Assembly (NCBI RefSeq): GCF_016595215.1
Contig: NZ_JAENHK010000010.1
Location: forward strand, 833,136-897,135
Length of the DNA: 64,000 bases
Direction: 5' to 3'
From: Chryseobacterium paridis
GTDB taxonomy: Bacteria > Bacteroidota > Bacteroidia > Flavobacteriales > Weeksellaceae
The position numbers and the translations under genes are program-made. Positions within the stretch are counted from its first letter, which is position 1. Each line of letters starts with the position of its first letter. Shown here piece after piece: positions 1-64,000 of this stretch. The notes below the pieces were generated by a model. The model was not told the origin of the DNA, searched no databases, and saw only the letters and a program-made list of their open reading frames with translations.

Positions 1-240
1 CATATTGCTGCATAATGAAGTACACATAAGCTTCTTAAAAATCTTCGATTTTCATCTCACTCATTCTAATCATCACACTTGTCATTCAGAACGAAGCGTA
101 TGCGAAGTGAAGAATCTAAAATACTTAATCGCAAAGACGCTAATTTTTTTTAAGTGTTATGTATTTAAAGCGCAAGGATTTTTATCTCCGATAAAAATTA
201 AAAAAAATCTGCTCGATCTGCTCAATCCGCGAGAGATAAA
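1..240. repeat. Copy 1 of a ~240-bp tandem direct repeat
   Basis: Nearly the same sequence recurs at 342-583. Both copies begin CATATTGCTGCATAATGAAG and end in GCGAGAGATAAA. Inside are a GTCATTCAGAACGAAGCG word, also found at 60028, and an AATCGCAAAGACGCTAA word. An open frame spans part of the copy but has no resemblance to a protein. I see no gene in 1-592. Confidence 0.85.
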
Positions 241-341
241 TAAAGCAAATCTACACGAGTTTTTTAACCACCAACCAAAGGTTCGACGTAGTCAAAAGTC
301 ACAAAAGTGTTAAACACTTTAGAACACGTAAGAAAGTTTAT

Positions 342-583
342 CATATTGCTGCATAATGAAGGACACATAAGCTTTTAAAAATCTTTGATTTTTATCTCAC
401 TCATTCTAATCATCACATTTGTCATTCAGAACGAAGCGCATGCGAAGTGAAGAATCTAAAATAGGTTAATCGCAAAGACGCTAATTTTTTTTAAAAATAT
501 TATATATTTAAGGCGCAAGGATTTTTATCTCCGATAAAAATTTAAAAAATCTGCATGATCTGCTCAATCTGCGAGAGATAAAA
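342..583. repeat. Copy 2 of the ~240-bp tandem direct repeat
   Basis: This copy differs from 1-240 by scattered substitutions and small indels, so the duplication is not recent. The 100 bp between the copies carries AAAGTGTTAAACACTTTAGA and ACACGTAAG words that recur in 12090-12160. The copy ends just before the stop codon of the following minus-strand gene. Confidence 0.85.
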
Positions 584-592
584 AATAGCCCC

Positions 593-1924
593 CTACTTTA
601 TGCTACTATTCAAAGCTCTCTTATTTGCATAGTAATTTCTAATACCCGTTGAAACCTGTAAAGAATAGTCTGTAGTTACATATTCTTCTCCTTTATATCT
701 CATCGTATTCGCTCCCGGAGCAATATCAGAAAAAAACTGTCTGAATGATTCCGGAGAATAATTCAGTCGTGTTGTAGTTGCTTTAAAATCTCCTAAAGGC
801 AGAGTAACGCCTTTGCTACTAACTGCTGCATTACCATGACACGAAATACATGATGATATTGAATTATCAATAGGCCCGTTTAGCCTTCCTCCTAATCCAT
901 GATATTTGAGATAAGCTGCTGTTTTATCTTTCTTTTCCGAATGTATCAATGATGCATTGATAAAAGACTCTTGAAGTTCTTTATTAATAAATGCACCATC
1001 ACGATGCACATCTTTTGTTATCCCTGAATCATTGCCCCAACTTAACCCTACCGGAACCATTCGATCCCAAACCGTTTTCCCTTTACTGGATCCGTCATAC
1101 ATAAATGTTCCGTATACCCAACCAGTTTTTAATGCCCTTTTATCCTTGATCGCAATATCGATCTGAAGCAGTCTAACCGTTCTCTCAGTTCTTGTTTTAT
1201 CGGCACATTCTGTATTAGGATTGCATACATAAATATTAGCCTTCCATTCCAATGTATTTTTTAGAAAAGGAACCTTACTCAAAGTTCCATCAGTAAATAG
1301 TAATTTAAAACTTACGGTTCCTTCCGGAAAGTTAGATTTTACCGGATCCGGATCTTGATTCGGAGCGGACCAAACTTGCCCTAGTGTATAACCTCCCGGA
1401 GAATTATACATTCCTACTGCCCAATTTTCCAATTCTATATCCTGTTGATCATGTATTTTATATTTTGGTGTCGCAAACTCCCTTGTCAGACCATGGATAT
1501 ATTCACGTCCATTTCCTATATACGCTTTATTCAGGTACTTTCCATCATCATGAAGCCACGGAGCATGATACCATTTTCTGATTTTATTTTCCTGTCCTCT
1601 GAAATCAACCTCTCTATTGCCTTCAAGGCAATAATGTAAAACAGTCTGCATATAAAGCTCAGGATCTTTGGTGAAATCAATACTTTGCCATGGATAATTT
1701 TCAACAATCAATATTTTCGGATAATCCTGACTCAATTCAAATGTTTTCATTCCTGATGGGGGAGTATAATTCGCATTATAGCTTGGAAATAAAGCTTCAG
1801 TATAAATGATTTTTTTTGTTATTATTCCCTTCTTGGAAGACATCCGATTTTGAAGAGATTGCTGGCAGCACACCAAGATAATAAATACAGTCAAAACACT
1901 TAAATATCTTAATCTTTGTTTCAT
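593..1924 (-). CDS. Putative secreted lipoprotein with a c-type haem motif
   Basis: The product is about 443 residues. I chose the start at MKQRLRYLSVL because it gives a clean signal peptide ending in a lipobox-like LVCC; the longer frame upstream runs into repeat DNA. A single CISCH motif (C359, C362, H363) preceded by Ser-Ser fits covalent haem attachment after export, so it may be an envelope electron carrier or an enzyme with a haem domain at its C-terminus. The first 340 residues resemble no family I can name. It is a lone gene bracketed by dispersed repeats. Export and haem binding are inferred from motifs only. Confidence 0.7.
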   Translation of the reverse strand: MKQRLRYLSVLTVFIILVCCQQSLQNRMSSKKGIITKKIIYTEALFPSYNANYTPPSGMKTFELSQDYPKILIVENYPWQSIDFTKDPELYMQTVLHYCLEGNREVDFRGQENKIRKWYHAPWLHDDGKYLNKAYIGNGREYIHGLTREFATPKYKIHDQQDIELENWAVGMYNSPGGYTLGQVWSAPNQDPDPVKSNFPEGTVSFKLLFTDGTLSKVPFLKNTLEWKANIYVCNPNTECADKTRTERTVRLLQIDIAIKDKRALKTGWVYGTFMYDGSSKGKTVWDRMVPVGLSWGNDSGITKDVHRDGAFINKELQESFINASLIHSEKKDKTAAYLKYHGLGGRLNGPIDNSISSCISCHGNAAVSSKGVTLPLGDFKATTTRLNYSPESFRQFFSDIAPGANTMRYKGEEYVTTDYSLQVSTGIRNYYANKRALNSSIK

Positions 1925-1939
1925 ATCAATAGTTTGATT

Positions 1940-2250
1940 GTAAAGATAATAGGTTAATCGCAAAGGCGCTAAAATCTTCAAAACATTACGTCTTAAAGAT
2001 TTTTATTTTCGATGAAAATTTAAAGAAATCTGCATGATCTGCTCAATCCGCGAGAGCAAAAACAAAACGAAGAGATTAAAGCTCCCACAGATTTCACAAA
2101 TATCACAGATGATTATTATAAAGATACTTGATCAAACCAGCAGGAAAAAAGATCTGTGTAATCTGTGCAATCTGCGGGAAAAGAAATAAAAATTAGAATT
2201 CTCGCAGATTTTGCAGATAACGCAGATGATAATGATTAAAAAATAAAAAA
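1940..2250. repeat. Dispersed CACAGATT/AATCTGTG imperfect palindromes
   Basis: This stretch without a gene holds fragments of the 240-bp repeat (GGTTAATCGCAAAGGCGCTA, then CTGCATGATCTGCTCAATCC). Next come CCCACAGATTTCAC...TCACAGAT and, about 60 bp on, its near complement ATCTGTGTAATCTGTGC, then CTCGCAGATTTTGCAGATAA. Related words occur at 43265-43472 and 63619-63640. From 2250 to 2450 I see only AT-rich sequence. Confidence 0.7.
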
Positions 2251-2450
2251 TAGCTATTTAAAAATATAATCCAACTTCTCGATACGTTTTTTTCAAAACC
2301 TACTCGAAGTGACGAATCATTGTCTCCGTAATAAACCTGGCCGAAAATCTTTGATTTTCTTGCGCCTTAAAAACAACATCCTTAAAAAAACCTTTGTGCC
2401 TTTACGATTAACAAAAACTAATTATTAACATCACAATTGAAGCTGTTACA

Positions 2451-2500
2451 ATTCCCCTCCCTCGGAGGGGTGGCAAATCAAAGATTTGACGGGGTGGTAC
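2451..2500 (+). repeat. Two-hairpin dispersed repeat, copy A
   Basis: The element has hairpin CCCCTCC-ctc-GGAGGGG, then hairpin CAAATC-aaa-GATTTG, then GACGGGGTGG. An inverted-orientation copy lies at 12374-12422. Short GC-rich elements of this kind are spread through many flavobacterial chromosomes. It lies about 65 bp before the Rrf2 gene. Confidence 0.8.
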
Positions 2501-2563
2501 AAAACATTCCCCACTTGAAAAACATTTCATTAATAAAAGAAAATGTTATAACTTGCAGTCATT

Positions 2564-2980
2564 ATGATGTCCAAACGTTGCAAATATGCTTTAAAAGCAA
2601 TGGTCAGGTTAGCAAGAAATTACAATCAGGGCTTTCTTCCTACTTCTGTTATTGCACAAGATGAACATATTCCCAGAAAATTTTTAGAACAAATTCTTCT
2701 AGAATTAAAGAGAGTAAAACTTGTTAATAGTAAACAAGGGAAAGCAGGTGGATATTATTTGCTGAAATCTCCTGACGAAGTCTCTCTTGCTGACATTTAC
2801 CGGATTTTTGATGGACCTATAGCATTGGCTCCTTGTGTCTCTTTAAACTTTTATGAACCATGCGATGATTGTGTGGATGAAGAAACCTGCTACCTTAGAA
2901 AAGAGTTTATTATTGTAAGGGAGAAAACAAGAAAAAGCATGATGGAGGCCACTCTGACCACGTTTATGAAAAAAAGTTAG
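2564..2980 (+). CDS. Rrf2-family transcriptional regulator
   Basis: The 138-residue product has an N-terminal winged helix typical of Rrf2 (KYALKAMVRLA, then EQILLELKRVKLVNSKQGKAGGYYL). A Cys-rich segment follows at about residues 86-105 with four cysteines (APC, EPC, DDC, ETC). In IscR and NsrR such cysteines bind an Fe-S cluster; Rrf2 members such as CymR instead read cysteine status. The gene is directly upstream of cysH and in the same direction, so it is the likely regulator of the sulfur locus. The start is one of two adjacent ATGs. Ligand and target are inferred. Confidence 0.85.
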   Translation: MMSKRCKYALKAMVRLARNYNQGFLPTSVIAQDEHIPRKFLEQILLELKRVKLVNSKQGKAGGYYLLKSPDEVSLADIYRIFDGPIALAPCVSLNFYEPCDDCVDEETCYLRKEFIIVREKTRKSMMEATLTTFMKKS

Positions 2981-2998
2981 TTTTTTTAATTTTAAATA

Positions 2999-3013
2999 CT
3001 ACTAATTTGGTAG
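2999..3013. promoter_or_regulatory. Putative operator overlapping the cysH -33 box
   Basis: The sequence is CTAC, seven bases, then GTAG, with the -33 TTTG inside the spacer. A repressor bound here would block the promoter. The Rrf2 protein encoded just upstream is the obvious candidate; this is inference from position and symmetry. Confidence 0.4.
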
Positions 3014-3037
3014 GATTAATAGGATTATATATATTTG
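3006..3037 (+). promoter_or_regulatory. cysH operon promoter (Bacteroidota type)
   Basis: TTTG at 3006-3009 and TATATTTG at 3030-3037 are separated by exactly 20 bases, matching the TTTG-N19-21-TAnnTTTG consensus of the Bacteroidota housekeeping sigma factor. Transcription should begin near 3042-3045, just ahead of cysH. Confidence 0.75.
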
Positions 3038-3046
3038 CACAGATTA

Positions 3047-3772
3047 ATGTCAATGCAAATGGAAAATAGCCTTAAAATAGAATTCGATAAACTAGTGAAA
3101 GAAGCTTCTGAAACTCCCTTTCAGAAGGACTTTTTACAGATACTGGTAGAACGGTTTCCTAATGAGCTCATCTTTTCGACGAGCTTTAGTTATGAAGATC
3201 AGGTAATCACACATCTCATTAAAGATCTTAATGTTGATATTTTTACACTGGATACTGGACGACTTTTCGAACAGACCTATGAAACCTGGACTGCAACCAT
3301 AGCATTCTTCAAAAAAAATATTAAAGCATATTATCCCGACACCGAAGAAATAAGAGACTTCGTTTCACAAAACGGACCGGATTCATTTTACCAATCGGTC
3401 GAGCAGAGAAAGGCATGCTGTACGATCCGAAAAGTTCATCCTCTGAAAAAAGCGCTGCAAGGATATAAGGTATGGATCACCGGATTAAGATCAGAGCATT
3501 CTGCCAACAGACAAAATATGCCGCAGGTGGAATGGGATGAGGACAATCAGATCATTAAATTTCACCCAATCCTTCACTGGACGACAGAACAGGTAACGGA
3601 TTACGTAAAAACACATCATTTGCCTTACAATTATCTGCATAAAAAAGGATTTGTAAGTATTGGATGCGAACCCTGTACAAGAGCGATAAAAGAAGGAGAG
3701 GACTTCAGAGCAGGCCGATGGTGGTGGGAAGATGCCAACAAAAAAGAATGCGGATTACATATTCATCAATAA
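3047..3772 (+). CDS. cysH: Adenylylsulfate (APS/PAPS) reductase
   Basis: The enzyme reduces APS (or PAPS) to sulfite with thioredoxin. Visible features are the STSFSYEDQ nucleotide-binding loop, a CC pair (C124, C125), a CEPC pair (C207, C210) and the C-terminal ECGLH with the catalytic Cys. The CC plus CXXC pattern marks the [4Fe-4S] type that normally uses APS. No APS kinase gene is present here, which agrees. The start is one of three ATGs (3047, 3053, 3059); with a transcription start near 3043 the last would leave the longest leader. It is the first gene of the cys operon, and cysD follows after 11 bases. Confidence 0.93.
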   Translation: MSMQMENSLKIEFDKLVKEASETPFQKDFLQILVERFPNELIFSTSFSYEDQVITHLIKDLNVDIFTLDTGRLFEQTYETWTATIAFFKKNIKAYYPDTEEIRDFVSQNGPDSFYQSVEQRKACCTIRKVHPLKKALQGYKVWITGLRSEHSANRQNMPQVEWDEDNQIIKFHPILHWTTEQVTDYVKTHHLPYNYLHKKGFVSIGCEPCTRAIKEGEDFRAGRWWWEDANKKECGLHIHQ

Positions 3773-3783
3773 AAAAAGAACAC

Positions 3784-4692
3784 ATGTCAACATATCATTT
3801 AGATTATTTAGATCAGTTAGAAGCTGAATCCATTTACATTTTAAGAGAAGTAGCAGGACAATTTGAACGTCCGGCTCTTTTATTCAGCGGAGGAAAGGAC
3901 AGTATTGTACTGGCTCATCTGGCTTCAAAAGCATTTCGTCACGGAAAGATCCCTTTTACTTTTGTTCATGTAGATACTGGACATAACTTTCCGGAGGTTT
4001 TAACCTTTAGAGATCAACTCGTGCATCAACTGGAAGTAGACTTAGTAGTGCGTAAAGTGGAGGACACGATAAAAAAGAAAAGTCTAACAGAACCTAAAGG
4101 TAAATTTCCAAGCAGAAATTGGCTGCAGACCTATACATTGCTCGATACCATAGAAGAGTTTGAATTTGATTCCTGTATTGGAGGTGCTCGGAGAGATGAG
4201 GAAAAAGCCCGTGCAAAGGAGAGAATATTTTCTGTCAGAGATGAGTTTGGACAATGGGATCCTAAACTTCAACGTCCTGAGCTATGGAATATTTTCAATG
4301 GCAAAATTCATAAGGGTGAGAATGTAAGAATTTTCCCTATAAGCAACTGGACAGAACTGGATGTCTGGAATTATATCCGTAGAGAAAAAATCGCGCTGCC
4401 TTCTATTTACTTCTCGCACAATAGAGAAGTGGTGGATTTTAATGGTCAATGGATTGCCAATTCTCAACACGCTTCTCTGGAAGTCCATGATTTCGTAACC
4501 ACAAAAAAAATACGCTATCGTACCGTAGGTGATATGACATGCACTGCAGCAGTTGAATCTTATGCAGAAACAATAGACGCGGTTATTGAAGAGATTTCAG
4601 CAACCCGGATCTCTGAGCGTGGAGAAACCAGAATTGATGACAGGGTAACGGAAGCCGCTATGGAAGACCGTAAAAAAGGAGGATACTTTTAA
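3784..4692 (+). CDS. cysD: Sulfate adenylyltransferase subunit 2
   Basis: This is the catalytic subunit of ATP sulfurylase, which forms APS from sulfate and ATP with the GTPase CysN. The 302-residue protein carries the PP-loop SGGKDS at residues 35-40 and the conserved GGARRDEEKARAKER block. It begins at MSTYHLDYL; in-frame sequence upstream overlaps cysH and is not part of the family. It ends in the typical ATEAAMEDRKKGGYF-like tail. Second gene of the cys operon, 76 bases ahead of cysN. Confidence 0.96.
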   Translation: MSTYHLDYLDQLEAESIYILREVAGQFERPALLFSGGKDSIVLAHLASKAFRHGKIPFTFVHVDTGHNFPEVLTFRDQLVHQLEVDLVVRKVEDTIKKKSLTEPKGKFPSRNWLQTYTLLDTIEEFEFDSCIGGARRDEEKARAKERIFSVRDEFGQWDPKLQRPELWNIFNGKIHKGENVRIFPISNWTELDVWNYIRREKIALPSIYFSHNREVVDFNGQWIANSQHASLEVHDFVTTKKIRYRTVGDMTCTAAVESYAETIDAVIEEISATRISERGETRIDDRVTEAAMEDRKKGGYF

Positions 4693-4768
4693 TCAATGAT
4701 AAAAGATAATTGATCAATGATTAAGGCAGAATGTCATCAATTATTACTCATAACTCATAATTCAAAAA

Positions 4769-6007
4769 ATGGATATATTAAGATTTATAACAGCAGGAAG
4801 TGTGGATGATGGTAAAAGTACCCTTATCGGAAGACTGCTATACGATAGCAAAAGTATTTTACAGGATCAGCTGGAAGTACTTGAAAAACACTCTAAAAAT
4901 AAAAATGAAGACGGTGTTGATTTAGCACTTTTAACAGATGGTCTGCGTGCAGAAAGAGAACAGGGAATTACTATTGATGTAGCTTACAGATATTTTTCTA
5001 CACCCAGAAGAAAATTTATTATTGCAGATGCCCCCGGCCATGTACAATATACACGTAATATGATCACCGGAGCGTCTAATTCTGACTTGATGGTCATCCT
5101 GATCGACGCGAGAAAAGGAGTTATTGAACAGACAAGAAGGCACTCCATTATTGCGTCTTTACTACAATTAAAAAAGGTAGCCGTAGCTATTAACAAAATG
5201 GATATGGTAGATTATTCACAAGAAGTTTTTGAAACCATAAAAGCTGACTATTCAAAAATTGCTGAAGGACTGGGTTTGAAAGACGTGACTTATTTCCCTA
5301 TTTCAGCGCTTAAAGGAGATAACATTGTTTCTTTATCACCGAAGACAGATTGGTATGAAGGAGATTCTCTTCTGGACTATCTGGAACAGGTAAAATTGAA
5401 TGAGGAATTGAATAACGGAAGTCGTTTTCAGGTTCAGTATGTGATCCGTCCTCAAACAGAAGAATTACATGATTACAGAGGTTACGCGGGACAGATCTTA
5501 AGCGGTCAGTTTAAAAAAGGCGACAAAATTCATATACTTCCGGCAGGTTCAACCACTGAAATTGTTAAAATCGAAATCAATGGAGTAGAAAAGGAACAAG
5601 CCTTTGAAGGGCAGCCTGCAGTTATTCATATAGCCAACGATTTAGATATCAGCAGGGGAGATTTTTTCGCCACCGAAGAACAGCTTCCGGTTATTGAGAA
5701 AGATCTTGAGGTTCTGCTATGCTGGCTTGATCAAAAATCATTACAGCCTGGTAATAAATATATATTACAACAAAACAGCAGACTGGTAAAAGCAATTGTA
5801 AAAGAGGTGGACTACAAGATCAATGTAAATACTCTTGAACAGGAAAAGGCTGAAGGAGAAATTAAACTCAATGAGATTGTCAAAGTGACGCTTCGAACTG
5901 CACAACCCCTGGTGTACGATAGTTTTATCAATAATAAAAGAACAGGGTCTTCAATTTTAGTAGATGAGACCTCCAATTCAACAGTAGCAGCATGCATAAT
6001 TCAATAG
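4769..6007 (+). CDS. cysN: Sulfate adenylyltransferase subunit 1 (GTPase)
   Basis: This EF-Tu-like GTPase drives APS synthesis by CysD. The P-loop GSVDDGKS is at residues 10-17, the switch II DAPGHVQYTRNM and NKMD motifs follow, and two beta-barrel domains fill the rest. At 412 residues it is the CysN-only form: the APS kinase domain found in CysNC fusions is absent. That fits the [4Fe-4S] CysH upstream. cysE begins 3 bases after its stop, so the two are probably coupled in translation. Confidence 0.96.
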   Translation: MDILRFITAGSVDDGKSTLIGRLLYDSKSILQDQLEVLEKHSKNKNEDGVDLALLTDGLRAEREQGITIDVAYRYFSTPRRKFIIADAPGHVQYTRNMITGASNSDLMVILIDARKGVIEQTRRHSIIASLLQLKKVAVAINKMDMVDYSQEVFETIKADYSKIAEGLGLKDVTYFPISALKGDNIVSLSPKTDWYEGDSLLDYLEQVKLNEELNNGSRFQVQYVIRPQTEELHDYRGYAGQILSGQFKKGDKIHILPAGSTTEIVKIEINGVEKEQAFEGQPAVIHIANDLDISRGDFFATEEQLPVIEKDLEVLLCWLDQKSLQPGNKYILQQNSRLVKAIVKEVDYKINVNTLEQEKAEGEIKLNEIVKVTLRTAQPLVYDSFINNKRTGSSILVDETSNSTVAACIIQ

Positions 6008-6010
6008 AAA

Positions 6011-6841
6011 ATGACAGTTTCAAATAATTTAATTGACCGAATCCGTAATAACAAACAAAGTCATCCCCATCGTTTTTTTGATAAGGTAAAAGCAAAATAT
6101 TTCGTTACCGGATTGTATGAGGTACTTTTTCTTCCTGAAAAAGAAAATACAACAAATCAATTGGAGGGAAACTTTGCAAAATTGTATGGTGCTCTTTTTA
6201 GCCTGATAAACTGCATTACTGCAGATGAAGATCTTGCAGAAATACAAACGGATGCCTTTTTTAATGCATTGCCGGAAATCTATGATCAACTGATTCTGGA
6301 TTCAGTAGCTATTCTTGAATTTGATCCGGCAGCGGGTTCTCTGGAAGAAATACTTCTTGCATATCCTGGATATTTTGCAACCTATGTGTATCGTATTTCT
6401 CATCAGCTATGGAATCAGGAAGTGAAAATATTACCACGCGTCATTTCAGAATATGCACACAGCAAAACAGGAATTGATATCCATCCCGGAGCAGTGATCG
6501 GGGAGTATTTCTTTATTGATCACGGAACCGGAATTGTTATTGGTGAAACGGCAGTCATTGGGAATCATGTAAAAATATATCAGGGTGTGACCCTTGGGGC
6601 TTTAAATGTTTCTAAAGAAAAAGCCAATCAGAAAAGACATCCTAATATTGAGGATCATGTTACTATTTATTCCGGAGCGACCATTCTTGGAGGAAATACA
6701 ACAGTTGGCAAAGACAGTATTATCGGAGGAAATGTATGGATCACACAAAGTGTTCCTCCCAACTCTCTGGTTTATCATAAAAGTGAAATAAAAATAAAGG
6801 ATAACAACTCATTACCAGAATCTTTAACCTTTGTTATTTAA
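6011..6841 (+). CDS. cysE: Serine O-acetyltransferase
   Basis: It acetylates L-serine to O-acetylserine, the sulfide acceptor for cysteine synthase. The N-terminal helical domain is followed by a left-handed beta-helix (about residues 150-250) with the motifs GIDIHPGAVIGEYFFIDHG and YQGVTLGA...KRHPNIEDHV typical of EpsC/CysE. The length (276 residues) matches the longer N-terminus of Bacteroidota EpsC. It is tightly packed between cysN and cysK. Confidence 0.95.
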   Translation: MTVSNNLIDRIRNNKQSHPHRFFDKVKAKYFVTGLYEVLFLPEKENTTNQLEGNFAKLYGALFSLINCITADEDLAEIQTDAFFNALPEIYDQLILDSVAILEFDPAAGSLEEILLAYPGYFATYVYRISHQLWNQEVKILPRVISEYAHSKTGIDIHPGAVIGEYFFIDHGTGIVIGETAVIGNHVKIYQGVTLGALNVSKEKANQKRHPNIEDHVTIYSGATILGGNTTVGKDSIIGGNVWITQSVPPNSLVYHKSEIKIKDNNSLPESLTFVI

Positions 6842-6867
6842 AATAGAAAAATAAAAATTGTATTGGT

Positions 6868-7779
6868 ATGAAATTTCAGAACACATTAGAAACGATTGGG
6901 AATACGCCAGTCGTAAAAATTAACAAGCTTTTTAATTCAGATCATGAAGTCTGGATCAAGTTAGAAAAAAGCAATCCCGGAGGAAGCATCAAAGACAGAA
7001 TAGCATTAGCAATGATTGAGGATGCAGAAGCCAAAGGATTATTGAACAAAGACAGCACGATCATAGAACCTACCAGTGGAAATACAGGAATAGGACTTTC
7101 ATTGGTTGCTGCCGTAAAAGGATACAAACTTATTCTGGTAATGCCCGATAGTATGAGTATAGAGCGCCGTAAAATTATGGAAGCCTATGGAGCTCAATTT
7201 GTATTGACCCCAAGAGAAAAAGGGATGAAGGGTGCCATTGAAAAAGCTAATGAACTGGCACAGGAAACTCCAAATTCGTGGATCCCAAGACAGTTTGATA
7301 ATCCTGCCAATGTAAAGATTCACACCGAAACGACCGCAAAGGAAATAATAAAAGATTTTCCTGATGGCCTGGATTATGTGATCACAGGAGTAGGAACAGG
7401 GGGGCACATCACTGGAATTGCAAAAGTCTTGAAAGAGAAATATCCCAATATTAGAGTAATTGCAGTAGAACCAGAGTTATCCCCTGTATTGAGTGGAGGA
7501 AGTCCTGCACCTCATCCGTTACAAGGTTTAGGAGCTGGATTTGTCCCTTCTATATTAGATATAACCCTTTTAGATGGTGTTATTACTGTAGGTAAAGATG
7601 AAGCTTTTGAGTATACTTTAGATGCAGCAAAAAAAGAAGGCCTTTTCGTAGGAATTTCTACAGGAGCTGCACTGGCTGCCATAGCAAAACATTTACCCGA
7701 GATACAGCATGGTGCTAAAATTCTTACCATTAATTACGACACCGGCGAGAGGTATCTCTCCATTGAAGGGCTCTTCTAA
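6868..7779 (+). CDS. cysK: Cysteine synthase A (O-acetylserine sulfhydrylase)
   Basis: This PLP enzyme makes cysteine from O-acetylserine and sulfide. K42 in NPGGSIKDR is the Schiff-base lysine, TSGNTG binds substrate, and GTGGHITG binds the PLP phosphate. At 303 residues it is a full-length CysK; CysM activity cannot be excluded by eye. It follows cysE by 26 bases, so the O-acetylserine-forming and -using enzymes are made together. Confidence 0.95.
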
Positions 7780-7804
7780 ACTCTTTAACTAACACAGACT
7801 TTAA

Positions 7805-8650
7805 ATGAATACACATAATAAAGCACCCAAGGTTTATCTTATTGGTGCAGGACCCGGCAACCCAGATCTCATCACAGTAAAAGCGGTAAAAGCTATTGCT
7901 AAAGCGGATGTTATCTTATGCGACCGTCTTGTAAGTCCTGAGATTTTAGAGACGTATGTCAGTAAAAACGCAGAAGTTATTTATGTAGGTAAAGAATGCA
8001 GTAAGAATGCATCTACTCCTCAGTCGCTCATTAATATTTTAATGGTGGATTATGCCCGCCAAAATAAAACAGTGGTAAGACTTAAAGGAGGTGATGTATC
8101 TATATTTTCTAATATTCTGGATGAATTGCAGACTTTAAAAGAAAATCAAATCCCATTTGAAATTATCCCGGGAATTACTGCAGCCTTAGGAGCCGCAGCC
8201 TATGCAGGTATGCCTTTGACAGCCAGAGGATATGCTACATCAGTTCGTTTTCTTACTTATTATAAGTCTGAAATTCTAACCAATGATTATTGGAAAGAAC
8301 TTGCTGTGACCAATGATACTCTTGTATTTTATATGTCTAAAGGGAATCTTACAGCTCTCGTAGAGAAATTTATACAGCTAGATGTTTCAAGGGATAAAAA
8401 AATTGCCGTGATTGAACAGGCTACTACACCTTATCAAAAAGTGTATACCTCTTCTTTTAATGATTTTGCAGTAAAGTATGCAGATAAAACTTTTGCCTCT
8501 CCATCATTGGTAGTGATCGGTAAAGTAGTCAATCTGCATGAAGAATTTTCGTGGCTTCAAAATTCCGAAAACGAAGGTCTTTATTTTAAATCAGTTGAAA
8601 ATGGAAGCCTTATACAAAAAACTCAAAACTTCTTCGAATATGCTGTCTGA
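7805..8650 (+). CDS. cobA: Uroporphyrinogen-III C-methyltransferase
   Basis: It methylates uroporphyrinogen III twice to precorrin-2, the first committed step of sirohaem synthesis. The N-terminus YLIGAGPGNPDLITVKA and the VVRLKGGDVSIF motif are diagnostic of SUMT enzymes. The single-domain form (281 residues) lacks the dehydrogenase part of CysG, which is supplied by the fusion gene at 15376. The last codons overlap the start of cysJ. Confidence 0.93.
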   Translation: MNTHNKAPKVYLIGAGPGNPDLITVKAVKAIAKADVILCDRLVSPEILETYVSKNAEVIYVGKECSKNASTPQSLINILMVDYARQNKTVVRLKGGDVSIFSNILDELQTLKENQIPFEIIPGITAALGAAAYAGMPLTARGYATSVRFLTYYKSEILTNDYWKELAVTNDTLVFYMSKGNLTALVEKFIQLDVSRDKKIAVIEQATTPYQKVYTSSFNDFAVKYADKTFASPSLVVIGKVVNLHEEFSWLQNSENEGLYFKSVENGSLIQKTQNFFEYAV

Positions 8651-10349
8651 AAATAAATTGAAAATATTAAAACAAATATCTGATAACTTTTCCAGAGACG
8701 AATCCATCTGGGCAAGCGGATATTTAGCAGGTCTTGCAGGATCATCTTTTGCTGCAGTTCAGCCATCTCTGGCAATTGACAACACAGATCAGGTTGCGGT
8801 AAAGAAAATTACCCTTGCTTATGGTACAGAAACCGGAAACAGTAAAAAACTAGCTACAGGACTGGCGGGAATTATTAAGAAAAAAGGAATTCAGGTTAAG
8901 CTAGCCGATCTTTCACAATATAAGCCAAAAGATCTTGCTAAGGAAGAGTTTTTCTTTGTGATAATCAGTACGCAAGGGGAAGGAGATCCTCCTGTTCTTG
9001 CAAAGAAATTCTATGATTATATTTATGAGAACGAAATCAATCTCAGCAACCTCAAGTTTGGAGTTTTAGCGTTGGGAGACAGTAGCTATCCGCTATTCTG
9101 TAAAACGGGAGAAGATGTAGATTATCGTTTTGAAATATTGGGAGCTCAGCGTATCATTCCATTAAAAAAATGTGATGTAGATTATGAACAGGATGCCACC
9201 CATTGGATCGAACATGTTTTCGAAACAGTAAACAAGACCTCTGAGAATACAACAAAAAATATTTCAGCTCCAAAGGTTTCAAAGGGTAGAAAAAAGTATC
9301 AGGGAACCGTTTCCACTATTATTAATCTGAACGATATTACTTCTGATAAAGAAACCTATCACATAGAAATAGAAACGGAAGAAGCTCTTGTTTATAGCCC
9401 TGGAGCTGCTCTAGGCATAGTACCGATCAATTCAAGATCTGTGGTCGATGAAATTATTGAATTAACAGGGATTGATCCTGAAAAGGAAATTGAAACAGCA
9501 AGAGTAACCGCCAGTGTGCAAGAACTTTTATCCCAACATCTTAATATCAGCTATTTATTAAAGACTGTTGTAGCTCAGTATGCTCTGATCACGGGACATT
9601 CGATTCCGGAAGTTCGTTTAGGACTTCTTGATCTCCTTCGGATTTATCCGGTGAAAAATGCAGATGAATTTGAACAGATCATCACGGTGTTAACAGGACA
9701 ATCACCACGTCTGTATTCGATCTCTTCTTCTTTGGAGGCTCATGGAGATACTGAGATCCATATCACTGTTGCTAAATCAGAATTCCTGATTGACGACCAG
9801 AAACAGAATGGATTATGCAGTGGTTTCCTTAGTGAGTTCGCGGAGGGAGAAAGTATTGAGTTCTATATTCAGGAAGCAGGTCATTTCAGATTACCTGAAC
9901 AGGATAAAGATATTATTATGATTGGGCCGGGAACAGGAATTGCTCCTTTCCGATCATTTCTCTGGGAACGTGATGCAATAGGAGCGGAAGGCAGAAACTG
10001 GCTATTTTTCGGAGACCGGAACTTTGTATCAGATTTCCTTTATCAATCAGAACTTCAGGATTTTCTTAAAACAGGAGGTCTTACTCATTTAGACCTTGCT
10101 TTCTCCAGAGATACCGATGAAAAAATATATGTTCAGCATAAACTGGAACAAAAGGCGCAGGAAGTTTTTTACTGGCTTGAAGGAGGGGCATCAATCTACG
10201 TCTGTGGGACCAAAGAACCCATGAGCCGAGATGTTGAAGAAACCCTTCTGAATATTATCCAAAGTCAAGGAAAACGCAGTAAGGAGGATGCTATTAGCTA
10301 TCTGGAAGAAATGGAACTTAATGGCAGATACGCAAAAGATGTTTATTAA
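8640..10349 (+). CDS. cysJ: Sulfite reductase [NADPH] flavoprotein alpha subunit
   Basis: CysJ passes electrons from NADPH through FAD and FMN to CysI. The flavodoxin domain starts near residue 57 (TLAYGTETGNSKK), the FAD site is SPRLYSISSS, the NADPH region has GPGTGIAPFRSF, and the C-terminus is NGRYAKDVY. I chose the ATG at 8640, which overlaps the cobA stop by 11 bases and gives the usual N-terminal helix ending in WASGYLAGL. Earlier in-frame starts lie deep inside cobA. Confidence 0.94.
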   Translation: MLSENKLKILKQISDNFSRDESIWASGYLAGLAGSSFAAVQPSLAIDNTDQVAVKKITLAYGTETGNSKKLATGLAGIIKKKGIQVKLADLSQYKPKDLAKEEFFFVIISTQGEGDPPVLAKKFYDYIYENEINLSNLKFGVLALGDSSYPLFCKTGEDVDYRFEILGAQRIIPLKKCDVDYEQDATHWIEHVFETVNKTSENTTKNISAPKVSKGRKKYQGTVSTIINLNDITSDKETYHIEIETEEALVYSPGAALGIVPINSRSVVDEIIELTGIDPEKEIETARVTASVQELLSQHLNISYLLKTVVAQYALITGHSIPEVRLGLLDLLRIYPVKNADEFEQIITVLTGQSPRLYSISSSLEAHGDTEIHITVAKSEFLIDDQKQNGLCSGFLSEFAEGESIEFYIQEAGHFRLPEQDKDIIMIGPGTGIAPFRSFLWERDAIGAEGRNWLFFGDRNFVSDFLYQSELQDFLKTGGLTHLDLAFSRDTDEKIYVQHKLEQKAQEVFYWLEGGASIYVCGTKEPMSRDVEETLLNIIQSQGKRSKEDAISYLEEMELNGRYAKDVY

Positions 10350-10385
10350 ATCCCATTCGGAGTAATCGTAAAATAAAAAGAAATA

Positions 10386-12059
10386 ATGAGCAATAAAGAT
10401 AACCTTTCACCGGTAGAAAGAATTAAAACCGGGAGTAACGGACTCAGAGGAACCTTAAAGGAAAGCCTTTCCGATGATTTCACGGGAGCCATAAGAGAAG
10501 ATGACCAGACGCTGATCAAATTCCATGGAATGTATCAGCAGGATGACAGAGACAGAAGGGAAGAGCGGGTAGGTAAAAAGCTAGAATGGCTTTATTCCTA
10601 TATGATCCGGTTAAGACTCCCAGGTGGGTTTTTAACTTCTGAACAATGGTCAGGATTGAATGAAATTGCAGAAGACCATTCCACAGGAACCATAAAAATC
10701 ACAACAAGACAGACCATTCAGCTGCATGGTATTTTAAAATCCCATCTGAAGCCTACCATTCAGAGCTTCAATATTCAACATCTCGATTCTATTGCAGCAT
10801 GTGGCGATGTGAACAGAAATGTAACCTGTACTGCGAATCCTTCTGAATCTCCACTGCATCAACAGGCTTATGAATTGGCTGGTAAGATCAGTGAAATGTG
10901 TCTTCCGAAAACCAAGTCATATTACGATATCTGGATTGATGATGAATTGATTGTAGATAGAAAAACGGAAGAAGATCCTCTATATCAGGACAGGTATCTG
11001 CCAAGAAAACTGAAAATCGGAATTGCAGTTCCTCCCAATAATGATGTAGATGTATTCATCAACGATATTGCCCTTATTGCTATTATTGAAAATAATCAGA
11101 TTGTAGGGTATAATATTGCAGCAGGGGGAGGACTTGGAGCCACTCATGGAAACGAAGCGACCTATGCGCGTTTGGCATCAGTTCTTGGATTTGTAGACTC
11201 GGAAGAGAAAGCACTGAAAGCAGTATATGAAATTATAACTGTACAGCGCGACTTCGGAAACAGAAGTGACCGAAAGCTTTCCCGATTAAAATATACGATC
11301 GATAAACTGGGAATTGACGGATACAGAACTGAAGTTGAGAAAAGAACAGGATTTGCCTTTGAGACTGCCAGAGAATTTAAATTTGAACAAAGAAAAGACC
11401 GTTACGGGTGGATGCAAAATCATGAAGGAAAATGGTTTTATACGGTCTTCGTGGAGCATGGAAGAGTTCTTGACACCGACGAATATCCTTTAAAATCAGG
11501 ATTATTAAAGATTGCAGAATCCGGTAAAGTGAATTTCCGTTTTACCTGTAACCAAAATCTTATTCTTTCTGATATTAAAGAAGCTGATAAACCTCAAATT
11601 GAATCTCTCCTGAAAGAATTTGGAATTTCAGATTACACAGAGAAAGCAAGTGCCTTACGTAAAAATTCTGTTGCCTGTGTGGCATTAAATACTTGTTCAT
11701 TGGCTTTAGCAGAAGCACAGCGTTATCTGCCTTCTTTAGTGACAAAAATAGAACCTGTACTCGAAAAGTATGGCCTTCTTCAGGAAGATATAACCATCAG
11801 AATGACCGGATGTCCAAACGGCTGTGGAAGGTCTCCTAATGCTGAAATCGGTTTTGTAGGAACTGCGTATGGTAAATATAACCTTCACATCGGTGGAGAC
11901 AGATTAGGAATGCGCCTAAATACAAAATTTAAAGAAAATTTAGGTGAGGAAGAAATTCTTGAAACCTTGGATCAGCTTTTCGGGATATATGTACAGGAAA
12001 AACTGACTGAGGAAACGTTTGGTGATTTCTCATACCGTTATTTACAGAATTTAAATTAA
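10386..12059 (+). CDS. cysI: Sulfite reductase hemoprotein beta subunit
   Basis: CysI reduces sulfite to sulfide by six electrons using sirohaem and a [4Fe-4S] cluster. The cluster ligands are C431, C437 (CVALNTC), C476 and C480 (CPNGC), almost the same spacing as in E. coli. The N-terminal half has the ferredoxin-like repeats (GTIKITTRQTIQLHG, CGDVNRNVTCTANP). At 557 residues it is full length. It closes the cys operon. Confidence 0.96.
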   Translation: MSNKDNLSPVERIKTGSNGLRGTLKESLSDDFTGAIREDDQTLIKFHGMYQQDDRDRREERVGKKLEWLYSYMIRLRLPGGFLTSEQWSGLNEIAEDHSTGTIKITTRQTIQLHGILKSHLKPTIQSFNIQHLDSIAACGDVNRNVTCTANPSESPLHQQAYELAGKISEMCLPKTKSYYDIWIDDELIVDRKTEEDPLYQDRYLPRKLKIGIAVPPNNDVDVFINDIALIAIIENNQIVGYNIAAGGGLGATHGNEATYARLASVLGFVDSEEKALKAVYEIITVQRDFGNRSDRKLSRLKYTIDKLGIDGYRTEVEKRTGFAFETAREFKFEQRKDRYGWMQNHEGKWFYTVFVEHGRVLDTDEYPLKSGLLKIAESGKVNFRFTCNQNLILSDIKEADKPQIESLLKEFGISDYTEKASALRKNSVACVALNTCSLALAEAQRYLPSLVTKIEPVLEKYGLLQEDITIRMTGCPNGCGRSPNAEIGFVGTAYGKYNLHIGGDRLGMRLNTKFKENLGEEEILETLDQLFGIYVQEKLTEETFGDFSYRYLQNLN

Positions 12060-12063
12060 AAAT

Positions 12064-12190
12064 TAAACCACAAAAGTTAAAATAAACCACAAAAGTCACA
12101 AAAGCTTTATTTATAAACACTTTAGAGCACGTAAGCTGGTTTATAATAATAGCTAAAGTGTTAAAAACTTTTGTCCCTTTTGTGGTTGGA
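12064..12190. terminator. Long inverted repeat after cysI
   Basis: AACCACAAAAG words at 12065-12105 are matched by their complement CTTTTGTCCCTTTTGTGGTT at about 12168-12187. The pair forms a large imperfect stem that could end the cys transcript, although it lacks a clean T-run. The AAACACTTTAGA...CACGTAAG words inside also occur at 310-335, so this is also a dispersed repeat. Confidence 0.5.
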
Positions 12191-12275
12191 AAAAATAAAA
12201 ACTTAAATTGAAAATATGATAAAACTATTGTATCGTCGGAAAAAATTTAAAAAACATTGCCATTATCTTTCAGGT

Positions 12276-12299
12276 ATGCGAATGTGTATGTGTTGTTGA
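12276..12299 (+). CDS. Cysteine-rich leader peptide MRMCMCC
   Basis: This tiny frame reads Met-Arg-Met-Cys-Met-Cys-Cys-stop, so three of seven codons are Cys and three are Met. It lies 195 bases upstream of the TonB receptor and fusion gene of the sulfur locus. The composition is what a cysteine-responsive attenuation leader needs: ribosomes stall on the Cys codons when charged Cys-tRNA is scarce. A -7-like TATCTTTC at 12264-12271 would start the RNA almost at its ATG. That it is translated is inference. Confidence 0.6.
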   Translation: MRMCMCC

Positions 12300-12373
12300 T
12301 TGAAACAATAAATAACATTAAAACTGTTTAAACCCTATTAAAACTATTCAAAGGATTTTCTGAGTGTGTTATT

Positions 12374-12422
12374 GAAACACCCCGTCAAATCTTTGGTTGC
12401 CCACCCCTCAGAGGAGTGGAAT
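12374..12422 (-). repeat. Two-hairpin dispersed repeat, copy B (inverted)
   Basis: This is the reverse complement of the element at 2451-2500, with the second hairpin eroded. It lies between the Cys-rich leader frame and the TonB receptor gene. Its hairpin (CCACCCC...GGAGTGG) would be in the leader RNA and could act in attenuation. Confidence 0.8.
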
Positions 12423-12493
12423 GATAGGTACTTCTAATCTCCCTTATTCAAAAGTTTAAACAGAATCATTCGTATAACCTCAAAAAATGAAAA

Positions 12494-15379
12494 ATGAAAA
12501 ATATAAGGCAGAAATATTTTCTGCAAAAAACGGGTATTATAGTATTTACACTTTTATTTTTTAATCTGGCAGAAGCACAGCAACAGCTTATAGAATTAAG
12601 TGGAATCATCAAAAACACAGATACGCAAAAAGGGATTAATACTGCCAAAGTTCAGGTTGAAAATACGCAGGATACAGCATTAACCGATCAACAGGGAAAT
12701 TTTAAAATAAGAACGAGGGTTAAAATACCTTTTCGAATTGTTATTCATAAAGAAGGATTTATCGACCAGACGGTTGAAATACTATCATTATCTAATAAAA
12801 TAGCGATAGAACTCAACCCTCAGAATGCCATTATAGATGAAGTGGTTATTTCCGCTTCCAGAGTTCCTGAAAAGGTTCTAAGATCTCCTATAGCCATTGA
12901 AAAGATCGATATCAGAGCGATCCGGGAAAGTCCTGCTGCATCATTTTATGAAACATTAGAAAATGTAAAAGGGTTACAGCTTTTAACCTCAAGCCTTACG
13001 TTAAAAATCCCTAACTCCCGTGGCTTTAATTCACCGAATAATTTTCGCTTTATGCAATTGGTGGATGGGGTTGATGTACAGTCAGCTACCTTAGGAGTTC
13101 CATTAGGAAATGCTATAGGGCCAACGGAGCTGGATATCCAGTCTATGGAGGTAACTCCGGGTGCTGCATCAGCTCTTTACGGGATGAATGCCATTAATGG
13201 GCTCGCGAGTCTTCAAACCAAAGATCCGTTTACTACTGAAGGACTAAGTGTTTATTTCAGAGGGGGTGTCAATCATGTAGACAATGTGAACCACAAAATA
13301 TCTTCTTTGGGAGAAAGTGCTATACGATTTGCAAAGGTTTTAAATAAAAATCTGGCCATCAAAGTAAATGCCTCTTATTTTAGTGGAGTGGACTGGATAT
13401 CAAATAATCAGACCGATCAGAATGCCAATCCATTAATTACCGCCAATCCTAATTTTTCATTGCCGAATAATCCAGCGGAAGACCTTTGGAACAAATACGG
13501 AGACGAAAGAAACAATAGGGTAGCCGTAAAAGTGGACTATAATGGAAAGCCTACCACATTTAATGTATCAAGAACAGGATATCTTGAAAAAGATCTGGTA
13601 AGCCCGGAGGTGAAAAATATAAAATTTGATGCCGGATTATATTATCGTTTTGGAGACCAATGGAGAGCATCCTATGTGTATCGTTATGGATTACTGGATG
13701 GGACTTTCCAGAGAGGAAATAAGATCAGACTGCAAAATGCAACGGTTCAAAATCATAAAGTAGAACTGACGGGTAGGGAACTTACTTTCAGAGCATATGT
13801 ATCTATTGAAAATACAGGAGACTCTTACAATTTAAAACCTTTGGCCGATAATCTGGATCTGACCAATCTGTCCAACAACAACTGGAGAAATATATTTCAA
13901 TCCGCTTTGCAAAATAGTATTAATTCTGGTGTCAACCTGAATGATGCATTTATCCTCGCAAGACAGGAAGCAGATAAAAATAGAGTAGTTCCCGGAACCT
14001 ATGCTTTTGACCAGTTAAAGAATACCATTATCGGAATCAATAATTGGGATTCTGCAAACGGGGGAGTTGCCGGAGCTCCGGCAACAGGAGGGGCTAAGCT
14101 TGAACAGAAATCACGCTTTTACCAGGGCGAGCTCACCTACGACTTCAGCAGGTTTGTAAAAATATTCAACCTACTTGCAGGTATTGATTATCGTTTGTAC
14201 AGCATAACCCCTGATGGAAATAATTTCGTTGATTTTGACAGACCGGTTAAAGAAAGAAATATTCCTTTATCCAATGGTACTTTCGGTAAAGATGTTATTT
14301 ATCAGAAATATGGTGCTTTTGCTCAGATCACCAAGCTTTTCTTTGATGATAAATTAAAACTTAATGTTGCCCTGCGCGTTGACCGAAATCCTGAATTCGA
14401 AGCCAAAGTGAATCCAAGAATAAGTATTGTATATTCCCCTGTCAATCAACATAATTTCAGGGCTTCTTTTCAAAACGGATACCGTTTCCCATCCCTTTTT
14501 GAAGCACTTTCTTTCGTCAATAACGGAAACGTACGAAGAGTAGGTGGACTTTCAAAAGTGAATGAAGGATTGGGTTATCTGGATAATTCATATACACTGG
14601 CATCACTTGACAAATTTACTTCTGCTGTGAATGCAGATGTTGATGGAGGGAAAAGTCCAAACCAGGCTGCATTAGACAATAAGAATCTTTTGGCTGTTGC
14701 CAATCTTCAAAAGCTTCAGCCTGAAAAAATCAATTCATTTGAAGTAGGGTATAAGTCCGTTTTCTTTAATAGCAAGCTGGTGTTGGATTGGGATTTTTAT
14801 TATAATATATATGAAGGGTTTCTGGGCCAGGTAGAAGTAGCTGTTCCTAAAAATGGTAAAGTAGGAAGCGAGAGTGCTGTTTTGGATATGATCGATCGCA
14901 GTAAGCAGGATCGTTATAGAGTATATACCAACAGTAACAGTACCTACAAAAGCTACGGAACGTCATTAGGTGTCCGTTATAACATTGTAAAAAACTATAA
15001 TATCAATGCCAATATCTCTTATAATGATCTGGCATCCAACAATAATTCTGATTTGTTTATCACCTCTTTCAACACTCCAAAATGGATGGTTAATGTAAGT
15101 GTAGGAAACAGAGAGATCATCAAGAATATTGGGTTTACCCTCGTTGCAAGATGGCAGAACAATTTCTTATGGGAAAGTCCTTTGGCTTCGGGGAAAATTC
15201 CAGCTTACTATACAATAGATGCTCAGGCAACGTGGAAGCTTCCTGAAATCAATGCAAATGTAAAAATAGGGGCTACCAACTTACTTAATCGCCGATATTT
15301 TCAGTATGCAGCAGGTCCTGAAATCGGTGGTCTGTATTATCTTACTTTTACCTATGATCTAAAATTATCGTCAAAATGA
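12494..15379 (+). CDS. TonB-dependent outer-membrane receptor of the sulfur locus
   Basis: The 961-residue product has a signal peptide (cut near AEAQQQ), a carboxypeptidase-like regulatory domain (about 30-115), a plug domain opened by DEVVISASRVPEKVLRSP, and a large beta barrel ending in an aromatic-rich YYLTFTYDLKLSSK strand. It imports an unknown ligand using TonB energy. Its stop overlaps the next start as ATGA, so it is coupled to the sirohaem dehydrogenase/TauE fusion, which points to a sulfur compound or sulfur-containing chelate as substrate. The substrate is inferred from context only. An earlier ATG at 12487 is out of frame. Confidence 0.9.
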   Translation: MKNIRQKYFLQKTGIIVFTLLFFNLAEAQQQLIELSGIIKNTDTQKGINTAKVQVENTQDTALTDQQGNFKIRTRVKIPFRIVIHKEGFIDQTVEILSLSNKIAIELNPQNAIIDEVVISASRVPEKVLRSPIAIEKIDIRAIRESPAASFYETLENVKGLQLLTSSLTLKIPNSRGFNSPNNFRFMQLVDGVDVQSATLGVPLGNAIGPTELDIQSMEVTPGAASALYGMNAINGLASLQTKDPFTTEGLSVYFRGGVNHVDNVNHKISSLGESAIRFAKVLNKNLAIKVNASYFSGVDWISNNQTDQNANPLITANPNFSLPNNPAEDLWNKYGDERNNRVAVKVDYNGKPTTFNVSRTGYLEKDLVSPEVKNIKFDAGLYYRFGDQWRASYVYRYGLLDGTFQRGNKIRLQNATVQNHKVELTGRELTFRAYVSIENTGDSYNLKPLADNLDLTNLSNNNWRNIFQSALQNSINSGVNLNDAFILARQEADKNRVVPGTYAFDQLKNTIIGINNWDSANGGVAGAPATGGAKLEQKSRFYQGELTYDFSRFVKIFNLLAGIDYRLYSITPDGNNFVDFDRPVKERNIPLSNGTFGKDVIYQKYGAFAQITKLFFDDKLKLNVALRVDRNPEFEAKVNPRISIVYSPVNQHNFRASFQNGYRFPSLFEALSFVNNGNVRRVGGLSKVNEGLGYLDNSYTLASLDKFTSAVNADVDGGKSPNQAALDNKNLLAVANLQKLQPEKINSFEVGYKSVFFNSKLVLDWDFYYNIYEGFLGQVEVAVPKNGKVGSESAVLDMIDRSKQDRYRVYTNSNSTYKSYGTSLGVRYNIVKNYNINANISYNDLASNNNSDLFITSFNTPKWMVNVSVGNREIIKNIGFTLVARWQNNFLWESPLASGKIPAYYTIDAQATWKLPEINANVKIGATNLLNRRYFQYAAGPEIGGLYYLTFTYDLKLSSK

Positions 15380-16896
15380 GTAATTCCCTATATCCCATAT
15401 TTCTAAAGCTCGAAAAATTACCATTATTAGTCATTGGTGGTGGTAAAATAGCGCTTGAAAAATTAGAATCAGTGCTTGGTAATTCACCGAAAACCTCCGT
15501 AAAGCTGGTAGCAATAGAAATTATCCCGGAGATTAGATCATTGGAAACCCAGTATCCCAATTTAACCTTATACGAAAGAGCTTACGAGGATTCTGATTTC
15601 AGCAATATAGACGTAGCTATTATAGCAGTAAATGATATTACATTAGCTGAGCAGATCCGTGACAAAGCACATCTTAATAATGTATTGGTAAATATTGCCG
15701 ATAAACCGGATCTGTGTGATTTCTATTTAGGATCTATTGTAAAAAAAGGAAGTCTGAAAATTGCCATTTCAACGAATGGAAAATCCCCAACTATCGCAAA
15801 GAGATTACGGGAAATTCTTACCGAAACCATCCCTGATGAAATGGATGATGTATTGGAGAATATGCAGAATATCCGCAATCAGCTAAAAGGAGATTTCAAC
15901 TACAAAGTCCAGGAGCTGAACCGGGTAACCACAGAATATCTGGATGAAGGAAAAAGGAACTCCTCAAAATCAGATCTTGAAATAGAAAAGCTCATCAATA
16001 TTACCAAAATAGCTCAAAGACGGGCGAATATCTATTTGGCCATAATAGGCGTTTTAATTCTTTTTGGAGTGTTGGGAATTATCATTTACCAGTTCAATCT
16101 ATCAGATGACATTCAGGTTTTTCTTAGTAAAGATGGACATATTTTTTACTGGATGCTGCTTGCTGGATTTTTAGCGGAAATTGTCGCAGGTTCTATGGGA
16201 ATGGGATATGGAGTCATATGTACAACGATACTTTTATTGCTTAACGTGCCACCACCAGTCGTGAGTGCCAGCATTCACTCTGCAGAATCCTTTACAACAG
16301 CAGCCGGAAGTTTTAGCCATTATAAATTAGGAAACGTTAATAAGAAAATGGTTCTCGTATTATTCCCACTGGCAATAGCGGGTTCTGTGATCGGGGCATT
16401 AACGCTATCTCATTACGGCGAATATTATGCACATATTGTAAAGCCTATTATCGCATGTTATACTTTGTATCTTGGATTAAATATTCTTAAAAATGCTTTC
16501 AAAGAAAAAAGAGCCAATCAGGTAAAAACAAAAAAAAGAACAAATCTTAGGGTCTTGGGACTTGTGGGTGGTTTTATTGATTCTTTTGCTGGAGGAGGAT
16601 GGGGTCCTCTGGTTACCGGAACATTGATCAAAGAGGGGAGAATTCCCCGTTATGTTGTGGGAAGCTCTACTGTTGCCAAATTTTTGCTTACCATCACCAG
16701 CGCAGTCACTTTTATTTTTACCATTGGTATTCACCACTGGAATATTGTATTAGGTCTTTTACTGGGTGGGGTTTTCACCGCTCCTTTTTCAGCCATGCTG
16801 ACCTCCAAACTGCCGACAAAGAAAATGTTTGTAGTGGTGGGCGTAGTGGTTAGTATAATGAGCCTTATCACGATTGTAAAATCCATTATATCATAA
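15376..16896 (+). CDS. Precorrin-2 dehydrogenase / TauE-SafE permease fusion
   Basis: This 506-residue protein joins two functions. Residues 1 to about 200 match the N-terminal part of sirohaem synthase (LLVIGGGKIALEKL NAD site, DFYLGSIVKKG, STNGKSP), which oxidises precorrin-2. Residues about 218-506 are a TauE/SafE (TSUP) membrane domain with roughly eight hydrophobic segments and the repeated motifs AEIVAGSMGMGYG and GFIDSFAGGGWGP. TSUP proteins move sulfite, sulfate or organosulfonates. With cobA upstream, the dehydrogenase half completes sirohaem for CysI; the permease half probably moves a sulfur oxyanion. Transport direction is not known. Confidence 0.9.
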   Translation: MSNSLYPIFLKLEKLPLLVIGGGKIALEKLESVLGNSPKTSVKLVAIEIIPEIRSLETQYPNLTLYERAYEDSDFSNIDVAIIAVNDITLAEQIRDKAHLNNVLVNIADKPDLCDFYLGSIVKKGSLKIAISTNGKSPTIAKRLREILTETIPDEMDDVLENMQNIRNQLKGDFNYKVQELNRVTTEYLDEGKRNSSKSDLEIEKLINITKIAQRRANIYLAIIGVLILFGVLGIIIYQFNLSDDIQVFLSKDGHIFYWMLLAGFLAEIVAGSMGMGYGVICTTILLLLNVPPPVVSASIHSAESFTTAAGSFSHYKLGNVNKKMVLVLFPLAIAGSVIGALTLSHYGEYYAHIVKPIIACYTLYLGLNILKNAFKEKRANQVKTKKRTNLRVLGLVGGFIDSFAGGGWGPLVTGTLIKEGRIPRYVVGSSTVAKFLLTITSAVTFIFTIGIHHWNIVLGLLLGGVFTAPFSAMLTSKLPTKKMFVVVGVVVSIMSLITIVKSIIS

Positions 16897-16983
16897 GAAT
16901 CATTATGGTCGCTAATAGGCATAAGTTGCTATCAATTAGTATTTTATTTTAAATTTTAATTAAAAACTAGTCATATTTTTTAT

Positions 16984-16991
16984 TATATTTG
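16984..16991 (+). promoter_or_regulatory. -7 promoter element (TATATTTG)
   Basis: A perfect TAnnTTTG element 23 bases before the ATG of the Cys-rich leader peptide gene. No clear TTTG is seen 20 bases upstream, so this is a partial promoter match. Confidence 0.5.
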
Positions 16992-17014
16992 ATTAATAAC
17001 TTAAAAAAACTACT

Positions 17015-17203
17015 ATGAAATCACATCTTAAAAATCTAAGTTCATTAGACAGAAAACAAATGAAATCAATCAATGGGGGCCGCATTCCTTGTCCTGCTAA
17101 TAATGACTGTGGAGCAGGGAACTGTTGCATAGCCGGAGCATGTCACCCGATCTCTGACGCAGGGCCTAAGTATGGCTTATGTACTGCTATAATCTTGGAT
17201 TAA
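17015..17203 (+). CDS. Double-glycine leader peptide, six-Cys knottin-like core
   Basis: The 62-residue precursor has a leader MKSHLKNLSSLDRKQMKSIN ending in GG, the form cut by peptidase-containing ABC transporters. The core holds six cysteines in the order C-X5-C-X4-CC-X4-C-X12-C. This is the C-C-CC-C-C framework of inhibitor cystine knots. Related leaders occur at 22096 and 27783. No modification enzyme or exporter lies nearby. Secretion and a bacteriocin-like role are inferred; the fold is suggested by Cys spacing alone. Confidence 0.8.
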   Translation: MKSHLKNLSSLDRKQMKSINGGRIPCPANNDCGAGNCCIAGACHPISDAGPKYGLCTAIILD

Positions 17204-17225
17204 AATAAACAATCAGCACATAATT

Positions 17226-17254
17226 TTTCCCTCCATTGTTAAAATGGAGGGAAA
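17226..17254 (+). terminator. Hairpin terminator of the six-Cys peptide gene
   Basis: TTTCCCTCCATT and AATGGAGGGAAA form a 12-bp perfect stem with a 5-base loop. It lies 23 bases after the peptide stop codon and is followed by T-rich sequence. Confidence 0.8.
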
Positions 17255-17303
17255 TTTATTTTATGATTAACAAATTAGAGTGAAAGGGGTTTATACAGAT
17301 ATT

Positions 17304-18094
17304 TTATTCTGTCCAAAGATGTCCGGCAGAATAGGTCTTTGCTTTTCCTGCAATGATGACCCGCTCATTTTGATCTTCACAATATAACTTTCCAAGTCTT
17401 TCGGAGAGCTGCATTGCAAACATATCCTTTTTACCCAGTCTTTCTGACCAGAAAGGAATCAGTGAACAATGAGCAGAACCCGTTACCGGATCTTCCAGAA
17501 TGCTGGATTGTGAGGTAAAATATCTGGAAACAAAATCACTCCCATTTCCTTTCGCAGTTACAATCACACCACCTGGATCCAAATTGATGAGATCAAAGGT
17601 TGCTCGGTCAATTTTGATATTTCTTATTTCATCTTCTGTATCATATACCAAAACATAATCTCTTGATTGAAATACTTCTTTTGGCTGAATATTCAATGAT
17701 TTTGAAATAATTTCAGGCAATACAGAGGGTAATGGCATCCTTGAAGGAAAATCAAGATAATACAATCCATCCTTAAAGCTTACCTTCAATTCGCCACTTT
17801 TGGTTTCAAAAATAATTTCATTGCTTTTATAATTTAAAATTGAAATCAAACAATGAGCTGTTGCCAGGGTAGCATGTCCGCATAGAGATCCATCTCAATT
17901 TCAGGGGTAAACCACCGGAGATGTATTGTTGAACCATTTTCGATAAAAAATGCTGTTTCAGCCACCGCATTTTCCCTGGTAATTTTTAGAAGGGTTTCAT
18001 CAGGAAGCCATTCTTTTAAGGGGACTACACAGGCAGGATTTCCTCTGAAAAGTTCATCTGTAAATGCGTCTATCTGGTATAATTCTAATTTCAT
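17304..18094 (-). pseudogene. PhzF-family isomerase gene broken by a 2-bp frameshift
   Basis: The first part reads QIDAFTDELFRGNPACVVPL and LRWFTPEIEMDL, the second part resumes with a full PhzF C-terminal half (LEDPVTGSAHCSL). Between them the coding strand reads GATCTCTATGCGGACAT, where GATCTATGCGGACAT would give the expected DLCGH. A CT duplication (AGAG at 17884-17887 on the plus strand) explains the break, and in the other frame HATLATAHCLIS follows. The intact protein would be about 262 residues, normal for PhzF. It is either a recent pseudogene or a sequencing error; both halves are otherwise undamaged. Confidence 0.85.
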
Positions 18095-18193
18095 GATCAA
18101 GAATAAATTGTCTTCAGTAAAAGTAAAAATTTCTTTTCATCTTTACCACTTAACTGAAGACAATACTATTATAAAAAGAATTCTTTCAACTCA

Positions 18194-18682
18194 TTATTGA
18201 CCATTGATCTTTTTTGAAGTATCAATTCCAAATCCAACACATCCCTGCGATAGAAACATCGTTAAAAATAACAGATACAGTGTCTGTGGCAGATACAGAA
18301 AATAGCTCAGCCAGGTAAAAGGATCCATTTCATATACGCCCGTCTCCGGTTTAATGGGAATAAGTTCCTTAGGAATTGTATTGAGGTCATGGGTGAATAA
18401 GGCAACGAGTATAATGATGATTAAAAAGACCGAACTTATTCTCGTCCATAAACCAATCATTAAAAATAGTCCAAATATACACTCACAAAAAGCGGTAAAA
18501 TTAGCTGTAAATCCGGGAAACGGAAATCCAATACTGCTAATCGTATTGAACATATATCCCTGAAAAATAGGATGAAATAATTTGTTAAAGCCCGCAATAA
18601 AGAAGAATAATCCAATAAGGATTCTGCATATGATGTATATATTTTTGCTGTTTTTTTCGAATTTTGATGTGATTGTATTCAT
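18194..18682 (-). CDS. DoxX-family membrane protein
   Basis: The 162-residue product has four hydrophobic segments and the DoxX start RILIGLFFFIAGFNKLFHP followed by a second helix with CECIFGLFLMIGLWTR. DoxX proteins are small inner-membrane proteins tied to redox or detoxification functions that remain vague. It lies 93 bases upstream of the broken phzF-like gene in the same direction, so the two may have formed one transcript. Confidence 0.8.
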   Translation of the reverse strand: MNTITSKFEKNSKNIYIICRILIGLFFFIAGFNKLFHPIFQGYMFNTISSIGFPFPGFTANFTAFCECIFGLFLMIGLWTRISSVFLIIIILVALFTHDLNTIPKELIPIKPETGVYEMDPFTWLSYFLYLPQTLYLLFLTMFLSQGCVGFGIDTSKKINGQ

Positions 18683-18821
18683 TATTTTTTTAATTCATTT
18701 TAGATTAAATAACAAGCCCATGAAAGGGAGCCAGTCATGTTATGTAAGATTAATAATAGAGGAATAATGCTTATTCCTTTTTGTAAGTTTTCAGCATATA
18801 TTAGAGCTGAAACTTTGAGAA

Positions 18822-19196
18822 TTAAACTTTTATTTTAGGAGGAATCCAAATGGAATTAAAAAAAGAAGAATAGGGTGGATCGTTATATAAAAAGAAACGA
18901 CTTTCTAAGCTCTCTTCAAATCCTTTGAACCTAAAAGATGTAAACGAAGCCGTAAAAAATGATGAAAAATTAGAACAGTAATTTCCATTACATTTTATCG
19001 GAGTTCTGTTGTTTTCTTTGAGACTGGTTTGATCACATTCCTGATGAGCATTCGAATTAAAATGCTGGTAAGTACTGAATAGCGTTGTTGAAAAACTATT
19101 ATAACTTGTAGTAGATATAAACAAATGGGTTAGCATCAAAAATAGACTCAATACTCTTGTATAATGCAATAAACCAATCTGTTTAACCATAGGCAT
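18822..19196 (-). CDS. Small secreted Cys-containing protein, unknown
   Basis: The 124-residue product has an N-terminal hydrophobic segment (TRVLSLFLMLTHLFIS), a middle with ECDQ and KCNGNYC, and a C-terminus SSFFNSIWIPPKIKV. This layout (signal, Cys pairs, terminal PP) recalls the small HYC_CC_PP proteins such as the one at 63112, but the key HYC and CC motifs are absent. I do not recognise it. The start is MPMVKQ or the second Met at 19190. It stands alone between DoxX and AraC genes. Confidence 0.5.
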   Translation of the reverse strand: MPMVKQIGLLHYTRVLSLFLMLTHLFISTTSYNSFSTTLFSTYQHFNSNAHQECDQTSLKENNRTPIKCNGNYCSNFSSFFTASFTSFRFKGFEESLESRFFLYNDPPYSSFFNSIWIPPKIKV

Positions 19197-19294
19197 TTTT
19201 TAAAATGGATAACAAATATAATGAAATATTTATGGTAGTATACGTTCCTAATCGGTTTACAGGAAATCAGTATTTCATTAATGATAAAAACTTA

Positions 19295-20203
19295 TCAATT
19301 AAAAGTCTGTCTGAACTCAAGTGGAGACAGGGAAGTCTTGTTTTTAAATAAACGATGTAATGATTGTGAATGTTCAAAACCAAGATGAAAGGCAATTTCC
19401 GATACCGACATTGAGGTCGTAGATAAGAGTTCCTTCGCTTTTTCTATTAACCTGTTTTGTACATGCTGTTGAGTAGTTTGTCCCGTATGGACACGCAACA
19501 TATCACTAAGATAATTAGGACTGATGTGCAGCTCATTCGCTATAAATTGCACCGATGGAATCCCATTGATTATCAGATTATCATTTTTAAACTGATCATC
19601 CAACAATTTCTCCAACTGAGTTAAAAGATCACTATTTACTTTTTTCCTTGTTAAAAATTGACGGTTATAAAAACGATCACAGTATTTCAGAAGCAGATCA
19701 ATATTAGAGATCAGTAAATCCTGGGTGAAAACATCCATATTATTTTCTGTTTCTCTCCTGATATTAGCCATGATATCTGTGACTGAATTTTCTTCATTTT
19801 CCGAAAGATGTAAAGCCTCGTTAGCCGAATACGAAAAATAACCATAATCCTTTATAACAGAAGCAATCGGGTAGCCTTGTAGAAAATCTGGATGAATCAC
19901 TAATACATTTCCTTTGACATCAGAAAGCAAAATATCTTCAAACTGAACCACCTGATGGGGCGCAATAAAATACATAATCCCACCATCAAAATCATAATAT
20001 TGCTGACCATATCTGAACTTTCCGGCACAATCACTTTTAATGACAATCACATAAAAATCTGTAGTAATAGCACGAAGAAAAGTCTCAGGAGGTACAGAAA
20101 TCTCATTAAAATCAAAAACACTGATCAGTGGATTGGAAGGTTTTTTAAGCTTCAGGTAATGATGCATTTTTGCAATTGAAGTTACTTTTTCAGGAGCTTT
20201 CAT
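19295..20203 (-). CDS. AraC-family transcriptional regulator
   Basis: The 302-residue protein has an N-terminal cupin-like sensor with FRYGQQYYDFDGGIMYF and a C-terminal double helix-turn-helix at about 200-302 (FIANELHISPNYLSDMLRVHTGQ, MSVSEIAFHLGFEHSQSLHRLFK). It lies 29 bases downstream of the NAD(P)-binding protein gene in the same direction, so they may be cotranscribed. The effector is unknown. Confidence 0.9.
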   Translation of the reverse strand: MKAPEKVTSIAKMHHYLKLKKPSNPLISVFDFNEISVPPETFLRAITTDFYVIVIKSDCAGKFRYGQQYYDFDGGIMYFIAPHQVVQFEDILLSDVKGNVLVIHPDFLQGYPIASVIKDYGYFSYSANEALHLSENEENSVTDIMANIRRETENNMDVFTQDLLISNIDLLLKYCDRFYNRQFLTRKKVNSDLLTQLEKLLDDQFKNDNLIINGIPSVQFIANELHISPNYLSDMLRVHTGQTTQQHVQNRLIEKAKELLSTTSMSVSEIAFHLGFEHSQSLHRLFKNKTSLSPLEFRQTFN

Positions 20204-20232
20204 CTTTGTAGTTTATGATTTAAATATTCGGG

Positions 20233-21165
20233 TTAATAACCTTGTTGCTCTTTTTTGATCTGTTCTATTCCTTTTCTGTAAGTCGTTACTTCAAAATCCG
20301 GAAACCTTTTCCTGAATTTAGAATCATCAAACAGATTATCATATCCATATCTTGGAAGCAGCTCTTTCAGTTCCTGTGCATTTTCATTGAAGAGCGCACT
20401 GAGCCTGAATGCAAATTTAGGAATCGTAGTATATTTTAATTCTTGTCCATAAATTTCTGAGGCTAGTTCAATAAATTGCTTATAGGTTAATTTATGGTTA
20501 TCTACGGGCAGATGCCAAGTTTGTCCATATGCATCCGGTGTATTCCCTATTAGAGCAGTCGCCTTACTTGCATCAGGAGTCCAGATTAGGCTTCTTAATT
20601 TATCATCCCTCAACGGAACTTTTAGCTTTTTACCCTCTTTTATAGCATCAAAAATAAGAGCATTGGTAATACTTTGTGTTTTTCCAGGCCCGTAGAACTC
20701 CGGAGCCCTGCAAATTACCACATCCATTTCTCTCAATTTCATTTCTTTTAAAACCATTTCTGCCATTTCCTTTCTCACTTTTCCTTTTCTTCCTACAGGA
20801 GCAAAGGGAGTATCTTCTGTGAGAAGATTATTATTTTGCGGATACATATAGGTATTATCAAAGAACACCAGTTTAGCTCCATTCACTTTACAGGCTTCAA
20901 TTACATTTTTTGTAATAGTAGGAAATCGTTTTTCCCACAAATCCGTATTCATAGGCAACCCCAAAGTAAAATAGGCAATCTGACTGCCTTTTACAGCTTC
21001 AATAGCATTTTCTTTAACAAATAAATCGGCAGAAAATGTAGTATCTGTATCATTCACTTTCTTTGGATTTCTGCTTACAATCCTGATATCGGAAGTGAAA
21101 TTCTTTTTCAGCTCCCTTGCCAGTTCTTCGCCGATTTGGCCATTAGCACCTAATATAGTTTGCAT
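20233..21165 (-). CDS. NAD(P)-binding epimerase/reductase-like protein
   Basis: The start is at MQTILGANGQIGEEL, which puts the Rossmann GxxGxxG (GANGQIG) at residues 5-11; a longer frame adds a non-homologous tail. The 310-residue product belongs to the atypical/extended short-chain dehydrogenase group, with FFDNTYMYP and RAPEFYGPG typical of NAD-dependent epimerases. The substrate is unknown. Downstream lies an AraC regulator in the same direction. Confidence 0.85.
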   Translation of the reverse strand: MQTILGANGQIGEELARELKKNFTSDIRIVSRNPKKVNDTDTTFSADLFVKENAIEAVKGSQIAYFTLGLPMNTDLWEKRFPTITKNVIEACKVNGAKLVFFDNTYMYPQNNNLLTEDTPFAPVGRKGKVRKEMAEMVLKEMKLREMDVVICRAPEFYGPGKTQSITNALIFDAIKEGKKLKVPLRDDKLRSLIWTPDASKATALIGNTPDAYGQTWHLPVDNHKLTYKQFIELASEIYGQELKYTTIPKFAFRLSALFNENAQELKELLPRYGYDNLFDDSKFRKRFPDFEVTTYRKGIEQIKKEQQGY

Positions 21166-21503
21166 AATTGTATGTTTATTTCTGACTTTTATTCTTATGC
21201 AAAATTCGGGCATAACTTATAAGAAACTGTAACTCAATCATCCGAATTTGTAACCTCATCTCTGTTCTTGCATTTTAAATGCATCTTTTTCAAACCTTAT
21301 TCTTGAGCCACTCTGTATCTATAATAGTGATGAATTTAATTGAATGACTAATAAAATGAATATTTAACCTTATTTATTCTAAGAAAAAATACCGGAAAAT
21401 CCTGTACTAAACTGCATTCTTGGCTGTTGTGAAGGAGGTCTATTTATCCTAAACTTGTATATTTGCCAAAATAGTAAATTCATTCACAACACAAAAATTA
21501 TTA
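21166..21503. other. Intergenic region, no gene seen
   Basis: AT-rich stretch between a minus-strand and a plus-strand gene, so it should hold two divergent promoters. The only element I can point to is TATATTTG at 21458-21465, a -7 box for the gene at 21504. No matching TTTG is found 20 bases upstream. Confidence 0.6.
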
Positions 21504-22004
21504 ATGGTTCCAGCCAATGCTTCCCATAAGCTTATCCCGATGACTACCTTCGTTCTTGAATATTATTCACACGAGGGATATGCTGATCTTCAGACGTTAA
21601 ATCTGATGAATAATTATGCTAATCTTCTGAAGCATCCTTTAACGCTTGGAATGTTCATTCCTGTCGATGCAGACGGAAATGTGTTGAAAGAACCTAAAAA
21701 TTATGTGAGCTGGAAATCACTTGAACATAACACAAAACATATCAATGAAAACTCTGCAGTACCTGGATTTGAAGAAAACAACATATACCAAAGAGCAGAA
21801 CAAAATTGTTTTTTTGAAGGTTTTAAAGTAGCTTATAATGGCTATTCAGTAGTCAGAATCGTGGCCTCTTATGACGATGCTATCGAATTATCTTTTAACA
21901 AAATTGATCAAAAATTTCAGACATTCGAAGACATTGAATCTCTTACAGTTTTCGATGAAATATATTTAAGTGCTACTGCTCTAAAAGCTATTGGTATCAA
22001 GTAA
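21504..22004 (+). CDS. Conserved-looking protein of unknown function
   Basis: This soluble, acidic, 166-residue protein has no signal peptide and no motif I recognise. Features include VLEYYSHEGYADLQTLNL and PKNYVSWKSLEHNTK. The family start could instead be the second Met at 21540 (MTTFVLEYYS). Codon use looks like that of its neighbours. It lies 91 bases ahead of the second leader peptide gene and may be on the same RNA. Confidence 0.6.
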   Translation: MVPANASHKLIPMTTFVLEYYSHEGYADLQTLNLMNNYANLLKHPLTLGMFIPVDADGNVLKEPKNYVSWKSLEHNTKHINENSAVPGFEENNIYQRAEQNCFFEGFKVAYNGYSVVRIVASYDDAIELSFNKIDQKFQTFEDIESLTVFDEIYLSATALKAIGIK

Positions 22005-22095
22005 TAGTATTCTTAGACAGATTTTTTTAAATGATTTACAGTTGGTTATGAAAATATTTATCATATTTACATCACAAACCACTCAATTATTTACA

Positions 22096-22230
22096 ATGAA
22101 AAATCTTAAACAAATCTCAAAAGAGGATTTAAAAACAATCAAAGGAGCTGCTTCGGTATGCTCTAAAGGATATTACTGGTGTACACCATCCGGAGGCTGT
22201 ATTCCTGAAGCACAAACTTGTTGTTTATAA
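22096..22230 (+). CDS. GG-type leader peptide with five-Cys core
   Basis: The 44-residue precursor begins MKNLKQISKEDLKTIKGA, the same leader type as at 27783. Cleavage is expected after GA. The core has cysteines in the order C-X6-C-X5-C-X6-CC. I chose this Met because it starts the leader motif; the longer in-frame frame upstream does not resemble it. No exporter or modifying enzyme is nearby. A bacteriocin-like secreted role is inferred. Confidence 0.75.
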   Translation: MKNLKQISKEDLKTIKGAASVCSKGYYWCTPSGGCIPEAQTCCL

Positions 22231-22273
22231 ACAGAAAGACACTTTATAACGATCAGTAAAAGATTGTAAAACT

Positions 22274-22299
22274 TAAAGCTCTACTTAGTGGGGCTTTTT
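22274..22299 (+). terminator. Weak hairpin terminator after the five-Cys peptide
   Basis: AAAGCTC and GGGCTTT pair around a short loop and are followed by TTTCT. The stem overlaps the end of the convergent gene at 22281, as expected between converging transcripts. The stem is imperfect. Confidence 0.45.
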
Positions 22300-22748
22300 C
22301 TATGAAAATCATCCATATTTTTCTTCAGTGTTTCTTTAAAATAGTTAAAAGCATCCATTTCACTCTGAGTATTACTCAATGGTTGGGAGGCACGGGGATG
22401 ACTTATCGCCCAATGGTATGATCGCTTACCGACTACACGAAGTATAAAGCCTGGATAAAGAAAGTACCATGGAGCTATTATTTCTATCATATTTTCATAG
22501 GGAATTCTTCCATAAAGCGCTGATTCAAGATAATCCGGATAGAATATAATACGCTCTTTTCTCCCCATCCATCTTACCAATACAACAACCAGAATAATAA
22601 ATTCTGTAATACCGATACCCAATAACCAATTGATAGGAATATCTATAATTTTCCCTGATATAATCGTTACAAAAAGAAGTAGAGGAATTAGTATTACGCC
22701 TATTACCGCACGTCTGTTATCTGGTAAAACAAATTCAAAAGTATGCAT
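22281..22748 (-). CDS. Small membrane protein, unknown
   Basis: The 155-residue product has two N-terminal membrane helices (AVIGVILIPLLLFVTIISG and GIGITEFIILVVVLV) and a C-terminal soluble part with IPYENMIEIIAPWYFLYPGFILRV resembling PH-like membrane-associated domains. That resemblance is weak. The ATG at 22748 is used; the codon before it is TTG. It is a single gene, convergent with the five-Cys leader peptide gene. Confidence 0.55.
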   Translation of the reverse strand: MHTFEFVLPDNRRAVIGVILIPLLLFVTIISGKIIDIPINWLLGIGITEFIILVVVLVRWMGRKERIIFYPDYLESALYGRIPYENMIEIIAPWYFLYPGFILRVVGKRSYHWAISHPRASQPLSNTQSEMDAFNYFKETLKKNMDDFHRKSPTK

Positions 22749-23014
22749 CAATAATAATTACAATATAAAAGCAAATATACTCAACCTTTCCCGTCGTATA
22801 AAATATTTCAAATGAACTATGGATATTGTAACACAAGCTCTATCAGTAATACTACCTATTTCCCATTGAGTAGAAATACTCTTGCTGTTCTTTGTTTCCC
22901 ATTGTAACTTTATCCTATCTTATTTTAGGAACAATAACCATGGAGACCAGAAACCATTATAAAACGGGGCGCCATTCCGAAAAGCCATATGAGTAGGGAG
23001 AAAAAACTAATATT

Positions 23015-24337
23015 ATGAATCATGTAAAGTACAGGGTTGGAAAATGGCTTCCATCCGACAGGAATTTTCTAAATAACTGGATAGAGAAAAAAATCATTCA
23101 GGCTAAAAAGTCTAATCTTCCAATGAATCCGGCTATTGCAGACCTTAGAGATGCCATATACAATGATCCTATTTTATGGATGAGTTTTACAAGCATGTAT
23201 GATGAGATTCCACAAGGGTATAATGAGCCTGTAAAAAACTTTGAAACCATGCTTCTTATTATGAATCAGATTTTACAGGAAGCTCCATGTTACAGTACCA
23301 TAGAGAATACAATTGGATTAGTTGGTTTCCCCATTAATGCTATTTTGGATTGGGCTATGGGTACCAGTGGTGGATATCTCGCATTCACCAATACATTAGT
23401 GAATGAAAAATTAAATGTGATCCTCAACGAATGGAAAGTATTTCTGCAGTCCGACGCTTCAAAATACGTTTTGGTAAACGGACCTATATTTCAGCCACAA
23501 CCTGACTATACCAATCCGGTGGGCTGGTTTTCACCAGAAGCACTTGAAGCTATCGCAGCTATGGACCCATTAAGAGGTCAGGGTAACGATCCAGAAAATG
23601 CACTGGCTAATTTCATCTATAATTATCAATGCAGACCCGATCTTCCTAATTTTGGGTATACTAGCTGGGATGATTTTTTCACCCGTGAATTCAATCCCGG
23701 CGTAAGAGAGGTAAGTGATGCAGACAAAGACCCATCAGTGATTGTAAGTGCCTGCGAATCGGCTCCCTATAATTGTGTGACTAATGCCATGATGAGAGAT
23801 AAGTTCTGGATGAAGGGGCAACCATATTCTCTGTTGGATATTATGAACAATCATCCGTTATCACAACAATTTGGAGATAACAGTACAGTCTATCAGGCAT
23901 TTCTTTGTGCTAAAACTTATCACCGTTGGAACAGTCCTGTAGATGGTAGAGTAGTAGCTATTCAGAATGTTCCCGGAACCTATTATGCGGAAGCCCCTGT
24001 TGAAGGATATGATCCGGCAGGTCCAAATGACTCTCAGGGGTACATCGCTGAATTGGCTGCCCGTGCCTTAATCTTTATTCAATCTGATAATGAAAAAATA
24101 GGGTTAATGTGCTTTGTCGCTATCGGTATGGCGGAAGTTTCCAGCTGTGAAATCACCGTAAAGGTAGGAGATCACATCAAAAAAGGAGACCCAACAGGTA
24201 CATTCCATTTTGGAGGCTCTACCCATTGCTTAATTTTCAGACCGGGAGTGAATATTGATTTTGACTTCCATGGACAAACACCGAGTTTGAATACGTATAA
24301 TATTCCGGTGAAATCAAAGATTGGTGTCGTTTCTTAA
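23015..24337 (+). CDS. PsiD-like pyruvoyl-dependent decarboxylase
   Basis: The 440-residue protein is of the phosphatidylserine decarboxylase superfamily but has the extra N-terminal domain (about 30-180) of the PSD-like amino acid decarboxylases. TYHRWNSPVDG (from 301), NVPGTYYAEAP and FHFGGST (397-403) line up with fungal tryptophan decarboxylase PsiD, which is almost the same length. Self-cleavage before Ser402 of GGST would form the pyruvoyl group. No membrane segment is seen, so it is likely a soluble amino acid decarboxylase rather than a lipid enzyme. The substrate, perhaps an aromatic amino acid, is inference. It stands alone with its own terminator. Confidence 0.85.
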   Translation: MNHVKYRVGKWLPSDRNFLNNWIEKKIIQAKKSNLPMNPAIADLRDAIYNDPILWMSFTSMYDEIPQGYNEPVKNFETMLLIMNQILQEAPCYSTIENTIGLVGFPINAILDWAMGTSGGYLAFTNTLVNEKLNVILNEWKVFLQSDASKYVLVNGPIFQPQPDYTNPVGWFSPEALEAIAAMDPLRGQGNDPENALANFIYNYQCRPDLPNFGYTSWDDFFTREFNPGVREVSDADKDPSVIVSACESAPYNCVTNAMMRDKFWMKGQPYSLLDIMNNHPLSQQFGDNSTVYQAFLCAKTYHRWNSPVDGRVVAIQNVPGTYYAEAPVEGYDPAGPNDSQGYIAELAARALIFIQSDNEKIGLMCFVAIGMAEVSSCEITVKVGDHIKKGDPTGTFHFGGSTHCLIFRPGVNIDFDFHGQTPSLNTYNIPVKSKIGVVS

Positions 24338-24422
24338 TTAATTGAAAGTTGAAAGTTGAAAATGGAAAATTGGAGCATCTTTAGATCTTCTAATTCGACA
24401 AAATATATTTTAAATTTTAGAG

Positions 24423-24453
24423 AAAGACCTCAAAAAAATTTGAGGTCTTTTTT
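24423..24453 (+). terminator. Terminator of the PsiD-like gene
   Basis: AAAGACCTCAAA and TTTGAGGTCTTT form a perfect 12-bp stem around AAAA and run into TTTTT. A short GTTGAAA heptad repeat lies between the stop and this hairpin at 24341-24370. Confidence 0.9.
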
Positions 24454-24506
24454 AATAGATTGGTCTGTGTCAGTTAGAATACACGTCTGTTTATATAGTA
24501 AAAATC

Positions 24507-25238
24507 TTATAATTTAGAAATAAACCTTTTAAAACTGGTTTGATATTCTTCTCTTCCTTTCAAATCACCATGCCCGCCCTTAGAAATTACAATCATTTCT
24601 TTTTGAGGAGTAACAAGATTAGCCAATATTCTTTCGGAATGGTCGGGAGTTATAATATCATCCAATTCCCCATGAATCAGTAGAGTAGGAATACTAATCT
24701 CATGGGCTCTTTTTGCAGTATTCAATTGATAATCTGGCGCCTGATTTCCAAAAATACTGATTTCAGCAATAGAGGAGTAAGGACTTTCTAAAATAACCGC
24801 TTTAGCCCTTTTCTTTGTAGCCAGATAAGCGGCCATTGAAGTTCCCATTGAATATCCATAAAGAATAATATTTTCCGGCTGATACCCTAATTGTAATGCA
24901 AAGTCATACACATGCTCTGCATCACTATACATATTTTGTTCACCATCAATCGATCCTGTTGATTTTCCAAAGCCTCGGTAATCGGTAACTAAAACATTAT
25001 ATCCCCAGTCCAGTATCATCCCATGATTATCAAAAAAATTCTGCATATTTTTCGCATTTCCTTGAAAATAGACTAAAAGCAATGGGCTTTTTGTAGTCTT
25101 ATAATAAAGACCATGCAAGATTACTTCAGGGGTAACCTGAATAGAGACTTCTTCAACATTCTCAGGTAATTCAAATTGATAATCCTGAGACAAAGGAATA
25201 GGCTCAAAAATAAGTTCAGTTTGTTTTGTAATATCCAT
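24507..25238 (-). CDS. Alpha/beta hydrolase
   Basis: The 243-residue hydrolase has the nucleophile elbow GYSMGTS, an Asp-containing HGELDDIITPDHSE and a late His in GGHGDL. The oxyanion area reads VYFQGNAKNMQNF. It resembles the serine aminopeptidase/BEM46-like group without signal peptide. The TetR gene at 25243 ends 4 bases upstream, so the two form one operon. Substrate unknown. Confidence 0.9.
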   Translation of the reverse strand: MDITKQTELIFEPIPLSQDYQFELPENVEEVSIQVTPEVILHGLYYKTTKSPLLLVYFQGNAKNMQNFFDNHGMILDWGYNVLVTDYRGFGKSTGSIDGEQNMYSDAEHVYDFALQLGYQPENIILYGYSMGTSMAAYLATKKRAKAVILESPYSSIAEISIFGNQAPDYQLNTAKRAHEISIPTLLIHGELDDIITPDHSERILANLVTPQKEMIVISKGGHGDLKGREEYQTSFKRFISKL

Positions 25239-25242
25239 TGAT

Positions 25243-25815
25243 TTATTGATTATTTGGCATTTTGTTTTGGTTTAAGAACTGTTCAGCATTTTTACGAGCC
25301 AGTTGAATTGGCCAATCGTCTTTGAAAATTTTACTGTCTACAGTTGCTGCTTCATACAATAGGTAAATAGTATCAGATACTTCACGGGCTTGCATTACCC
25401 CAATATCTATTTTTGTTGTTATCTGGTATAGCAATTCCCTGAATCTTTGTTTATGAGCAACTACCATTTCTGTTATTTGATCGTCCTGGTCTGTAACTTC
25501 AGTCAGAATATTGATCAAACGACAGCCGTTAAATTGGTTGATTTTTGCGTACTTTTCTAAAAATGAAAAAATGGCTAGCAGTTTTTCAGCAGGATCAGAC
25601 CAAAGTTCCAGCTCCTTTTCAAGTCCTTTGAACCATTGATCACTTGATTGCTTCACGTAGGCATGGCCAAGATCTTTTTTTGAGGGAAAATGATTATACA
25701 GACTTCCTTTAGCCACATTGGCCTCGTCAATAATCTGATTGATTCCCGTTGTTTGATATCCCTGAAAATAGAAAAGCTTATCAGCTGTTTCCATAATACG
25801 ATCTTTTGTATTCAT
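25243..25815 (-). CDS. TetR/AcrR-family repressor
   Basis: The 190-residue protein has the N-terminal TetR helix-turn-helix (FYFQGYQTTGINQIIDEANV, then GSLYNHFPSKKDLG). The C-terminal ligand domain is not assignable. It is the first gene of a two-gene operon with the hydrolase at 24507. A perfect inverted repeat at 25846-25861, just upstream, is a likely self-operator. Confidence 0.92.
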   Translation of the reverse strand: MNTKDRIMETADKLFYFQGYQTTGINQIIDEANVAKGSLYNHFPSKKDLGHAYVKQSSDQWFKGLEKELELWSDPAEKLLAIFSFLEKYAKINQFNGCRLINILTEVTDQDDQITEMVVAHKQRFRELLYQITTKIDIGVMQAREVSDTIYLLYEAATVDSKIFKDDWPIQLARKNAEQFLNQNKMPNNQ

Positions 25816-25845
25816 ATGACAAAAGTAATATTTTATTTCACAAAT

Positions 25846-25861
25846 TAGACATAATTGTCTA
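25846..25861. promoter_or_regulatory. Likely TetR operator (TAGACA-TAAT-TGTCTA)
   Basis: Perfect 6-bp inverted repeat with a 4-base spacer, 31 bases upstream of the TetR start. Its size and position fit self-repression of the TetR-hydrolase operon. Confidence 0.6.
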
Positions 25862-26000
25862 TTTTTACATATAAAATTATTTTCAGTAAGCTATCAGACA
25901 TACTACGAATTTGAACAAGCAATCAATTCTAATATAAATGCAAAAACCTGTAAAATCAGAATTACAGGTATATTGAATATTTTTACTGAGGCTTAAAGTA

Positions 26001-26912
26001 TTATTCTAACCCAGCCAAAAATCTTAGAATTGATTTAGCAGTTTCCTCTGGTCGTTCTTCCATTAAAAAATGGCCAGCTCCATCAATTTCTTTCATCTCC
26101 AGATTTTTGACATAAGGGGAAAGACTAAGCTTGAGCATTTCGTAGTTGTCACTACCAGTAATACCTATACTAGGGGCATCAATAATTTTCATTGCTTTTA
26201 TATCCTGAATATCCTGGGTAAATGCCTGATACCATGCATTGGAGGCTCTTATAGAAGCTTTGTCATTATAGGCTTGACTGTAAACCTTTCTGTCAAAATC
26301 ACTTATTGAAGATTGATCTTTCAAAAGTTGGTCAAAGATCCAATCCTGAATCAGATGAAATCGTCCCTCTACCAGTTTTTCGGGGAGATCTTTAACCTGA
26401 TTAAATGCAACCCACCATGGATATACCGGAAGTCCTACGGGCAACATTGGAAGTTGATACATATTTTCATCCGGGTGTGGAGTGTCCAACACAATAAGCT
26501 TTTCTGTATTCTGAGGAAAATTACCCGCAAAGCTTATTGCAACAGTTGCTCCAATATCATGGCCTCCAATACTCACTTTTTCATATCCAATCTTTTTGAT
26601 CAAATTCAATATATCATGAGCCATATTTTTCTTTGAATATCCAACATCTGGTTTTCCTGAACTTCCCATTCCTCTGATATCGATAACAATTACATGATGC
26701 TTTTCAGCCAGGGCCGGCATTATTTTATGGAAGCTCCACCAGGTTTGTGGCCAGCCAGCGAGTAATACGAGAGGGGAGCCCGTTCCACCTGCTACATAAT
26801 GTAGTGCAAGGCCCTCCACTTCCTCGATGTGGCTAGTGTATCCTGGAATCAGATTGACAAGTTGGCTATCCTCATATTTTCCTGGATCATTGTCAACGAA
26901 TATTGAGCTCAT
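26001..26912 (-). CDS. Alpha/beta hydrolase, epoxide hydrolase-like
   Basis: The 303-residue protein has LVLLAGWPQTWWSFHKIMP around the oxyanion loop, GHDIGATVA as nucleophile elbow with Asp as nucleophile, and GAGHFLMEERPEET at the C-terminal His. An Asp nucleophile (GxDxG) is typical of epoxide hydrolases and haloalkane dehalogenases. It starts 17 bases after the TetR gene at 26930, so it is probably controlled by it. Substrate unknown. Confidence 0.9.
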   Translation of the reverse strand: MSSIFVDNDPGKYEDSQLVNLIPGYTSHIEEVEGLALHYVAGGTGSPLVLLAGWPQTWWSFHKIMPALAEKHHVIVIDIRGMGSSGKPDVGYSKKNMAHDILNLIKKIGYEKVSIGGHDIGATVAISFAGNFPQNTEKLIVLDTPHPDENMYQLPMLPVGLPVYPWWVAFNQVKDLPEKLVEGRFHLIQDWIFDQLLKDQSSISDFDRKVYSQAYNDKASIRASNAWYQAFTQDIQDIKAMKIIDAPSIGITGSDNYEMLKLSLSPYVKNLEMKEIDGAGHFLMEERPEETAKSILRFLAGLE

Positions 26913-26929
26913 ATGATTTAAATTTTAGA

Positions 26930-27508
26930 TTAAGACTTATTATATATTGTATACTCTTTCAGCCCAACACTTCCTTTAAAAGAAGACCATGCAAATTTTT
27001 TCAAATCATTTCCTGCAATTTCTCCGTTGCGCTGGGCAGCAATGGCGATATCTATAATCCCCCCAAAAAGATTATAAATCCATGGCACCGTAAACTTATG
27101 ATCAATCATTCTATTTTCCTGAAGATGTTCTACGATTCCAAACCATTTTGCCTTAACATCATCATATAATTCTTTTTCATTATGCACCACTTCTGAATAA
27201 CCGCTTCGTTCAAATCGTTTTTTCACAAAAGAATATTCATGTCCGATACTGAGCGCAGCGTAGAACATATTTTCCATTTGTACAAGAGGAATGTCGCTGC
27301 TCAGATAGGCTGTAATCATTGTAGCATTACATGTTTCCATCATTTTTTGTTTGCAGCATTCAATTAAGGAATTCTTATCCTTAAAATATCTATGGATGGT
27401 ACGTCGGCTAATTCCTATATGATTAGCAATATCATCAATTGTTGCAGCGTCATTATCATTTAATATATATACTGCTGCATCAATAATTTTACTTTCTGTA
27501 CTTTTCAT
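26930..27508 (-). CDS. TetR-family repressor of the second hydrolase operon
   Basis: The start at MKSTESKIIDAAVYIL gives 192 residues; the longer frame covers the promoter. The helix-turn-helix reads ATIDDIANHIGISRRTIHRYFKDK. It heads an operon with the epoxide hydrolase-like gene. A -7 box and a palindrome directly upstream suggest self-repression. Confidence 0.9.
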   Translation of the reverse strand: MKSTESKIIDAAVYILNDNDAATIDDIANHIGISRRTIHRYFKDKNSLIECCKQKMMETCNATMITAYLSSDIPLVQMENMFYAALSIGHEYSFVKKRFERSGYSEVVHNEKELYDDVKAKWFGIVEHLQENRMIDHKFTVPWIYNLFGGIIDIAIAAQRNGEIAGNDLKKFAWSSFKGSVGLKEYTIYNKS

Positions 27509-27512
27509 GTCG

Positions 27513-27549
27513 CAAATATATGTAAAATGACTCAACAATGTGACATTTT
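27513..27549 (-). promoter_or_regulatory. TetR promoter and overlapping palindrome
   Basis: On the minus strand TATATTTG (27513-27520) is a perfect -7 box 5 bases ahead of the ATG. Immediately upstream, 27524-27549 is an imperfect 26-bp palindrome with outer arms AAAATG/CATTTT and matching CA/TG inside. A repressor there would cover the -33/-7 spacer. Confidence 0.55.
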
Positions 27550-27782
27550 TATAATTTTAATTCAAGCCTGAAAAATAAATTCGTCTGAAAAATTATTGGA
27601 CAAAACCTATCACAAATATCATAAAATAAAGCAAATCTAATAAAATGATATCTCCAACAAATAACCATTATATTAATGGAATATTAAATTATATAAATAA
27701 TTAAATATTTTTTCAAAAAAAAATACAACGTATTGTAATTTTTCCTATCTTAGTGAAGTATTAATCATAAAAAATTATTATC

Positions 27783-28052
27783 ATGAAAAATTTTAAAAAA
27801 TTAGACAGAGAGCAGTTAAAAACTATTTCAGGAGATGGATTTCTTGATCCAATTTTAGGCCTAGTAGGTGGAGTTCTAGGTGGAGTTGGAACTATCGTTG
27901 GTGGTACTATCGGTGCTATTGGCGGTGCTGTAGGTGGAACTGTTGTTCAAGTTGTTAAAAATCTTGAAAACGGACTTTGCCAAGTACAGTGTGGAATCAA
28001 CAATGTTGTACACATTACTGTAGTTAGCTGTGGAGCTAATACTTGCCACTAA
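27783..28052 (+). CDS. GG-type leader peptide with Gly-rich hydrophobic core
   Basis: The 89-residue precursor begins MKNFKKLDREQLKTISGDG, the shared leader. The core has a long GxxxG-rich hydrophobic stretch (LGLVGGVLGGVGTIVGG and similar, about residues 26-58) like the membrane-inserting class II bacteriocins, then a tail with four cysteines ending in CGANTCH. It has its own terminator and a decayed relative directly downstream. A CPBP membrane protease faces it. Pore-forming activity is inferred from composition. Confidence 0.8.
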   Translation: MKNFKKLDREQLKTISGDGFLDPILGLVGGVLGGVGTIVGGTIGAIGGAVGGTVVQVVKNLENGLCQVQCGINNVVHITVVSCGANTCH

Positions 28053-28070
28053 TAAAAATTAAAAATTACT

Positions 28071-28097
28071 ACCGCTCTGAAAAGAGCGGTTTTTTTT
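28071..28097 (+). terminator. Terminator of the Gly-rich peptide gene
   Basis: ACCGCTCT and AGAGCGGT form a perfect 8-bp stem with a GAAA tetraloop followed by a T-run. The same stem sequence is repeated at 28272. Confidence 0.92.
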
Positions 28098-28147
28098 ATG
28101 ATAATAAGTAATATGTAATACTACAGAATAGAGGCTTACTGGTATAG

Positions 28148-28243
28148 TACCTTATTCTTACAAACAATACATTAGGCAATGTACAGGCTGTCATAAATAG
28201 AGTAGTACACATTCCTTTACCTAAGGGTAAAACTACCTGTTAA
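28148..28243 (+). pseudogene. Decayed copy of the Gly-rich peptide gene (C-terminal part)
   Basis: Reading from 28178 gives NVQAVINRVVHIPLPKGKTTC then stop. The intact gene ends QVQCGINNVVHITVV...ANTCH, so VQ, IN, VVHI and TC are shared. In-frame stops appear just upstream, and no leader remains. The same terminator stem follows at the same relative place. This is best read as a degraded tandem duplicate. Confidence 0.6.
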
Positions 28244-28271
28244 GACAACAAAGTATTTATAGTTAGTTATG

Positions 28272-28297
28272 CCGCTCTTTCCAGAGCGGTTTTTTTT
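28272..28297 (+). terminator. Second CCGCTCT/AGAGCGG terminator
   Basis: Stem CCGCTCT-ttcc-AGAGCGG followed by eight T. Stem and T-run match those at 28071, which supports duplication of the whole peptide-terminator unit. It also lies at the end of the convergent CPBP gene. Confidence 0.9.
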
Positions 28298-28322
28298 AAT
28301 ATTCTAAAATACATTTGATTCT

Positions 28323-29117
28323 TTACTTCAGGAACGGATACGTAAAAAACAGAATATGAATTAAGTTCAGAATAAAATGACTCACTATATTCAGTATAAT
28401 ATTTTTTGCCCTATAATAGATCAGTCCATACATCATCCCAGCTATAGCAGCATACAAAACATACCATATTCCACCCTGCCAGTGCAAGGCCCCAAAAGCC
28501 AAAGCAGCAATAAAAACAGCAATGATTCCGCTATTTTTTATATTCAGCAAAGATAGGTGCCTTTGAAAAAAACCTCTGAATAAAACTTCTTCCGCCATCA
28601 CAACGAACAATAAGTTATTTAAAGCCCAAATAAAGAAATAAGAGTGAAACTTAATATCAATTTTGACAAAATTAAACAATAAAGTAAGTCCCATAAGTAA
28701 AAGAACAGCTATTATAATAAGATACCAATTCTTCTTCAGAGCAGATTTAAAGTTCATTTCCCACGGCACTACAAACAAGAGCAAAATAAGCCCAGTCAAC
28801 GTTTTATCTATATTGAAATACATAGTAAAGGGAACTGCATCTTTTGATACCTGTATTTTATCGAAAATTAGTACATTATTAAATCCTGGCAGCAAATGCT
28901 GAAAAACAACAATAGAAAATACAAAGATACCCAATGCCATGGCATGATATAAAAACCTGCTGTATTTCTGATTTTTTTCCAACATACTATATCCATAAAC
29001 CATCGCTACAAAAGCCAGGATAATCAGAAGTCCTACAACCGATATGAGTTGAGTAAAAAGACAAATTATTAAAACTGAAAATAACAGGAGCATTTTGGCA
29101 GATTCTTTTCTTTCCAT
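28323..29117 (-). CDS. CPBP-family intramembrane metalloprotease
   Basis: The 264-residue multi-pass protein has the CPBP (Abi/CAAX) motifs EEVLFRGF (E176, E177, R181), H212 in GALHWQGG and H247 in IVSHFILN. Such proteins process prenylated or leader peptides or give immunity to bacteriocins. It converges with the Gly-rich peptide gene and its decayed copy, so an immunity or processing role is possible. That link rests only on position. Confidence 0.88.
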   Translation of the reverse strand: MERKESAKMLLLFSVLIICLFTQLISVVGLLIILAFVAMVYGYSMLEKNQKYSRFLYHAMALGIFVFSIVVFQHLLPGFNNVLIFDKIQVSKDAVPFTMYFNIDKTLTGLILLLFVVPWEMNFKSALKKNWYLIIIAVLLLMGLTLLFNFVKIDIKFHSYFFIWALNNLLFVVMAEEVLFRGFFQRHLSLLNIKNSGIIAVFIAALAFGALHWQGGIWYVLYAAIAGMMYGLIYYRAKNIILNIVSHFILNLIHILFFTYPFLK

Positions 29118-29241
29118 ATGAGTACTTTAAATAAAATAGATAAGCAGGTATCTTTTTAAAGGAGTAAAAATACTAATAAAAAAGTCAAAGCTTGCTCCAA
29201 TACAAGATTTCCATTGAGTAGGAGCGTATTGAATATCTATT

Positions 29242-29249
29242 TATATTTG
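29242..29249 (+). promoter_or_regulatory. -7 promoter element (TATATTTG)
   Basis: Perfect TAnnTTTG about 113 bases before the cupin gene, which implies a leader of about 105 bases. No TTTG at the right spacing is seen. Confidence 0.4.
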
Positions 29250-29361
29250 TTTGACAAGCATAAACCCATAAAGTGGATATGAAAAAGTATAGTGATGGCA
29301 AATAATAGCAAACTAACTGCTTCCTCAACATAATATCATAATCAATATATAAGATATACTC

Positions 29362-29853
29362 ATGGATTCAAATATAAGCATCATCAATAAAGACAAAGGA
29401 AAATTACTAGCCGTTGCAGGAGGTAATTACAGAATTATTATTTCTGGAGACCAAACCGATGGAAATTATGCTGTCATAGAAATGGTAGTCCCTCCGGGAG
29501 GTGGACCGCCGCCACATTCACATCCAGATATTCAGGAAATGTTTCATGTTCTGGAAGGTGAGGTAGAATTTAAAACTGAAGCAGGCAAACAAATCGTTGG
29601 GCAAGATGGTTTTGTTAATATCCCTTTTGGAGGTTCTATACATTCTTTTAAAAATACCTCTGAAAAATATGCACGATTACTTTGTACCGTCATTCCTGCA
29701 GGATTAGAAGTTCTATTTGAAGAAGTAGGTACTCCTGCATTACCTGGTCAAATTTTGCCAGTTCCGGAATTCACAGAAGAACGAAAAGAATTCTTACAAA
29801 AATTAAATGAAAAACATGGGATTAAAACATTTCCTTCTGATTTTCTTGGATAA
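29362..29853 (+). CDS. Cupin-domain protein
   Basis: The 163-residue protein is a single beta barrel with both cupin motifs: GGGPPPHSHPDIQEMFHVLEGEVEF and VNIPFGGSIHSFKNTS. The His, His, Glu, His metal ligands are present. It could be a dioxygenase, isomerase or sensor; nothing here decides. The GNAT gene starts 54 bases later and may be on the same RNA. Confidence 0.88.
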   Translation: MDSNISIINKDKGKLLAVAGGNYRIIISGDQTDGNYAVIEMVVPPGGGPPPHSHPDIQEMFHVLEGEVEFKTEAGKQIVGQDGFVNIPFGGSIHSFKNTSEKYARLLCTVIPAGLEVLFEEVGTPALPGQILPVPEFTEERKEFLQKLNEKHGIKTFPSDFLG

Positions 29854-29907
29854 AATATTTTTTGAAACCCCTAGAGAATTATCATCGAACTATAAAGAAA
29901 CTAAAGA

Positions 29908-30312
29908 ATGAAAATCATTTACAAAACTGAAATCATCCCTGAAATAGAAGAAATAATTGATTTATATAATTTTTCCGATTATTTTCCAATTGCTGATAAA
30001 AATGATATTGAAAGAATAAAAAAGATGCATCATAATGCCAATATTGTCGTGACGGCCTGGGATAATAATAAATTAGTAGGTTTGGCAAGATCTATTTCAG
30101 ACTTTTGTTATTGTTGCTACCTTTCTGACCTATGTGTAAGAGACGACTATAAAGGAAATGGCATTGGAAAAGAATTGGTAAACATTACAAAAACAATGGC
30201 TGGTGATGAATGCAAATTAATTCTTCAATCTTCACCAAACGCAATTGGCTTTTATTCCACTATTGGAATGGAACAAATAGACTCGGCTTTTATCATAAAG
30301 CGAAGTCATTAG
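29908..30312 (+). CDS. GNAT-family N-acetyltransferase
   Basis: The 134-residue protein has the acetyl-CoA loop VRDDYKGNGIGKEL and the C-terminal AIGFYSTIGME. It is the short GNAT form with the layout of YhbS-like proteins. The acceptor substrate is unknown. It ends in front of a shared two-way terminator. Confidence 0.88.
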   Translation: MKIIYKTEIIPEIEEIIDLYNFSDYFPIADKNDIERIKKMHHNANIVVTAWDNNKLVGLARSISDFCYCCYLSDLCVRDDYKGNGIGKELVNITKTMAGDECKLILQSSPNAIGFYSTIGMEQIDSAFIIKRSH

Positions 30313-30369
30313 TAAGTACAGACTTTCTTCTACATAGGAGAAAATGGTGAATATTTAAAAACAAATATA

Positions 30370-30399
30370 AAAGGCCTTGAAAGAAATCTCAAGGCCTTT
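30370..30399. terminator. Bidirectional terminator between GNAT and RidA genes
   Basis: AAAGGCCTTGA and TCAAGGCCTTT form a perfect 11-bp stem around AAGAAATC, with A-rich and T-rich flanks. It serves both converging genes. Confidence 0.9.
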
Positions 30400-30423
30400 A
30401 TCATTACAATTGATCAATTCGAT

Positions 30424-30816
30424 TTATTTCACAACAGTAGCTTCAAGCTCTACAGTTAAAGTTGCAAAAAGACCTTTGATTTCAAGTAGAGTGGTGGCCT
30501 GTTCAATACCATTTGTTTTAAGAAAAGGCACATACACATCCATACAGGTATTGAAAAAGTCATTGACAGATGTTGTATAAACATTCAATCTAACGATATT
30601 TTTAGATTCATATCCTGATTCGGAAATGAGCTTTTCAAGGTTTTTGATCGTCTGAATGAGTTGGCTCCTCATATCTTCACTACTAGGCATTCCGTTTTCA
30701 TCTATTGCAACTTGCCCTGAACAGTACAAAGTTCCTTTAACATTGGTTACTTCTACTGCCTGCGCAGAATTTGTGTTTTTACCCCATACCCAAGGGTCAA
30801 AAGATTGTTTTTCCAT
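30424..30816 (-). CDS. RidA-family (YjgF/YER057c) protein
   Basis: RidA enzymes hydrolyse reactive enamine/imine intermediates. The 130-residue protein has GTLYCSGQVAIDENG and the ending FATLTVELEATVVK. The usual Arg of the active site (near IRVYT) is replaced in context by NVYTTS, so it may be one of the subgroups without deaminase activity. It follows the WYL regulator by 76 bases in the same direction. Confidence 0.85.
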   Translation of the reverse strand: MEKQSFDPWVWGKNTNSAQAVEVTNVKGTLYCSGQVAIDENGMPSSEDMRSQLIQTIKNLEKLISESGYESKNIVRLNVYTTSVNDFFNTCMDVYVPFLKTNGIEQATTLLEIKGLFATLTVELEATVVK

Positions 30817-30892
30817 TTTGATGATGTATTTAAATATTACAATGCAAAGATGGAAGGCCTTAATGACAGCCCTATGTCAGGGGTCAAAAAAA

Positions 30893-31567
30893 TTATGATT
30901 GGTCAAAAAACTCTTGTAATGTAAGCTTATGCGGAGTGAACTTTTCATGCAAAAGGATTAGGTTCTCCATTCTATCTAAACGAAAATACCTAAAATCATT
31001 TCGTAATTTACACCATGCAATAAGAAGCCAGTTTTCATGTGTACTCACCAGCGCAAAAGGTTCTATCTCTCGAGTTGACTTTATACCTGACTCATTGATG
31101 TAGTCGATTTTCACCACGAAATAGTTCGTTAAAGCATATTGAAGCTCAGAAAGATTATTGCTATTTCTATCTCGATTGCTATTCTGGCTGAAACGTGTCC
31201 GGTCAGATAAAAGATTTACTTTTTGTTTATCACTGTATCTCAGGACCGCTTTTATTTTGTCCATTGCTTGTATATAATCTTTGATAAATGAAGAATCTTT
31301 ATTTTTCAAGACCAACTGCTCTGCTAAAATTAAAGCATTGACTTCCTTTTCCTCAAACATGATTGGTGGGATTCTAAAACCCTCCATTAATGTATATCCT
31401 TTTCCTTCTTCTGTCAGAACAGGAACACCTGAATCTTCGAGGGCTCTGATATCTCTATACACTGTACGGATACTCACTGAAAACTTCTCAGAGATCTCTT
31501 TTGCGGTCAACAATTTTTTGGTCTGTAATAAGGTCAATATGGCGGTTAATCTTGAAAGCCGTTTCAT
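30893..31567 (-). CDS. HTH/WYL-domain (YafY-type) transcriptional regulator
   Basis: The start at MKRLSRLTAIL is the usual YafY-family N-terminus. Residues 1-60 are an HTH_11 domain (LTAKEISEKFSVSIRTVYRDI); about 130-205 are the WYL domain (YFVVKIDYINESG, WLLIAWCKLRNDFRYFRLDRM). It probably controls itself and the RidA gene behind it. WYL domains bind small ligands or nucleic acids; the ligand here is unknown. Confidence 0.9.
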   Translation of the reverse strand: MKRLSRLTAILTLLQTKKLLTAKEISEKFSVSIRTVYRDIRALEDSGVPVLTEEGKGYTLMEGFRIPPIMFEEKEVNALILAEQLVLKNKDSSFIKDYIQAMDKIKAVLRYSDKQKVNLLSDRTRFSQNSNRDRNSNNLSELQYALTNYFVVKIDYINESGIKSTREIEPFALVSTHENWLLIAWCKLRNDFRYFRLDRMENLILLHEKFTPHKLTLQEFFDQS

Positions 31568-31788
31568 ATCATTTTCTCCCATAGTATTCAAAGCGTATTA
31601 AATCCTGTACACAATAATAGTTCTTTTTAGAACAAGAAGAGTAGTGGATTATAATTATTTAATGGCTAGAAAAATGATCTGCAACTTCTTTTCAAAAGAA
31701 TTTTTCCAAAAGTAAAAAAATACCATTTCATAAGATATTGATAATGCTTTCCAATGTACCTTTGCAGAACTTAATTTTCAATACCAAA

Positions 31789-32508
31789 ATGAAACATTAT
31801 CTTATTGCATCTCGTCTTATTTTAGCAATTATATTGAGTAGTTCAACACTTATTTTTTCTCAAAAACATGATATGGTGATGGATCATCCCGGAGTTCATG
31901 GGATGATTTTATTGGGAAATGAGACCCAATATGCTTCTCATCTTCCGCTTTTTCATACTCCCCATGATTATCAGGTTATTTTAAAAATTAAATTAGATGA
32001 GCCTTCTGCGTTAACTTATCAAAAAGATAGAGTAGTACATCCCGAAAATAGCATGTACACGCTGGAACCTGAAAAATTTGTTCTTCCGTCTATCATGAAT
32101 GATATCACTACATTTAAAGCCAATATTTACAGAGGTCATTTTGAACGTGGTGGGGAATTGATCATAAAAGATGCACAAGTAGAAATAACCAAAGTATTAT
32201 ACTTCCACAAGCTGAACATGGATAAAAGTGAAGGAAATCCGTGTGATTATATTTTATTTGGCGATCAAAAGCAACAATTTTTAGCCCATCAGATTTTAAA
32301 TCGTCCGGATTTTGATGAACTTTCAAAAATTAATATAAAGAATAAAACCATTGCCACTTCATTGCAGAATGGTGAAATAGCTATCGTTCCAAGTAAAGCT
32401 AAAAAAACTGAAATCTTAAGTGAGAAATGCAGTGGACATAAGGACTATAAAAATATTAATTTTAATAATCCTGAAATAATTTATCTGGAATTTGACGAAT
32501 TAAAATAG
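31789..32508 (+). CDS. Secreted protein of unknown function
   Basis: The start at MKHYLIASRLI gives a signal peptide cut near LIFSQKH. The 239-residue product has HHDxxMDHPG-like and HxPLFHTPHDYQV segments rich in His near the N-terminus. It resembles secreted Bacteroidota proteins of unknown role; I recognise no domain. It is a lone gene ending at a strong two-way terminator. Confidence 0.7.
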   Translation: MKHYLIASRLILAIILSSSTLIFSQKHDMVMDHPGVHGMILLGNETQYASHLPLFHTPHDYQVILKIKLDEPSALTYQKDRVVHPENSMYTLEPEKFVLPSIMNDITTFKANIYRGHFERGGELIIKDAQVEITKVLYFHKLNMDKSEGNPCDYILFGDQKQQFLAHQILNRPDFDELSKINIKNKTIATSLQNGEIAIVPSKAKKTEILSEKCSGHKDYKNINFNNPEIIYLEFDELK

Positions 32509-32534
32509 AAGCCAAAAGACTTCTTTTAAACATA

Positions 32535-32566
32535 AAAAAGAGTAGAAATTAATTTCTACTCTTTTT
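32535..32566. terminator. Bidirectional terminator, 16-bp perfect stem
   Basis: AAAAAGAGTAGAAATT is followed directly by its exact complement AATTTCTACTCTTTTT. It ends both the secreted-protein gene and the converging protease gene. Confidence 0.92.
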
Positions 32567-32587
32567 TTTTTTATTTTAATTATGTAA

Positions 32588-35455
32588 TTAATGCTTAACA
32601 ATAAGATTGACAGATTTCCTTTCAGAATTGACCAAAATTGTTATGACATATACACCATCCGGAAGTTCAGAGACTGAGAATTCTCTTGTATTAATTCCCT
32701 TATTCAGTTTTTCGGAGTTGATAATTTTCTTCAATGTTTTACCATTAAAATCCGTTAACAGGATACTCGCTGAAGCATCTTCAAGTAAATTCACTTCTAA
32801 AGTGGTTCTGGACGATGCAGGATTGGGGGAAAGTTTCACATCCTTCAATACTGAGATCTGTTTATTTGTTTCTTTACATCCGTCTTCACAGTAAGGTTCT
32901 CCAGGCTTTTCTTTTTGGTTAATAGCCACTAAGAAATGACAAACACTTCCATATTGCTTATCCTGCTCATCACTTACATATTGTGAAGCAGCAAAATCAT
33001 AATCTTCCATTGAACCTATACTGGTTTGTAAAGTGAAGTTAAGTGTCAAAGGAAAATATTCTTCAGGCTTCAATCTGATCTTCTTTAAAATTGCCGTTTG
33101 AGGATTGATTACTTTAATTTCATGCGTGTTCTGATTTACAATTTCAATACCCTCTGACTGAAATCCGGATTCTTTCCATCTTTCCCAAATCTGATTGTCC
33201 AGGGTAACAAATAAAGTGGCAATAGATTTAAATTGAACATTAGAATCTTTAATAAGCTGCAGGCGTACGTCAAATAGCCTTTCCACGTCTAAATAATTCC
33301 CGATAAAAAAGCCCGATCTCTTGGAAAATACACCGCTTAGATTTACAAGTCTTGTATTCCTTGTTACAATATTATTGTTCTTTGTTACATTAGGTTCAAT
33401 CGGTGCATTAGGACCTGGATTTTCATCGTACATAGGATCATTAGCATAAACAATTCTTCCTAAAAAGCAGATTACATTATCTTGATTAGCACCATAGATA
33501 GTTGGATCTACTGGTGACCATTTTGCATCAATAATGTATACCTGTCCTGGGGATAAAGCGGGTATTTTAAACCCTTGTCCGGGAGAATATTGATTAGAAG
33601 AATTAAATCCAGTATATGGATCAGTTAGCTCTCCTCCAGCAGAGTAGTAGGGGTATGGACCGAGTGTTCTAACTCCGTTCCATGACTCCGGCCATGATTC
33701 TCCTGTAGAACCCATCGTCCAGTACAGTCTTGCAAAACCTGGACTGGAGGTAGTACATCCTATATTACGTACTCTGAATCTCATTACATTTTTCCCCGGG
33801 CCGGCATAACCTGGATTTTCATGAGTAATATTAATATTATCATTCGTTACTCTATTCCAGATATCATTACTTTGGTAGATATTGGCCCAGGTATTTGCGG
33901 AAGGATTAGGTTCTAAACCAATATCTGCTGCACTGTCAAATGCTGCCAGGTTATTGACTTTTTTAGCCATCTCTACCGCTGCATAAGCATTAACAAGACC
34001 ATAGCCCATTTGGTTATTCCATGTTCCGTTTGGCTTTCCCGGAGTCGTTGTATAAGAATAAAGATCTGGTCTTATTTTTTGTGCAGTTTTTTCTATAATA
34101 TCCCTTACTTGCTTTCCTGTTAAGCAAGGATTTACAGATAGAATCAAGGCTGCAACGCCCGCTACGTGAGGGGTAGCCATAGAAGTTCCATCTTTAGTTC
34201 CGGTACCATTATTAAGTACTGTTGATAATATTCCGCTTCCTGGAGCTACCACATCGAGTTCATTTCCATAATTAGAGAAACCTGCACGTGTACCAGTGCT
34301 TGTTGTCGCACCTACAGCAAGAATATCAGGATTGATTTTCGCAGGATATGCTACTGCTCCATATTCATTTCCAGAAGCAAATACAACAATGGTACCTTTT
34401 CCATTTCTTCCATTTTGTATGGCATTAGCTATTGCATCAGTAATTTCATCGAACTGGACACTGGATCCCCAGGAGTTACTAATGATATCAGCTCCGTTTT
34501 GCCAGGCCCAGTTAATACCATTGCCTCTTTTCTTTCTGCTGTTAGTAGTAGCTGCCAGAGAATTACTTACAGCCATTAGTTTTGATTTTGGGGCTACCCC
34601 AACTACCTGAAGGTTATTATCTTTTACAGCTCCGATAGTTCCTGCACAATGCGTTCCGTGGTCACCAAATATCTGACTCGGACTTGAATTTGATTCTGTA
34701 TCATAGCTTAAAGGATGTATATTGGCACTTAGGTCACCATGCGTTTTTTCTATTCCTACATCCAGGACTGCTACAGTTACACCATCACCCTGAGAAAGAG
34801 TCCAGGCCTGACAAGCATTGATGGCTGGCATACCCCATAAACTTCCAAACATAGGGTCATTGGTACATTGCAAATCATCGGACATAAAATCCGGTTGGCT
34901 GGAAGCAAAAGATCCGGTTTCGTAAAGTGAATTGGCAGCCTGTAATGTGTTTACAGGAGTACGTTTTGTAATTTTTAAGGTATACCACAGTGGCATAAAT
35001 TGATCCTGTTCAATGATATCAATAAAAAGTTCTGCTGCCTTAGATTTCAAAAGGCTGTAGTCCTCCTTAGATTTTAGTTTCACATATAAATAATTGGACA
35101 AACCCAGTTTTTGTCCCCGGTCATTGGTGAAATTAGGATTTACTTTAATTATCCTGCTGTTGGAATTTAAGCGATTAATGAATTTAAAATACTCTTCAGC
35201 ACTAAGATTATTCGAGATTTCAGTAGTAGCATACTTGTAATTCTTATCCGTATAATCTGTAAGAAGTTCAAAGGATTTTAAATTGGCATCTCTAATACTT
35301 GAAGGATCAAAATCAGAGTAAGCGTTCAGTGTAATACTTTTTTTATCGAGGTTTATTGGGATCTTCCCATTATAAGAATAGTAAAAAAACTCCTGTGCGT
35401 CTACATTCAACAGAGCAAAGAGCAATAGAACGAGGGTAAAAATTTTTAGTTTCAT
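32588..35455 (-). CDS. Subtilisin-like serine protease with T9SS sorting domain
   Basis: The 955-residue protein has a signal peptide (LLNVDAQ), an inhibitor-like prodomain (about 22-190), an S8 catalytic domain with D232 (AVLDVGIE), H266 (DHGTHCAGT), N363 (FASGNE) and S425 (GTSMATPHVAG), a beta-rich middle region, and a type A T9SS sorting domain at about 875-955 (LSPNPASSRT, LPDGVYVITI). Asp is followed by Val rather than the usual Thr/Ser. It should cross the inner membrane by Sec and the outer membrane by the gliding/T9SS machinery. Expected role: extracellular protein degradation. Confidence 0.95.
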   Translation of the reverse strand: MKLKIFTLVLLLFALLNVDAQEFFYYSYNGKIPINLDKKSITLNAYSDFDPSSIRDANLKSFELLTDYTDKNYKYATTEISNNLSAEEYFKFINRLNSNSRIIKVNPNFTNDRGQKLGLSNYLYVKLKSKEDYSLLKSKAAELFIDIIEQDQFMPLWYTLKITKRTPVNTLQAANSLYETGSFASSQPDFMSDDLQCTNDPMFGSLWGMPAINACQAWTLSQGDGVTVAVLDVGIEKTHGDLSANIHPLSYDTESNSSPSQIFGDHGTHCAGTIGAVKDNNLQVVGVAPKSKLMAVSNSLAATTNSRKKRGNGINWAWQNGADIISNSWGSSVQFDEITDAIANAIQNGRNGKGTIVVFASGNEYGAVAYPAKINPDILAVGATTSTGTRAGFSNYGNELDVVAPGSGILSTVLNNGTGTKDGTSMATPHVAGVAALILSVNPCLTGKQVRDIIEKTAQKIRPDLYSYTTTPGKPNGTWNNQMGYGLVNAYAAVEMAKKVNNLAAFDSAADIGLEPNPSANTWANIYQSNDIWNRVTNDNINITHENPGYAGPGKNVMRFRVRNIGCTTSSPGFARLYWTMGSTGESWPESWNGVRTLGPYPYYSAGGELTDPYTGFNSSNQYSPGQGFKIPALSPGQVYIIDAKWSPVDPTIYGANQDNVICFLGRIVYANDPMYDENPGPNAPIEPNVTKNNNIVTRNTRLVNLSGVFSKRSGFFIGNYLDVERLFDVRLQLIKDSNVQFKSIATLFVTLDNQIWERWKESGFQSEGIEIVNQNTHEIKVINPQTAILKKIRLKPEEYFPLTLNFTLQTSIGSMEDYDFAASQYVSDEQDKQYGSVCHFLVAINQKEKPGEPYCEDGCKETNKQISVLKDVKLSPNPASSRTTLEVNLLEDASASILLTDFNGKTLKKIINSEKLNKGINTREFSVSELPDGVYVITILVNSERKSVNLIVKH

Positions 35456-35848
35456 GATGTTTGTTTTTTCGGTTATTGTTTTTTGTAATAAGAGAATAAG
35501 CCTCTACTAGGGAGGATAGAGAATTTTTTTATTCATAGTCGGGTGAGTTTTAAGTATCAATGAATGTATCAAAATCCTAAATCCTTCACCTAATGACAAT
35601 TAATAAGTGTCGCCAGTTAACTAATAAGTGGTGTAAATTATAGGTTAAGTGTTACTATATGATCTATTTTTAGTTCAAAAATTTAAAGTATTATTTTTTA
35701 GAATTGACAAATAGTATACAGAAAAGAGTAGTGGTATTCTTTTTTCTTTTAATTCAAATTTTTAGAAGTTCAGTTTATGAATAAAAAAATGAATATTTTT
35801 AAATAAATTAGTGCCTTGTACTATCTAAGATTTAATCCTTACAACGCT
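35456..35848. other. AT-rich divergent intergenic region
   Basis: It lies between the protease and phosphatase genes, which point away from each other, so it must hold two promoters. I found no complete TTTG-N20-TAnnTTTG match and no hairpin or small gene. Confidence 0.6.
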
Positions 35849-36442
35849 ATGAATCGAAATTCTAAAACCAATACAATTAAGAAAATACTGATTCCTTTAG
35901 TTATAATAGGATTGGTATTTTTAGTTTGCTCTCTTTATCAGAAGAAAATACGTTACAATCTGGTAACGATTTCGGAAAATAAGGTCTACAATTCTGGCGT
36001 CATCCCGCCTGACAAATTACCTGGTATCCTTAAAAGCCATAATATAAAAACTGTTATTGATTTACGTGACGGCCTAAAAAGAACAGCGCTCAATCCGGAA
36101 ACAAAAAAACAGGTGAATGAGGAGGAAAATGCAGTAGATAAGCTTTCAGGTGTTCATTATTTCAATCTGCCAACAGATCAGATTCCTCAGGATAGTACAG
36201 TGCAAAAGTTTTTAAAAATAATGGATGATCCAAAAAATTATCCTGTTTTAATTCATTGTCATCATGGCGTAGGACGATCACGACTATTTAGTTCATTATA
36301 TAGAATTGAATATGAGAATTTCACTAACGAAGAAGCCAGAGCCAATGCACGTTTTCTTTGGGAGTTCGGTAGTAATTTTTCAAAAGGTTCTGACAAAGGG
36401 ATTTATCTTATGAATTATAAAAAAAGGAAATCAGAGGAATAG
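35849..36442 (+). CDS. Membrane-anchored tyrosine/dual-specificity phosphatase
   Basis: Starting at MNRNSKTNTI, the 197-residue protein has one N-terminal membrane helix (ILIPLVIIGLVFLVCSLY) and a cysteine phosphatase domain. The signature HCHHGVGRSR holds C137 and R143 (CX5R); KTVIDLRDG precedes it as in DSP-like enzymes, with D121-ish TDQIPQD as a possible general acid loop. It probably faces the periplasm or cytoplasm at the inner membrane. Substrate unknown. Confidence 0.85.
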   Translation: MNRNSKTNTIKKILIPLVIIGLVFLVCSLYQKKIRYNLVTISENKVYNSGVIPPDKLPGILKSHNIKTVIDLRDGLKRTALNPETKKQVNEEENAVDKLSGVHYFNLPTDQIPQDSTVQKFLKIMDDPKNYPVLIHCHHGVGRSRLFSSLYRIEYENFTNEEARANARFLWEFGSNFSKGSDKGIYLMNYKKRKSEE

Positions 36443-36683
36443 CAGGGTATATAAAGAAGCCTGTTCAGAAGTTTATAGATCCAATTATATAAATCTTCAC
36501 ACATATACAATTTAACATAATATAAATTATAGGACTTTTTATAACACAACCTTAATAGGGTAAATCCGACCATTTTCCTTATAATATCCTACAACGGATT
36601 CTCAGCATTTAAAATCTTGTCCTATGACAAGCTTAGTTTCTAAGAAACCTGCTACCTTTATCCTAACCAAAAAATAAAATATT

Positions 36684-37079
36684 ATGAAACCAAAAATGAT
36701 TTGGTCAAATCTGGCCGTAGCCAATCTGGAACGCACCCACAAATTTTATACAGACTTAGGATTTAAACCTAATGGTCCACATACCTCTGATCAACTGGTA
36801 AGCTTTTTCTTTGGTGACAATGATTTTGTTATTCATTTCTTTCTGAAAAATATTTTGGAATCCAATTTAAAACCTTTAGAATTTTGTGATACTCAAAAAG
36901 TACATGAAATTGTTTTTACACTATCCGCAGAAAGCAAAGATCAGGCAGATGACTGGGCTAAAGAAGTTGAAAAAGCTGGTGGTACCATTGTTTCACCACC
37001 TCAAAGCTTCGGAGATAATTATTATGGATTTGTTTTTTCCGATCCTGACGGTCATAGCTATAACGTATTCCATATGTAG
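36684..37079 (+). CDS. VOC-family (glyoxalase-like) protein
   Basis: The 131-residue protein shows the paired beta-alpha-beta-beta-beta modules of the vicinal oxygen chelate fold: NLAVANLERTHKFYTDLGF and FSDPDGHSYNVFHM. It is of the YaeR/lactoylglutathione lyase-like group. Metal binding and reaction are not defined. Single gene. Confidence 0.88.
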   Translation: MKPKMIWSNLAVANLERTHKFYTDLGFKPNGPHTSDQLVSFFFGDNDFVIHFFLKNILESNLKPLEFCDTQKVHEIVFTLSAESKDQADDWAKEVEKAGGTIVSPPQSFGDNYYGFVFSDPDGHSYNVFHM

Positions 37080-37285
37080 TATTCCGGGATTTATTCCTTA
37101 TATTTGTTGTAATACAATTCAATATGAATCATTCAAGCTGTTTGCCTCCTCCAAGATTTTAATATTTCTAAAGTATAACTGAAGTATTTAATGCTAATAA
37201 GACTTTATTGGCTGTTTTCTGATGCTTCAGATTCAATTATCTATTAATTAAAAATCTTTGTCTTCACAGACAGGTAAATTGTCTC

Positions 37286-38152
37286 ATGAAAAAATCATAT
37301 GTATTATTACATCTGGCCGTTATATTGGCTGGATTTACAGGAATATTCGGAAAACTTATCTCCCTAAATGAAGGTCTTCTGGTCTGGTACAGGCTTCTGT
37401 TCTCTACGGTCATTTTATTCCTGATCCTGAAATCGCTGAGAATCCGTTATACGATTTCAACCCGGGAAAAAATCCATATAGCCAAAGTTGGATTGCTGAT
37501 TACTTTGCACTGGCTGTTTTTTTATGCAAGTATCAAATATGCCAATATCTCTATAGGTGTTGTGTGTTATTGCCTGACCAGTTTCTTTACGGCAGTATTC
37601 AAACCAGTCATCGATAAAGAACGGTTTAAAATTTCAGAACTCTTGCTGAGTTTGCTTACAGTTCTGGGAATAAGCCTTATCTTTCATTTTGATACATCTT
37701 ATCAATTAGGAATTAGCTTGGGTGTTATTTCATCAGCTATTGGCGCTTTGTATACTATCTTCAACAAACGCCTGGTTCATCGGTATGACACTAAAGTCAT
37801 TAATTATTACCAGATGCTCAGTGGTACTGTCTGTCTGGGTGCTATCCTACCGGTTTACCTATGTTTTTTCCCAGTAGAAAGCATTATTCCCGGGATGAAA
37901 GATATTGGTTACCTGATTGTTCTGTCTCTTTTTTGTACGGTTGGTCTCTATGTTATTTTCGCTGAAGTTTTAAAAAGGATCCCGGCATTTACAGTTAATT
38001 TAACATTCAATCTGGAGCCTGTATATGCAATCATTATGGCCTTTTTGTTCTTTAATGAAAGTAAACAGGTTAACATTGCCTTTTATATAGGACTCTTATT
38101 GATCATTACTTCAGTTATTTTACAAACACTGATATCCATTAGGAAAAAGTAA
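37286..38152 (+). CDS. EamA/DMT-family permease
   Basis: The 288-residue protein has about ten hydrophobic segments in two EamA repeats, with WYRLLFSTVILF in the first and NLEPVYAIIMAFLFFNE in the second. Such proteins export metabolites or amino acids. Substrate unknown. It ends in a clear terminator. Confidence 0.9.
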   Translation: MKKSYVLLHLAVILAGFTGIFGKLISLNEGLLVWYRLLFSTVILFLILKSLRIRYTISTREKIHIAKVGLLITLHWLFFYASIKYANISIGVVCYCLTSFFTAVFKPVIDKERFKISELLLSLLTVLGISLIFHFDTSYQLGISLGVISSAIGALYTIFNKRLVHRYDTKVINYYQMLSGTVCLGAILPVYLCFFPVESIIPGMKDIGYLIVLSLFCTVGLYVIFAEVLKRIPAFTVNLTFNLEPVYAIIMAFLFFNESKQVNIAFYIGLLLIITSVILQTLISIRKK

Positions 38153-38160
38153 TAAACACA

Positions 38161-38188
38161 ACCCTCTTGTTACACTTGGCAAGAGGGT
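38161..38188 (+). terminator. Terminator after the EamA permease gene
   Basis: ACCCTCTTG and CAAGAGGGT form a 9-bp stem followed by TTTTT. Confidence 0.9.
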
Positions 38189-38319
38189 TTTTATAAATCA
38201 CTAAAAAGTGATAAAAAAAATAAATAAACCAATACATACACTTTCATTTTCCAAATTATATTGAAATTTATTTATATTTAAACGTCCTTAATCAGGGTAA
38301 TACTAATCCTAAACGATCC

Positions 38320-39132
38320 ATGAATTATCAAACTTTTCAACCCCATCCGGATTTGTCATCTTTTATAAAGTGTTATTGGATTATGGAAAGTCCGAAAGAA
38401 GAAAATCCACAAAAACAAACCATCGTTCCCGATGGCTGTATGGAAATGATCTTTCATCATGGTGATCTGTATAAACAATATATGGAAGACGGAAAAGCCA
38501 TTGTCCAACCAAGAAGTTGTGTTTTTGGTCAGTTAACCCAACCTCTTAATATAGAACCAACGGGAGTTACCGGTATATTTTCAGTCCGTTTTCATCACGA
38601 AGGTTTTCTCCCATTTGCAACAATGCCTATAAAAGAAATGGATAATAAAGCGATTTCTCTTGAAAAGCTCTTTGGAGCCGATGGAACAACATTAGAGAAA
38701 AACGTTTTAAAAGCAAAAAATACTGAAGAGAAAATTGCTGTGGTTGAAGCATTCTTATTAAACAGGTTAAACACCGAAGCCTTTGATAAGATCGTACAAT
38801 CAACTGTAGATACCATATTAACAGCCAATGGACAATTATCTGTTGATGCCCTTTCGAAGAAAATCAATATCAACCGTAGACAATTGGAACGAAAATTTTC
38901 TTCTGCCATTGGCCTAAGTCCCAAACAACTTTCTAAAACGATCAGACTTCAATCTACTCTTAAACTCCTCCTGAATAAAGAATTCACTAATCTCACTACC
39001 CTTGCTCATGATGCTGATTATTATGATCAAGCCCATTTCATCAAAGACTTTAAAGAATTCACAGGACTGACTCCAAAAGAATTTTATGGCGAAAATCTGA
39101 AAATGTCTTCTTTATTTTATGGAAAAGATTAG
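38320..39132 (+). CDS. AraC-family regulator with DUF6597-like sensor
   Basis: The N-terminus (CYWIMESPKEENPQKQTIVPDGCMEMIFHHG, split over about 19-50) is the DUF6597-type domain. The C-terminal AraC part spans about 160-260 (LSVDALSKKININRRQLERKF, GLSPKQLSKTIRLQ, DQAHFIKDFKEFTGLTPKEF). The DUF6265 protein gene follows after 68 bases and may be cotranscribed. Target unknown. Confidence 0.9.
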   Translation: MNYQTFQPHPDLSSFIKCYWIMESPKEENPQKQTIVPDGCMEMIFHHGDLYKQYMEDGKAIVQPRSCVFGQLTQPLNIEPTGVTGIFSVRFHHEGFLPFATMPIKEMDNKAISLEKLFGADGTTLEKNVLKAKNTEEKIAVVEAFLLNRLNTEAFDKIVQSTVDTILTANGQLSVDALSKKININRRQLERKFSSAIGLSPKQLSKTIRLQSTLKLLLNKEFTNLTTLAHDADYYDQAHFIKDFKEFTGLTPKEFYGENLKMSSLFYGKD

Positions 39133-39200
39133 CACTGTCGCATTTTTACAATTTTAAGCTTATTGCAATACTGAACTTTGCCCTTATAAAAATATTGACA

Positions 39201-39677
39201 ATGAAAACAACGCTCATTTTTAGCATTATTGGACTCCTTATTCTAACCAGCTGGAAATATGAATCAGGCAATGAACTCAAAAAGCTGGAATGGCTGATTG
39301 GAACATGGATAAACAAAACTCCGAAGGGAGACATTTATGAAACCTGGACTAAAAAGAGTTCTTCAGAATTTCAGGGAAAAAGCTATTATCTGAAAGAGAA
39401 AGATACCGTTATACTGGAAAGTGTTCAATTAGTAGAAAAAGAACAGAAACTCTATTATATTGTAAGTGTATCCGGTCAAAATAAAGAACTGCCAGTCAGT
39501 TTTGCTTCAAATAAAAATCCGGATCCTTCCCATTTGATCTTCGAAAACCTTCAACACGATTTCCCACAAATCATCTCCTATAAAAAGATCAGTGCAGATG
39601 CTCTCATTGCTGAAATTTCAGCAACGAAAAATGGAAAAATAAAAAAAATGACGTTTCCTATGCAAAGGATGAAGTAG
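39201..39677 (+). CDS. DUF6265-family secreted protein
   Basis: The 158-residue protein begins MKTTLIFSIIGLLIL, a signal peptide or anchor, followed by LEWLIGTWINKTPKGDIYETW and NLQHDFPQIISY, the features of DUF6265 proteins (a lipocalin-like barrel). Its role is unknown. The codon two before the ATG is TTG, which I do not use. Confidence 0.8.
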   Translation: MKTTLIFSIIGLLILTSWKYESGNELKKLEWLIGTWINKTPKGDIYETWTKKSSSEFQGKSYYLKEKDTVILESVQLVEKEQKLYYIVSVSGQNKELPVSFASNKNPDPSHLIFENLQHDFPQIISYKKISADALIAEISATKNGKIKKMTFPMQRMK

Positions 39678-39703
39678 ATATATAAAAAGAATATAAGACT
39701 TTG

Positions 39704-39731
39704 AAAAACCTCCTATTAATGGGAGGTTTTT
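39704..39731 (+). terminator. Terminator after the DUF6265 gene
   Basis: AAAAACCTCC and GGAGGTTTTT form a 10-bp stem followed by further T. Confidence 0.9.
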
Positions 39732-39913
39732 TTAGTAGTGCTAAAAAACAGTAAAAAAAATCCAACGCTTCTCTTATATTTATTTTTTTAACTTAAAATT
39801 TTATATTTGTTGTTTATATATCATATAAACATACTAATTACAAGATTTAGCAATATAAATAAAGAAAAAACCTTAATGGAATAAAGATCTTTTGAAAATT
39901 ATAACTAATAACA

Positions 39914-40792
39914 ATGAGCAAACCAATTATATTTGGAGAAATAGAAGGTATTAAAGAGGGATATCAATTTGAAAAGCGTAACGAAATGCTGCCTACAAGC
40001 TTTCATAGAAATCTGCAAGCAGGTATTGACGGAAATGGAAAAGAAGGTTCATCTGCAATTGTCTTATCTGGAGGGTATGAAGATGACATAGATGAGGGGG
40101 ATGAAATTATCTATACTGGAGCCGGTGGTAATGATCCAAATACAAAAAAACAAATAAAAGATCAGACCTGGGAAACTAGTGGTAACGCGGGATTATTGAC
40201 AAGTATGGATCAAGGCCTGCCTGTTAGAGTAATTAGAGGATTTAATCATAAATCTCAATTTTCTCCCAGTAAAGGATATGTGTATGCTGGATTATATAGT
40301 GTAATAGATGCATGGCAAGAAATAGGAAAAAGTGGCTTTAAAATTTGCAGATTTCGTCTAAAATATTCGGGTAACAATTACAATCATAAAACGCAAGAAC
40401 AATCTGAAATACAATTTATTAAGTTAAATAAAAAAAGAAAGGAAACTGTTGTATTAAGAATAATCAGAGACACTAAAATTGCTTTAGAAATAAAAAAATT
40501 ATACAATTTTAAATGTCAAGTTTGCCAGATAAGCATTCCAACAAAGCTGGGTCATTATGCTGAAGGCGCACATATAAAACCATTAGGAATGCCCCATGAT
40601 GGAGATGATGACAAAAATAATATTCTATGTCTATGCCCTAATCATCATATAATGCTTGATAAAGGCTCATTTTCAATACAAGATGACTTTCAATTAATAG
40701 GTGCAGAAAATGGCAAATTGACCATGCATCCTGAACACAAATTGAATATTTCAAATCTACAATATCATAGAAAAACATATGGTCATAATTAG
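39914..40792 (+). CDS. SRA (YDG)-HNH modification-dependent endonuclease
   Basis: The 292-residue protein has an N-terminal SRA-YDG domain (about 5-150; FGEIEGIKEGYQF, HRNLQAGIDG, IVLSGGYEDDIDEGDEI), which flips out modified cytosine, and a C-terminal HNH nuclease (about 200-255; CQVC, AEGAHIKPLG, NNILCLCPNHH). This is the layout of the TagI-like type IV restriction enzymes that cut DNA carrying 5-methyl- or 5-hydroxymethyl-cytosine. No methyltransferase or partner is nearby, as expected for type IV. The gene looks more AT-rich than its neighbours, which suggests transfer (not computed). Confidence 0.93.
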   Translation: MSKPIIFGEIEGIKEGYQFEKRNEMLPTSFHRNLQAGIDGNGKEGSSAIVLSGGYEDDIDEGDEIIYTGAGGNDPNTKKQIKDQTWETSGNAGLLTSMDQGLPVRVIRGFNHKSQFSPSKGYVYAGLYSVIDAWQEIGKSGFKICRFRLKYSGNNYNHKTQEQSEIQFIKLNKKRKETVVLRIIRDTKIALEIKKLYNFKCQVCQISIPTKLGHYAEGAHIKPLGMPHDGDDDKNNILCLCPNHHIMLDKGSFSIQDDFQLIGAENGKLTMHPEHKLNISNLQYHRKTYGHN

Positions 40793-40849
40793 AATAAAGA
40801 TATAAGACTAAAATAATTATTCTAAAAATCAACAATTTATCATCAAAAA

Positions 40850-40897
40850 TTTGTGTAGTTAAATAACTCCATATATATTTGTAGTCAAATAACTACA
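40850..40897 (+). promoter_or_regulatory. Self-regulated ArsR promoter with two operators
   Basis: TTTG (40850-40853), 20 bases, TATATTTG (40874-40881): a full promoter. Two direct repeats of TGTAGTyAAATAACT lie at 40854-40868 and 40880-40894, one inside the -33/-7 spacer and one over the start site. Each holds an inverted repeat (AGTTA/TAACT; TGTAGT/ACTACA). The RNA leader would be only about 12 bases. Confidence 0.75.
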
Positions 40898-40899
40898 CG

Positions 40900-41220
40900 A
40901 TGAATTTAAGAAGAGATGTTTTCCAAGCTATAGCAGACCCCACCAGAAGATCAATTCTGATGTTAGTTGCTACTCAGGCAATGACTGCGGGAGCCATTGC
41001 TTCCAACTTTGATACCGCTAGACCTACTGTTTCCAAACATTTACAGATCCTTACGGAATGTGAACTTTTAACACAGGAACAAAACGGCCGTGAAATGATA
41101 TACCACCTCAATCCAAATAAAATGAAAGAAATAGCAGATTTTATAGAACCCTTCCGCAAAATGTGGGATGACCGATTTAATAAATTGGAAGATGTCATGA
41201 AGAAGTATAAGGAGAGTTGA
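40900..41220 (+). CDS. ArsR-type autorepressor (SdpR-like)
   Basis: The 106-residue winged-helix protein has [20 protein letters not shown] and [19 protein letters not shown], typical of the SdpR-type ArsR proteins without metal-binding cysteines. It heads a group with SRPBCC, YdeI and DoxX genes in the same direction, a common grouping for this regulator type. Two matching operators in its own promoter point to autorepression. Confidence 0.92.
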
Positions 41221-41515
41221 AAAATAGAGTGGAGAAATAGAGTTGAAAATGGAAAATTGAAAGTTGAAAATGAGAAGTTAGAAGTTAGAAGTTAGAAGTT
41301 AGAACGAAAATAATAATTCGAACTCAAAATACAAACCTCGTAACCTGAATCAAACTATAACTCTCCCACTCTTCAACTTTCAATTTTCCACTTTCAATTT
41401 TCAACTCAGATGTAGAACTTCGTAACCCGAATCAAAACTCTATAACTCTCCCACCATTCAACTTTCAACTTTCAATTTTCAACTCAAATCTCGAACCTCG
41501 TAACTCAAAAAAATC
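41221..41515. repeat. GTTGAAA heptad-like repeats and complementary block
   Basis: 41221-41310 is polypurine with GTTGAAAAT, GGAAAATTGAAAG and GAAGTTAGAAGTTAGAAGTT words; 41370-41505 has the complement (TTCAACTTTCAATTTTC). The two could fold into a long stem. The TAACCYGAATCAAA word also recurs in 41400-41430 and 44890. No gene is seen. Confidence 0.8.
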
Positions 41516-41974
41516 ATGGAACTAAAAACAAAAATTCAAGCCGAAGATGGCAAACAGGAAATCTTCATCATCAGGGAATTTGACCTTCCTGTACATCTAC
41601 TTTTTAAAGCCTACACAGAACCTGAATTAGTAGAACAATGGATGGGAACTAAAGTGGTAAAGATGGAAAATAAGCAACATGGCGGTTACCGCTTTGAAAC
41701 CTCGAATCCACAGGGAGACGTCGTTTTCAGTGCCAATGGAACCATTCATGAGATCATTCCTGATCAGAAAATAACCCGAACATTTCAGATGGAAAATACC
41801 CACTTTCCTGTGCAAATCGAGTTTTTAGAATTTGAAAAATTAACGGATAGTACCAGCAAAATTACCATCCAGACCATTTACAAATCAGTAGACTTCAGAG
41901 ATCAACACCTGAAATTACCATTTGCGCAGGGAATTAATATGGCACATAATAGACTGCAAGAAATATTTAGGTAG
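41516..41974 (+). CDS. SRPBCC-domain (AHSA1-like) protein
   Basis: The 152-residue protein has the START-like fold of the activator-of-Hsp90 ATPase group: IREFDLPVHLLFKAYTEPELVEQWMG and a C-terminal amphipathic helix (QGINMAHNRLQEIF). It binds a hydrophobic ligand of unknown nature. It follows the ArsR autorepressor, its usual partner. Confidence 0.9.
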   Translation: MELKTKIQAEDGKQEIFIIREFDLPVHLLFKAYTEPELVEQWMGTKVVKMENKQHGGYRFETSNPQGDVVFSANGTIHEIIPDQKITRTFQMENTHFPVQIEFLEFEKLTDSTSKITIQTIYKSVDFRDQHLKLPFAQGINMAHNRLQEIFR

Positions 41975-42196
41975 ATAGGTAGTAGATTTTAGGTTGCAGG
42001 TAGCGGAAGTTGAAGTTGAAGAATGGAAAATTGAAAATGGAAAGTGGAAAGTGGAAAATGAGAAGCTGGAGGTTAACACAAAAATAATAATTTGAACTAC
42101 AATCCTCGAACCCATAACTCTCATACTTTCATACCCTCATACTCTAAAACTCTCAAACCCGAACCTCGGATCTCATAACTCATAACTCAAAACACC
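41975..42196. repeat. GTTGAAA-type repeats between SRPBCC and YdeI genes
   Basis: GAAGTTGAAGTTGAAGAATGG and GAAAATGGAAAGTGGAAAGTG words at 41999-42066, then AACCCATAACTCTCATACTTTC-like words to 42190. Same families as at 41221 and 44690. Confidence 0.75.
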
Positions 42197-42775
42197 ATGA
42201 ATCCAAAAACAGATTTCTTTTTCAACGATGCCCAACAATGGCAGAAAGAATTTAAAAAACTGAGAACAATTGCTTTAAGCACAGAACTTGTAGAAGATTT
42301 GAAATGGGGATGCCCTTGTTATACCTATGAAGGGAAAAATATTTTTTTAATACACGGATTTAAAGAATATTGCGCCCTACTCTTTTTTAAAGGAGCCTTA
42401 ATGAAGGATCCGGATAACATCCTGATCCAGCAGTCAGAAAATGTACAGGCAGCAAGGCAAATCCGTTTTACAGATCTGAACCAAATTAATGACCTGGAAA
42501 AAGTTCTTCAAGCTTATATGTTCGAAGCAGTTGAGATCGAAGAATCAGGCGTAAAAGTTCAATTGAAAAAAACCAGAGAATTTGAAGTAGCTGAAGAGTT
42601 TCAGTATCAACTGGACACAAATCCTGTTTTGAAAGAAGCTTTTGAAACATTAACTCCAGGGCGCCAAAGAGCATATCTACTCCACTTTTCTTCACCCAAA
42701 CAATCTAAAACCCGCGAATCAAGAATTGAAAAATGCATCCCTCAAATTCTCGATGGTAAAGGACTTAACGACTAA
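42197..42775 (+). CDS. YdeI/OmpD-associated family protein
   Basis: The 192-residue protein has a DUF1801-like N-terminus (LVEDLKWGCPCYTYEGKNIF, then LFFKGALMKDP) and a C-terminal OmdA-like tail (LTPGRQRAYLLHFSSPKQSKTRESRIEKC, split). The family is implicated in stress resistance but its activity is unknown. It belongs to the ArsR-SRPBCC group. Confidence 0.88.
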   Translation: MNPKTDFFFNDAQQWQKEFKKLRTIALSTELVEDLKWGCPCYTYEGKNIFLIHGFKEYCALLFFKGALMKDPDNILIQQSENVQAARQIRFTDLNQINDLEKVLQAYMFEAVEIEESGVKVQLKKTREFEVAEEFQYQLDTNPVLKEAFETLTPGRQRAYLLHFSSPKQSKTRESRIEKCIPQILDGKGLND

Positions 42776-42793
42776 TACTAAAACCAAAATATC

Positions 42794-43231
42794 ATGGAAA
42801 CACAAACACAAACAACACAGATTCAAACTCAAACACAATCTCAAAAAAGAAACAAAATCATCTACTGGATTTTCACTTTATGGCTGGCATTAGGAATGGT
42901 ATCCACTGCTGCTGTCCAACTATTGAAGAATAAAGATGAAGTAGCGAACTTTACCAGCTTAGGATTTCCTGTCTACCTGATGACCATTATTGGAGTCTGG
43001 AAAATCTTGGGTGTCATTGCTATACTTATTCCAAAACAACCTTTATTAAAGGAATGGGCATACGCGGGATTTTTCTTTGTAATGTCCGGAGCTATCCTTT
43101 CACATCTTGCTTCAGATCATAATTTTAGCAAAATATTTGCTTCATTATTACTTCTTGTTCTTACCATTATTTCTTGGTACTTTAGACCTGATAATCGTAG
43201 ATTTTCTTTAACAAATAGAAATAGGCTTTAA
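42794..43231 (+). CDS. DoxX-family membrane protein
   Basis: The 145-residue protein has an odd N-terminal Gln-Thr run (TQTTQIQTQTQSQ), then four membrane helices with the DoxX-like KILGVIAILIPKQPLLKEWAYAG. It starts 18 bases after the YdeI gene and closes the ArsR operon. The Q/T tail comes from ACAAACACAA-type simple repeat DNA. Confidence 0.85.
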   Translation: METQTQTTQIQTQTQSQKRNKIIYWIFTLWLALGMVSTAAVQLLKNKDEVANFTSLGFPVYLMTIIGVWKILGVIAILIPKQPLLKEWAYAGFFFVMSGAILSHLASDHNFSKIFASLLLLVLTIISWYFRPDNRRFSLTNRNRL

Positions 43232-43259
43232 TTGCTTTTTCTTTATGTTTTTTGATTTT

Positions 43260-43475
43260 TTTTCTCACAGATTAAGCAGATTTTTTAAGAGTAACATAAT
43301 TATAAGATCTGTGTAATCAGTGAAATCTGTGGGACAAATAAATACAAAAAATTTTAATAATCCATTCAGAATTTTATTAGAGTTCTTTTTTCCCACAGAT
43401 TAACACAGATAGCACGGATTTTTTTAAGATATTTTGATAAAAAATGATCTGCGTAATCAGCAAAATCTGCTAGCT
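43260..43475. repeat. Two CACAGATT...AATCTGTG palindromic units
   Basis: Unit 1 (about 43265-43335) runs from TCACAGATTAAGCAGATT to ATCTGTGTAATCAGTG...AATCTGTGGGA. Unit 2 (about 43392-43472) runs from CCCACAGATTAACACAGAT to ATCTGCGTAATCAGC. The same family occurs at 2085-2230. A short TTTTCAATTTTCAACTTTCC block follows at 43488-43515. No gene is seen. Confidence 0.75.
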
Positions 43476-43534
43476 TTAAAGAAAACTTTCCATTTTCAAT
43501 TTTCAACTTTCCATTTTACCAAATTAAGCAATAC

Positions 43535-44104
43535 ATGATCACAAAAGAAACAGAACATAAAAACTATATTTTTCAATCAGATCGCCTGGGTTTCAGGGAT
43601 TGGCTACCTTCAGATATTGAAATCATGTCAGAGATTAATGCAGATCCTAAAGTCATGGAATTCTTTCCCGCCATCCAATCAAAACAAGAAACCTTAGAGT
43701 TTATTGAAAGAATGCAAAATCAATTAAAGGCAAAGGGATTCTGTTATTTTGCAGTTGACAAACTTGACACCAAAGAATTTATAGGTTTTATCGGTCTTTC
43801 CGAACAAAACTTCGAATCAGATTTCACTCCCTGTATTGATATCGGTTGGAGAATACGAGTGGAAGATTGGAACAACGGATACGCTACTGAAGGGGCAAAA
43901 AGATGCCTGGAGTACGCCTTTCATGATCTGAAAATAAAAAAAATCAATTCCATCGCCCCTTTAATTAATGTGAGATCTGAAGCAGTGATGAAAAAAATAG
44001 GAATGCATAAAATTAAAAATTTCCTTCACCCTCGACTTCATGATACCCCAAGGCTGCAGGAATGTGTACTGTATGAAATACATCAAAATCAAAATCAAAA
44101 TTAA
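43535..44104 (+). CDS. GNAT-family N-acetyltransferase (RimJ-like)
   Basis: The 189-residue protein has SDRLGFRDWLPSDIEIMSEINADP and DIGWRIRVEDWNNGYATEGAKRCLEYAF, the layout of the RimJ/RimL-type GNATs that acetylate protein N-termini or small molecules. The substrate is unknown. The DUF4256 gene starts 23 bases later and is probably cotranscribed. Confidence 0.9.
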   Translation: MITKETEHKNYIFQSDRLGFRDWLPSDIEIMSEINADPKVMEFFPAIQSKQETLEFIERMQNQLKAKGFCYFAVDKLDTKEFIGFIGLSEQNFESDFTPCIDIGWRIRVEDWNNGYATEGAKRCLEYAFHDLKIKKINSIAPLINVRSEAVMKKIGMHKIKNFLHPRLHDTPRLQECVLYEIHQNQNQN

Positions 44105-44127
44105 AACCCAACTCTACAAATAATAAT

Positions 44128-44685
44128 ATGAGCAAGAAAAAATTAACAGCAGAACAAAGTCAGGAGCTTTTACAAATTTTGAAAACCCGTTTTGAGAAAA
44201 ATATGAACCGTCATAAAGATCTCGACTGGAATGAAATCCAAACAAAATTAGAAGCCAATCCTGAAAAGCTCTGGTCATTGAACGAAATGGAAGAGACCGA
44301 AGGTGAACCTGATGTTGTAGGATACGATAAAAAGTCTAACGAATATATCTTTTTCGACTGCTCCCCCGAAAGTCCAAAACGAAGAAGTTTGTGTTATGAC
44401 TATCAGGCCTGGGAATCCAGAAAAGCCAATAAACCAGAAAATAACGCGATTGATAAAGCCTCTGAAATCGGAATCGAATTGCTTACAGAAGAGGAATACC
44501 GTCAACTTCAGGAATTAGGAAAGTTTGATTTAAAAACTTCAAGCTGGGTAAAAACACCTTCTGATATCCGAGAAAGAGGTGGTGCTATTTTCTGTGATCG
44601 CAGGTATAATAGAGTCTTCATGTACCATAACGGTGCTGATTCTTATTATGCAGCGAGGGGGTTTAGAGGGAGTTTGAGAGTTTGA
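44128..44685 (+). CDS. DUF4256-family protein
   Basis: The 185-residue protein matches DUF4256 by LLQILKTRFEKNMNRHKDLDW, EGEPDVVGYDK and the C-terminal YHNGADSYYAARGFRGSLRV. The role is unknown. The tail RGFRGSLRV looks like repeat-derived sequence but is the usual family ending, so I accept the stop. Confidence 0.88.
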   Translation: MSKKKLTAEQSQELLQILKTRFEKNMNRHKDLDWNEIQTKLEANPEKLWSLNEMEETEGEPDVVGYDKKSNEYIFFDCSPESPKRRSLCYDYQAWESRKANKPENNAIDKASEIGIELLTEEEYRQLQELGKFDLKTSSWVKTPSDIRERGGAIFCDRRYNRVFMYHNGADSYYAARGFRGSLRV

Positions 44686-45042
44686 GAGGTGCGGGGTACG
44701 AGATGCGGGTTTGGTTGGGGGGTTGGGATGCGAGTTATGAGTTGAAAATTGAAAATGGAAAGTTGAAAGTTGAAAGTTGAAAGTTAGAACAAAAGTAACG
44801 ACTTGGATTATAACTATGAACACAACCTATCAAAATCTTATAATCTTATAATTTTATAAATATAGAACTCGACTCAAATCACAAATCACGAAACTCGTAT
44901 CCCGAATCTATACACCGAAACTAGAATATTGAACCCAAAACCCCGAATTTCGAATCCCGGATTCCAAACCTTATAACTCTCCCACTCTCAAACCCGAAAT
45001 CCAGACCCCGAACCTCGCATCTCGAATCTCGGATCCAGAACC
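44686..45042. repeat. Simple repeat block between DUF4256 and GH-like genes
   Basis: 44690-44790 is G-rich then GTTGAAA heptads (GAAAGTTGAAAGTTGAAAG); 44860-45042 is a mosaic of AACTCGTATCCCGAATC, CTCTCCCACTCTCAAACCC and CCTCGCATCTCGAATCTC words. The block runs into the 3' end of the next gene. No gene is seen. Confidence 0.8.
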
Positions 45043-46047
45043 CTATAAAACTCCCACTCTCAAACCCTCAGACTCTCCATTTTCAACTTTCAACTCCCTA
45101 AGCCACGGTGATTCCACACTCCAGAAAATAATATTTACTCCCAGATAGTTCTCTGCATATTCTACAAATTCTTCTTTTGTAAAAGGTTTCTTTGTTTTAG
45201 GATTTTTATAGGTAAGTGTTGGTTCCTGAACAGCCATCGCCACTAATGAAAGGTTTCCTTTGTATTGATGAAAAAAAGGATACGAGTTTTTCATTTGTGC
45301 ATTTTTGTTGGGGACAATATCCGGCCCACCCAATCCTATATTATTTTCTTTGGCCAATTTAAATAGCCGTGACATATACTGATGATCGTTTTCCCATTCA
45401 CAAGGAAAAAAATTGACATATTGTAAAACATAAGATTTTTTGAAAGCATTTCTCGCAAATTTTAAATTATCAAGTTCTGCCTGAAAATAACGATCACAAC
45501 TGAAACCTGTTTTGTCTTTTTTCATTTCAATATCTATGGAAGTTTCCGGAAGGTTGATGCCCTGAATCTTTCCATCAAACTTTTTCGCTAACTCTCCTAT
45601 CAGTTTTTGAAATCTTTTTTGAACTTCAGGATTCCATTGTTGAGTTACCCAACCATTTCCAATCGGTTTATTTTCACCTGGATTATCATATTGTGCTACC
45701 AGCCCTCCGTTGTACTCTTTATCTTTTAGAATATAATCCGGAACATATCGGGCCTCCGGTTCAAAAAATCTGTCTTGAAGCTGAATAAATAATTTTCTAT
45801 CCAATTGAGTTAAATATGCCAGATCATTTTCAATTCTGGAAAAGTCGTACACATCTTTCTCAGTTTCCAAAGATTTCCAATTATAAACAATTTGAACACC
45901 ACCGATATCTTTCCGGGTGATCATTTTTTCTATATCATGAAGATCTCCTGATGAAGTGTAAATATAATTTTGTGGCTTTTGGGATTTAAATAAATTAATT
46001 CCTAAGAAAATTAAAACAAGACAAAGAATTTTAAAACTTTTTTTCAT
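45043..46047 (-). CDS. Secreted glycoside-hydrolase-like protein
   Basis: The 334-residue protein has a signal peptide (LVLIFLGINLFKSQKP) and a TIM-barrel-like series: GGVQIVYNWKSLETEKDVYDF at the N-terminus, KIQGINLPETSID mid-protein and GVNIIFWSVESPW at the end, as in clan A glycosidases. E in LPET and E in WSVES could be the acid and nucleophile. Substrate unknown. The last 14-16 residues (KVENGESEGLRVGVL) are encoded by GTTGAAA-type repeat DNA, so the original C-terminus was probably a little shorter. Confidence 0.75.
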   Translation of the reverse strand: MKKSFKILCLVLIFLGINLFKSQKPQNYIYTSSGDLHDIEKMITRKDIGGVQIVYNWKSLETEKDVYDFSRIENDLAYLTQLDRKLFIQLQDRFFEPEARYVPDYILKDKEYNGGLVAQYDNPGENKPIGNGWVTQQWNPEVQKRFQKLIGELAKKFDGKIQGINLPETSIDIEMKKDKTGFSCDRYFQAELDNLKFARNAFKKSYVLQYVNFFPCEWENDHQYMSRLFKLAKENNIGLGGPDIVPNKNAQMKNSYPFFHQYKGNLSLVAMAVQEPTLTYKNPKTKKPFTKEEFVEYAENYLGVNIIFWSVESPWLRELKVENGESEGLRVGVL

Positions 46048-46218
46048 ACCAGATTTTTATTATCCTTTTATAAGCACTTTTTATGCCTAAATATATTTTC
46101 GCTGTACGATAAAATATTCGGAAAAGTTTTTTTTAAGCGATTCTCAGCAATTAGAAAATATTCGATATACACAAGGATTTTCTAAACTTTTTTAATGAAA
46201 TTTTATTTACAATAAATG

Positions 46219-46226
46219 TATCTTTG
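46219..46226 (+). promoter_or_regulatory. -7 promoter element (TATCTTTG)
   Basis: Perfect TAnnTTTG 60 bases ahead of the lipoprotein gene. A TTTA with a 24-base spacer may stand in for the -33 box. Confidence 0.5.
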
Positions 46227-46286
46227 ATTTAAATACTATTGCTATTTTAGCAAAATTGAAATTTGATTTAATATAATACTAAGGAT

Positions 46287-46787
46287 ATGAAAAAATTAAT
46301 CATGTTGGGTTCATTATCATTTTTTTTAATGAATTGTAACAAAAAAGCTGAAACTGTAGCTCCCAAAGTAGAAACAGATTCTATAACAGCCACAGAACCA
46401 GTTGTTGATACATTAGGGCCAAAAACATTTTGTTATTTAGGTGTGATTGGAAAAGACAGCGTATTTGCATCGATTGATGATAATTTGGGAACTATTTCTG
46501 GAAAATTATCGTACAAAAACAACGAAAAAGATAGCTCAACAGGTGATATAACTGGTTTTAAATCAGGAGATACCTTAAAATTGACTTATGAATTTCAGTC
46601 TGAAGGATCAAAAAGCAAACGTGATATTTTCTTTATTCAAAAAGATAATACGCTGACCGAAGGAATTGGAGATCATAAAGAAGAAGGTGCACAAAGTAAA
46701 TATGCTGATGAAAAAAAGATTACCTACAAAGATGGTCCAAAAATGCAAACAGCAGATTGTGCAGTGGTTTCAAAAGGATTAAAATAA
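46287..46787 (+). CDS. Lipoprotein of unknown function
   Basis: The 166-residue protein has a lipoprotein signal with SFFLMNCNKKAE, Cys17 as the lipid site, a Thr/Glu-rich linker and a beta-rich domain starting FCYLGVIGKDSVFASID. Two later cysteines (FC and DC) may pair. No family recognised. Followed after 97 bases by another small unknown gene. Confidence 0.75.
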   Translation: MKKLIMLGSLSFFLMNCNKKAETVAPKVETDSITATEPVVDTLGPKTFCYLGVIGKDSVFASIDDNLGTISGKLSYKNNEKDSSTGDITGFKSGDTLKLTYEFQSEGSKSKRDIFFIQKDNTLTEGIGDHKEEGAQSKYADEKKITYKDGPKMQTADCAVVSKGLK

Positions 46788-46884
46788 ATCATTTACGGAA
46801 TTATTCATATAATAGTGGAGATCCTTGCATGATATTTGCTATACAAGAACTTCATTATAATGACTAATAACTTAATCACATTCT

Positions 46885-47214
46885 ATGCAAACTTTATATT
46901 TCAGACCTTTTTCACAAACCGAATTTATTGAAGATTTAAGGAAAATATTTCCTCAATATAAAATTCAGACAAGTTTTGGGACATTACAAGTTCGCACAAG
47001 TGGTTTTACGATCACCGGAAATGTTAAAATAAATACCAATCCTGGAACAGGTGTAGTCACTACACAAACCAATAGTGATATTCCTATGTTTTATTTTATT
47101 TTTTCTTTCCCTATAGCTATTTATATCAGGATGAAAAAAGATAAGATCAAACGTCTTGAAGATGAAGTGGTTGCAGGCATAAACAGAATACTTATGAAAG
47201 ATCCTCACGCTTAA
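46885..47214 (+). CDS. Small membrane-associated protein, unknown
   Basis: The 109-residue protein has a soluble N-terminal part (DLRKIFPQYKIQTSFGTLQV), one hydrophobic segment (IPMFYFIFSFPIAIYI) and a basic C-terminal helix (MKKDKIKRLEDEVVAGINRI). No recognised family. It ends at a terminator shared with the converging aldolase gene. Confidence 0.65.
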   Translation: MQTLYFRPFSQTEFIEDLRKIFPQYKIQTSFGTLQVRTSGFTITGNVKINTNPGTGVVTTQTNSDIPMFYFIFSFPIAIYIRMKKDKIKRLEDEVVAGINRILMKDPHA

Positions 47215-47233
47215 TCTACAATAATTAAAAAAT

Positions 47234-47260
47234 AAAAACAGCCTTTATTGGGCTGTTTTT
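47234..47260. terminator. Bidirectional terminator
   Basis: AAAAACAGCC and GGCTGTTTTT form a 10-bp stem around TTTATTG with A and T flanks, between two converging genes. Confidence 0.88.
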
Positions 47261-47272
47261 TATTTACATTTA

Positions 47273-48301
47273 TTAGTTGTTTTTTATAATCTCAATAAAA
47301 TCCTCTACTCCTTGATCTGGTGTATTCCATGAGGTTATCAATCTTATGGCTGAAGATTCTTCATCTATTTTCTTCCATACATAAAATTCAAATTTCTCTG
47401 ATAAGACCTCAATCAAATCATTATTCAAAATAGGAAATATCTGGTTGGTGTAGGTGTCAGAGAGAAAAGAAGCCCCTTTCTCCTGTAAAGCATTTTTTAT
47501 TTTCATGGCTTGCTGATTCGCATGTCTTGCAAGGTCAAAATAGAGATTGTTTTTCATCAGTTCTAAAAACTGAATTCCAAGAAGTCTTCCTTTTGCCAGC
47601 ATCGCCCCTTTTTGTTTGATGTGAAAACCAAAATCTTCCTGAAGAACAGGGTTATTGATCACAATCGCCTCTCCTATTAACGCTCCATTCTTAGTTCCTC
47701 CAAGATAAAAAACATCAGTTAATTGAGCCACTTTTTCTAAAGTTAAATCACTTATTTCTGCTGTTAAGCCATGTCCCAATCTTGCTCCATCCATGAAAAG
47801 ATATAGGTTATTCTCCTTACAAAAACTCGAAAGATCTTCTAATTCTTTAGTATTATAGACGGTTCCTAATTCCGTAGAATTTGAGATGTAAACCAGTTTA
47901 GGCATCACCTGATGTGGAACATTTCTATGTCCCTCCAACACTTGGATAATATCCGACGGTCTTAATTTACCATCCTCAGTTTCAACACTTAATACTTTAT
48001 GCCCGGTTGCCTCAATCGCTCCGGTTTCATTATTAAGCACATGCCCGGTAGATGCAGAAATAGCAGCCTGATAAGGTTTTAAAATAGAAGAAATAACAAT
48101 AAGATTAGCCTGCGTTCCTCCCGAAACAAAATAGATTTCTGAATCTTTACGATTCATTTTTTCTTTAATAAGTTGCTTGGCTTGTAAACAAAATCGATCT
48201 TCTCCGTAGCCTGCTTCCTGATCGAGATTAGATTGTAAAAGTGCTTGTAATATATTGGGATGACATCCCTCTGAATAGTCGTTTTTGAATGAAAATTTCA
48301 T
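47273..48301 (-). CDS. Threonine aldolase-like PLP enzyme
   Basis: The 342-residue protein is of the beta-eliminating lyase/low-specificity threonine aldolase family. Visible are FSFKNDYSEGCHP, SGGTQANLIV, the PLP-Asp in LFMDGARLGHG and the Schiff-base Lys in YLGGTKNG. It would split L-threonine or allo-threonine to glycine and acetaldehyde. It stands opposite the DtxR-type regulator. Confidence 0.9.
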   Translation of the reverse strand: MKFSFKNDYSEGCHPNILQALLQSNLDQEAGYGEDRFCLQAKQLIKEKMNRKDSEIYFVSGGTQANLIVISSILKPYQAAISASTGHVLNNETGAIEATGHKVLSVETEDGKLRPSDIIQVLEGHRNVPHQVMPKLVYISNSTELGTVYNTKELEDLSSFCKENNLYLFMDGARLGHGLTAEISDLTLEKVAQLTDVFYLGGTKNGALIGEAIVINNPVLQEDFGFHIKQKGAMLAKGRLLGIQFLELMKNNLYFDLARHANQQAMKIKNALQEKGASFLSDTYTNQIFPILNNDLIEVLSEKFEFYVWKKIDEESSAIRLITSWNTPDQGVEDFIEIIKNN

Positions 48302-48355
48302 AGAACAAAATTAAAAAAACTTAGAACAACAAGGGTAAAATTTCAATAATATTTT

Positions 48356-48383
48356 GTTAGATTTGTAGTTAAAATCATCTAAC
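48356..48383. promoter_or_regulatory. Putative operator and -7 box of the DtxR-type gene
   Basis: GTTAGAT (48356-48362) and ATCTAAC (48377-48383) are perfect 7-base arms 14 bases apart. A -7 box TAGATTTG (48358-48365) overlaps the first arm. The position suits metal-dependent self-repression. Confidence 0.55.
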
Positions 48384-48386
48384 ATT

Positions 48387-49040
48387 TTGAAAACAACATT
48401 AACAGAAGAAAATTATCTGAAAGCTTTGTTTCATTTGGTTGATAATGAAGGAAAAGTAACGATTAACGAGTTGAGCAAATTTTTAAATGTAAAAATGCCA
48501 AGCGTTAATAACATGATGAAAAAATTTGCAGAAAAGAGCTGGGTAATTTATGAAACGTATAAACCTCTCAGAGTAACTGAAAAAGGAAGACGTGAAGCCG
48601 CTTTGGTCGTACGCAAACACAGGCTTACAGAAATGTTTCTGGTGAAAAAAATGAACTTTGGTTGGGAAAATGTACATGAAATTGCGGAACAATTGGAACA
48701 CGTACACTCACAGGTCTTTTTTGATAAGATGGATGAAATTTTAGATTATCCAAAATTCGATCCGCATGGAGAGCCTATTCCGGATAAAGATGGTAATATC
48801 ATCGCACAAGATTTACAGAAATTAAGCAATTGTGAGGTTGGAGAAACCGTAATTTTTACTTCCGTAACCTTATCTGACGATGCTTTTTTAAGCTATCTCA
48901 CAGAAAGAAAACTCCTGCTGAATACTAAAATCAAAATCATTAAAATCGAAAGCTTCGATAAATCTTTCACTATAGAAATAGAAGGGAAAAAAGAAATTCT
49001 CAGCAAGAAAGCAACCGAGAAAATCTTAGTAAAAAAGTAA
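48387..49040 (+). CDS. DtxR/MntR-family metal-dependent regulator
   Basis: The 217-residue protein starts with a TTG codon (MKTTLTEENYLKALFHLVD); no ATG gives a complete N-terminus. It has the DtxR helix-turn-helix (VTINELSKFLNVKMPSVNNMMKKF), the dimer domain with metal ligands (RKHRLTEMFLVKKMNFGWENVHEIAEQLEH, split) and a C-terminal SH3-like domain. It would repress metal uptake genes when Fe or Mn is plentiful. The TonB receptor on the other strand is a plausible target. Confidence 0.92.
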   Translation: MKTTLTEENYLKALFHLVDNEGKVTINELSKFLNVKMPSVNNMMKKFAEKSWVIYETYKPLRVTEKGRREAALVVRKHRLTEMFLVKKMNFGWENVHEIAEQLEHVHSQVFFDKMDEILDYPKFDPHGEPIPDKDGNIIAQDLQKLSNCEVGETVIFTSVTLSDDAFLSYLTERKLLLNTKIKIIKIESFDKSFTIEIEGKKEILSKKATEKILVKK

Positions 49041-49066
49041 ATAGTACTGAAAAATATATTAGATAA

Positions 49067-49099
49067 AAAGGTGACTGAGGCTCTCGAAGTCACCTTTTC
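49067..49099. terminator. Bidirectional terminator
   Basis: AAAAGGTGACT and AGTCACCTTTT form an 11-bp stem between the DtxR-type gene and the converging TonB receptor gene. Confidence 0.9.
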
Positions 49100-49109
49100 T
49101 ATGTCTATA

Positions 49110-51548
49110 TTAAAAAGGAACTACAAGTTTTAATGATATATTTCGTCCCATATTGTATATATTCCCTAAATATTTTAATCGGCTTAGGTGCGACTGATAA
49201 CCGCGATCGAATAGATTATTTACCTGAAATTGCAATACTGCAGAATGATTTTCAGAATAGTTGATCGCAAAAGAGGTTCCTACATTAAATAAGGTATAAT
49301 CCAAAGTTGCAGTTTCTGTATCATTCAACCCCAGATATCTGTTTTGTGCTGCAGAAAATTCTACTTCTGCAGTGGGAGTAATGGATGAAATGGATTTTGA
49401 ACCTGTCAATATTTTCTGGGAGATATTACTGGATAATTTTAAAGGAGAAATCAATGGTAAGTATTCGCCATTATTTCCTTTATCCTTAAACATTTTATCA
49501 CGATTGAATCCATAAATAAGTGATAAGCTGGTTTCTAAATTAAATCCTTTCCATTTTTCAGGATGTAATGATAACCAGGCCTCCATACCATAAAGCTGAG
49601 CTGAAGCCTGTTGGTACTGATAAGTTTTATTTCCCTGAGCATCTACAAGAGCATTGCCTTGCCCATCTACCAGTAACGAGAGGTAAATGTAATTTTGAAT
49701 ATTGTTATTAAAAAGGCTTACATCCGCTGAGAAATCTTTGAAACGTGTGCTTATTCCAAGATCCTCCTGTAATGAAAACTCAGGATTGAAATCTCTGTTT
49801 CCTTTATAAATGACATGTGCTCCAGGATCTAGTCCGTTGGAACCAATCTCTGTAATGTTAGGTGCTCTGTAACTCCTTCCTATATTAGCTTTAAGACTGA
49901 TCTGGTTTGTCAGTTGAAAAGTAGATCCTATACTCGCAGACAACCCTCCGAATGTTTTTTTGTATGAAGGAAATCTTAAGTCTGCACCTGAAGATGCCTG
50001 TGTTATATGTTCTTCAAACTGGGTTACAGGATTGGTTTGTACGTAAAAGTTATCCCAATGGATGTTTCGGATATCATAGCGAACTCCACCGTTGATATTC
50101 AGTCTGTTATATTTCCATTTACCATACACATATGCCCCTCCTTCGCTCAGATCATAATCCGGGATAGGAAAATCTGTCGCTGATTTATTTTTATTGTTTT
50201 GTACCATTCCATTAATACCTGTAGAAATTTCAACAGATGAAAATTTGGGAAAGTTATAACGTACTCCATAATTTAAAGTATTAAGCCGGACATCCATCCC
50301 CGCCTGAGAAGGTACCGTTGGGTGATTATACTCTCTACGGATATTTTGCTGTAAAGCCAACTGAATATCGAGATCCCCCTTCCCTAATTGTTGGCTGTGC
50401 TGTGCATACAATCGATAATGCTGAATTCTCTGATGTAAAGGAGAAAGTCCATATGAGTTCAGATCTTTTTCTGAAACGGTAGGTCTTTTTTCAATGTCAT
50501 CATCATCACCTTCTCCTACCTGATAAGTAAATTTTCCCGTCTTCGGATCACGGCTGCCATCAGGAATTCCCTGTAGGTTATCATATAAGGTAAAGTTGAT
50601 CTTTGAAAAACTTGTATTGGTTTTACGTCCCAAGAGAAAAGAAAGATTCTTTTCTTCAAAATTGGTATTATATACTCTACCATCCATAGGGTTTTTATAA
50701 TTTTTGGCCATCCTGTAAGATCCGTTAAATGCAGCTATGAAAGAGTCCTTTTTATAACCCAATTGCATTCCATTTCCGATAAGGCTATTGTTTCCCTGAA
50801 ATTCACTAGTTATTTTCCCGTGAACAATTCCATCATCCTGAGTAGGAAGATAAGGAAAGAGGCTAACTACTCCTGCCAATGCATCAGAGCCATACATCAA
50901 ACTAGCGGGTCCTTTTATCACTTCTGCACGTTCTACAATATATGGAGCCACTTCTATACCGTGTTCGTCCCCCCATTGTTGCCCTTCCTGGCGTACACCA
51001 TCGTAGAGTGTTAATACCCGGTTATATCCCAATCCTCGTATAAAAGGTTTTGAAACATTAGGTCCCGTTTCTACTACATTCAGTCCGGGAGCCGATTTTA
51101 CCAAGGCACTGATAATATTGGTAGCTACTGTTTTTTCGATCTGTTTAGCCGAAATACTAATGATGGCAACAGGATTTTCTTTAATTAAGGTTTCTTTGGA
51201 TACTCCTGTTATGACCACTTCATCTATCTTATTACTGTTACGAAGCAACAGGATATCTGGAATTATCGTATGTACTTTCTCTACAGAAATCTCTTGCTCA
51301 ATATCTTCATATCCTTTGGCTTTAATTAAAAGTTTATAGTTTCCGGGAACAAGATTTTTAACTGTATAATTCCCATTTTTATCGGTTGTAGTTTTCGTGG
51401 GTGTGTCTTTAAGCATTATTTCGGTATTTGGAGATCCTCCGTTTTCAAAAAGGACTCTTCCTGTCGCTTCTGCATCTTGAGCTTTTATGATAGAAAAAGT
51501 GAAGATCCCTAAAGCTAAAAGCATTAATCTAGATTTCTTATACATCAT
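49110..51548 (-). CDS. TonB-dependent receptor, iron/siderophore-like
   Basis: The 812-residue protein has a signal peptide (FSIIKAQDAE), a CarboxypepD_reg-like domain (about 27-105), the plug (DEVVITGVSKETLIKENPV, then KPFIRGLGYNRVLTLYDGVR) and a barrel ending in NISLKLVVPF. RGLGYNRVLTLYDG is typical of FecA/haem-type receptors. The start has two adjacent Met codons. The substrate is probably a ferric chelate; the DtxR-type regulator next door supports metal control. Confidence 0.92.
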   Translation of the reverse strand: MMYKKSRLMLLALGIFTFSIIKAQDAEATGRVLFENGGSPNTEIMLKDTPTKTTTDKNGNYTVKNLVPGNYKLLIKAKGYEDIEQEISVEKVHTIIPDILLLRNSNKIDEVVITGVSKETLIKENPVAIISISAKQIEKTVATNIISALVKSAPGLNVVETGPNVSKPFIRGLGYNRVLTLYDGVRQEGQQWGDEHGIEVAPYIVERAEVIKGPASLMYGSDALAGVVSLFPYLPTQDDGIVHGKITSEFQGNNSLIGNGMQLGYKKDSFIAAFNGSYRMAKNYKNPMDGRVYNTNFEEKNLSFLLGRKTNTSFSKINFTLYDNLQGIPDGSRDPKTGKFTYQVGEGDDDDIEKRPTVSEKDLNSYGLSPLHQRIQHYRLYAQHSQQLGKGDLDIQLALQQNIRREYNHPTVPSQAGMDVRLNTLNYGVRYNFPKFSSVEISTGINGMVQNNKNKSATDFPIPDYDLSEGGAYVYGKWKYNRLNINGGVRYDIRNIHWDNFYVQTNPVTQFEEHITQASSGADLRFPSYKKTFGGLSASIGSTFQLTNQISLKANIGRSYRAPNITEIGSNGLDPGAHVIYKGNRDFNPEFSLQEDLGISTRFKDFSADVSLFNNNIQNYIYLSLLVDGQGNALVDAQGNKTYQYQQASAQLYGMEAWLSLHPEKWKGFNLETSLSLIYGFNRDKMFKDKGNNGEYLPLISPLKLSSNISQKILTGSKSISSITPTAEVEFSAAQNRYLGLNDTETATLDYTLFNVGTSFAINYSENHSAVLQFQVNNLFDRGYQSHLSRLKYLGNIYNMGRNISLKLVVPF

Positions 51549-51640
51549 ACTACGTTGGAATTAATTTAAAGTTTAGCCTGATGCCCAGGCTAAACTTTGA
51601 TAGAAATTTATGTGAATAAAAAAAACAAAAGTATAAAAAA

Positions 51641-51677
51641 AAACAAACTAATGCAACTTTGTTGCATTAGTTTGTTT
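51641..51677. terminator. 17-bp stem terminator
   Basis: AAACAAACTAATGCAAC, TTT, then the exact complement, with A-rich and T-rich flanks. It ends the EamA transcript and insulates the TonB receptor gene. Confidence 0.92.
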
Positions 51678-51749
51678 TTTTAATTTATTCGTATAAAATT
51701 TATCTTAGAAAAAAATACCTCTCCATTTTTAAAACATCCTCATTCTCAA

Positions 51750-52649
51750 TTACTCTCTTACCTCTTTCGGGCTGCCTTTACTCAATAAGAAAACAGTTGA
51801 AATAATGAATAAACTTCCAATCCAATCCATTGTTGAAAATGAAACATGTAACCATACAACCGCCAGAACCGCAGCAGACAGAGGTTCAACAGAGGCCAAT
51901 AAACTTGTTTTTTGCCCTCCTATCATTTGTACTGCAGTAAGATACGCCTGAAATGGAATCAAAGTTCCAAATATGATAATGAATACAGTATATCCATATG
52001 TCTTCAGATCCCAGATTCCTTCAATGTCCCAAGGAGCCTTAACAAAACTAAAGACAATTCCTCCAACGAGCATTCCCCAACCCATAATTACCGAAGGTTT
52101 ATATTTTGATAATAATCGAATGGGTTGCAAGGTATATGTAGCCAGTGCAATAGCAGAGGCAATGCCAAAAAATAGTGCTGTTCCCGAGATAGAGAGACGA
52201 TTGGCATTTCCGTGGGTAACCAATAAGAAAGTACCCAGTACTGCTAGCGTAATTGCAGCTAACTCCAATAAAGTAGGCGCTTTTCTATTTTTACAGGCCA
52301 GGTAAATAGCTATAATTACCGGACCAGCATACTGAAGAACAGTAGCAGTAGCCGCATTGGAATGTTTGATCGCTGCAAAATAGGTATATTGTACAGCCAG
52401 AATACCTGTAATACTAAAAACAATCAACTGCAAAGCATCTCCTTTATCCCTCCATACTTCAAAAAGATGGGATCTTTCTCCAAACTGAGCATACAAAAGC
52501 AGACCTATTCCAGATATTAGAAGCCTCATAGTAAGCAACCATTCTATACTTATTTCACGTTCATGAAATAGAAATTGCCCAAAAGTACCTGAAACTCCCC
52601 ATAGCATTGCAGCTATCATTGCTAAAAAAAAGCCTTTTAATCTATCCAT
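51750..52649 (-). CDS. EamA/DMT-family exporter
   Basis: The 299-residue protein has ten predicted helices in two EamA halves (AAMLWGVSGTFGQFLF; LLASVEPLSAAVLAVVWL). It diverges from an Lrp-type regulator, an arrangement common for amino acid exporters. The substrate is inferred to be an amino acid or similar. Confidence 0.92.
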   Translation of the reverse strand: MDRLKGFFLAMIAAMLWGVSGTFGQFLFHEREISIEWLLTMRLLISGIGLLLYAQFGERSHLFEVWRDKGDALQLIVFSITGILAVQYTYFAAIKHSNAATATVLQYAGPVIIAIYLACKNRKAPTLLELAAITLAVLGTFLLVTHGNANRLSISGTALFFGIASAIALATYTLQPIRLLSKYKPSVIMGWGMLVGGIVFSFVKAPWDIEGIWDLKTYGYTVFIIIFGTLIPFQAYLTAVQMIGGQKTSLLASVEPLSAAVLAVVWLHVSFSTMDWIGSLFIISTVFLLSKGSPKEVRE

Positions 52650-52680
52650 GTCCTTAAATAAATTGTTTTCATTATCTTAC

Positions 52681-52696
52681 GATGCAAAAATGCATC
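52681..52696. promoter_or_regulatory. Palindrome in the EamA/Lrp intergenic region
   Basis: GATGCA-AAAA-TGCATC is a perfect inverted repeat 32 bases from the EamA start and 73 bases from the Lrp start. A second palindrome, AACAATTGTT, lies at 52701-52710. These are candidate binding sites for the Lrp protein. Confidence 0.5.
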
Positions 52697-52768
52697 AAAA
52701 AACAATTGTTTTTGTATGAAATTTGATAGCTTATTTGCAATTTTGTTTCATCACTTAATATTTACAAT

Positions 52769-53251
52769 TTGAAAAATTTAGATCGTTTCGACATATCAAT
52801 TCTGGAGATTTTACAAAAAGATAATCTGACACCACAACGGGATATTGGTGATCACATCGGTCTATCGGCCGCTGCTGTTCAGAGACGCATTAAAAGAATG
52901 CGGGAATCCGGTATTATTAAGGCAGATGTTTCTGTAATTAACATTGAAGAGCTCAAAAATTCAGTCACCCTAATTGTAGAAGTATTTATAGAAAGTGACA
53001 AAATTATTCTGATCGATAAGATGAAAACAATCTTTAAGAATACGCCTGAAGTTCAACAGTGTTATTATGTAACGGGTGAGGCTGATTTTGTCTTAATTAT
53101 TGTCGTCCCATCAATGAAAGATTATGAATTACTTACCCGAAAATTATTCTACAGCAATGATAATGTTAAACATTTCAAAACGTTAGTATCAATGGATAAT
53201 ATAAAATCAAATTTGGAAATCCCGGCAAGTATTTTAAATCAAATTGAATAG
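52769..53251 (+). CDS. Lrp/AsnC-family regulator
   Basis: The 160-residue protein has an N-terminal HTH (FDISILEILQKDNLTPQRDIGDHIG, split; SAAAVQRRIKRM) and a C-terminal RAM ligand domain (VQQCYYVTGEADFVLIIVV). It starts with TTG, since no nearby ATG includes the HTH. It diverges from the EamA gene and probably activates it in response to an amino acid. Confidence 0.92.
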   Translation: MKNLDRFDISILEILQKDNLTPQRDIGDHIGLSAAAVQRRIKRMRESGIIKADVSVINIEELKNSVTLIVEVFIESDKIILIDKMKTIFKNTPEVQQCYYVTGEADFVLIIVVPSMKDYELLTRKLFYSNDNVKHFKTLVSMDNIKSNLEIPASILNQIE

Positions 53252-53341
53252 AACTTTTCAATAGTTAGTAATTGATTTTGCTACAACCGTTAAAAAACGG
53301 TTAAACCTCTTCTTTAAAATGGTTGATATCTTTATTTTAAT

Positions 53342-53349
53342 TAGGTTTG
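53342..53349 (+). promoter_or_regulatory. -7 promoter element of the metallo-beta-lactamase gene
   Basis: TAGGTTTG matches TAnnTTTG, 66 bases ahead of the start. A TTG lies 16 bases upstream, shorter than the usual spacer. Confidence 0.45.
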
Positions 53350-53415
53350 CAAAATCTTCTGCTTGCTTTTTTCTTTCTACAAGCAGCAACACTTAAACTA
53401 TTATTCTAAAAAATT

Positions 53416-54141
53416 ATGAAAAAAAGTATTCGATTTTCGATTGTTTCACTACTGTTTTTAAGTCAATTTATTAATGCTCAACAAGTAAGAGATTTTGTTA
53501 TTGAACCTCCCATCAAGCCTAATTTATACATCTATAAAACATTTGGGGTATTCGGAGGAAAGGAATATTCTACCAATGCAATGTACCTGATTACCAAAAA
53601 AGGAGTTGTTCTGTTTGACGTTCCCTGGCAGAAGACACAGTATCAAAGCTTAATGGACACTATACAAAAACGACACAACCTTCCTATTATTGCTGTATTT
53701 GCAACTCACTCCCATGAAGACAGAGCGGGAGATTTAAGTTTTTATAATAAGAAAGGAATAAAGACCTATGCAACAGCAAAGACCAATGAACTGCTGAAAA
53801 AAGAAGGAAAAGCCACATCTACTGAAATTACAAAAATCGGAAAACCTTACCGTATCGGAGGTGAGGAGTTTATCGTTGATTTTCTTGGTGAAGGACATAC
53901 AAAGGATAATGTAGTGGTATGGTTTCCCAAGTACAATATCCTAGATGGTGGATGTCTGGTAAAAAGCAGAAGTGCAACAGATCTGGGCTACACCGGAGAG
54001 GCCAACGTAAAACAATGGCCGGAAACAATGGCGAAACTGAAAACCAAATATGCAAAAGCAACAATGGTTGTCCCAGGTCATGATGAATGGAAAGGTGGTG
54101 GACACGTGGAACATACACTGGAACTTTTAAATAAAAAATAA
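53416..54141 (+). CDS. bla: Subclass B1 metallo-beta-lactamase, IND/CIA-like
   Basis: The 241-residue enzyme has a signal peptide (LFLSQFINAQ) and all six zinc ligands of subclass B1: H98, H100, D102 (HSHED), H161 (GEGHTKDN), C180 (DGGCLVKS) and H222 (PGHDEW). The C-terminal GGGHVEHTLELLNKK is shared with the IND enzymes of Chryseobacterium indologenes. It should hydrolyse carbapenems and most other beta-lactams in the periplasm. The setting is purely chromosomal, so it looks like an intrinsic species gene. The exact allele cannot be named from memory. Confidence 0.95.
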   Translation: MKKSIRFSIVSLLFLSQFINAQQVRDFVIEPPIKPNLYIYKTFGVFGGKEYSTNAMYLITKKGVVLFDVPWQKTQYQSLMDTIQKRHNLPIIAVFATHSHEDRAGDLSFYNKKGIKTYATAKTNELLKKEGKATSTEITKIGKPYRIGGEEFIVDFLGEGHTKDNVVVWFPKYNILDGGCLVKSRSATDLGYTGEANVKQWPETMAKLKTKYAKATMVVPGHDEWKGGGHVEHTLELLNKK

Positions 54142-54150
54142 GAGATCAAT

Positions 54151-54183
54151 AAAAACGGCTTGACAAATTGTCAAGCCGTTTTT
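54151..54183. terminator. Bidirectional terminator between bla and tssK
   Basis: AAAAACGGCTTGACA and TGTCAAGCCGTTTTT form a perfect 15-bp stem with a 3-base loop. It serves both converging transcripts. Confidence 0.93.
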
Positions 54184-54206
54184 ATTATTGTATATGTTGT
54201 CAATTG

Positions 54207-55346
54207 CTAATCCAATACACTCCAACCTCTCTTAGGATTGGCATTATTAGAAACTTCCTGCTCATTAACAATAATATTTTCTTTTTTCTGACCGATATAA
54301 TCAAGTTCACTTAATTTAGAGAAAATGATTTCCAGACTTCTCAACATCTGCTGGATGTATAATAACGGTTCTCCGCAATTATGATGATCGTAATTGGTTT
54401 CTGCAACGATTGAAAGCTGGTTAAGCAAAGTATGAGGAGCAATCTCACTCCACTCCAAACTATAATTCAACATTTCTTCTAATTCTGCAGGAACTAAAAC
54501 CTGGGTAGAATTATAAAGTCGAAGCGCCAATTTAGCAAAAGAATCAATCAGAAATACTGGTGGTTGCCAAGGAATTACATTTCTGAATTGGAAATACATA
54601 TCTCCAAATGTATTGATCATTGAGTTGCATAGGAACTTTACATTTTGAGCTAATGCTGTATTCTGATTTTTATGTGATGCTTTCTGAATGATCTTAAATG
54701 CATATTGCTGTAGATTTCCGATAGATTTCGCAAAACTTCCATAATAATCAATCAAAACCGGATGACTCTGGATAGAAGTACATGGCGGAATAAAAGTAGA
54801 ATTTACCTGAGCGATATTTCCTTTTAAATCAACCTTTCCAACGATCAGATAGTTTCCTCCGGAATAACTACTGTTTAAAGAGGTAACCGGAAGGAGTTCG
54901 ATATGATAATTAGGTTGAGCATTAGGATGTCGTGGTGGAATTTCCTCAGGATCAATATCACCAAAAGGTACTTTGTCAAAAGGATTTACCGAAATCAGAA
55001 TAAAATATTCTCCATCAGCCTGCTCTTCATTCATCGATTTAGCCAGTGATTTTACGCTCACTCTCCTATCACTTAGCTCTATTCTATAGCCTGCCAATGT
55101 TACAGCGCTACAACGTTTGATCACCAACTGGACATCATTAGTTGCTGTATTATGAACATCAAAAATGGTCTTGTCGGTAAATTCGTTTGAAATAGGTAAA
55201 AGCCCGAAGTTATAAGGAGTGATTCCTAAAGAATTGGAATCTCTGATGGTGTCAATTAAAAAATTATCCTGATCATTGAGGTGTCTCTGGGAAACTTTCA
55301 TCCCATCTACCCAATTGATTGCAAAATGTTTAATAGGCTGTATCAT
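54207..55346 (-). CDS. tssK: T6SS baseplate protein TssK (subtype iii)
   Basis: TssK joins the T6SS baseplate to the membrane complex. The 379-residue protein has the TssK N-terminus (INWVDGMKVSQRHLNDQDN) and the GLLPI segment. The shorter length is normal in Bacteroidota T6SSiii. It is the last gene of a tssG-tssN-tssK row, 26 bases after tssN. Confidence 0.88.
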   Translation of the reverse strand: MIQPIKHFAINWVDGMKVSQRHLNDQDNFLIDTIRDSNSLGITPYNFGLLPISNEFTDKTIFDVHNTATNDVQLVIKRCSAVTLAGYRIELSDRRVSVKSLAKSMNEEQADGEYFILISVNPFDKVPFGDIDPEEIPPRHPNAQPNYHIELLPVTSLNSSYSGGNYLIVGKVDLKGNIAQVNSTFIPPCTSIQSHPVLIDYYGSFAKSIGNLQQYAFKIIQKASHKNQNTALAQNVKFLCNSMINTFGDMYFQFRNVIPWQPPVFLIDSFAKLALRLYNSTQVLVPAELEEMLNYSLEWSEIAPHTLLNQLSIVAETNYDHHNCGEPLLYIQQMLRSLEIIFSKLSELDYIGQKKENIIVNEQEVSNNANPKRGWSVLD

Positions 55347-55372
55347 ATTAAATACTTTTAAATTTTGTGTGG

Positions 55373-56275
55373 TTATGCTTTTCTTGTTATTCCTTCTTCT
55401 TCATGCTGAATAACTCTCTTACAAATAACTATTTCATTTTCAGAAATATTGTTTGCCGTAATGTCCTGGTTAAAATCAATATATTTCCTAAAGCTGAAAA
55501 ATGATTTTTTAGTATAAAATATCCAATAATAAGATTCTTTTTCTTCATCGGTAAGATGAATGATAGACTTGGGATTCTTATGGTTGTAATCATCCACTAC
55601 TCTGTAAAACCAATCACCAAACGTTATTCCTGTAGGTAATGTTTTAGCTTTAATCCTGAATCTGTTGGAATCCTCCAGATTTTTACTTAATTCTACATTT
55701 AATACCATAAGTCTATCAAAATCCGCGCCTTCAAATTCCGGAAGCCTCTGTTCTGGAGAATAACGCCATGTTTTGTAAATATCAACAGGAATGCTGATAA
55801 ACTGAACATAGCAGTAATAAAAGACCATTGGGACAAGGAATATGATAACACTTGTTGCAGACATTACCGGGTAACCTGTTCCCACACTCATCCATCTGAA
55901 CAAAAGCACAAAAAGATATCCTCCAAAAGCGATACACGTTAATGAAAGTATAGATTCAAATAAAATACTCATAGGTAAAGAATCGATATGCTTTTTGAAG
56001 TATTTGTCCAATAAATTAACGTGGATAATACCAAAAATCAAGTAGATAATCTGTGCAATAAGATACCAGTAGGGATTAAATAAATTCCCTGAAAACCCAA
56101 AAAAGCCTGGTAAGGCGAGACATAAGCTGCATAATAGAACATAAATGATAATGACCTTAATTTTTATAGCAGGTTTGTTTCGTCTGATCACACCGAGTAT
56201 AATCAGCATAATTACCGCTATTAAAGGCATTAAAATATATCTTAAAAAGATTCCCTTTACTGAAGAAATTTCCAT
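55373..56275 (-). CDS. tssN: T6SSiii inner-membrane protein TssN
   Basis: The 300-residue protein has five N-terminal membrane helices (to about residue 165) and a cytosolic C-terminal domain with GADFDRLMVLNVELSKN and FGDWFYRVVDDYNHKNP. TssN belongs to the subtype iii membrane complex, which lacks TssJLM. Position between tssG and tssK supports the call. Confidence 0.85.
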   Translation of the reverse strand: MEISSVKGIFLRYILMPLIAVIMLIILGVIRRNKPAIKIKVIIIYVLLCSLCLALPGFFGFSGNLFNPYWYLIAQIIYLIFGIIHVNLLDKYFKKHIDSLPMSILFESILSLTCIAFGGYLFVLLFRWMSVGTGYPVMSATSVIIFLVPMVFYYCYVQFISIPVDIYKTWRYSPEQRLPEFEGADFDRLMVLNVELSKNLEDSNRFRIKAKTLPTGITFGDWFYRVVDDYNHKNPKSIIHLTDEEKESYYWIFYTKKSFFSFRKYIDFNQDITANNISENEIVICKRVIQHEEEGITRKA

Positions 56276-56329
56276 TGGTTGTTTTTCAAATTTATAATGT
56301 ATTGGTGCTTGTAAATATAGTAAAATATT

Positions 56330-57271
56330 TTACAGAAAGGTAGAGTATCCAAGGCGGTTTGCATTTCTTTCATCATCTTCAAGCTGAAAAGAATATTCCT
56401 GTTTCTCCGTGATAAAATTCTCTTCTACATCCACTGTCACAGGAAGAAAATAATCATACAAAGCCTGAAGTACTTTTCTGAAAGGATTTCCTGAGATATA
56501 CATTATCATACTTTCATAAGGTATAGGGCCTATATTCACTACCCAGTTTCTCTGTCCATCCATATGTCGTCCACTGGGAATATACGTTACACCCAATGTG
56601 GAATTTCCCAATAACATAGAGTCATCATTTTCTTCTATGTCATCTATAATGTTTGGAGTGAAAGTTACTTCTACAGGAACCTGTAAAAAAGCCATCAAAC
56701 ATCTCTCAAACCATCTTTTATCCCCGCGGATATTATGGAAGAAAGGTAAAATATGCATAAAGATATGCGCATTTTTATCATCAAGCTGTTTTACGATAGG
56801 CCAAAGATCACTGATGGTTTTAAGCAATGTGTCTGTATCACTGGAAACATCAAAATCAAATTCTTTTGATAAAGCACTGATCTCAGTAAAAAAGATCTCC
56901 AGCTCAAACGGACGGAAAAATTTCCTGGCATCACCCTCGATCCTTTTTTGTTTACGGATCTCTTTAACTACGCTCTCTATATTCTTTCTTGTGGTACTTA
57001 ATGAAGGTGGGTGAAATAAGCCTTCCGGAAGATAATCGTAAATACCCTCTCTATACGTTTCTATAGTATATACTTCTTCATCAAAGCCTAAGTAATTACT
57101 AGAAATACTCTTGATATCTTTTAAATAGGCCCTGTCATTGATTCCGATGCGATCAATGAAAATATTACTTACGCTTCTGTGGTATTTCAAAAGATTAACC
57201 GCTACTGATTCTGCTTTAAAATCGGTCTGCAGTTTATTGTAATACATATCTACAATATTATTCTCATACAT
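56330..57271 (-). CDS. tssG: T6SS baseplate protein TssG
   Basis: TssG joins TssF in the baseplate wedge. The 313-residue protein shows the TssG-like FFTEISALSKEFDFD, DKNAHIFMHILPFFHN and WFERCLMAFLQVPVEV. The divergence usual for T6SSiii makes the match moderate, but the order G-N-K is that of known clusters. tssF, sheath and tube genes are not in the window. Confidence 0.8.
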   Translation of the reverse strand: MYENNIVDMYYNKLQTDFKAESVAVNLLKYHRSVSNIFIDRIGINDRAYLKDIKSISSNYLGFDEEVYTIETYREGIYDYLPEGLFHPPSLSTTRKNIESVVKEIRKQKRIEGDARKFFRPFELEIFFTEISALSKEFDFDVSSDTDTLLKTISDLWPIVKQLDDKNAHIFMHILPFFHNIRGDKRWFERCLMAFLQVPVEVTFTPNIIDDIEENDDSMLLGNSTLGVTYIPSGRHMDGQRNWVVNIGPIPYESMIMYISGNPFRKVLQALYDYFLPVTVDVEENFITEKQEYSFQLEDDERNANRLGYSTFL

Positions 57272-57586
57272 AGTGTTTCCTGTGATTATGGCTTGTAAAG
57301 ATAATATATCTCATCGCAATGAAAAAAAATATTACTCATTTTTTATATTTCATAGATAATATCATCATTAATAGAGGTAAAAATATAAAATTTTTATATA
57401 ATCAAAAGGTAGCTTGGTTAAAAAATAGAAAATAAAAACCAACGATCTTAATTTTTAAAACCAATACTCGTAAAATCATTCGGCAAGGTTACATTTTGTT
57501 AACCTCATTATGATAAGAAATTCACCTTTTTTACCCATACATATGAAAAGCTAGCCTATCTTTGCAGATTGAAAATGTTATTTACA
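57272..57586. other. AT-rich divergent region between tssG and the S1/P1 nuclease
   Basis: No gene is seen. It must hold the tssG promoter, for which I find no clear consensus. TATCTTTG at 57557-57564 is a -7 box for the nuclease gene. Confidence 0.6.
57557..57564 (+). promoter_or_regulatory. -7 promoter element (TATCTTTG) of the nuclease gene
   Basis: Perfect TAnnTTTG 22 bases ahead of the chosen ATG at 57587. The -33 position is not a clear TTTG. Confidence 0.5.
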
Positions 57587-58378
57587 ATGAAAAGTATTTA
57601 TTCTAAAATTTTAATTTTAGCATTCATCTCCTCTTCTCTTTATTCATATGCATGGGGATTAACGGGACACAGAATTATTGCAGAAATCGCACAAAATCAC
57701 CTTTCCGGAAAAGCAAGAAGGGAAATCAGAAAAATAATGGGTCAGGAACGTCTTGCGTACTGGGCCAACTGGCCGGATTTTATTAAATCTGATACTACGG
57801 GTGTTTGGAAGGAAGCATCAGCATGGCATTATGTAAATATAGATCCGCAAGCTGATTTCAAAACATTTGAACAAAACCTGAAAGCTCAGGCAGGCCCAAG
57901 TCTTTATTCTCAGGTAAAAACGTTGTCTGCACAGGTAAAAGATGAAAAAACTTCTGAAAAAGATAGAAAAATAGCATTGATCTTTCTGATTCATATTATG
58001 GGAGATCTTGCACAGCCTTTACATGTAGGAAGAGCTGAAGATTTAGGAGGTAACAAAATTAATGTTACTTATTTTGGAGAGAAAACAAATTTACATTCTG
58101 TTTGGGATGGAAAATTAGTGGATTCACAAAAATACAGCTATACTGAATATTCAAGATTACTGGATATCAAATCTAAGGACGAAGTAAAACAGATCCAATA
58201 CGGAACATTAGAGGATTGGTTGTATGATTCTCATAAAATTGCCAATAAGATCTATGCACAGACTCCGGATGGTTCAAAATTATCTTATGACTATCAATAT
58301 AAATTCAACGATACAATGGAAAGGCAACTTCTTTATGGAGGCTTAAGATTGGCTAAATTGTTGAATGATTTATTTTAA
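57587..58378 (+). CDS. S1/P1-family nuclease
   Basis: The 263-residue protein has a signal peptide ending SYA followed by mature WGLTGHRIIAEIA: the first Trp binds zinc, as in P1 nuclease. HYVNIDP, HIMGDLAQPLHVG and NLHSVWDGKLV supply the other His and Asp ligands of the three-zinc site. It should degrade single-stranded DNA/RNA in the periplasm or outside. The start at 57587 is chosen for the signal peptide; a further Met lies 6 codons upstream. Confidence 0.93.
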   Translation: MKSIYSKILILAFISSSLYSYAWGLTGHRIIAEIAQNHLSGKARREIRKIMGQERLAYWANWPDFIKSDTTGVWKEASAWHYVNIDPQADFKTFEQNLKAQAGPSLYSQVKTLSAQVKDEKTSEKDRKIALIFLIHIMGDLAQPLHVGRAEDLGGNKINVTYFGEKTNLHSVWDGKLVDSQKYSYTEYSRLLDIKSKDEVKQIQYGTLEDWLYDSHKIANKIYAQTPDGSKLSYDYQYKFNDTMERQLLYGGLRLAKLLNDLF

Positions 58379-58448
58379 ATAATTGAAAATGGAAAGTTGA
58401 AAATTAACAAAATACTAACTATCAAATTTTAGTTTTCAATTTTCCACT

Positions 58449-58492
58449 ATGAAAACAAAAAGCGAAACCTAGGTTTCGCTTTTTGTTTTCAT
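58449..58492. terminator. 44-bp perfect palindrome, terminator
   Basis: 22 bases starting ATGAAAACAAAAAGCG are followed with no loop by their exact complement. It lies 70 bases after the nuclease gene and ahead of rpoD, and a GTTGAAA heptad block with its complement flanks it at 58383-58448. Confidence 0.88.
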
Positions 58493-58589
58493 AAAATTCA
58501 GCTTAAGTTTAAAAAAAATTAAAACTCGTGTAACCTTTTCACCTTCTCAAGCGTATAATATATGTAACTCTAGTTTGAGGATAAAATAA

Positions 58590-59456
58590 ATGAGACAGTT
58601 AAAAATTACTAAGCAGGTAACCAACAGGGAAACTGCTTCATTAGACAAGTATTTGCAGGAAATTGGTAAGGTAGAATTGATTACTGCAGACGAAGAAGTA
58701 GAATTGGCACAAAGAATACGTGCTGGCGACAGAGCCGCATTGGAGAAATTAATCAAAGCCAATCTTCGTTTCGTAGTTTCTGTATCTAAACAATATCAAA
58801 ACCAGGGACTTTCTTTACCCGATTTGATCAATGAAGGTAACTTAGGACTTATGAAAGCTGCAAAAAGATATGATGAGACCAGAGGTTTCAAGTTTATCTC
58901 TTACGCAGTTTGGTGGATTCGTCAATCAATTTTACAGGCTTTGGCAGAACAGTCAAGAATTGTAAGATTGCCACTAAACAAGATTGGCTCAATTAACAAA
59001 ATCAATAAAGCATACGCTCACCTTGAGCAGGAAAATGAAAGACCTCCTTCTCCGGAAGAATTGGCTGAAGTTCTTGACATGAGCGAAGAAGATATTAAAG
59101 AATCTATGAAAAACTCCGGTAGACACTTGTCTATGGATGCGCCTTTAGTAGAAGGTGAAGATTCTAATCTTTATGATGTATTACGTTCCGGAGAATCTCC
59201 AAGCCCTGATAAAGATCTAATGCTTGAATCTCTTCAGATTGAAATCGAAAGAGCATTGAACACTTTAACGCCAAGAGAGGCAGATTTGGTAAGATTGTAT
59301 TTCGGATTGAACGGAAAACATCCAATGACTTTAGAAGAAATTGGTGAAACTTTTGACCTGACAAGAGAAAGAGTTCGTCAGATCAAAGAAAAAGCGATCA
59401 AAAGACTAAAACATAATACAAGAAGTAAGATTTTGAAGTCTTACCTAGGTAAATAA
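58590..59456 (+). CDS. rpoD: Primary RNA polymerase sigma factor
   Basis: This is the housekeeping sigma factor of Bacteroidota, 288 residues, without the long region 1.1 of E. coli RpoD. Region 1.2 ([19 protein letters not shown]), region 2 ([52 protein letters not shown]), region 3 and region 4 ([21 protein letters not shown]-like) are in order. Its region 2.4/4.2 recognises the TTTG/TAnnTTTG promoters seen across this window. Confidence 0.97.
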
Positions 59457-59475
59457 TTTAGCCTAAATAATTAAT

Positions 59476-59510
59476 AGCGGAGTTTGATTTTTCAGACTCC
59501 GCTTTTTTTT
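59476..59510 (+). terminator. rpoD terminator
   Basis: AGCGGAGT and ACTCCGCT pair around a 12-base loop, then a run of eight T. The T-run leads straight into the -7 box of the next gene. Confidence 0.9.
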
Positions 59511-59517
59511 ATCTTTG
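59483..59517 (+). promoter_or_regulatory. Promoter nested in the rpoD terminator
   Basis: TATCTTTG (59510-59517) is a perfect -7 box starting at the last T of the terminator run; TTTG at 59483-59486 lies 23 bases upstream in the hairpin loop. The next ATG is only 6 bases after the -7 box, so the RNA would be nearly leaderless. Confidence 0.5.
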
Positions 59518-59523
59518 TATCTC

Positions 59524-59985
59524 ATGAGTAAAGAACCATTTATTTTCTTTGGAATAGTTATTTTACTACTAACCGTAGTTCTTTTAATACAATATTTTTA
59601 TTTTAAAAGACAACAAAAACTTTTTTTTACTTCTATTCAGGATAAAAATTACAACATCATTAGAGACGTTGAAACTGATATTGAAATTTATTCGAAGCTA
59701 AAATATAAATTTGTGCATAGAATGGCTGATATCGTTTTTCTAAAAGATGAGATTTTTATAATCATTCATAAGCAATGTATTAAAAGTGGAAAAATTTTAC
59801 AAATAAGCAAAAGTTCAGATTTTCATTCTGGTGTTTCCCGAAAATTAATTTGTCATTCTAAATTAAAAGTAAGTGAACAACTTGAAATCAAAGGACAATT
59901 TGTTGATTTTATCTTAACCCAAAACTTTAAAATCACTTTACATTTAAAAAATAAAGGTTTTGATATCGCTTCTGTTTTAAATTAA
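59524..59985 (+). CDS. Membrane-anchored protein of unknown function
   Basis: The 153-residue protein has one N-terminal helix (PFIFFGIVILLLTVVLLIQY) and a cytosolic beta-rich domain resembling a PH-like fold by its strand pattern. No family recognised. I use the ATG at 59524, not the TTG three codons upstream, which is part of the -7 box. Confidence 0.7.
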   Translation: MSKEPFIFFGIVILLLTVVLLIQYFYFKRQQKLFFTSIQDKNYNIIRDVETDIEIYSKLKYKFVHRMADIVFLKDEIFIIIHKQCIKSGKILQISKSSDFHSGVSRKLICHSKLKVSEQLEIKGQFVDFILTQNFKITLHLKNKGFDIASVLN

Positions 59986-60026
59986 ATCTATGTAACTTCA
60001 ACTCATTAAAATAATAATAAAGTTTG

Positions 60027-60120
60027 TCATTCAGAATGAAGCGTAAGCGGAATGAAGAATCTCAATACATATCATGAAATTATAGAGTACCAAAAGATTT
60101 CTCCTATCGTCGAAATGACA
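60027..60120. repeat. Dispersed GTCATTCAGAATGAAGCG element
   Basis: The left end GTCATTCAGAATGAAGCG...GAATGAAGAATCT also occurs at 80-117 and 420-457. The right end AGATTTCTCC...GTCGAAATGAC is its partial inverted partner, giving a MITE-like element of about 94 bp. It has no coding capacity. Confidence 0.75.
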
Positions 60121-60139
60121 AAACACAAAAAAAATAAAA

Positions 60140-60733
60140 ATGAAAAAAATACTGTATACCCTATCTTTTATTATAGCCTTGTCAGCATGTAAGGAAAACA
60201 GAAATGAAAATACCCCAATCGTAGATAATGTTGTGGATAATGCAGAATCTTCTGTTTCAGGATCTTTTAAAAGCAGCAGACATGATGACAAAATTGATCA
60301 GATCTACTCTGAACTGATTAAAAGCAATAAAAACCTTCAGGCAATTGACGACAAAGTAAAAATCGCGAATGACGAGTCAAACAAAGTGATTTTCGAATAT
60401 AAAGAAATATTTGACAAATCTGAATCCTACTACATGAATGCAAAATATCACGCCAATGCTATAGGTGACTCTCTTATGAAAATAGAAACCTTGGATATGA
60501 TTAAAAGCAGCTCAGATCAATATGATTTGAAAATGAAAAATGTAACAGATCTAATTGCAAAGGTTAACGCAAATCAGGAAAAAATGAATGATTTGTATAC
60601 TATTTTCAAAATCAAAAAAACCTTACCCGAAATTGAAAAATACCAAAAGGCACATCCTTTGAAACCAGATCATCTGAACGGTTTTATTAATAAACAGAAT
60701 CAATTACTGAATGAAGTAAAAAATTTAAAATAA
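60140..60733 (+). CDS. Lipoprotein with long helical region, unknown
   Basis: The 197-residue protein has a lipoprotein signal (IIALSACKENR, Cys17). The rest is charged and mostly helical (KSNKNLQAIDDKVKIANDESNK; MIKSSSDQYDLKMKNVTDLIAK), probably a coiled coil in the periplasm. No known family. Single gene next to a dispersed element. Confidence 0.75.
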   Translation: MKKILYTLSFIIALSACKENRNENTPIVDNVVDNAESSVSGSFKSSRHDDKIDQIYSELIKSNKNLQAIDDKVKIANDESNKVIFEYKEIFDKSESYYMNAKYHANAIGDSLMKIETLDMIKSSSDQYDLKMKNVTDLIAKVNANQEKMNDLYTIFKIKKTLPEIEKYQKAHPLKPDHLNGFINKQNQLLNEVKNLK

Positions 60734-60768
60734 TAACCTTCCTAATTTTTCAATCTTTTAATAACAAA

Positions 60769-61269
60769 ATGCAATATACTACCCAATGGCTTACAGATAA
60801 AAGCCGTGTTCCTGAACTGGTTGATTTCTTTATCACCCACAAAACCGATTCCTATATCTCGCACAGTGAAATCATGTATGGCAGAGCCCTGGATTCTGAA
60901 CATTGGAACCCTGATCTCAGAGCGGTATTTACTGAACAGCTTATGTCTGATTATGACTACGACAATACTTCAAAATTAAACATCTTAATTGCAGAAAATG
61001 AAGATGGAAAGATTGTCGGAATGTTAGTTTTCAATGTTATTAATAGCCCTTTTAAAAAGTATGCTATTTTAGAAGATATGCTTTTAGATGAATCTGTTAG
61101 AGGGCAATCCCTTGGAAGCAAACTATTGAACGAGGTGATTCAGGAGTCCAAAAACTGGAACATTAGTTTTATTATGTTGGAGAGTGGAGTCAATAATCAT
61201 GGTGCTCATCATTTTTTTAATAAATACGGATTCCAAAAAGTATCCGAAACTTACATTTTAACATTATAA
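60769..61269 (+). CDS. GNAT-family N-acetyltransferase
   Basis: The 166-residue protein has LEDMLLDESVRGQSLGSKLLNEV, the acetyl-CoA loop, and NNHGAHHFFNKYGFQKVSETY at the C-terminus. Substrate unknown. The monooxygenase gene follows after 13 bases, so both are probably in one operon. Confidence 0.9.
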   Translation: MQYTTQWLTDKSRVPELVDFFITHKTDSYISHSEIMYGRALDSEHWNPDLRAVFTEQLMSDYDYDNTSKLNILIAENEDGKIVGMLVFNVINSPFKKYAILEDMLLDESVRGQSLGSKLLNEVIQESKNWNISFIMLESGVNNHGAHHFFNKYGFQKVSETYILTL

Positions 61270-61282
61270 AATATTGATTCTG

Positions 61283-62401
61283 ATGAATTCAATTTCAATC
61301 ATTGGTGCCGGAATTGGCGGCCTGACGCTCGGAAATATTCTTAAGCAGCATGAACTGGATTTCAAAATTTATGAATCTGCCTCGGAAATCAAGCCGGTGG
61401 GATCAGGAATTATGATGGCGATGAATGCAATGAAAGTCTTCGAGCATCTGAATTTGAAAGAAAAAATTGAAAACGCAGGAAACAAGATTCATGGAATCTC
61501 TATAACCGATAGCTCTTTGCACCTTATTTCAAGAACGAACAGCTTTGAATATGAGAAAAAATTTAATTTGTATAATGTAGCCATTCACAGAGCAGAATTA
61601 CAAAAAATACTTGCCGAAAGTGTTGGGTTTGAAAATATCCGGTTAAACCATAGTCTAGAAAAAATAGAAAAAAAGGACCATTATCTTTTACACTTTGAAA
61701 ATGGAGAAGATCTAGAAAGCAAAATCATTTTTGGGGCAGATGGAATAAAATCCAAAATCAGAAACCAGATTTTAAAAACAGGAACCATTCGGAACAATGG
61801 ACAAAAGTGCTGGCGTGGAATTGTTACTTATGATCTGCCCGAAAAATACCAGCATGAAGCTATGGAACTTTGGGGTAAAGGGAAAAGATTTGGTTTTGTC
61901 AAAATGTCGGCGACTAAGGTATATTGGTATGCAGTAATTCTTGATAAAAACTTTAAACAGGATCTTGATGTATATTCAGTTTTTAGAGACTTCACCCCTC
62001 TTGTTAAAGAAATTATCAAAGCTACAGATCCTAAGGATATTATTTTAAATGACATTACAGACCTTTTACCAATTCCAAAATGGTATTCCGACAATTTATG
62101 CCTACTCGGAGATTCAGCTCACGCAACAACCCCTAATATGGGTCAGGGAGCTTGCCAAGCTATAGAAGATGCTTACATTATCGGAAAGTTATTAGAAAAA
62201 AGTAAAGACTTTAATTCCATTTTTGAAGAATTCCAGAAGATTAGGAGAAAGAAAGTAGATTATATTGTTAGTACAAGTCATCAGGTAGGTAAGATATCTA
62301 TGTGGAAACACGCAACCGGGCTTCGAAATTTTTTAATGAAAATGGTCCCGGAAAATACCAATAAAAAGATGATAGAGAAGTTGATTCAATTGGAAATGTG
62401 A
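61283..62401 (+). CDS. FAD-dependent monooxygenase (aromatic hydroxylase/TetX-like fold)
   Basis: The 372-residue protein begins MNSISIIGAGIGGLTLGNIL (GxGxxG FAD site). It has FGADGIKSKIR (the DG motif) and LLGDSAHATTPNMGQGACQAIED (the GD motif), so it belongs to the class A flavoprotein monooxygenases. TetX-type antibiotic inactivation cannot be decided by eye. The upstream GNAT gene may form one pathway or resistance pair with it. The ATG at 61283 is used. Confidence 0.92.
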   Translation: MNSISIIGAGIGGLTLGNILKQHELDFKIYESASEIKPVGSGIMMAMNAMKVFEHLNLKEKIENAGNKIHGISITDSSLHLISRTNSFEYEKKFNLYNVAIHRAELQKILAESVGFENIRLNHSLEKIEKKDHYLLHFENGEDLESKIIFGADGIKSKIRNQILKTGTIRNNGQKCWRGIVTYDLPEKYQHEAMELWGKGKRFGFVKMSATKVYWYAVILDKNFKQDLDVYSVFRDFTPLVKEIIKATDPKDIILNDITDLLPIPKWYSDNLCLLGDSAHATTPNMGQGACQAIEDAYIIGKLLEKSKDFNSIFEEFQKIRRKKVDYIVSTSHQVGKISMWKHATGLRNFLMKMVPENTNKKMIEKLIQLEM

Positions 62402-62450
62402 TCAACTATTTCATGTTCATAAAATGAAGATCATAAAAATATTAAAAGCT

Positions 62451-62498
62451 GTATAGCCTTATTTAAACACTTAAAGTTAATTATAAATAAAGCTATAC
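62451..62498. terminator. 15-bp inverted repeat between converging genes
   Basis: GTATAGCCTTATTTA and TAAATAAAGCTATAC pair with one mismatch around an 18-base loop. There is no strong T-run, so the terminator call is moderate. Confidence 0.55.
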
Positions 62499-62528
62499 AA
62501 CTTATTACTTTAAAGATAAATACAGTAG

Positions 62529-63002
62529 TTATTTAATCTCTGATTTGACACTTCCGCAAGAAAGCATTTTACTTCCATAATAAGGATTTACAATTTGCTT
62601 TTCGTTGCTCAACCAGCTTCCATCAGCCATTGGGCAATATTGAACAAAAATTGGTTTTTCAGAAAGTTTAAATTGTTTTGTTAATGCAATCATATTATTT
62701 GACAAGCTAAGGAAAGCCTCTCTTTGAGCAACAATACTTTTCGTTTCAGAAATAGTAGCAGCACCTTTCTTAATAGCATTCAAATTTCCCTCAGAGATTA
62801 CTTTGGAATCAATTGTTGAAGTTGTTTTTAGGAATTCAGCGGCTGCTTTTGAAGTTTTATCCGCATCATCAGAAGTTAATGCTGTTTTAATGGCAACATA
62901 ATTCTCATATAACTTTGAAACCTGTGGATTCGCTTTAGTTTGTGCTGTTAAAGAGATTACTGAGAATATAGATAGAACTGCGGTAATGATATACTTTTTC
63001 AT
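62529..63002 (-). CDS. DUF3347-family periplasmic protein
   Basis: The 157-residue protein has a signal peptide (SVISLTAQ) and the DUF3347 features YENYVAIKTALTSDD and a C-terminal VQYCPMADGSWLSNEKQIVNP with a second Cys in MLSCG. DUF3347 occurs at the end of CusB-type metal efflux adaptors and as small metal-binding proteins. It is probably copper-linked; the HYC_CC_PP gene is beside it. Confidence 0.88.
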   Translation of the reverse strand: MKKYIITAVLSIFSVISLTAQTKANPQVSKLYENYVAIKTALTSDDADKTSKAAAEFLKTTSTIDSKVISEGNLNAIKKGAATISETKSIVAQREAFLSLSNNMIALTKQFKLSEKPIFVQYCPMADGSWLSNEKQIVNPYYGSKMLSCGSVKSEIK

Positions 63003-63111
63003 TGTTTTAAAATTTAGAATTAAATAAGTTTTAATTAAGAATAATTTGAAATCGCATTTTGCGACAACATGTATTGTTTATGTTAAAAAACATAAAGTGA
63101 AAAACTTAATT

Positions 63112-63489
63112 CTAAATTCTGAAGTTACAATGTGTAATAAAAATAGGTATAGATTTACTCTCAGGAGGAGCATTGATCTGAATCTGAGTAAATTTTGTAG
63201 TCGAAAAAGATCGGTCAATAAAAAAGAATTCGTGTGCTTTATATGCTACAATCTGCTTTAAAAAATCAATTTTTAAGAAATCTGATTTCTGTGAATCATC
63301 AACTTTTACAATTTTGATTTCTGTTTTGCAACAGTCTTTTTTAGTTTTAACGCCACATTTAGCACATACATCATCTGTTTTCTGACTTATAGAAACCAGT
63401 TCGTCCATACAATAGTGAATGCTAAAAACGGCTCCGGAAGAAAATCCGAAGTAGAAAATAGAAAACAATATGGCAAGAATCTTTTTCAT
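63112..63489 (-). CDS. HYC_CC_PP-family small protein
   Basis: The 125-residue protein has a signal peptide and the three motifs that give this family its name: HYCMDELVS, KKDCCKTE and NAPPESK. A further CAKC pair is present. The family is found with copper efflux and TonB receptors in Bacteroidota. It lies 109 bases upstream of the DUF3347 gene and in the same direction. A metal-chaperone role is inferred. Confidence 0.85.
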   Translation of the reverse strand: MKKILAILFSIFYFGFSSGAVFSIHYCMDELVSISQKTDDVCAKCGVKTKKDCCKTEIKIVKVDDSQKSDFLKIDFLKQIVAYKAHEFFFIDRSFSTTKFTQIQINAPPESKSIPIFITHCNFRI

Positions 63490-63576
63490 AATGCTAAAAC
63501 AAAGGTAAAAATATCTTTTGGACAGATGTTATAAAATTATGTAATGTTATTATAAAATTCAGAAAAGCGCTAAATA

Positions 63577-63609
63577 AAAAAACTTCTGAAATTTTCAGAA
63601 GTTTTTTAT
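63577..63609. terminator. Terminator of the TonB receptor at the window edge
   Basis: AACTTCTGAAA and TTTCAGAAGTT form a perfect 11-bp stem with A and T flanks. It lies between the receptor's stop and the HYC_CC_PP start. Confidence 0.88.
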
Positions 63610-63614
63610 TTTTT

Positions 63615-63682
63615 ATATCTCGCAGATTTTGCAGATCGTTTAACTTTCAATTTTCAACTCTCCACTTTCAACTTTTAATTTA
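63615..63682. repeat. CTCGCAGATTTTGCAGAT and heptad repeat words
   Basis: TCTCGCAGATTTTGCAGATCG (two words, as at 2200) is followed by TTTCAATTTTCAACTCTCC heptads, the complement of the GTTGAAA family. Confidence 0.65.
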
Positions 63683-63686
63683 AATC

Positions 63687-64000
63687 TTACCTAATCTTAA
63701 ACTCAAGTTTTACATTGAAAAATCGTCCTGTTAAACGAACTGGAACAGGATACATATAATTCGTATTCGCATCTGTAATCCATTGGTTTGCTACTGTATT
63801 TCTGATATTGAATGCGTTGAAAACCTGTACTCCTAAAATCAATTCTTCAAAGTTACCCCAGAATCCATATTTCTTCTTTTTATCTTTAGAGTCAATAAAT
63901 ACTTTGGATAACCCAAGGTCAACTCTCTTGTAGGAAGTTAGTGTTCTTTGATATTGATAAGCTGCAGTTACATCTGGTGCTCCATTTTGGTCTAATATGA
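63687..64000 (-). CDS. TonB-dependent receptor, C-terminal part (cut by window)
   Basis: The last 104 codons are in the window. They read YQYQRTLTSYKRVDLGLSKVF, then GNFEELILGVQVFNAFNIRN, and end RFFNVKLEFKIR, a barrel closing strand typical of TonB receptors. The gene continues to the right. Next to the DUF3347 and HYC_CC_PP genes, it may take up or bind a metal chelate. Confidence 0.88.
   Translation of the reverse strand, partial: ILDQNGAPDVTAAYQYQRTLTSYKRVDLGLSKVFIDSKDKKKKYGFWGNFEELILGVQVFNAFNIRNTVANQWITDANTNYMYPVPVRLTGRFFNVKLEFKIR

Follow-up and report, generated by a model that had tools for sequence, protein, structure and literature searches.

Does the short, cysteine-rich open reading frame ahead of a TonB-dependent receptor gene in Chryseobacterium paridis control that receptor and, if so, by what means? 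The frame lies in a 64,000-nt stretch of genomic DNA (the window), in the 434-nt gap between cysI, which encodes the sulfite reductase haemoprotein (10386-12059, + strand; NCBIfam TIGR02041 at 743 bits, just under cut-off; PRK13504 at 741 bits), and the receptor gene, here TonB1 (12494-15379, + strand; Pfam Plug and TonB_dep_Rec_b-barrel), its presumed target. The next gene in the operon (15376-16896, + strand) encodes a fusion of the N-terminal part of sirohaem synthase with a TauE/SafE exporter (Pfam TauE, NAD_binding_7 and Sirohm_synth_M). Genes for cysD, a uroporphyrinogen-III methyltransferase and cysJ, named by family search, and for an Rrf2-like regulator, cysH, cysN, cysE and cysK, named by eye, run in the same direction 5' of cysI, and TonB1 lies within this sulfate-assimilation operon.

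A sequence-only reading of the gap had picked out ATG CGA ATG TGT ATG TGT TGT TGA at 12276-12299 (+ strand) as a seven-codon, Cys-rich leader frame with a -7-like box directly ahead. The codons are there as read, but the frame stays open up to an ATG at 12216, giving a leader ORF of 27 codons (12216-12299, + strand; MIKLLYRRKKFKKHCHYLSGMRMCMCC) of which the earlier frame is the last seven codons and the stop. Among 40 distinct related loci (36 from Chryseobacterium and four from Elizabethkingia), an ATG stands 22 codons ahead of MCMCC in 37 and 18 or 21 codons ahead in the other three, while the seven-codon ATG, two codons ahead of MCMCC, occurs in only three (the window, L031 and L048). The supposed -7 box directly ahead of it, TATCTTTC, is without the last G of TAnnTTTG, the consensus printed in the accessible part of PMC9723704, and is absent there in aligned relatives. 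We therefore rejected a seven-codon gene with its own box, its start being restricted to 3/40 loci and the box not kept, and the sequence gives no sign of a promoter directly ahead of the 12276 frame. The original observation is real, and was cut too short.

We determined how far the leader is kept, and with which receptor. A DNA search of 59 related genomes picked up the leader region, its top matches being 74-78% identical, amid many hits to dispersed repeats. The pattern MCMCC was found in 32 of 197 genomes of the family, preceding a TonB1-type receptor in 28, only another TonB receptor in three, and lying within an unrelated frame in one. A receptor search located the TonB1-type receptor in 32/197 family genomes, namely the 28 with MCMCC and four more, whose leaders read RMCICC (G192), RMCVCC (G220), RMCFCC (G195) and RMGICC (G226). 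The leader is thus present in 32/32 receptor-bearing genomes, 31 of them with Cys-x-Cys-Cys and one with two Cys; a close receptor is missing from 20 of the 22 genomes of the genus that lack MCMCC, including G035, which encodes a 45% identical protein. Across receptor-bearing genomes the codon between the Cys codons is Met, Ile, Val or Phe, and methionine as the signal was rejected on this ground, since Ile, Val and Phe take the place of the middle Met in the leaders of G192, G220 and G195 respectively, and G226 has Ile there.

In the window the three Cys codons (12285-12287, 12291-12293 and 12294-12296, + strand) surround one Met codon. For 37 loci (three of the 40, without ATG at codon 1, were dropped), pN/pS was 0.02 in RMCMCC (codons 22-27) compared with 0.68 in codons 2-21, a pattern that indicates strong purifying selection confined to RMCMCC within the leader. 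Synonymous TGT/TGC swaps occur at each of the three Cys positions in these loci, with no other variation in the Cys codons, and the Arg codon before MCMCC is CGA in 37/37, as expected if the RNA itself were also constrained. Three Cys codons in so short a frame had been considered very unlikely by chance; scanned for ATG frames no longer than 30 codons and containing at least three Cys, the 64-kb window gave 13, ten of them elsewhere than the leader. The feature that exceeds chance is conservation, because Cys-x-Cys-Cys is retained in all but one receptor-bearing genome while synonymous changes are seen at all three Cys. The sequence-only reading had named absence of the frame from close relatives as a refutation; on this check the Cys codons speak for the reading, and the ATG that it chose speaks against it.

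The ORF might alternatively specify a small protein acting in trans, its position before TonB1 being secondary, and the 27-codon length, Tyr 6 and Lys 9-10 are indeed fairly well kept in the 37 loci. We consider this highly improbable given the pN/pS outside RMCMCC, a stretch after MCMCC that is variable or absent among relatives, and leaders at other genes that have only the Cys run in common.

The distances to the neighbouring genes vary. The leader start is only a few nucleotides from the cysI stop in most relatives; in the window a dispersed repeat (12083-12201; many matches in its own and related genomes, most relatives being without it at this place) separates the two, and a second (12367-12422; several matches in its own and related genomes) lies between leader and TonB1. 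The repeats flank the leader on both sides and leave the pairing arms described below unbroken. The window ORF accordingly begins 156 nt from cysI and its stop is 194 nt from TonB1, as against approximately 13-40 nt from leader stop to receptor start, and 63-69 nt from MCMCC to receptor start, in compact forms, where so little separates the leader stop from the receptor start that re-initiation might play a part. These distances bear on simple translational coupling, by which the ORF would relay ribosomes from cysI to TonB1 and sense nothing, the Cys run mattering otherwise. The close start after cysI in most relatives and the short spacing in compact forms would suit such a relay, yet in the window both distances are long, and coupling leaves unaccounted for the kept Cys codons and the Cys runs before metY and other genes; we regard it as improbable.

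The constraint on the Cys end of the leader coincides with a predicted RNA pairing. In relatives, the sequence leading up to and including the first Cys codon can base-pair with a stretch just 5' of the receptor start, typical arms being TTTTAGG..GAATG with CATTC..CCTAAAA and, in L003, TTTTAAGT with ACTTAAAA. The minimum free energy (MFE) fold of the window pairs 12276-12284 with 12467-12475, 12273-12275 with 12477-12479 and 12268-12272 with 12495-12499, the last reaching the start codon (12494-12496), so that a 5' arm at 12268-12284 would sequester a 3' arm and the TonB1 start region at 12467-12499 (+ strand). The fold also holds a local hairpin that takes in the last Cys codons and joins 12290-12297 to 12311-12318 (+ strand), and a 10-bp helix of 12324-12333 (CTGTTTAAAC) with 12454-12463 (GTTTAAACAG; + strand, pair probabilities 0.97-1.0), which encloses a variable insert and for which relatives have, by eye, matching arms of other letters.

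Arms were compared by duplex energies, and not by MAFFT alignment, consensus fold or pair counts, because the long MAFFT alignment misplaces the 3' arm. The window arm duplex was better than 200/200 shuffles (z -4.65), and at most 10/200 shuffles reached the observed value in 31/40 loci. Pairing was near the shuffle level in the other nine (z -0.14 to -1.73), comprising L021, L031, L043 and L048, which are compact forms, L046 and the four Elizabethkingia loci. When arms were exchanged among the 36 Chryseobacterium loci (Elizabethkingia was left out of this test), own arms averaged -15.9 kcal/mol versus -14.0 kcal/mol for swapped arms, with 0/5000 permutations as good, a result that relatedness inflates. 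The whole window fold was modest (z -1.96; 8/200 shuffles as good). The conserved ORF, its kept Cys codons, and the predicted pairing with its position follow from these comparisons and calculations.

We then modelled a stalled ribosome by masking 31 nt with the ribosome at the first Cys codon and computing the openness of the receptor start region. Mean openness rose from 0.47 to 0.65 and increased in 40/40 loci, a count inflated by relatedness, with a gain exceeding 0.15 in 27/40; a control ribosome placed 45 nt upstream gave a mean of 0.49. A control position opened the start as much as the Cys position in L009 (early and late) and in L053 (late). In the window, openness was 0.44 free and 0.70 with the ribosome on the first Cys codon, and as the ribosome was moved along the leader it stayed at 0.67-0.71 for A-site positions 12258-12286, then was 0.44 at 12300 (stop). 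Two loci found later and tested apart from the 40 behaved differently: L295 opened (0.56 to 0.73), and L149, whose RMGICC has lost the first Cys, showed no opening (0.68 and 0.68), bringing the overall count to 41/42 loci.

Together, the drift of the remaining leader around kept Cys codons, the presence of the motif at other sulfur genes and the pairing with the receptor start support a cysteine-sensing leader, and translational attenuation is favoured because a ribosome on the Cys codons opens the receptor start in the model and intrinsic terminators are missing between leader and TonB1 in 40/40 loci. We therefore think it probable, on modelled structures, that leader and TonB1 form a cysteine-responsive translational attenuator. 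With ample cysteine, ribosomes would complete the 27-codon leader and depart, and the vacated mRNA would fold back on the TonB1 start region, yielding little receptor. When charged Cys-tRNA is short, a ribosome would pause at the Cys codons (12285-12296) and cover the 5' arm, freeing the 3' arm, which lies next to and within the receptor start, and the receptor would be translated. That ribosomes pause there, which way expression responds and that cysteine is what is sensed are inferences. Near-shuffle pairing in 9/40 loci, the modest whole fold and the failure of L149 to open speak against the attenuator, as do the control positions that open the start equally in L009 and L053 and the chance of re-initiation in compact forms. 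The sequence-only reading, which had proposed a cysteine-sensing leader attenuator, is correct about the type of control and mistaken about its particulars: the sensing leader is upheld by the kept Cys codons, the motif before other sulfur genes and the RNA pairing, while the leader has 27 codons and not seven, is without sign of its own promoter, and appears to act on translation and not by classical transcriptional attenuation.

The same Cys leader might instead control termination, intrinsic or Rho-dependent, before TonB1. In its favour, Rho-dependent termination has been proposed for mycobacterial cys leaders in the accessible part of PMC1262725, and an intrinsic terminator accompanies 8/15 sulfur-type leaders found by pattern elsewhere in the class (0.1 expected), namely L061, L062, L073, L084, L091, L099, L101 and L112, which precede genes for aldo-keto reductase, PAPS reductase, sulfite/nitrite reductase and metY. 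The identical scan found an intrinsic terminator at TonB1 in 0/40 loci, however, and was taken to exclude one there; the compact forms, moreover, place MCMCC only 63-69 nt from the receptor start. Termination control at TonB1 is thus unlikely, in our estimate, though less so than coupling. A known riboswitch at TonB1 was ruled out, Rfam giving no match at 12059-12494 at gathering score in a search of the whole window, nor at E up to 1 in a search of 1-17500. The window does hold a DUF805 RNA motif (RF03081, 72 bits) at 22935-23004, just before a gene at 23015.

We also looked for Cys-run leaders at other sulfur genes of the class. In a motif-independent sample of 22 metY-family genes, drawn from 20/99 genomes of the class (including L146, which is below the family cut-off and has a misplaced start), a Cys-run mini-ORF lay within 450 nt upstream of 12/22, one of them a doubtful peptide (L140), where shuffles would lead one to expect 0.44 and the reverse strand gave none. 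With Rfam run on 20/22 of these loci, a SAM riboswitch was found upstream in 7 of the 12 with a Cys leader, the leader beginning close behind it. Two genes of the set recur under other labels (L135 is the L089 gene, L134 the L113 gene). A pattern search of the class gave 55 places in 49/395 genomes against 10 in the backward control, as counted from the listing. Thirteen precede metY (7), genes with a sulfite/nitrite-reductase domain (4), PAPS reductase (1) or cysE (1, a peptide of five residues only), three precede aldo-keto reductase (2) or peroxiredoxin (1) genes, two are the TonB leaders of C. paridis itself, and 37 are chance-like or unclassed, with L098 and L103 looking leader-like. The metY and other downstream proteins were identified partly by family search and otherwise named by likeness. 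A scan of named genomes gave at least 119 stretches, of which 80 were listed; among the 44 listed matches outside Chryseobacterium and Elizabethkingia, six precede metY-like genes and one a TonB receptor. Five Methylobacter records (L213, L214, L235, L239 and L185) carry a short RMCICCW frame, in each case 71 nt before a similar gene; the frame could be a further leader or simply coding sequence that the records have in common.

Control at some biosynthetic genes may take another form. In the stalled-ribosome model, little or no opening was obtained for metY leaders (7/7) and sulfite-reductase leaders (4/4). In nine loci we compared the post-Cys segment with a terminator-like arm (those of L084 and L102 placed by eye): 0-1 of 500 shuffles did as well in four and 14-37 of 500 in five, a predicted pairing that is clear in 4/9 and weak in five. 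Terminators can explain some of the metY and sulfite-reductase leaders for which no opening is modelled; six metY leaders (L065, L089, L105, L106, L107 and L113) showed neither terminator nor modelled opening.

A second Cys leader in the C. paridis genome, of 42 residues and ending SMCMCCCS, precedes another TonB receptor (TonB2). Here (L045:1253-1522) a SAM-I/IV riboswitch is followed by the Cys-run leader ORF and then the receptor, an order found in 4/4 TonB2-type loci covered (L045, L038, L041 and L047), and the stalled-ribosome model opens the receptor start in all four. The SAM riboswitch RF00162 with a close Cys-run leader behind it was also noted before metY-family genes at L125, L126, L130, L132, L133, L136 and L142, and further at L065, L105, L106 and L107. 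In Parapedobacter koreensis (L216), outside the Weeksellaceae genera studied, a leader ending RMCMCCCH stands 103 nt before a TonB receptor gene at 6198 (Plug, CarbopepD_reg_2).

We lean, with less assurance than for TonB1 itself, towards a class-wide cysteine regulon of Bacteroidota that works through Cys-codon leaders, acting on transcription (by terminators) at a subset of biosynthetic genes and on translation at TonB receptors, with a SAM and cysteine two-input gate at many metY and TonB2 loci. The class-wide leader set and its coupling with SAM riboswitches is the most interesting part of this analysis. If true, it would provide a testable, protein-free rule by which Bacteroidota tune sulfur uptake and synthesis, would join riboswitch and leader-peptide sensing on one transcript, and suggests two TonB receptors, TonB1 and TonB2, that serve sulfur supply; such small ORFs are found by the Cys run alone, making the set easy to extend. 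Leader peptides of Bacteroidota are mentioned in general terms only in the accessible parts of PMC9723704 and PMC7366714, the former giving strong indications that leader peptides attenuate amino-acid operons in Flavobacterium psychrophilum, with no mention of cysteine there, the latter mentioning leader-like sORFs in Bacteroides. In searches of the open-access literature, covered for the most part by title and opening of the abstract, we recognised no cysteine leader in Bacteroidota; the supplement of PMC9723704 may hold some. In 2010, according to the accessible part of PMC2965389, its authors knew leader-peptide systems only in Proteobacteria and Actinobacteria, besides ermC and their own finding in Firmicutes.

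CruR of Bordetella, a copper-responsive uORF before the TonB transporter gene bfrG, resembles the TonB1 leader in containing Cys residues and in preceding a gene for a TonB-dependent transporter, and differs in having DUF2946, a CXXC and a RAPP arrest motif and in acting through Rho, as described in the accessible part of PMC9426467. A metal-sensing nascent peptide of this kind could be read from the Met/Cys-rich end, the Cys-x-x-Cys spacing (codons 24 and 27) and the TonB gene downstream. The window and L002 peptides, however, give no Pfam match at E up to 1 and hence no DUF2946, the window peptide is without proline and so without the RAPP stall motif, and the same Cys runs also stand before metY and before the genes for sulfite reductase and PAPS reductase; a CruR-type copper uORF was accordingly rejected, and copper sensing is as remote a prospect as a trans-acting product.

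From its sequence and modelled structure, the TonB1 leader resembles a translational attenuator based on a cysteine leader peptide. It has the kept run of codons for one amino acid that characterizes amino-acid leader attenuators and, in the predicted structure, the pairing of the next start with the stretch beneath a paused ribosome that characterizes translational ones, weakly so in 9/40 loci. Systems of the ermC type use a ribosome that pauses in a leader ORF and so exposes the start region of the gene that follows, and the TonB1 model is alike in this respect. Tandem arrangements of a SAM riboswitch and a second sensor form two-input leaders; TonB2 and several metY leaders are alike in placing SAM riboswitch and Cys leader in series, the difference being that the second sensor is a leader peptide and not a second aptamer, and TonB1 is without a riboswitch match. 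ermC senses a slowdown of translation without amino-acid specificity (in part from the accessible portion of PMC2965389), whereas the likely sensor of the TonB1 leader is a codon run for one amino acid.

The closest parallels on the sensing side are the mycobacterial polycysteine ORFs. A 2005 study (PMC1262725, accessible part) predicted, ahead of mycobacterial cys operons, leader ORFs that carry Cys-codon runs close to the stop and are not accompanied by terminators, and cysteine-dependent attenuation by polycysteine ORFs in M. smegmatis was attributed to Canestrari et al. 2020 in the accessible part of PMC9031893; in that of PMC9094748, this work appears in the reference list only. As far as these partial texts go (PMC1262725, PMC9031893), the mycobacterial ORFs share with the TonB1 leader the Cys run near the stop, the sulfur genes downstream and the lack of intrinsic terminators; their attenuation, which makes elongation dependent on cysteine, would be a further likeness. 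They are leaderless and belong to Actinobacteria, whereas the TonB1 leader has another sequence and lies inside an operon, its start a few nucleotides after cysI in most relatives speaking against a leaderless transcript. What sets the TonB1 leader apart from them is its presumed target, a TonB receptor, and its predicted pairing with the start region of the next gene.
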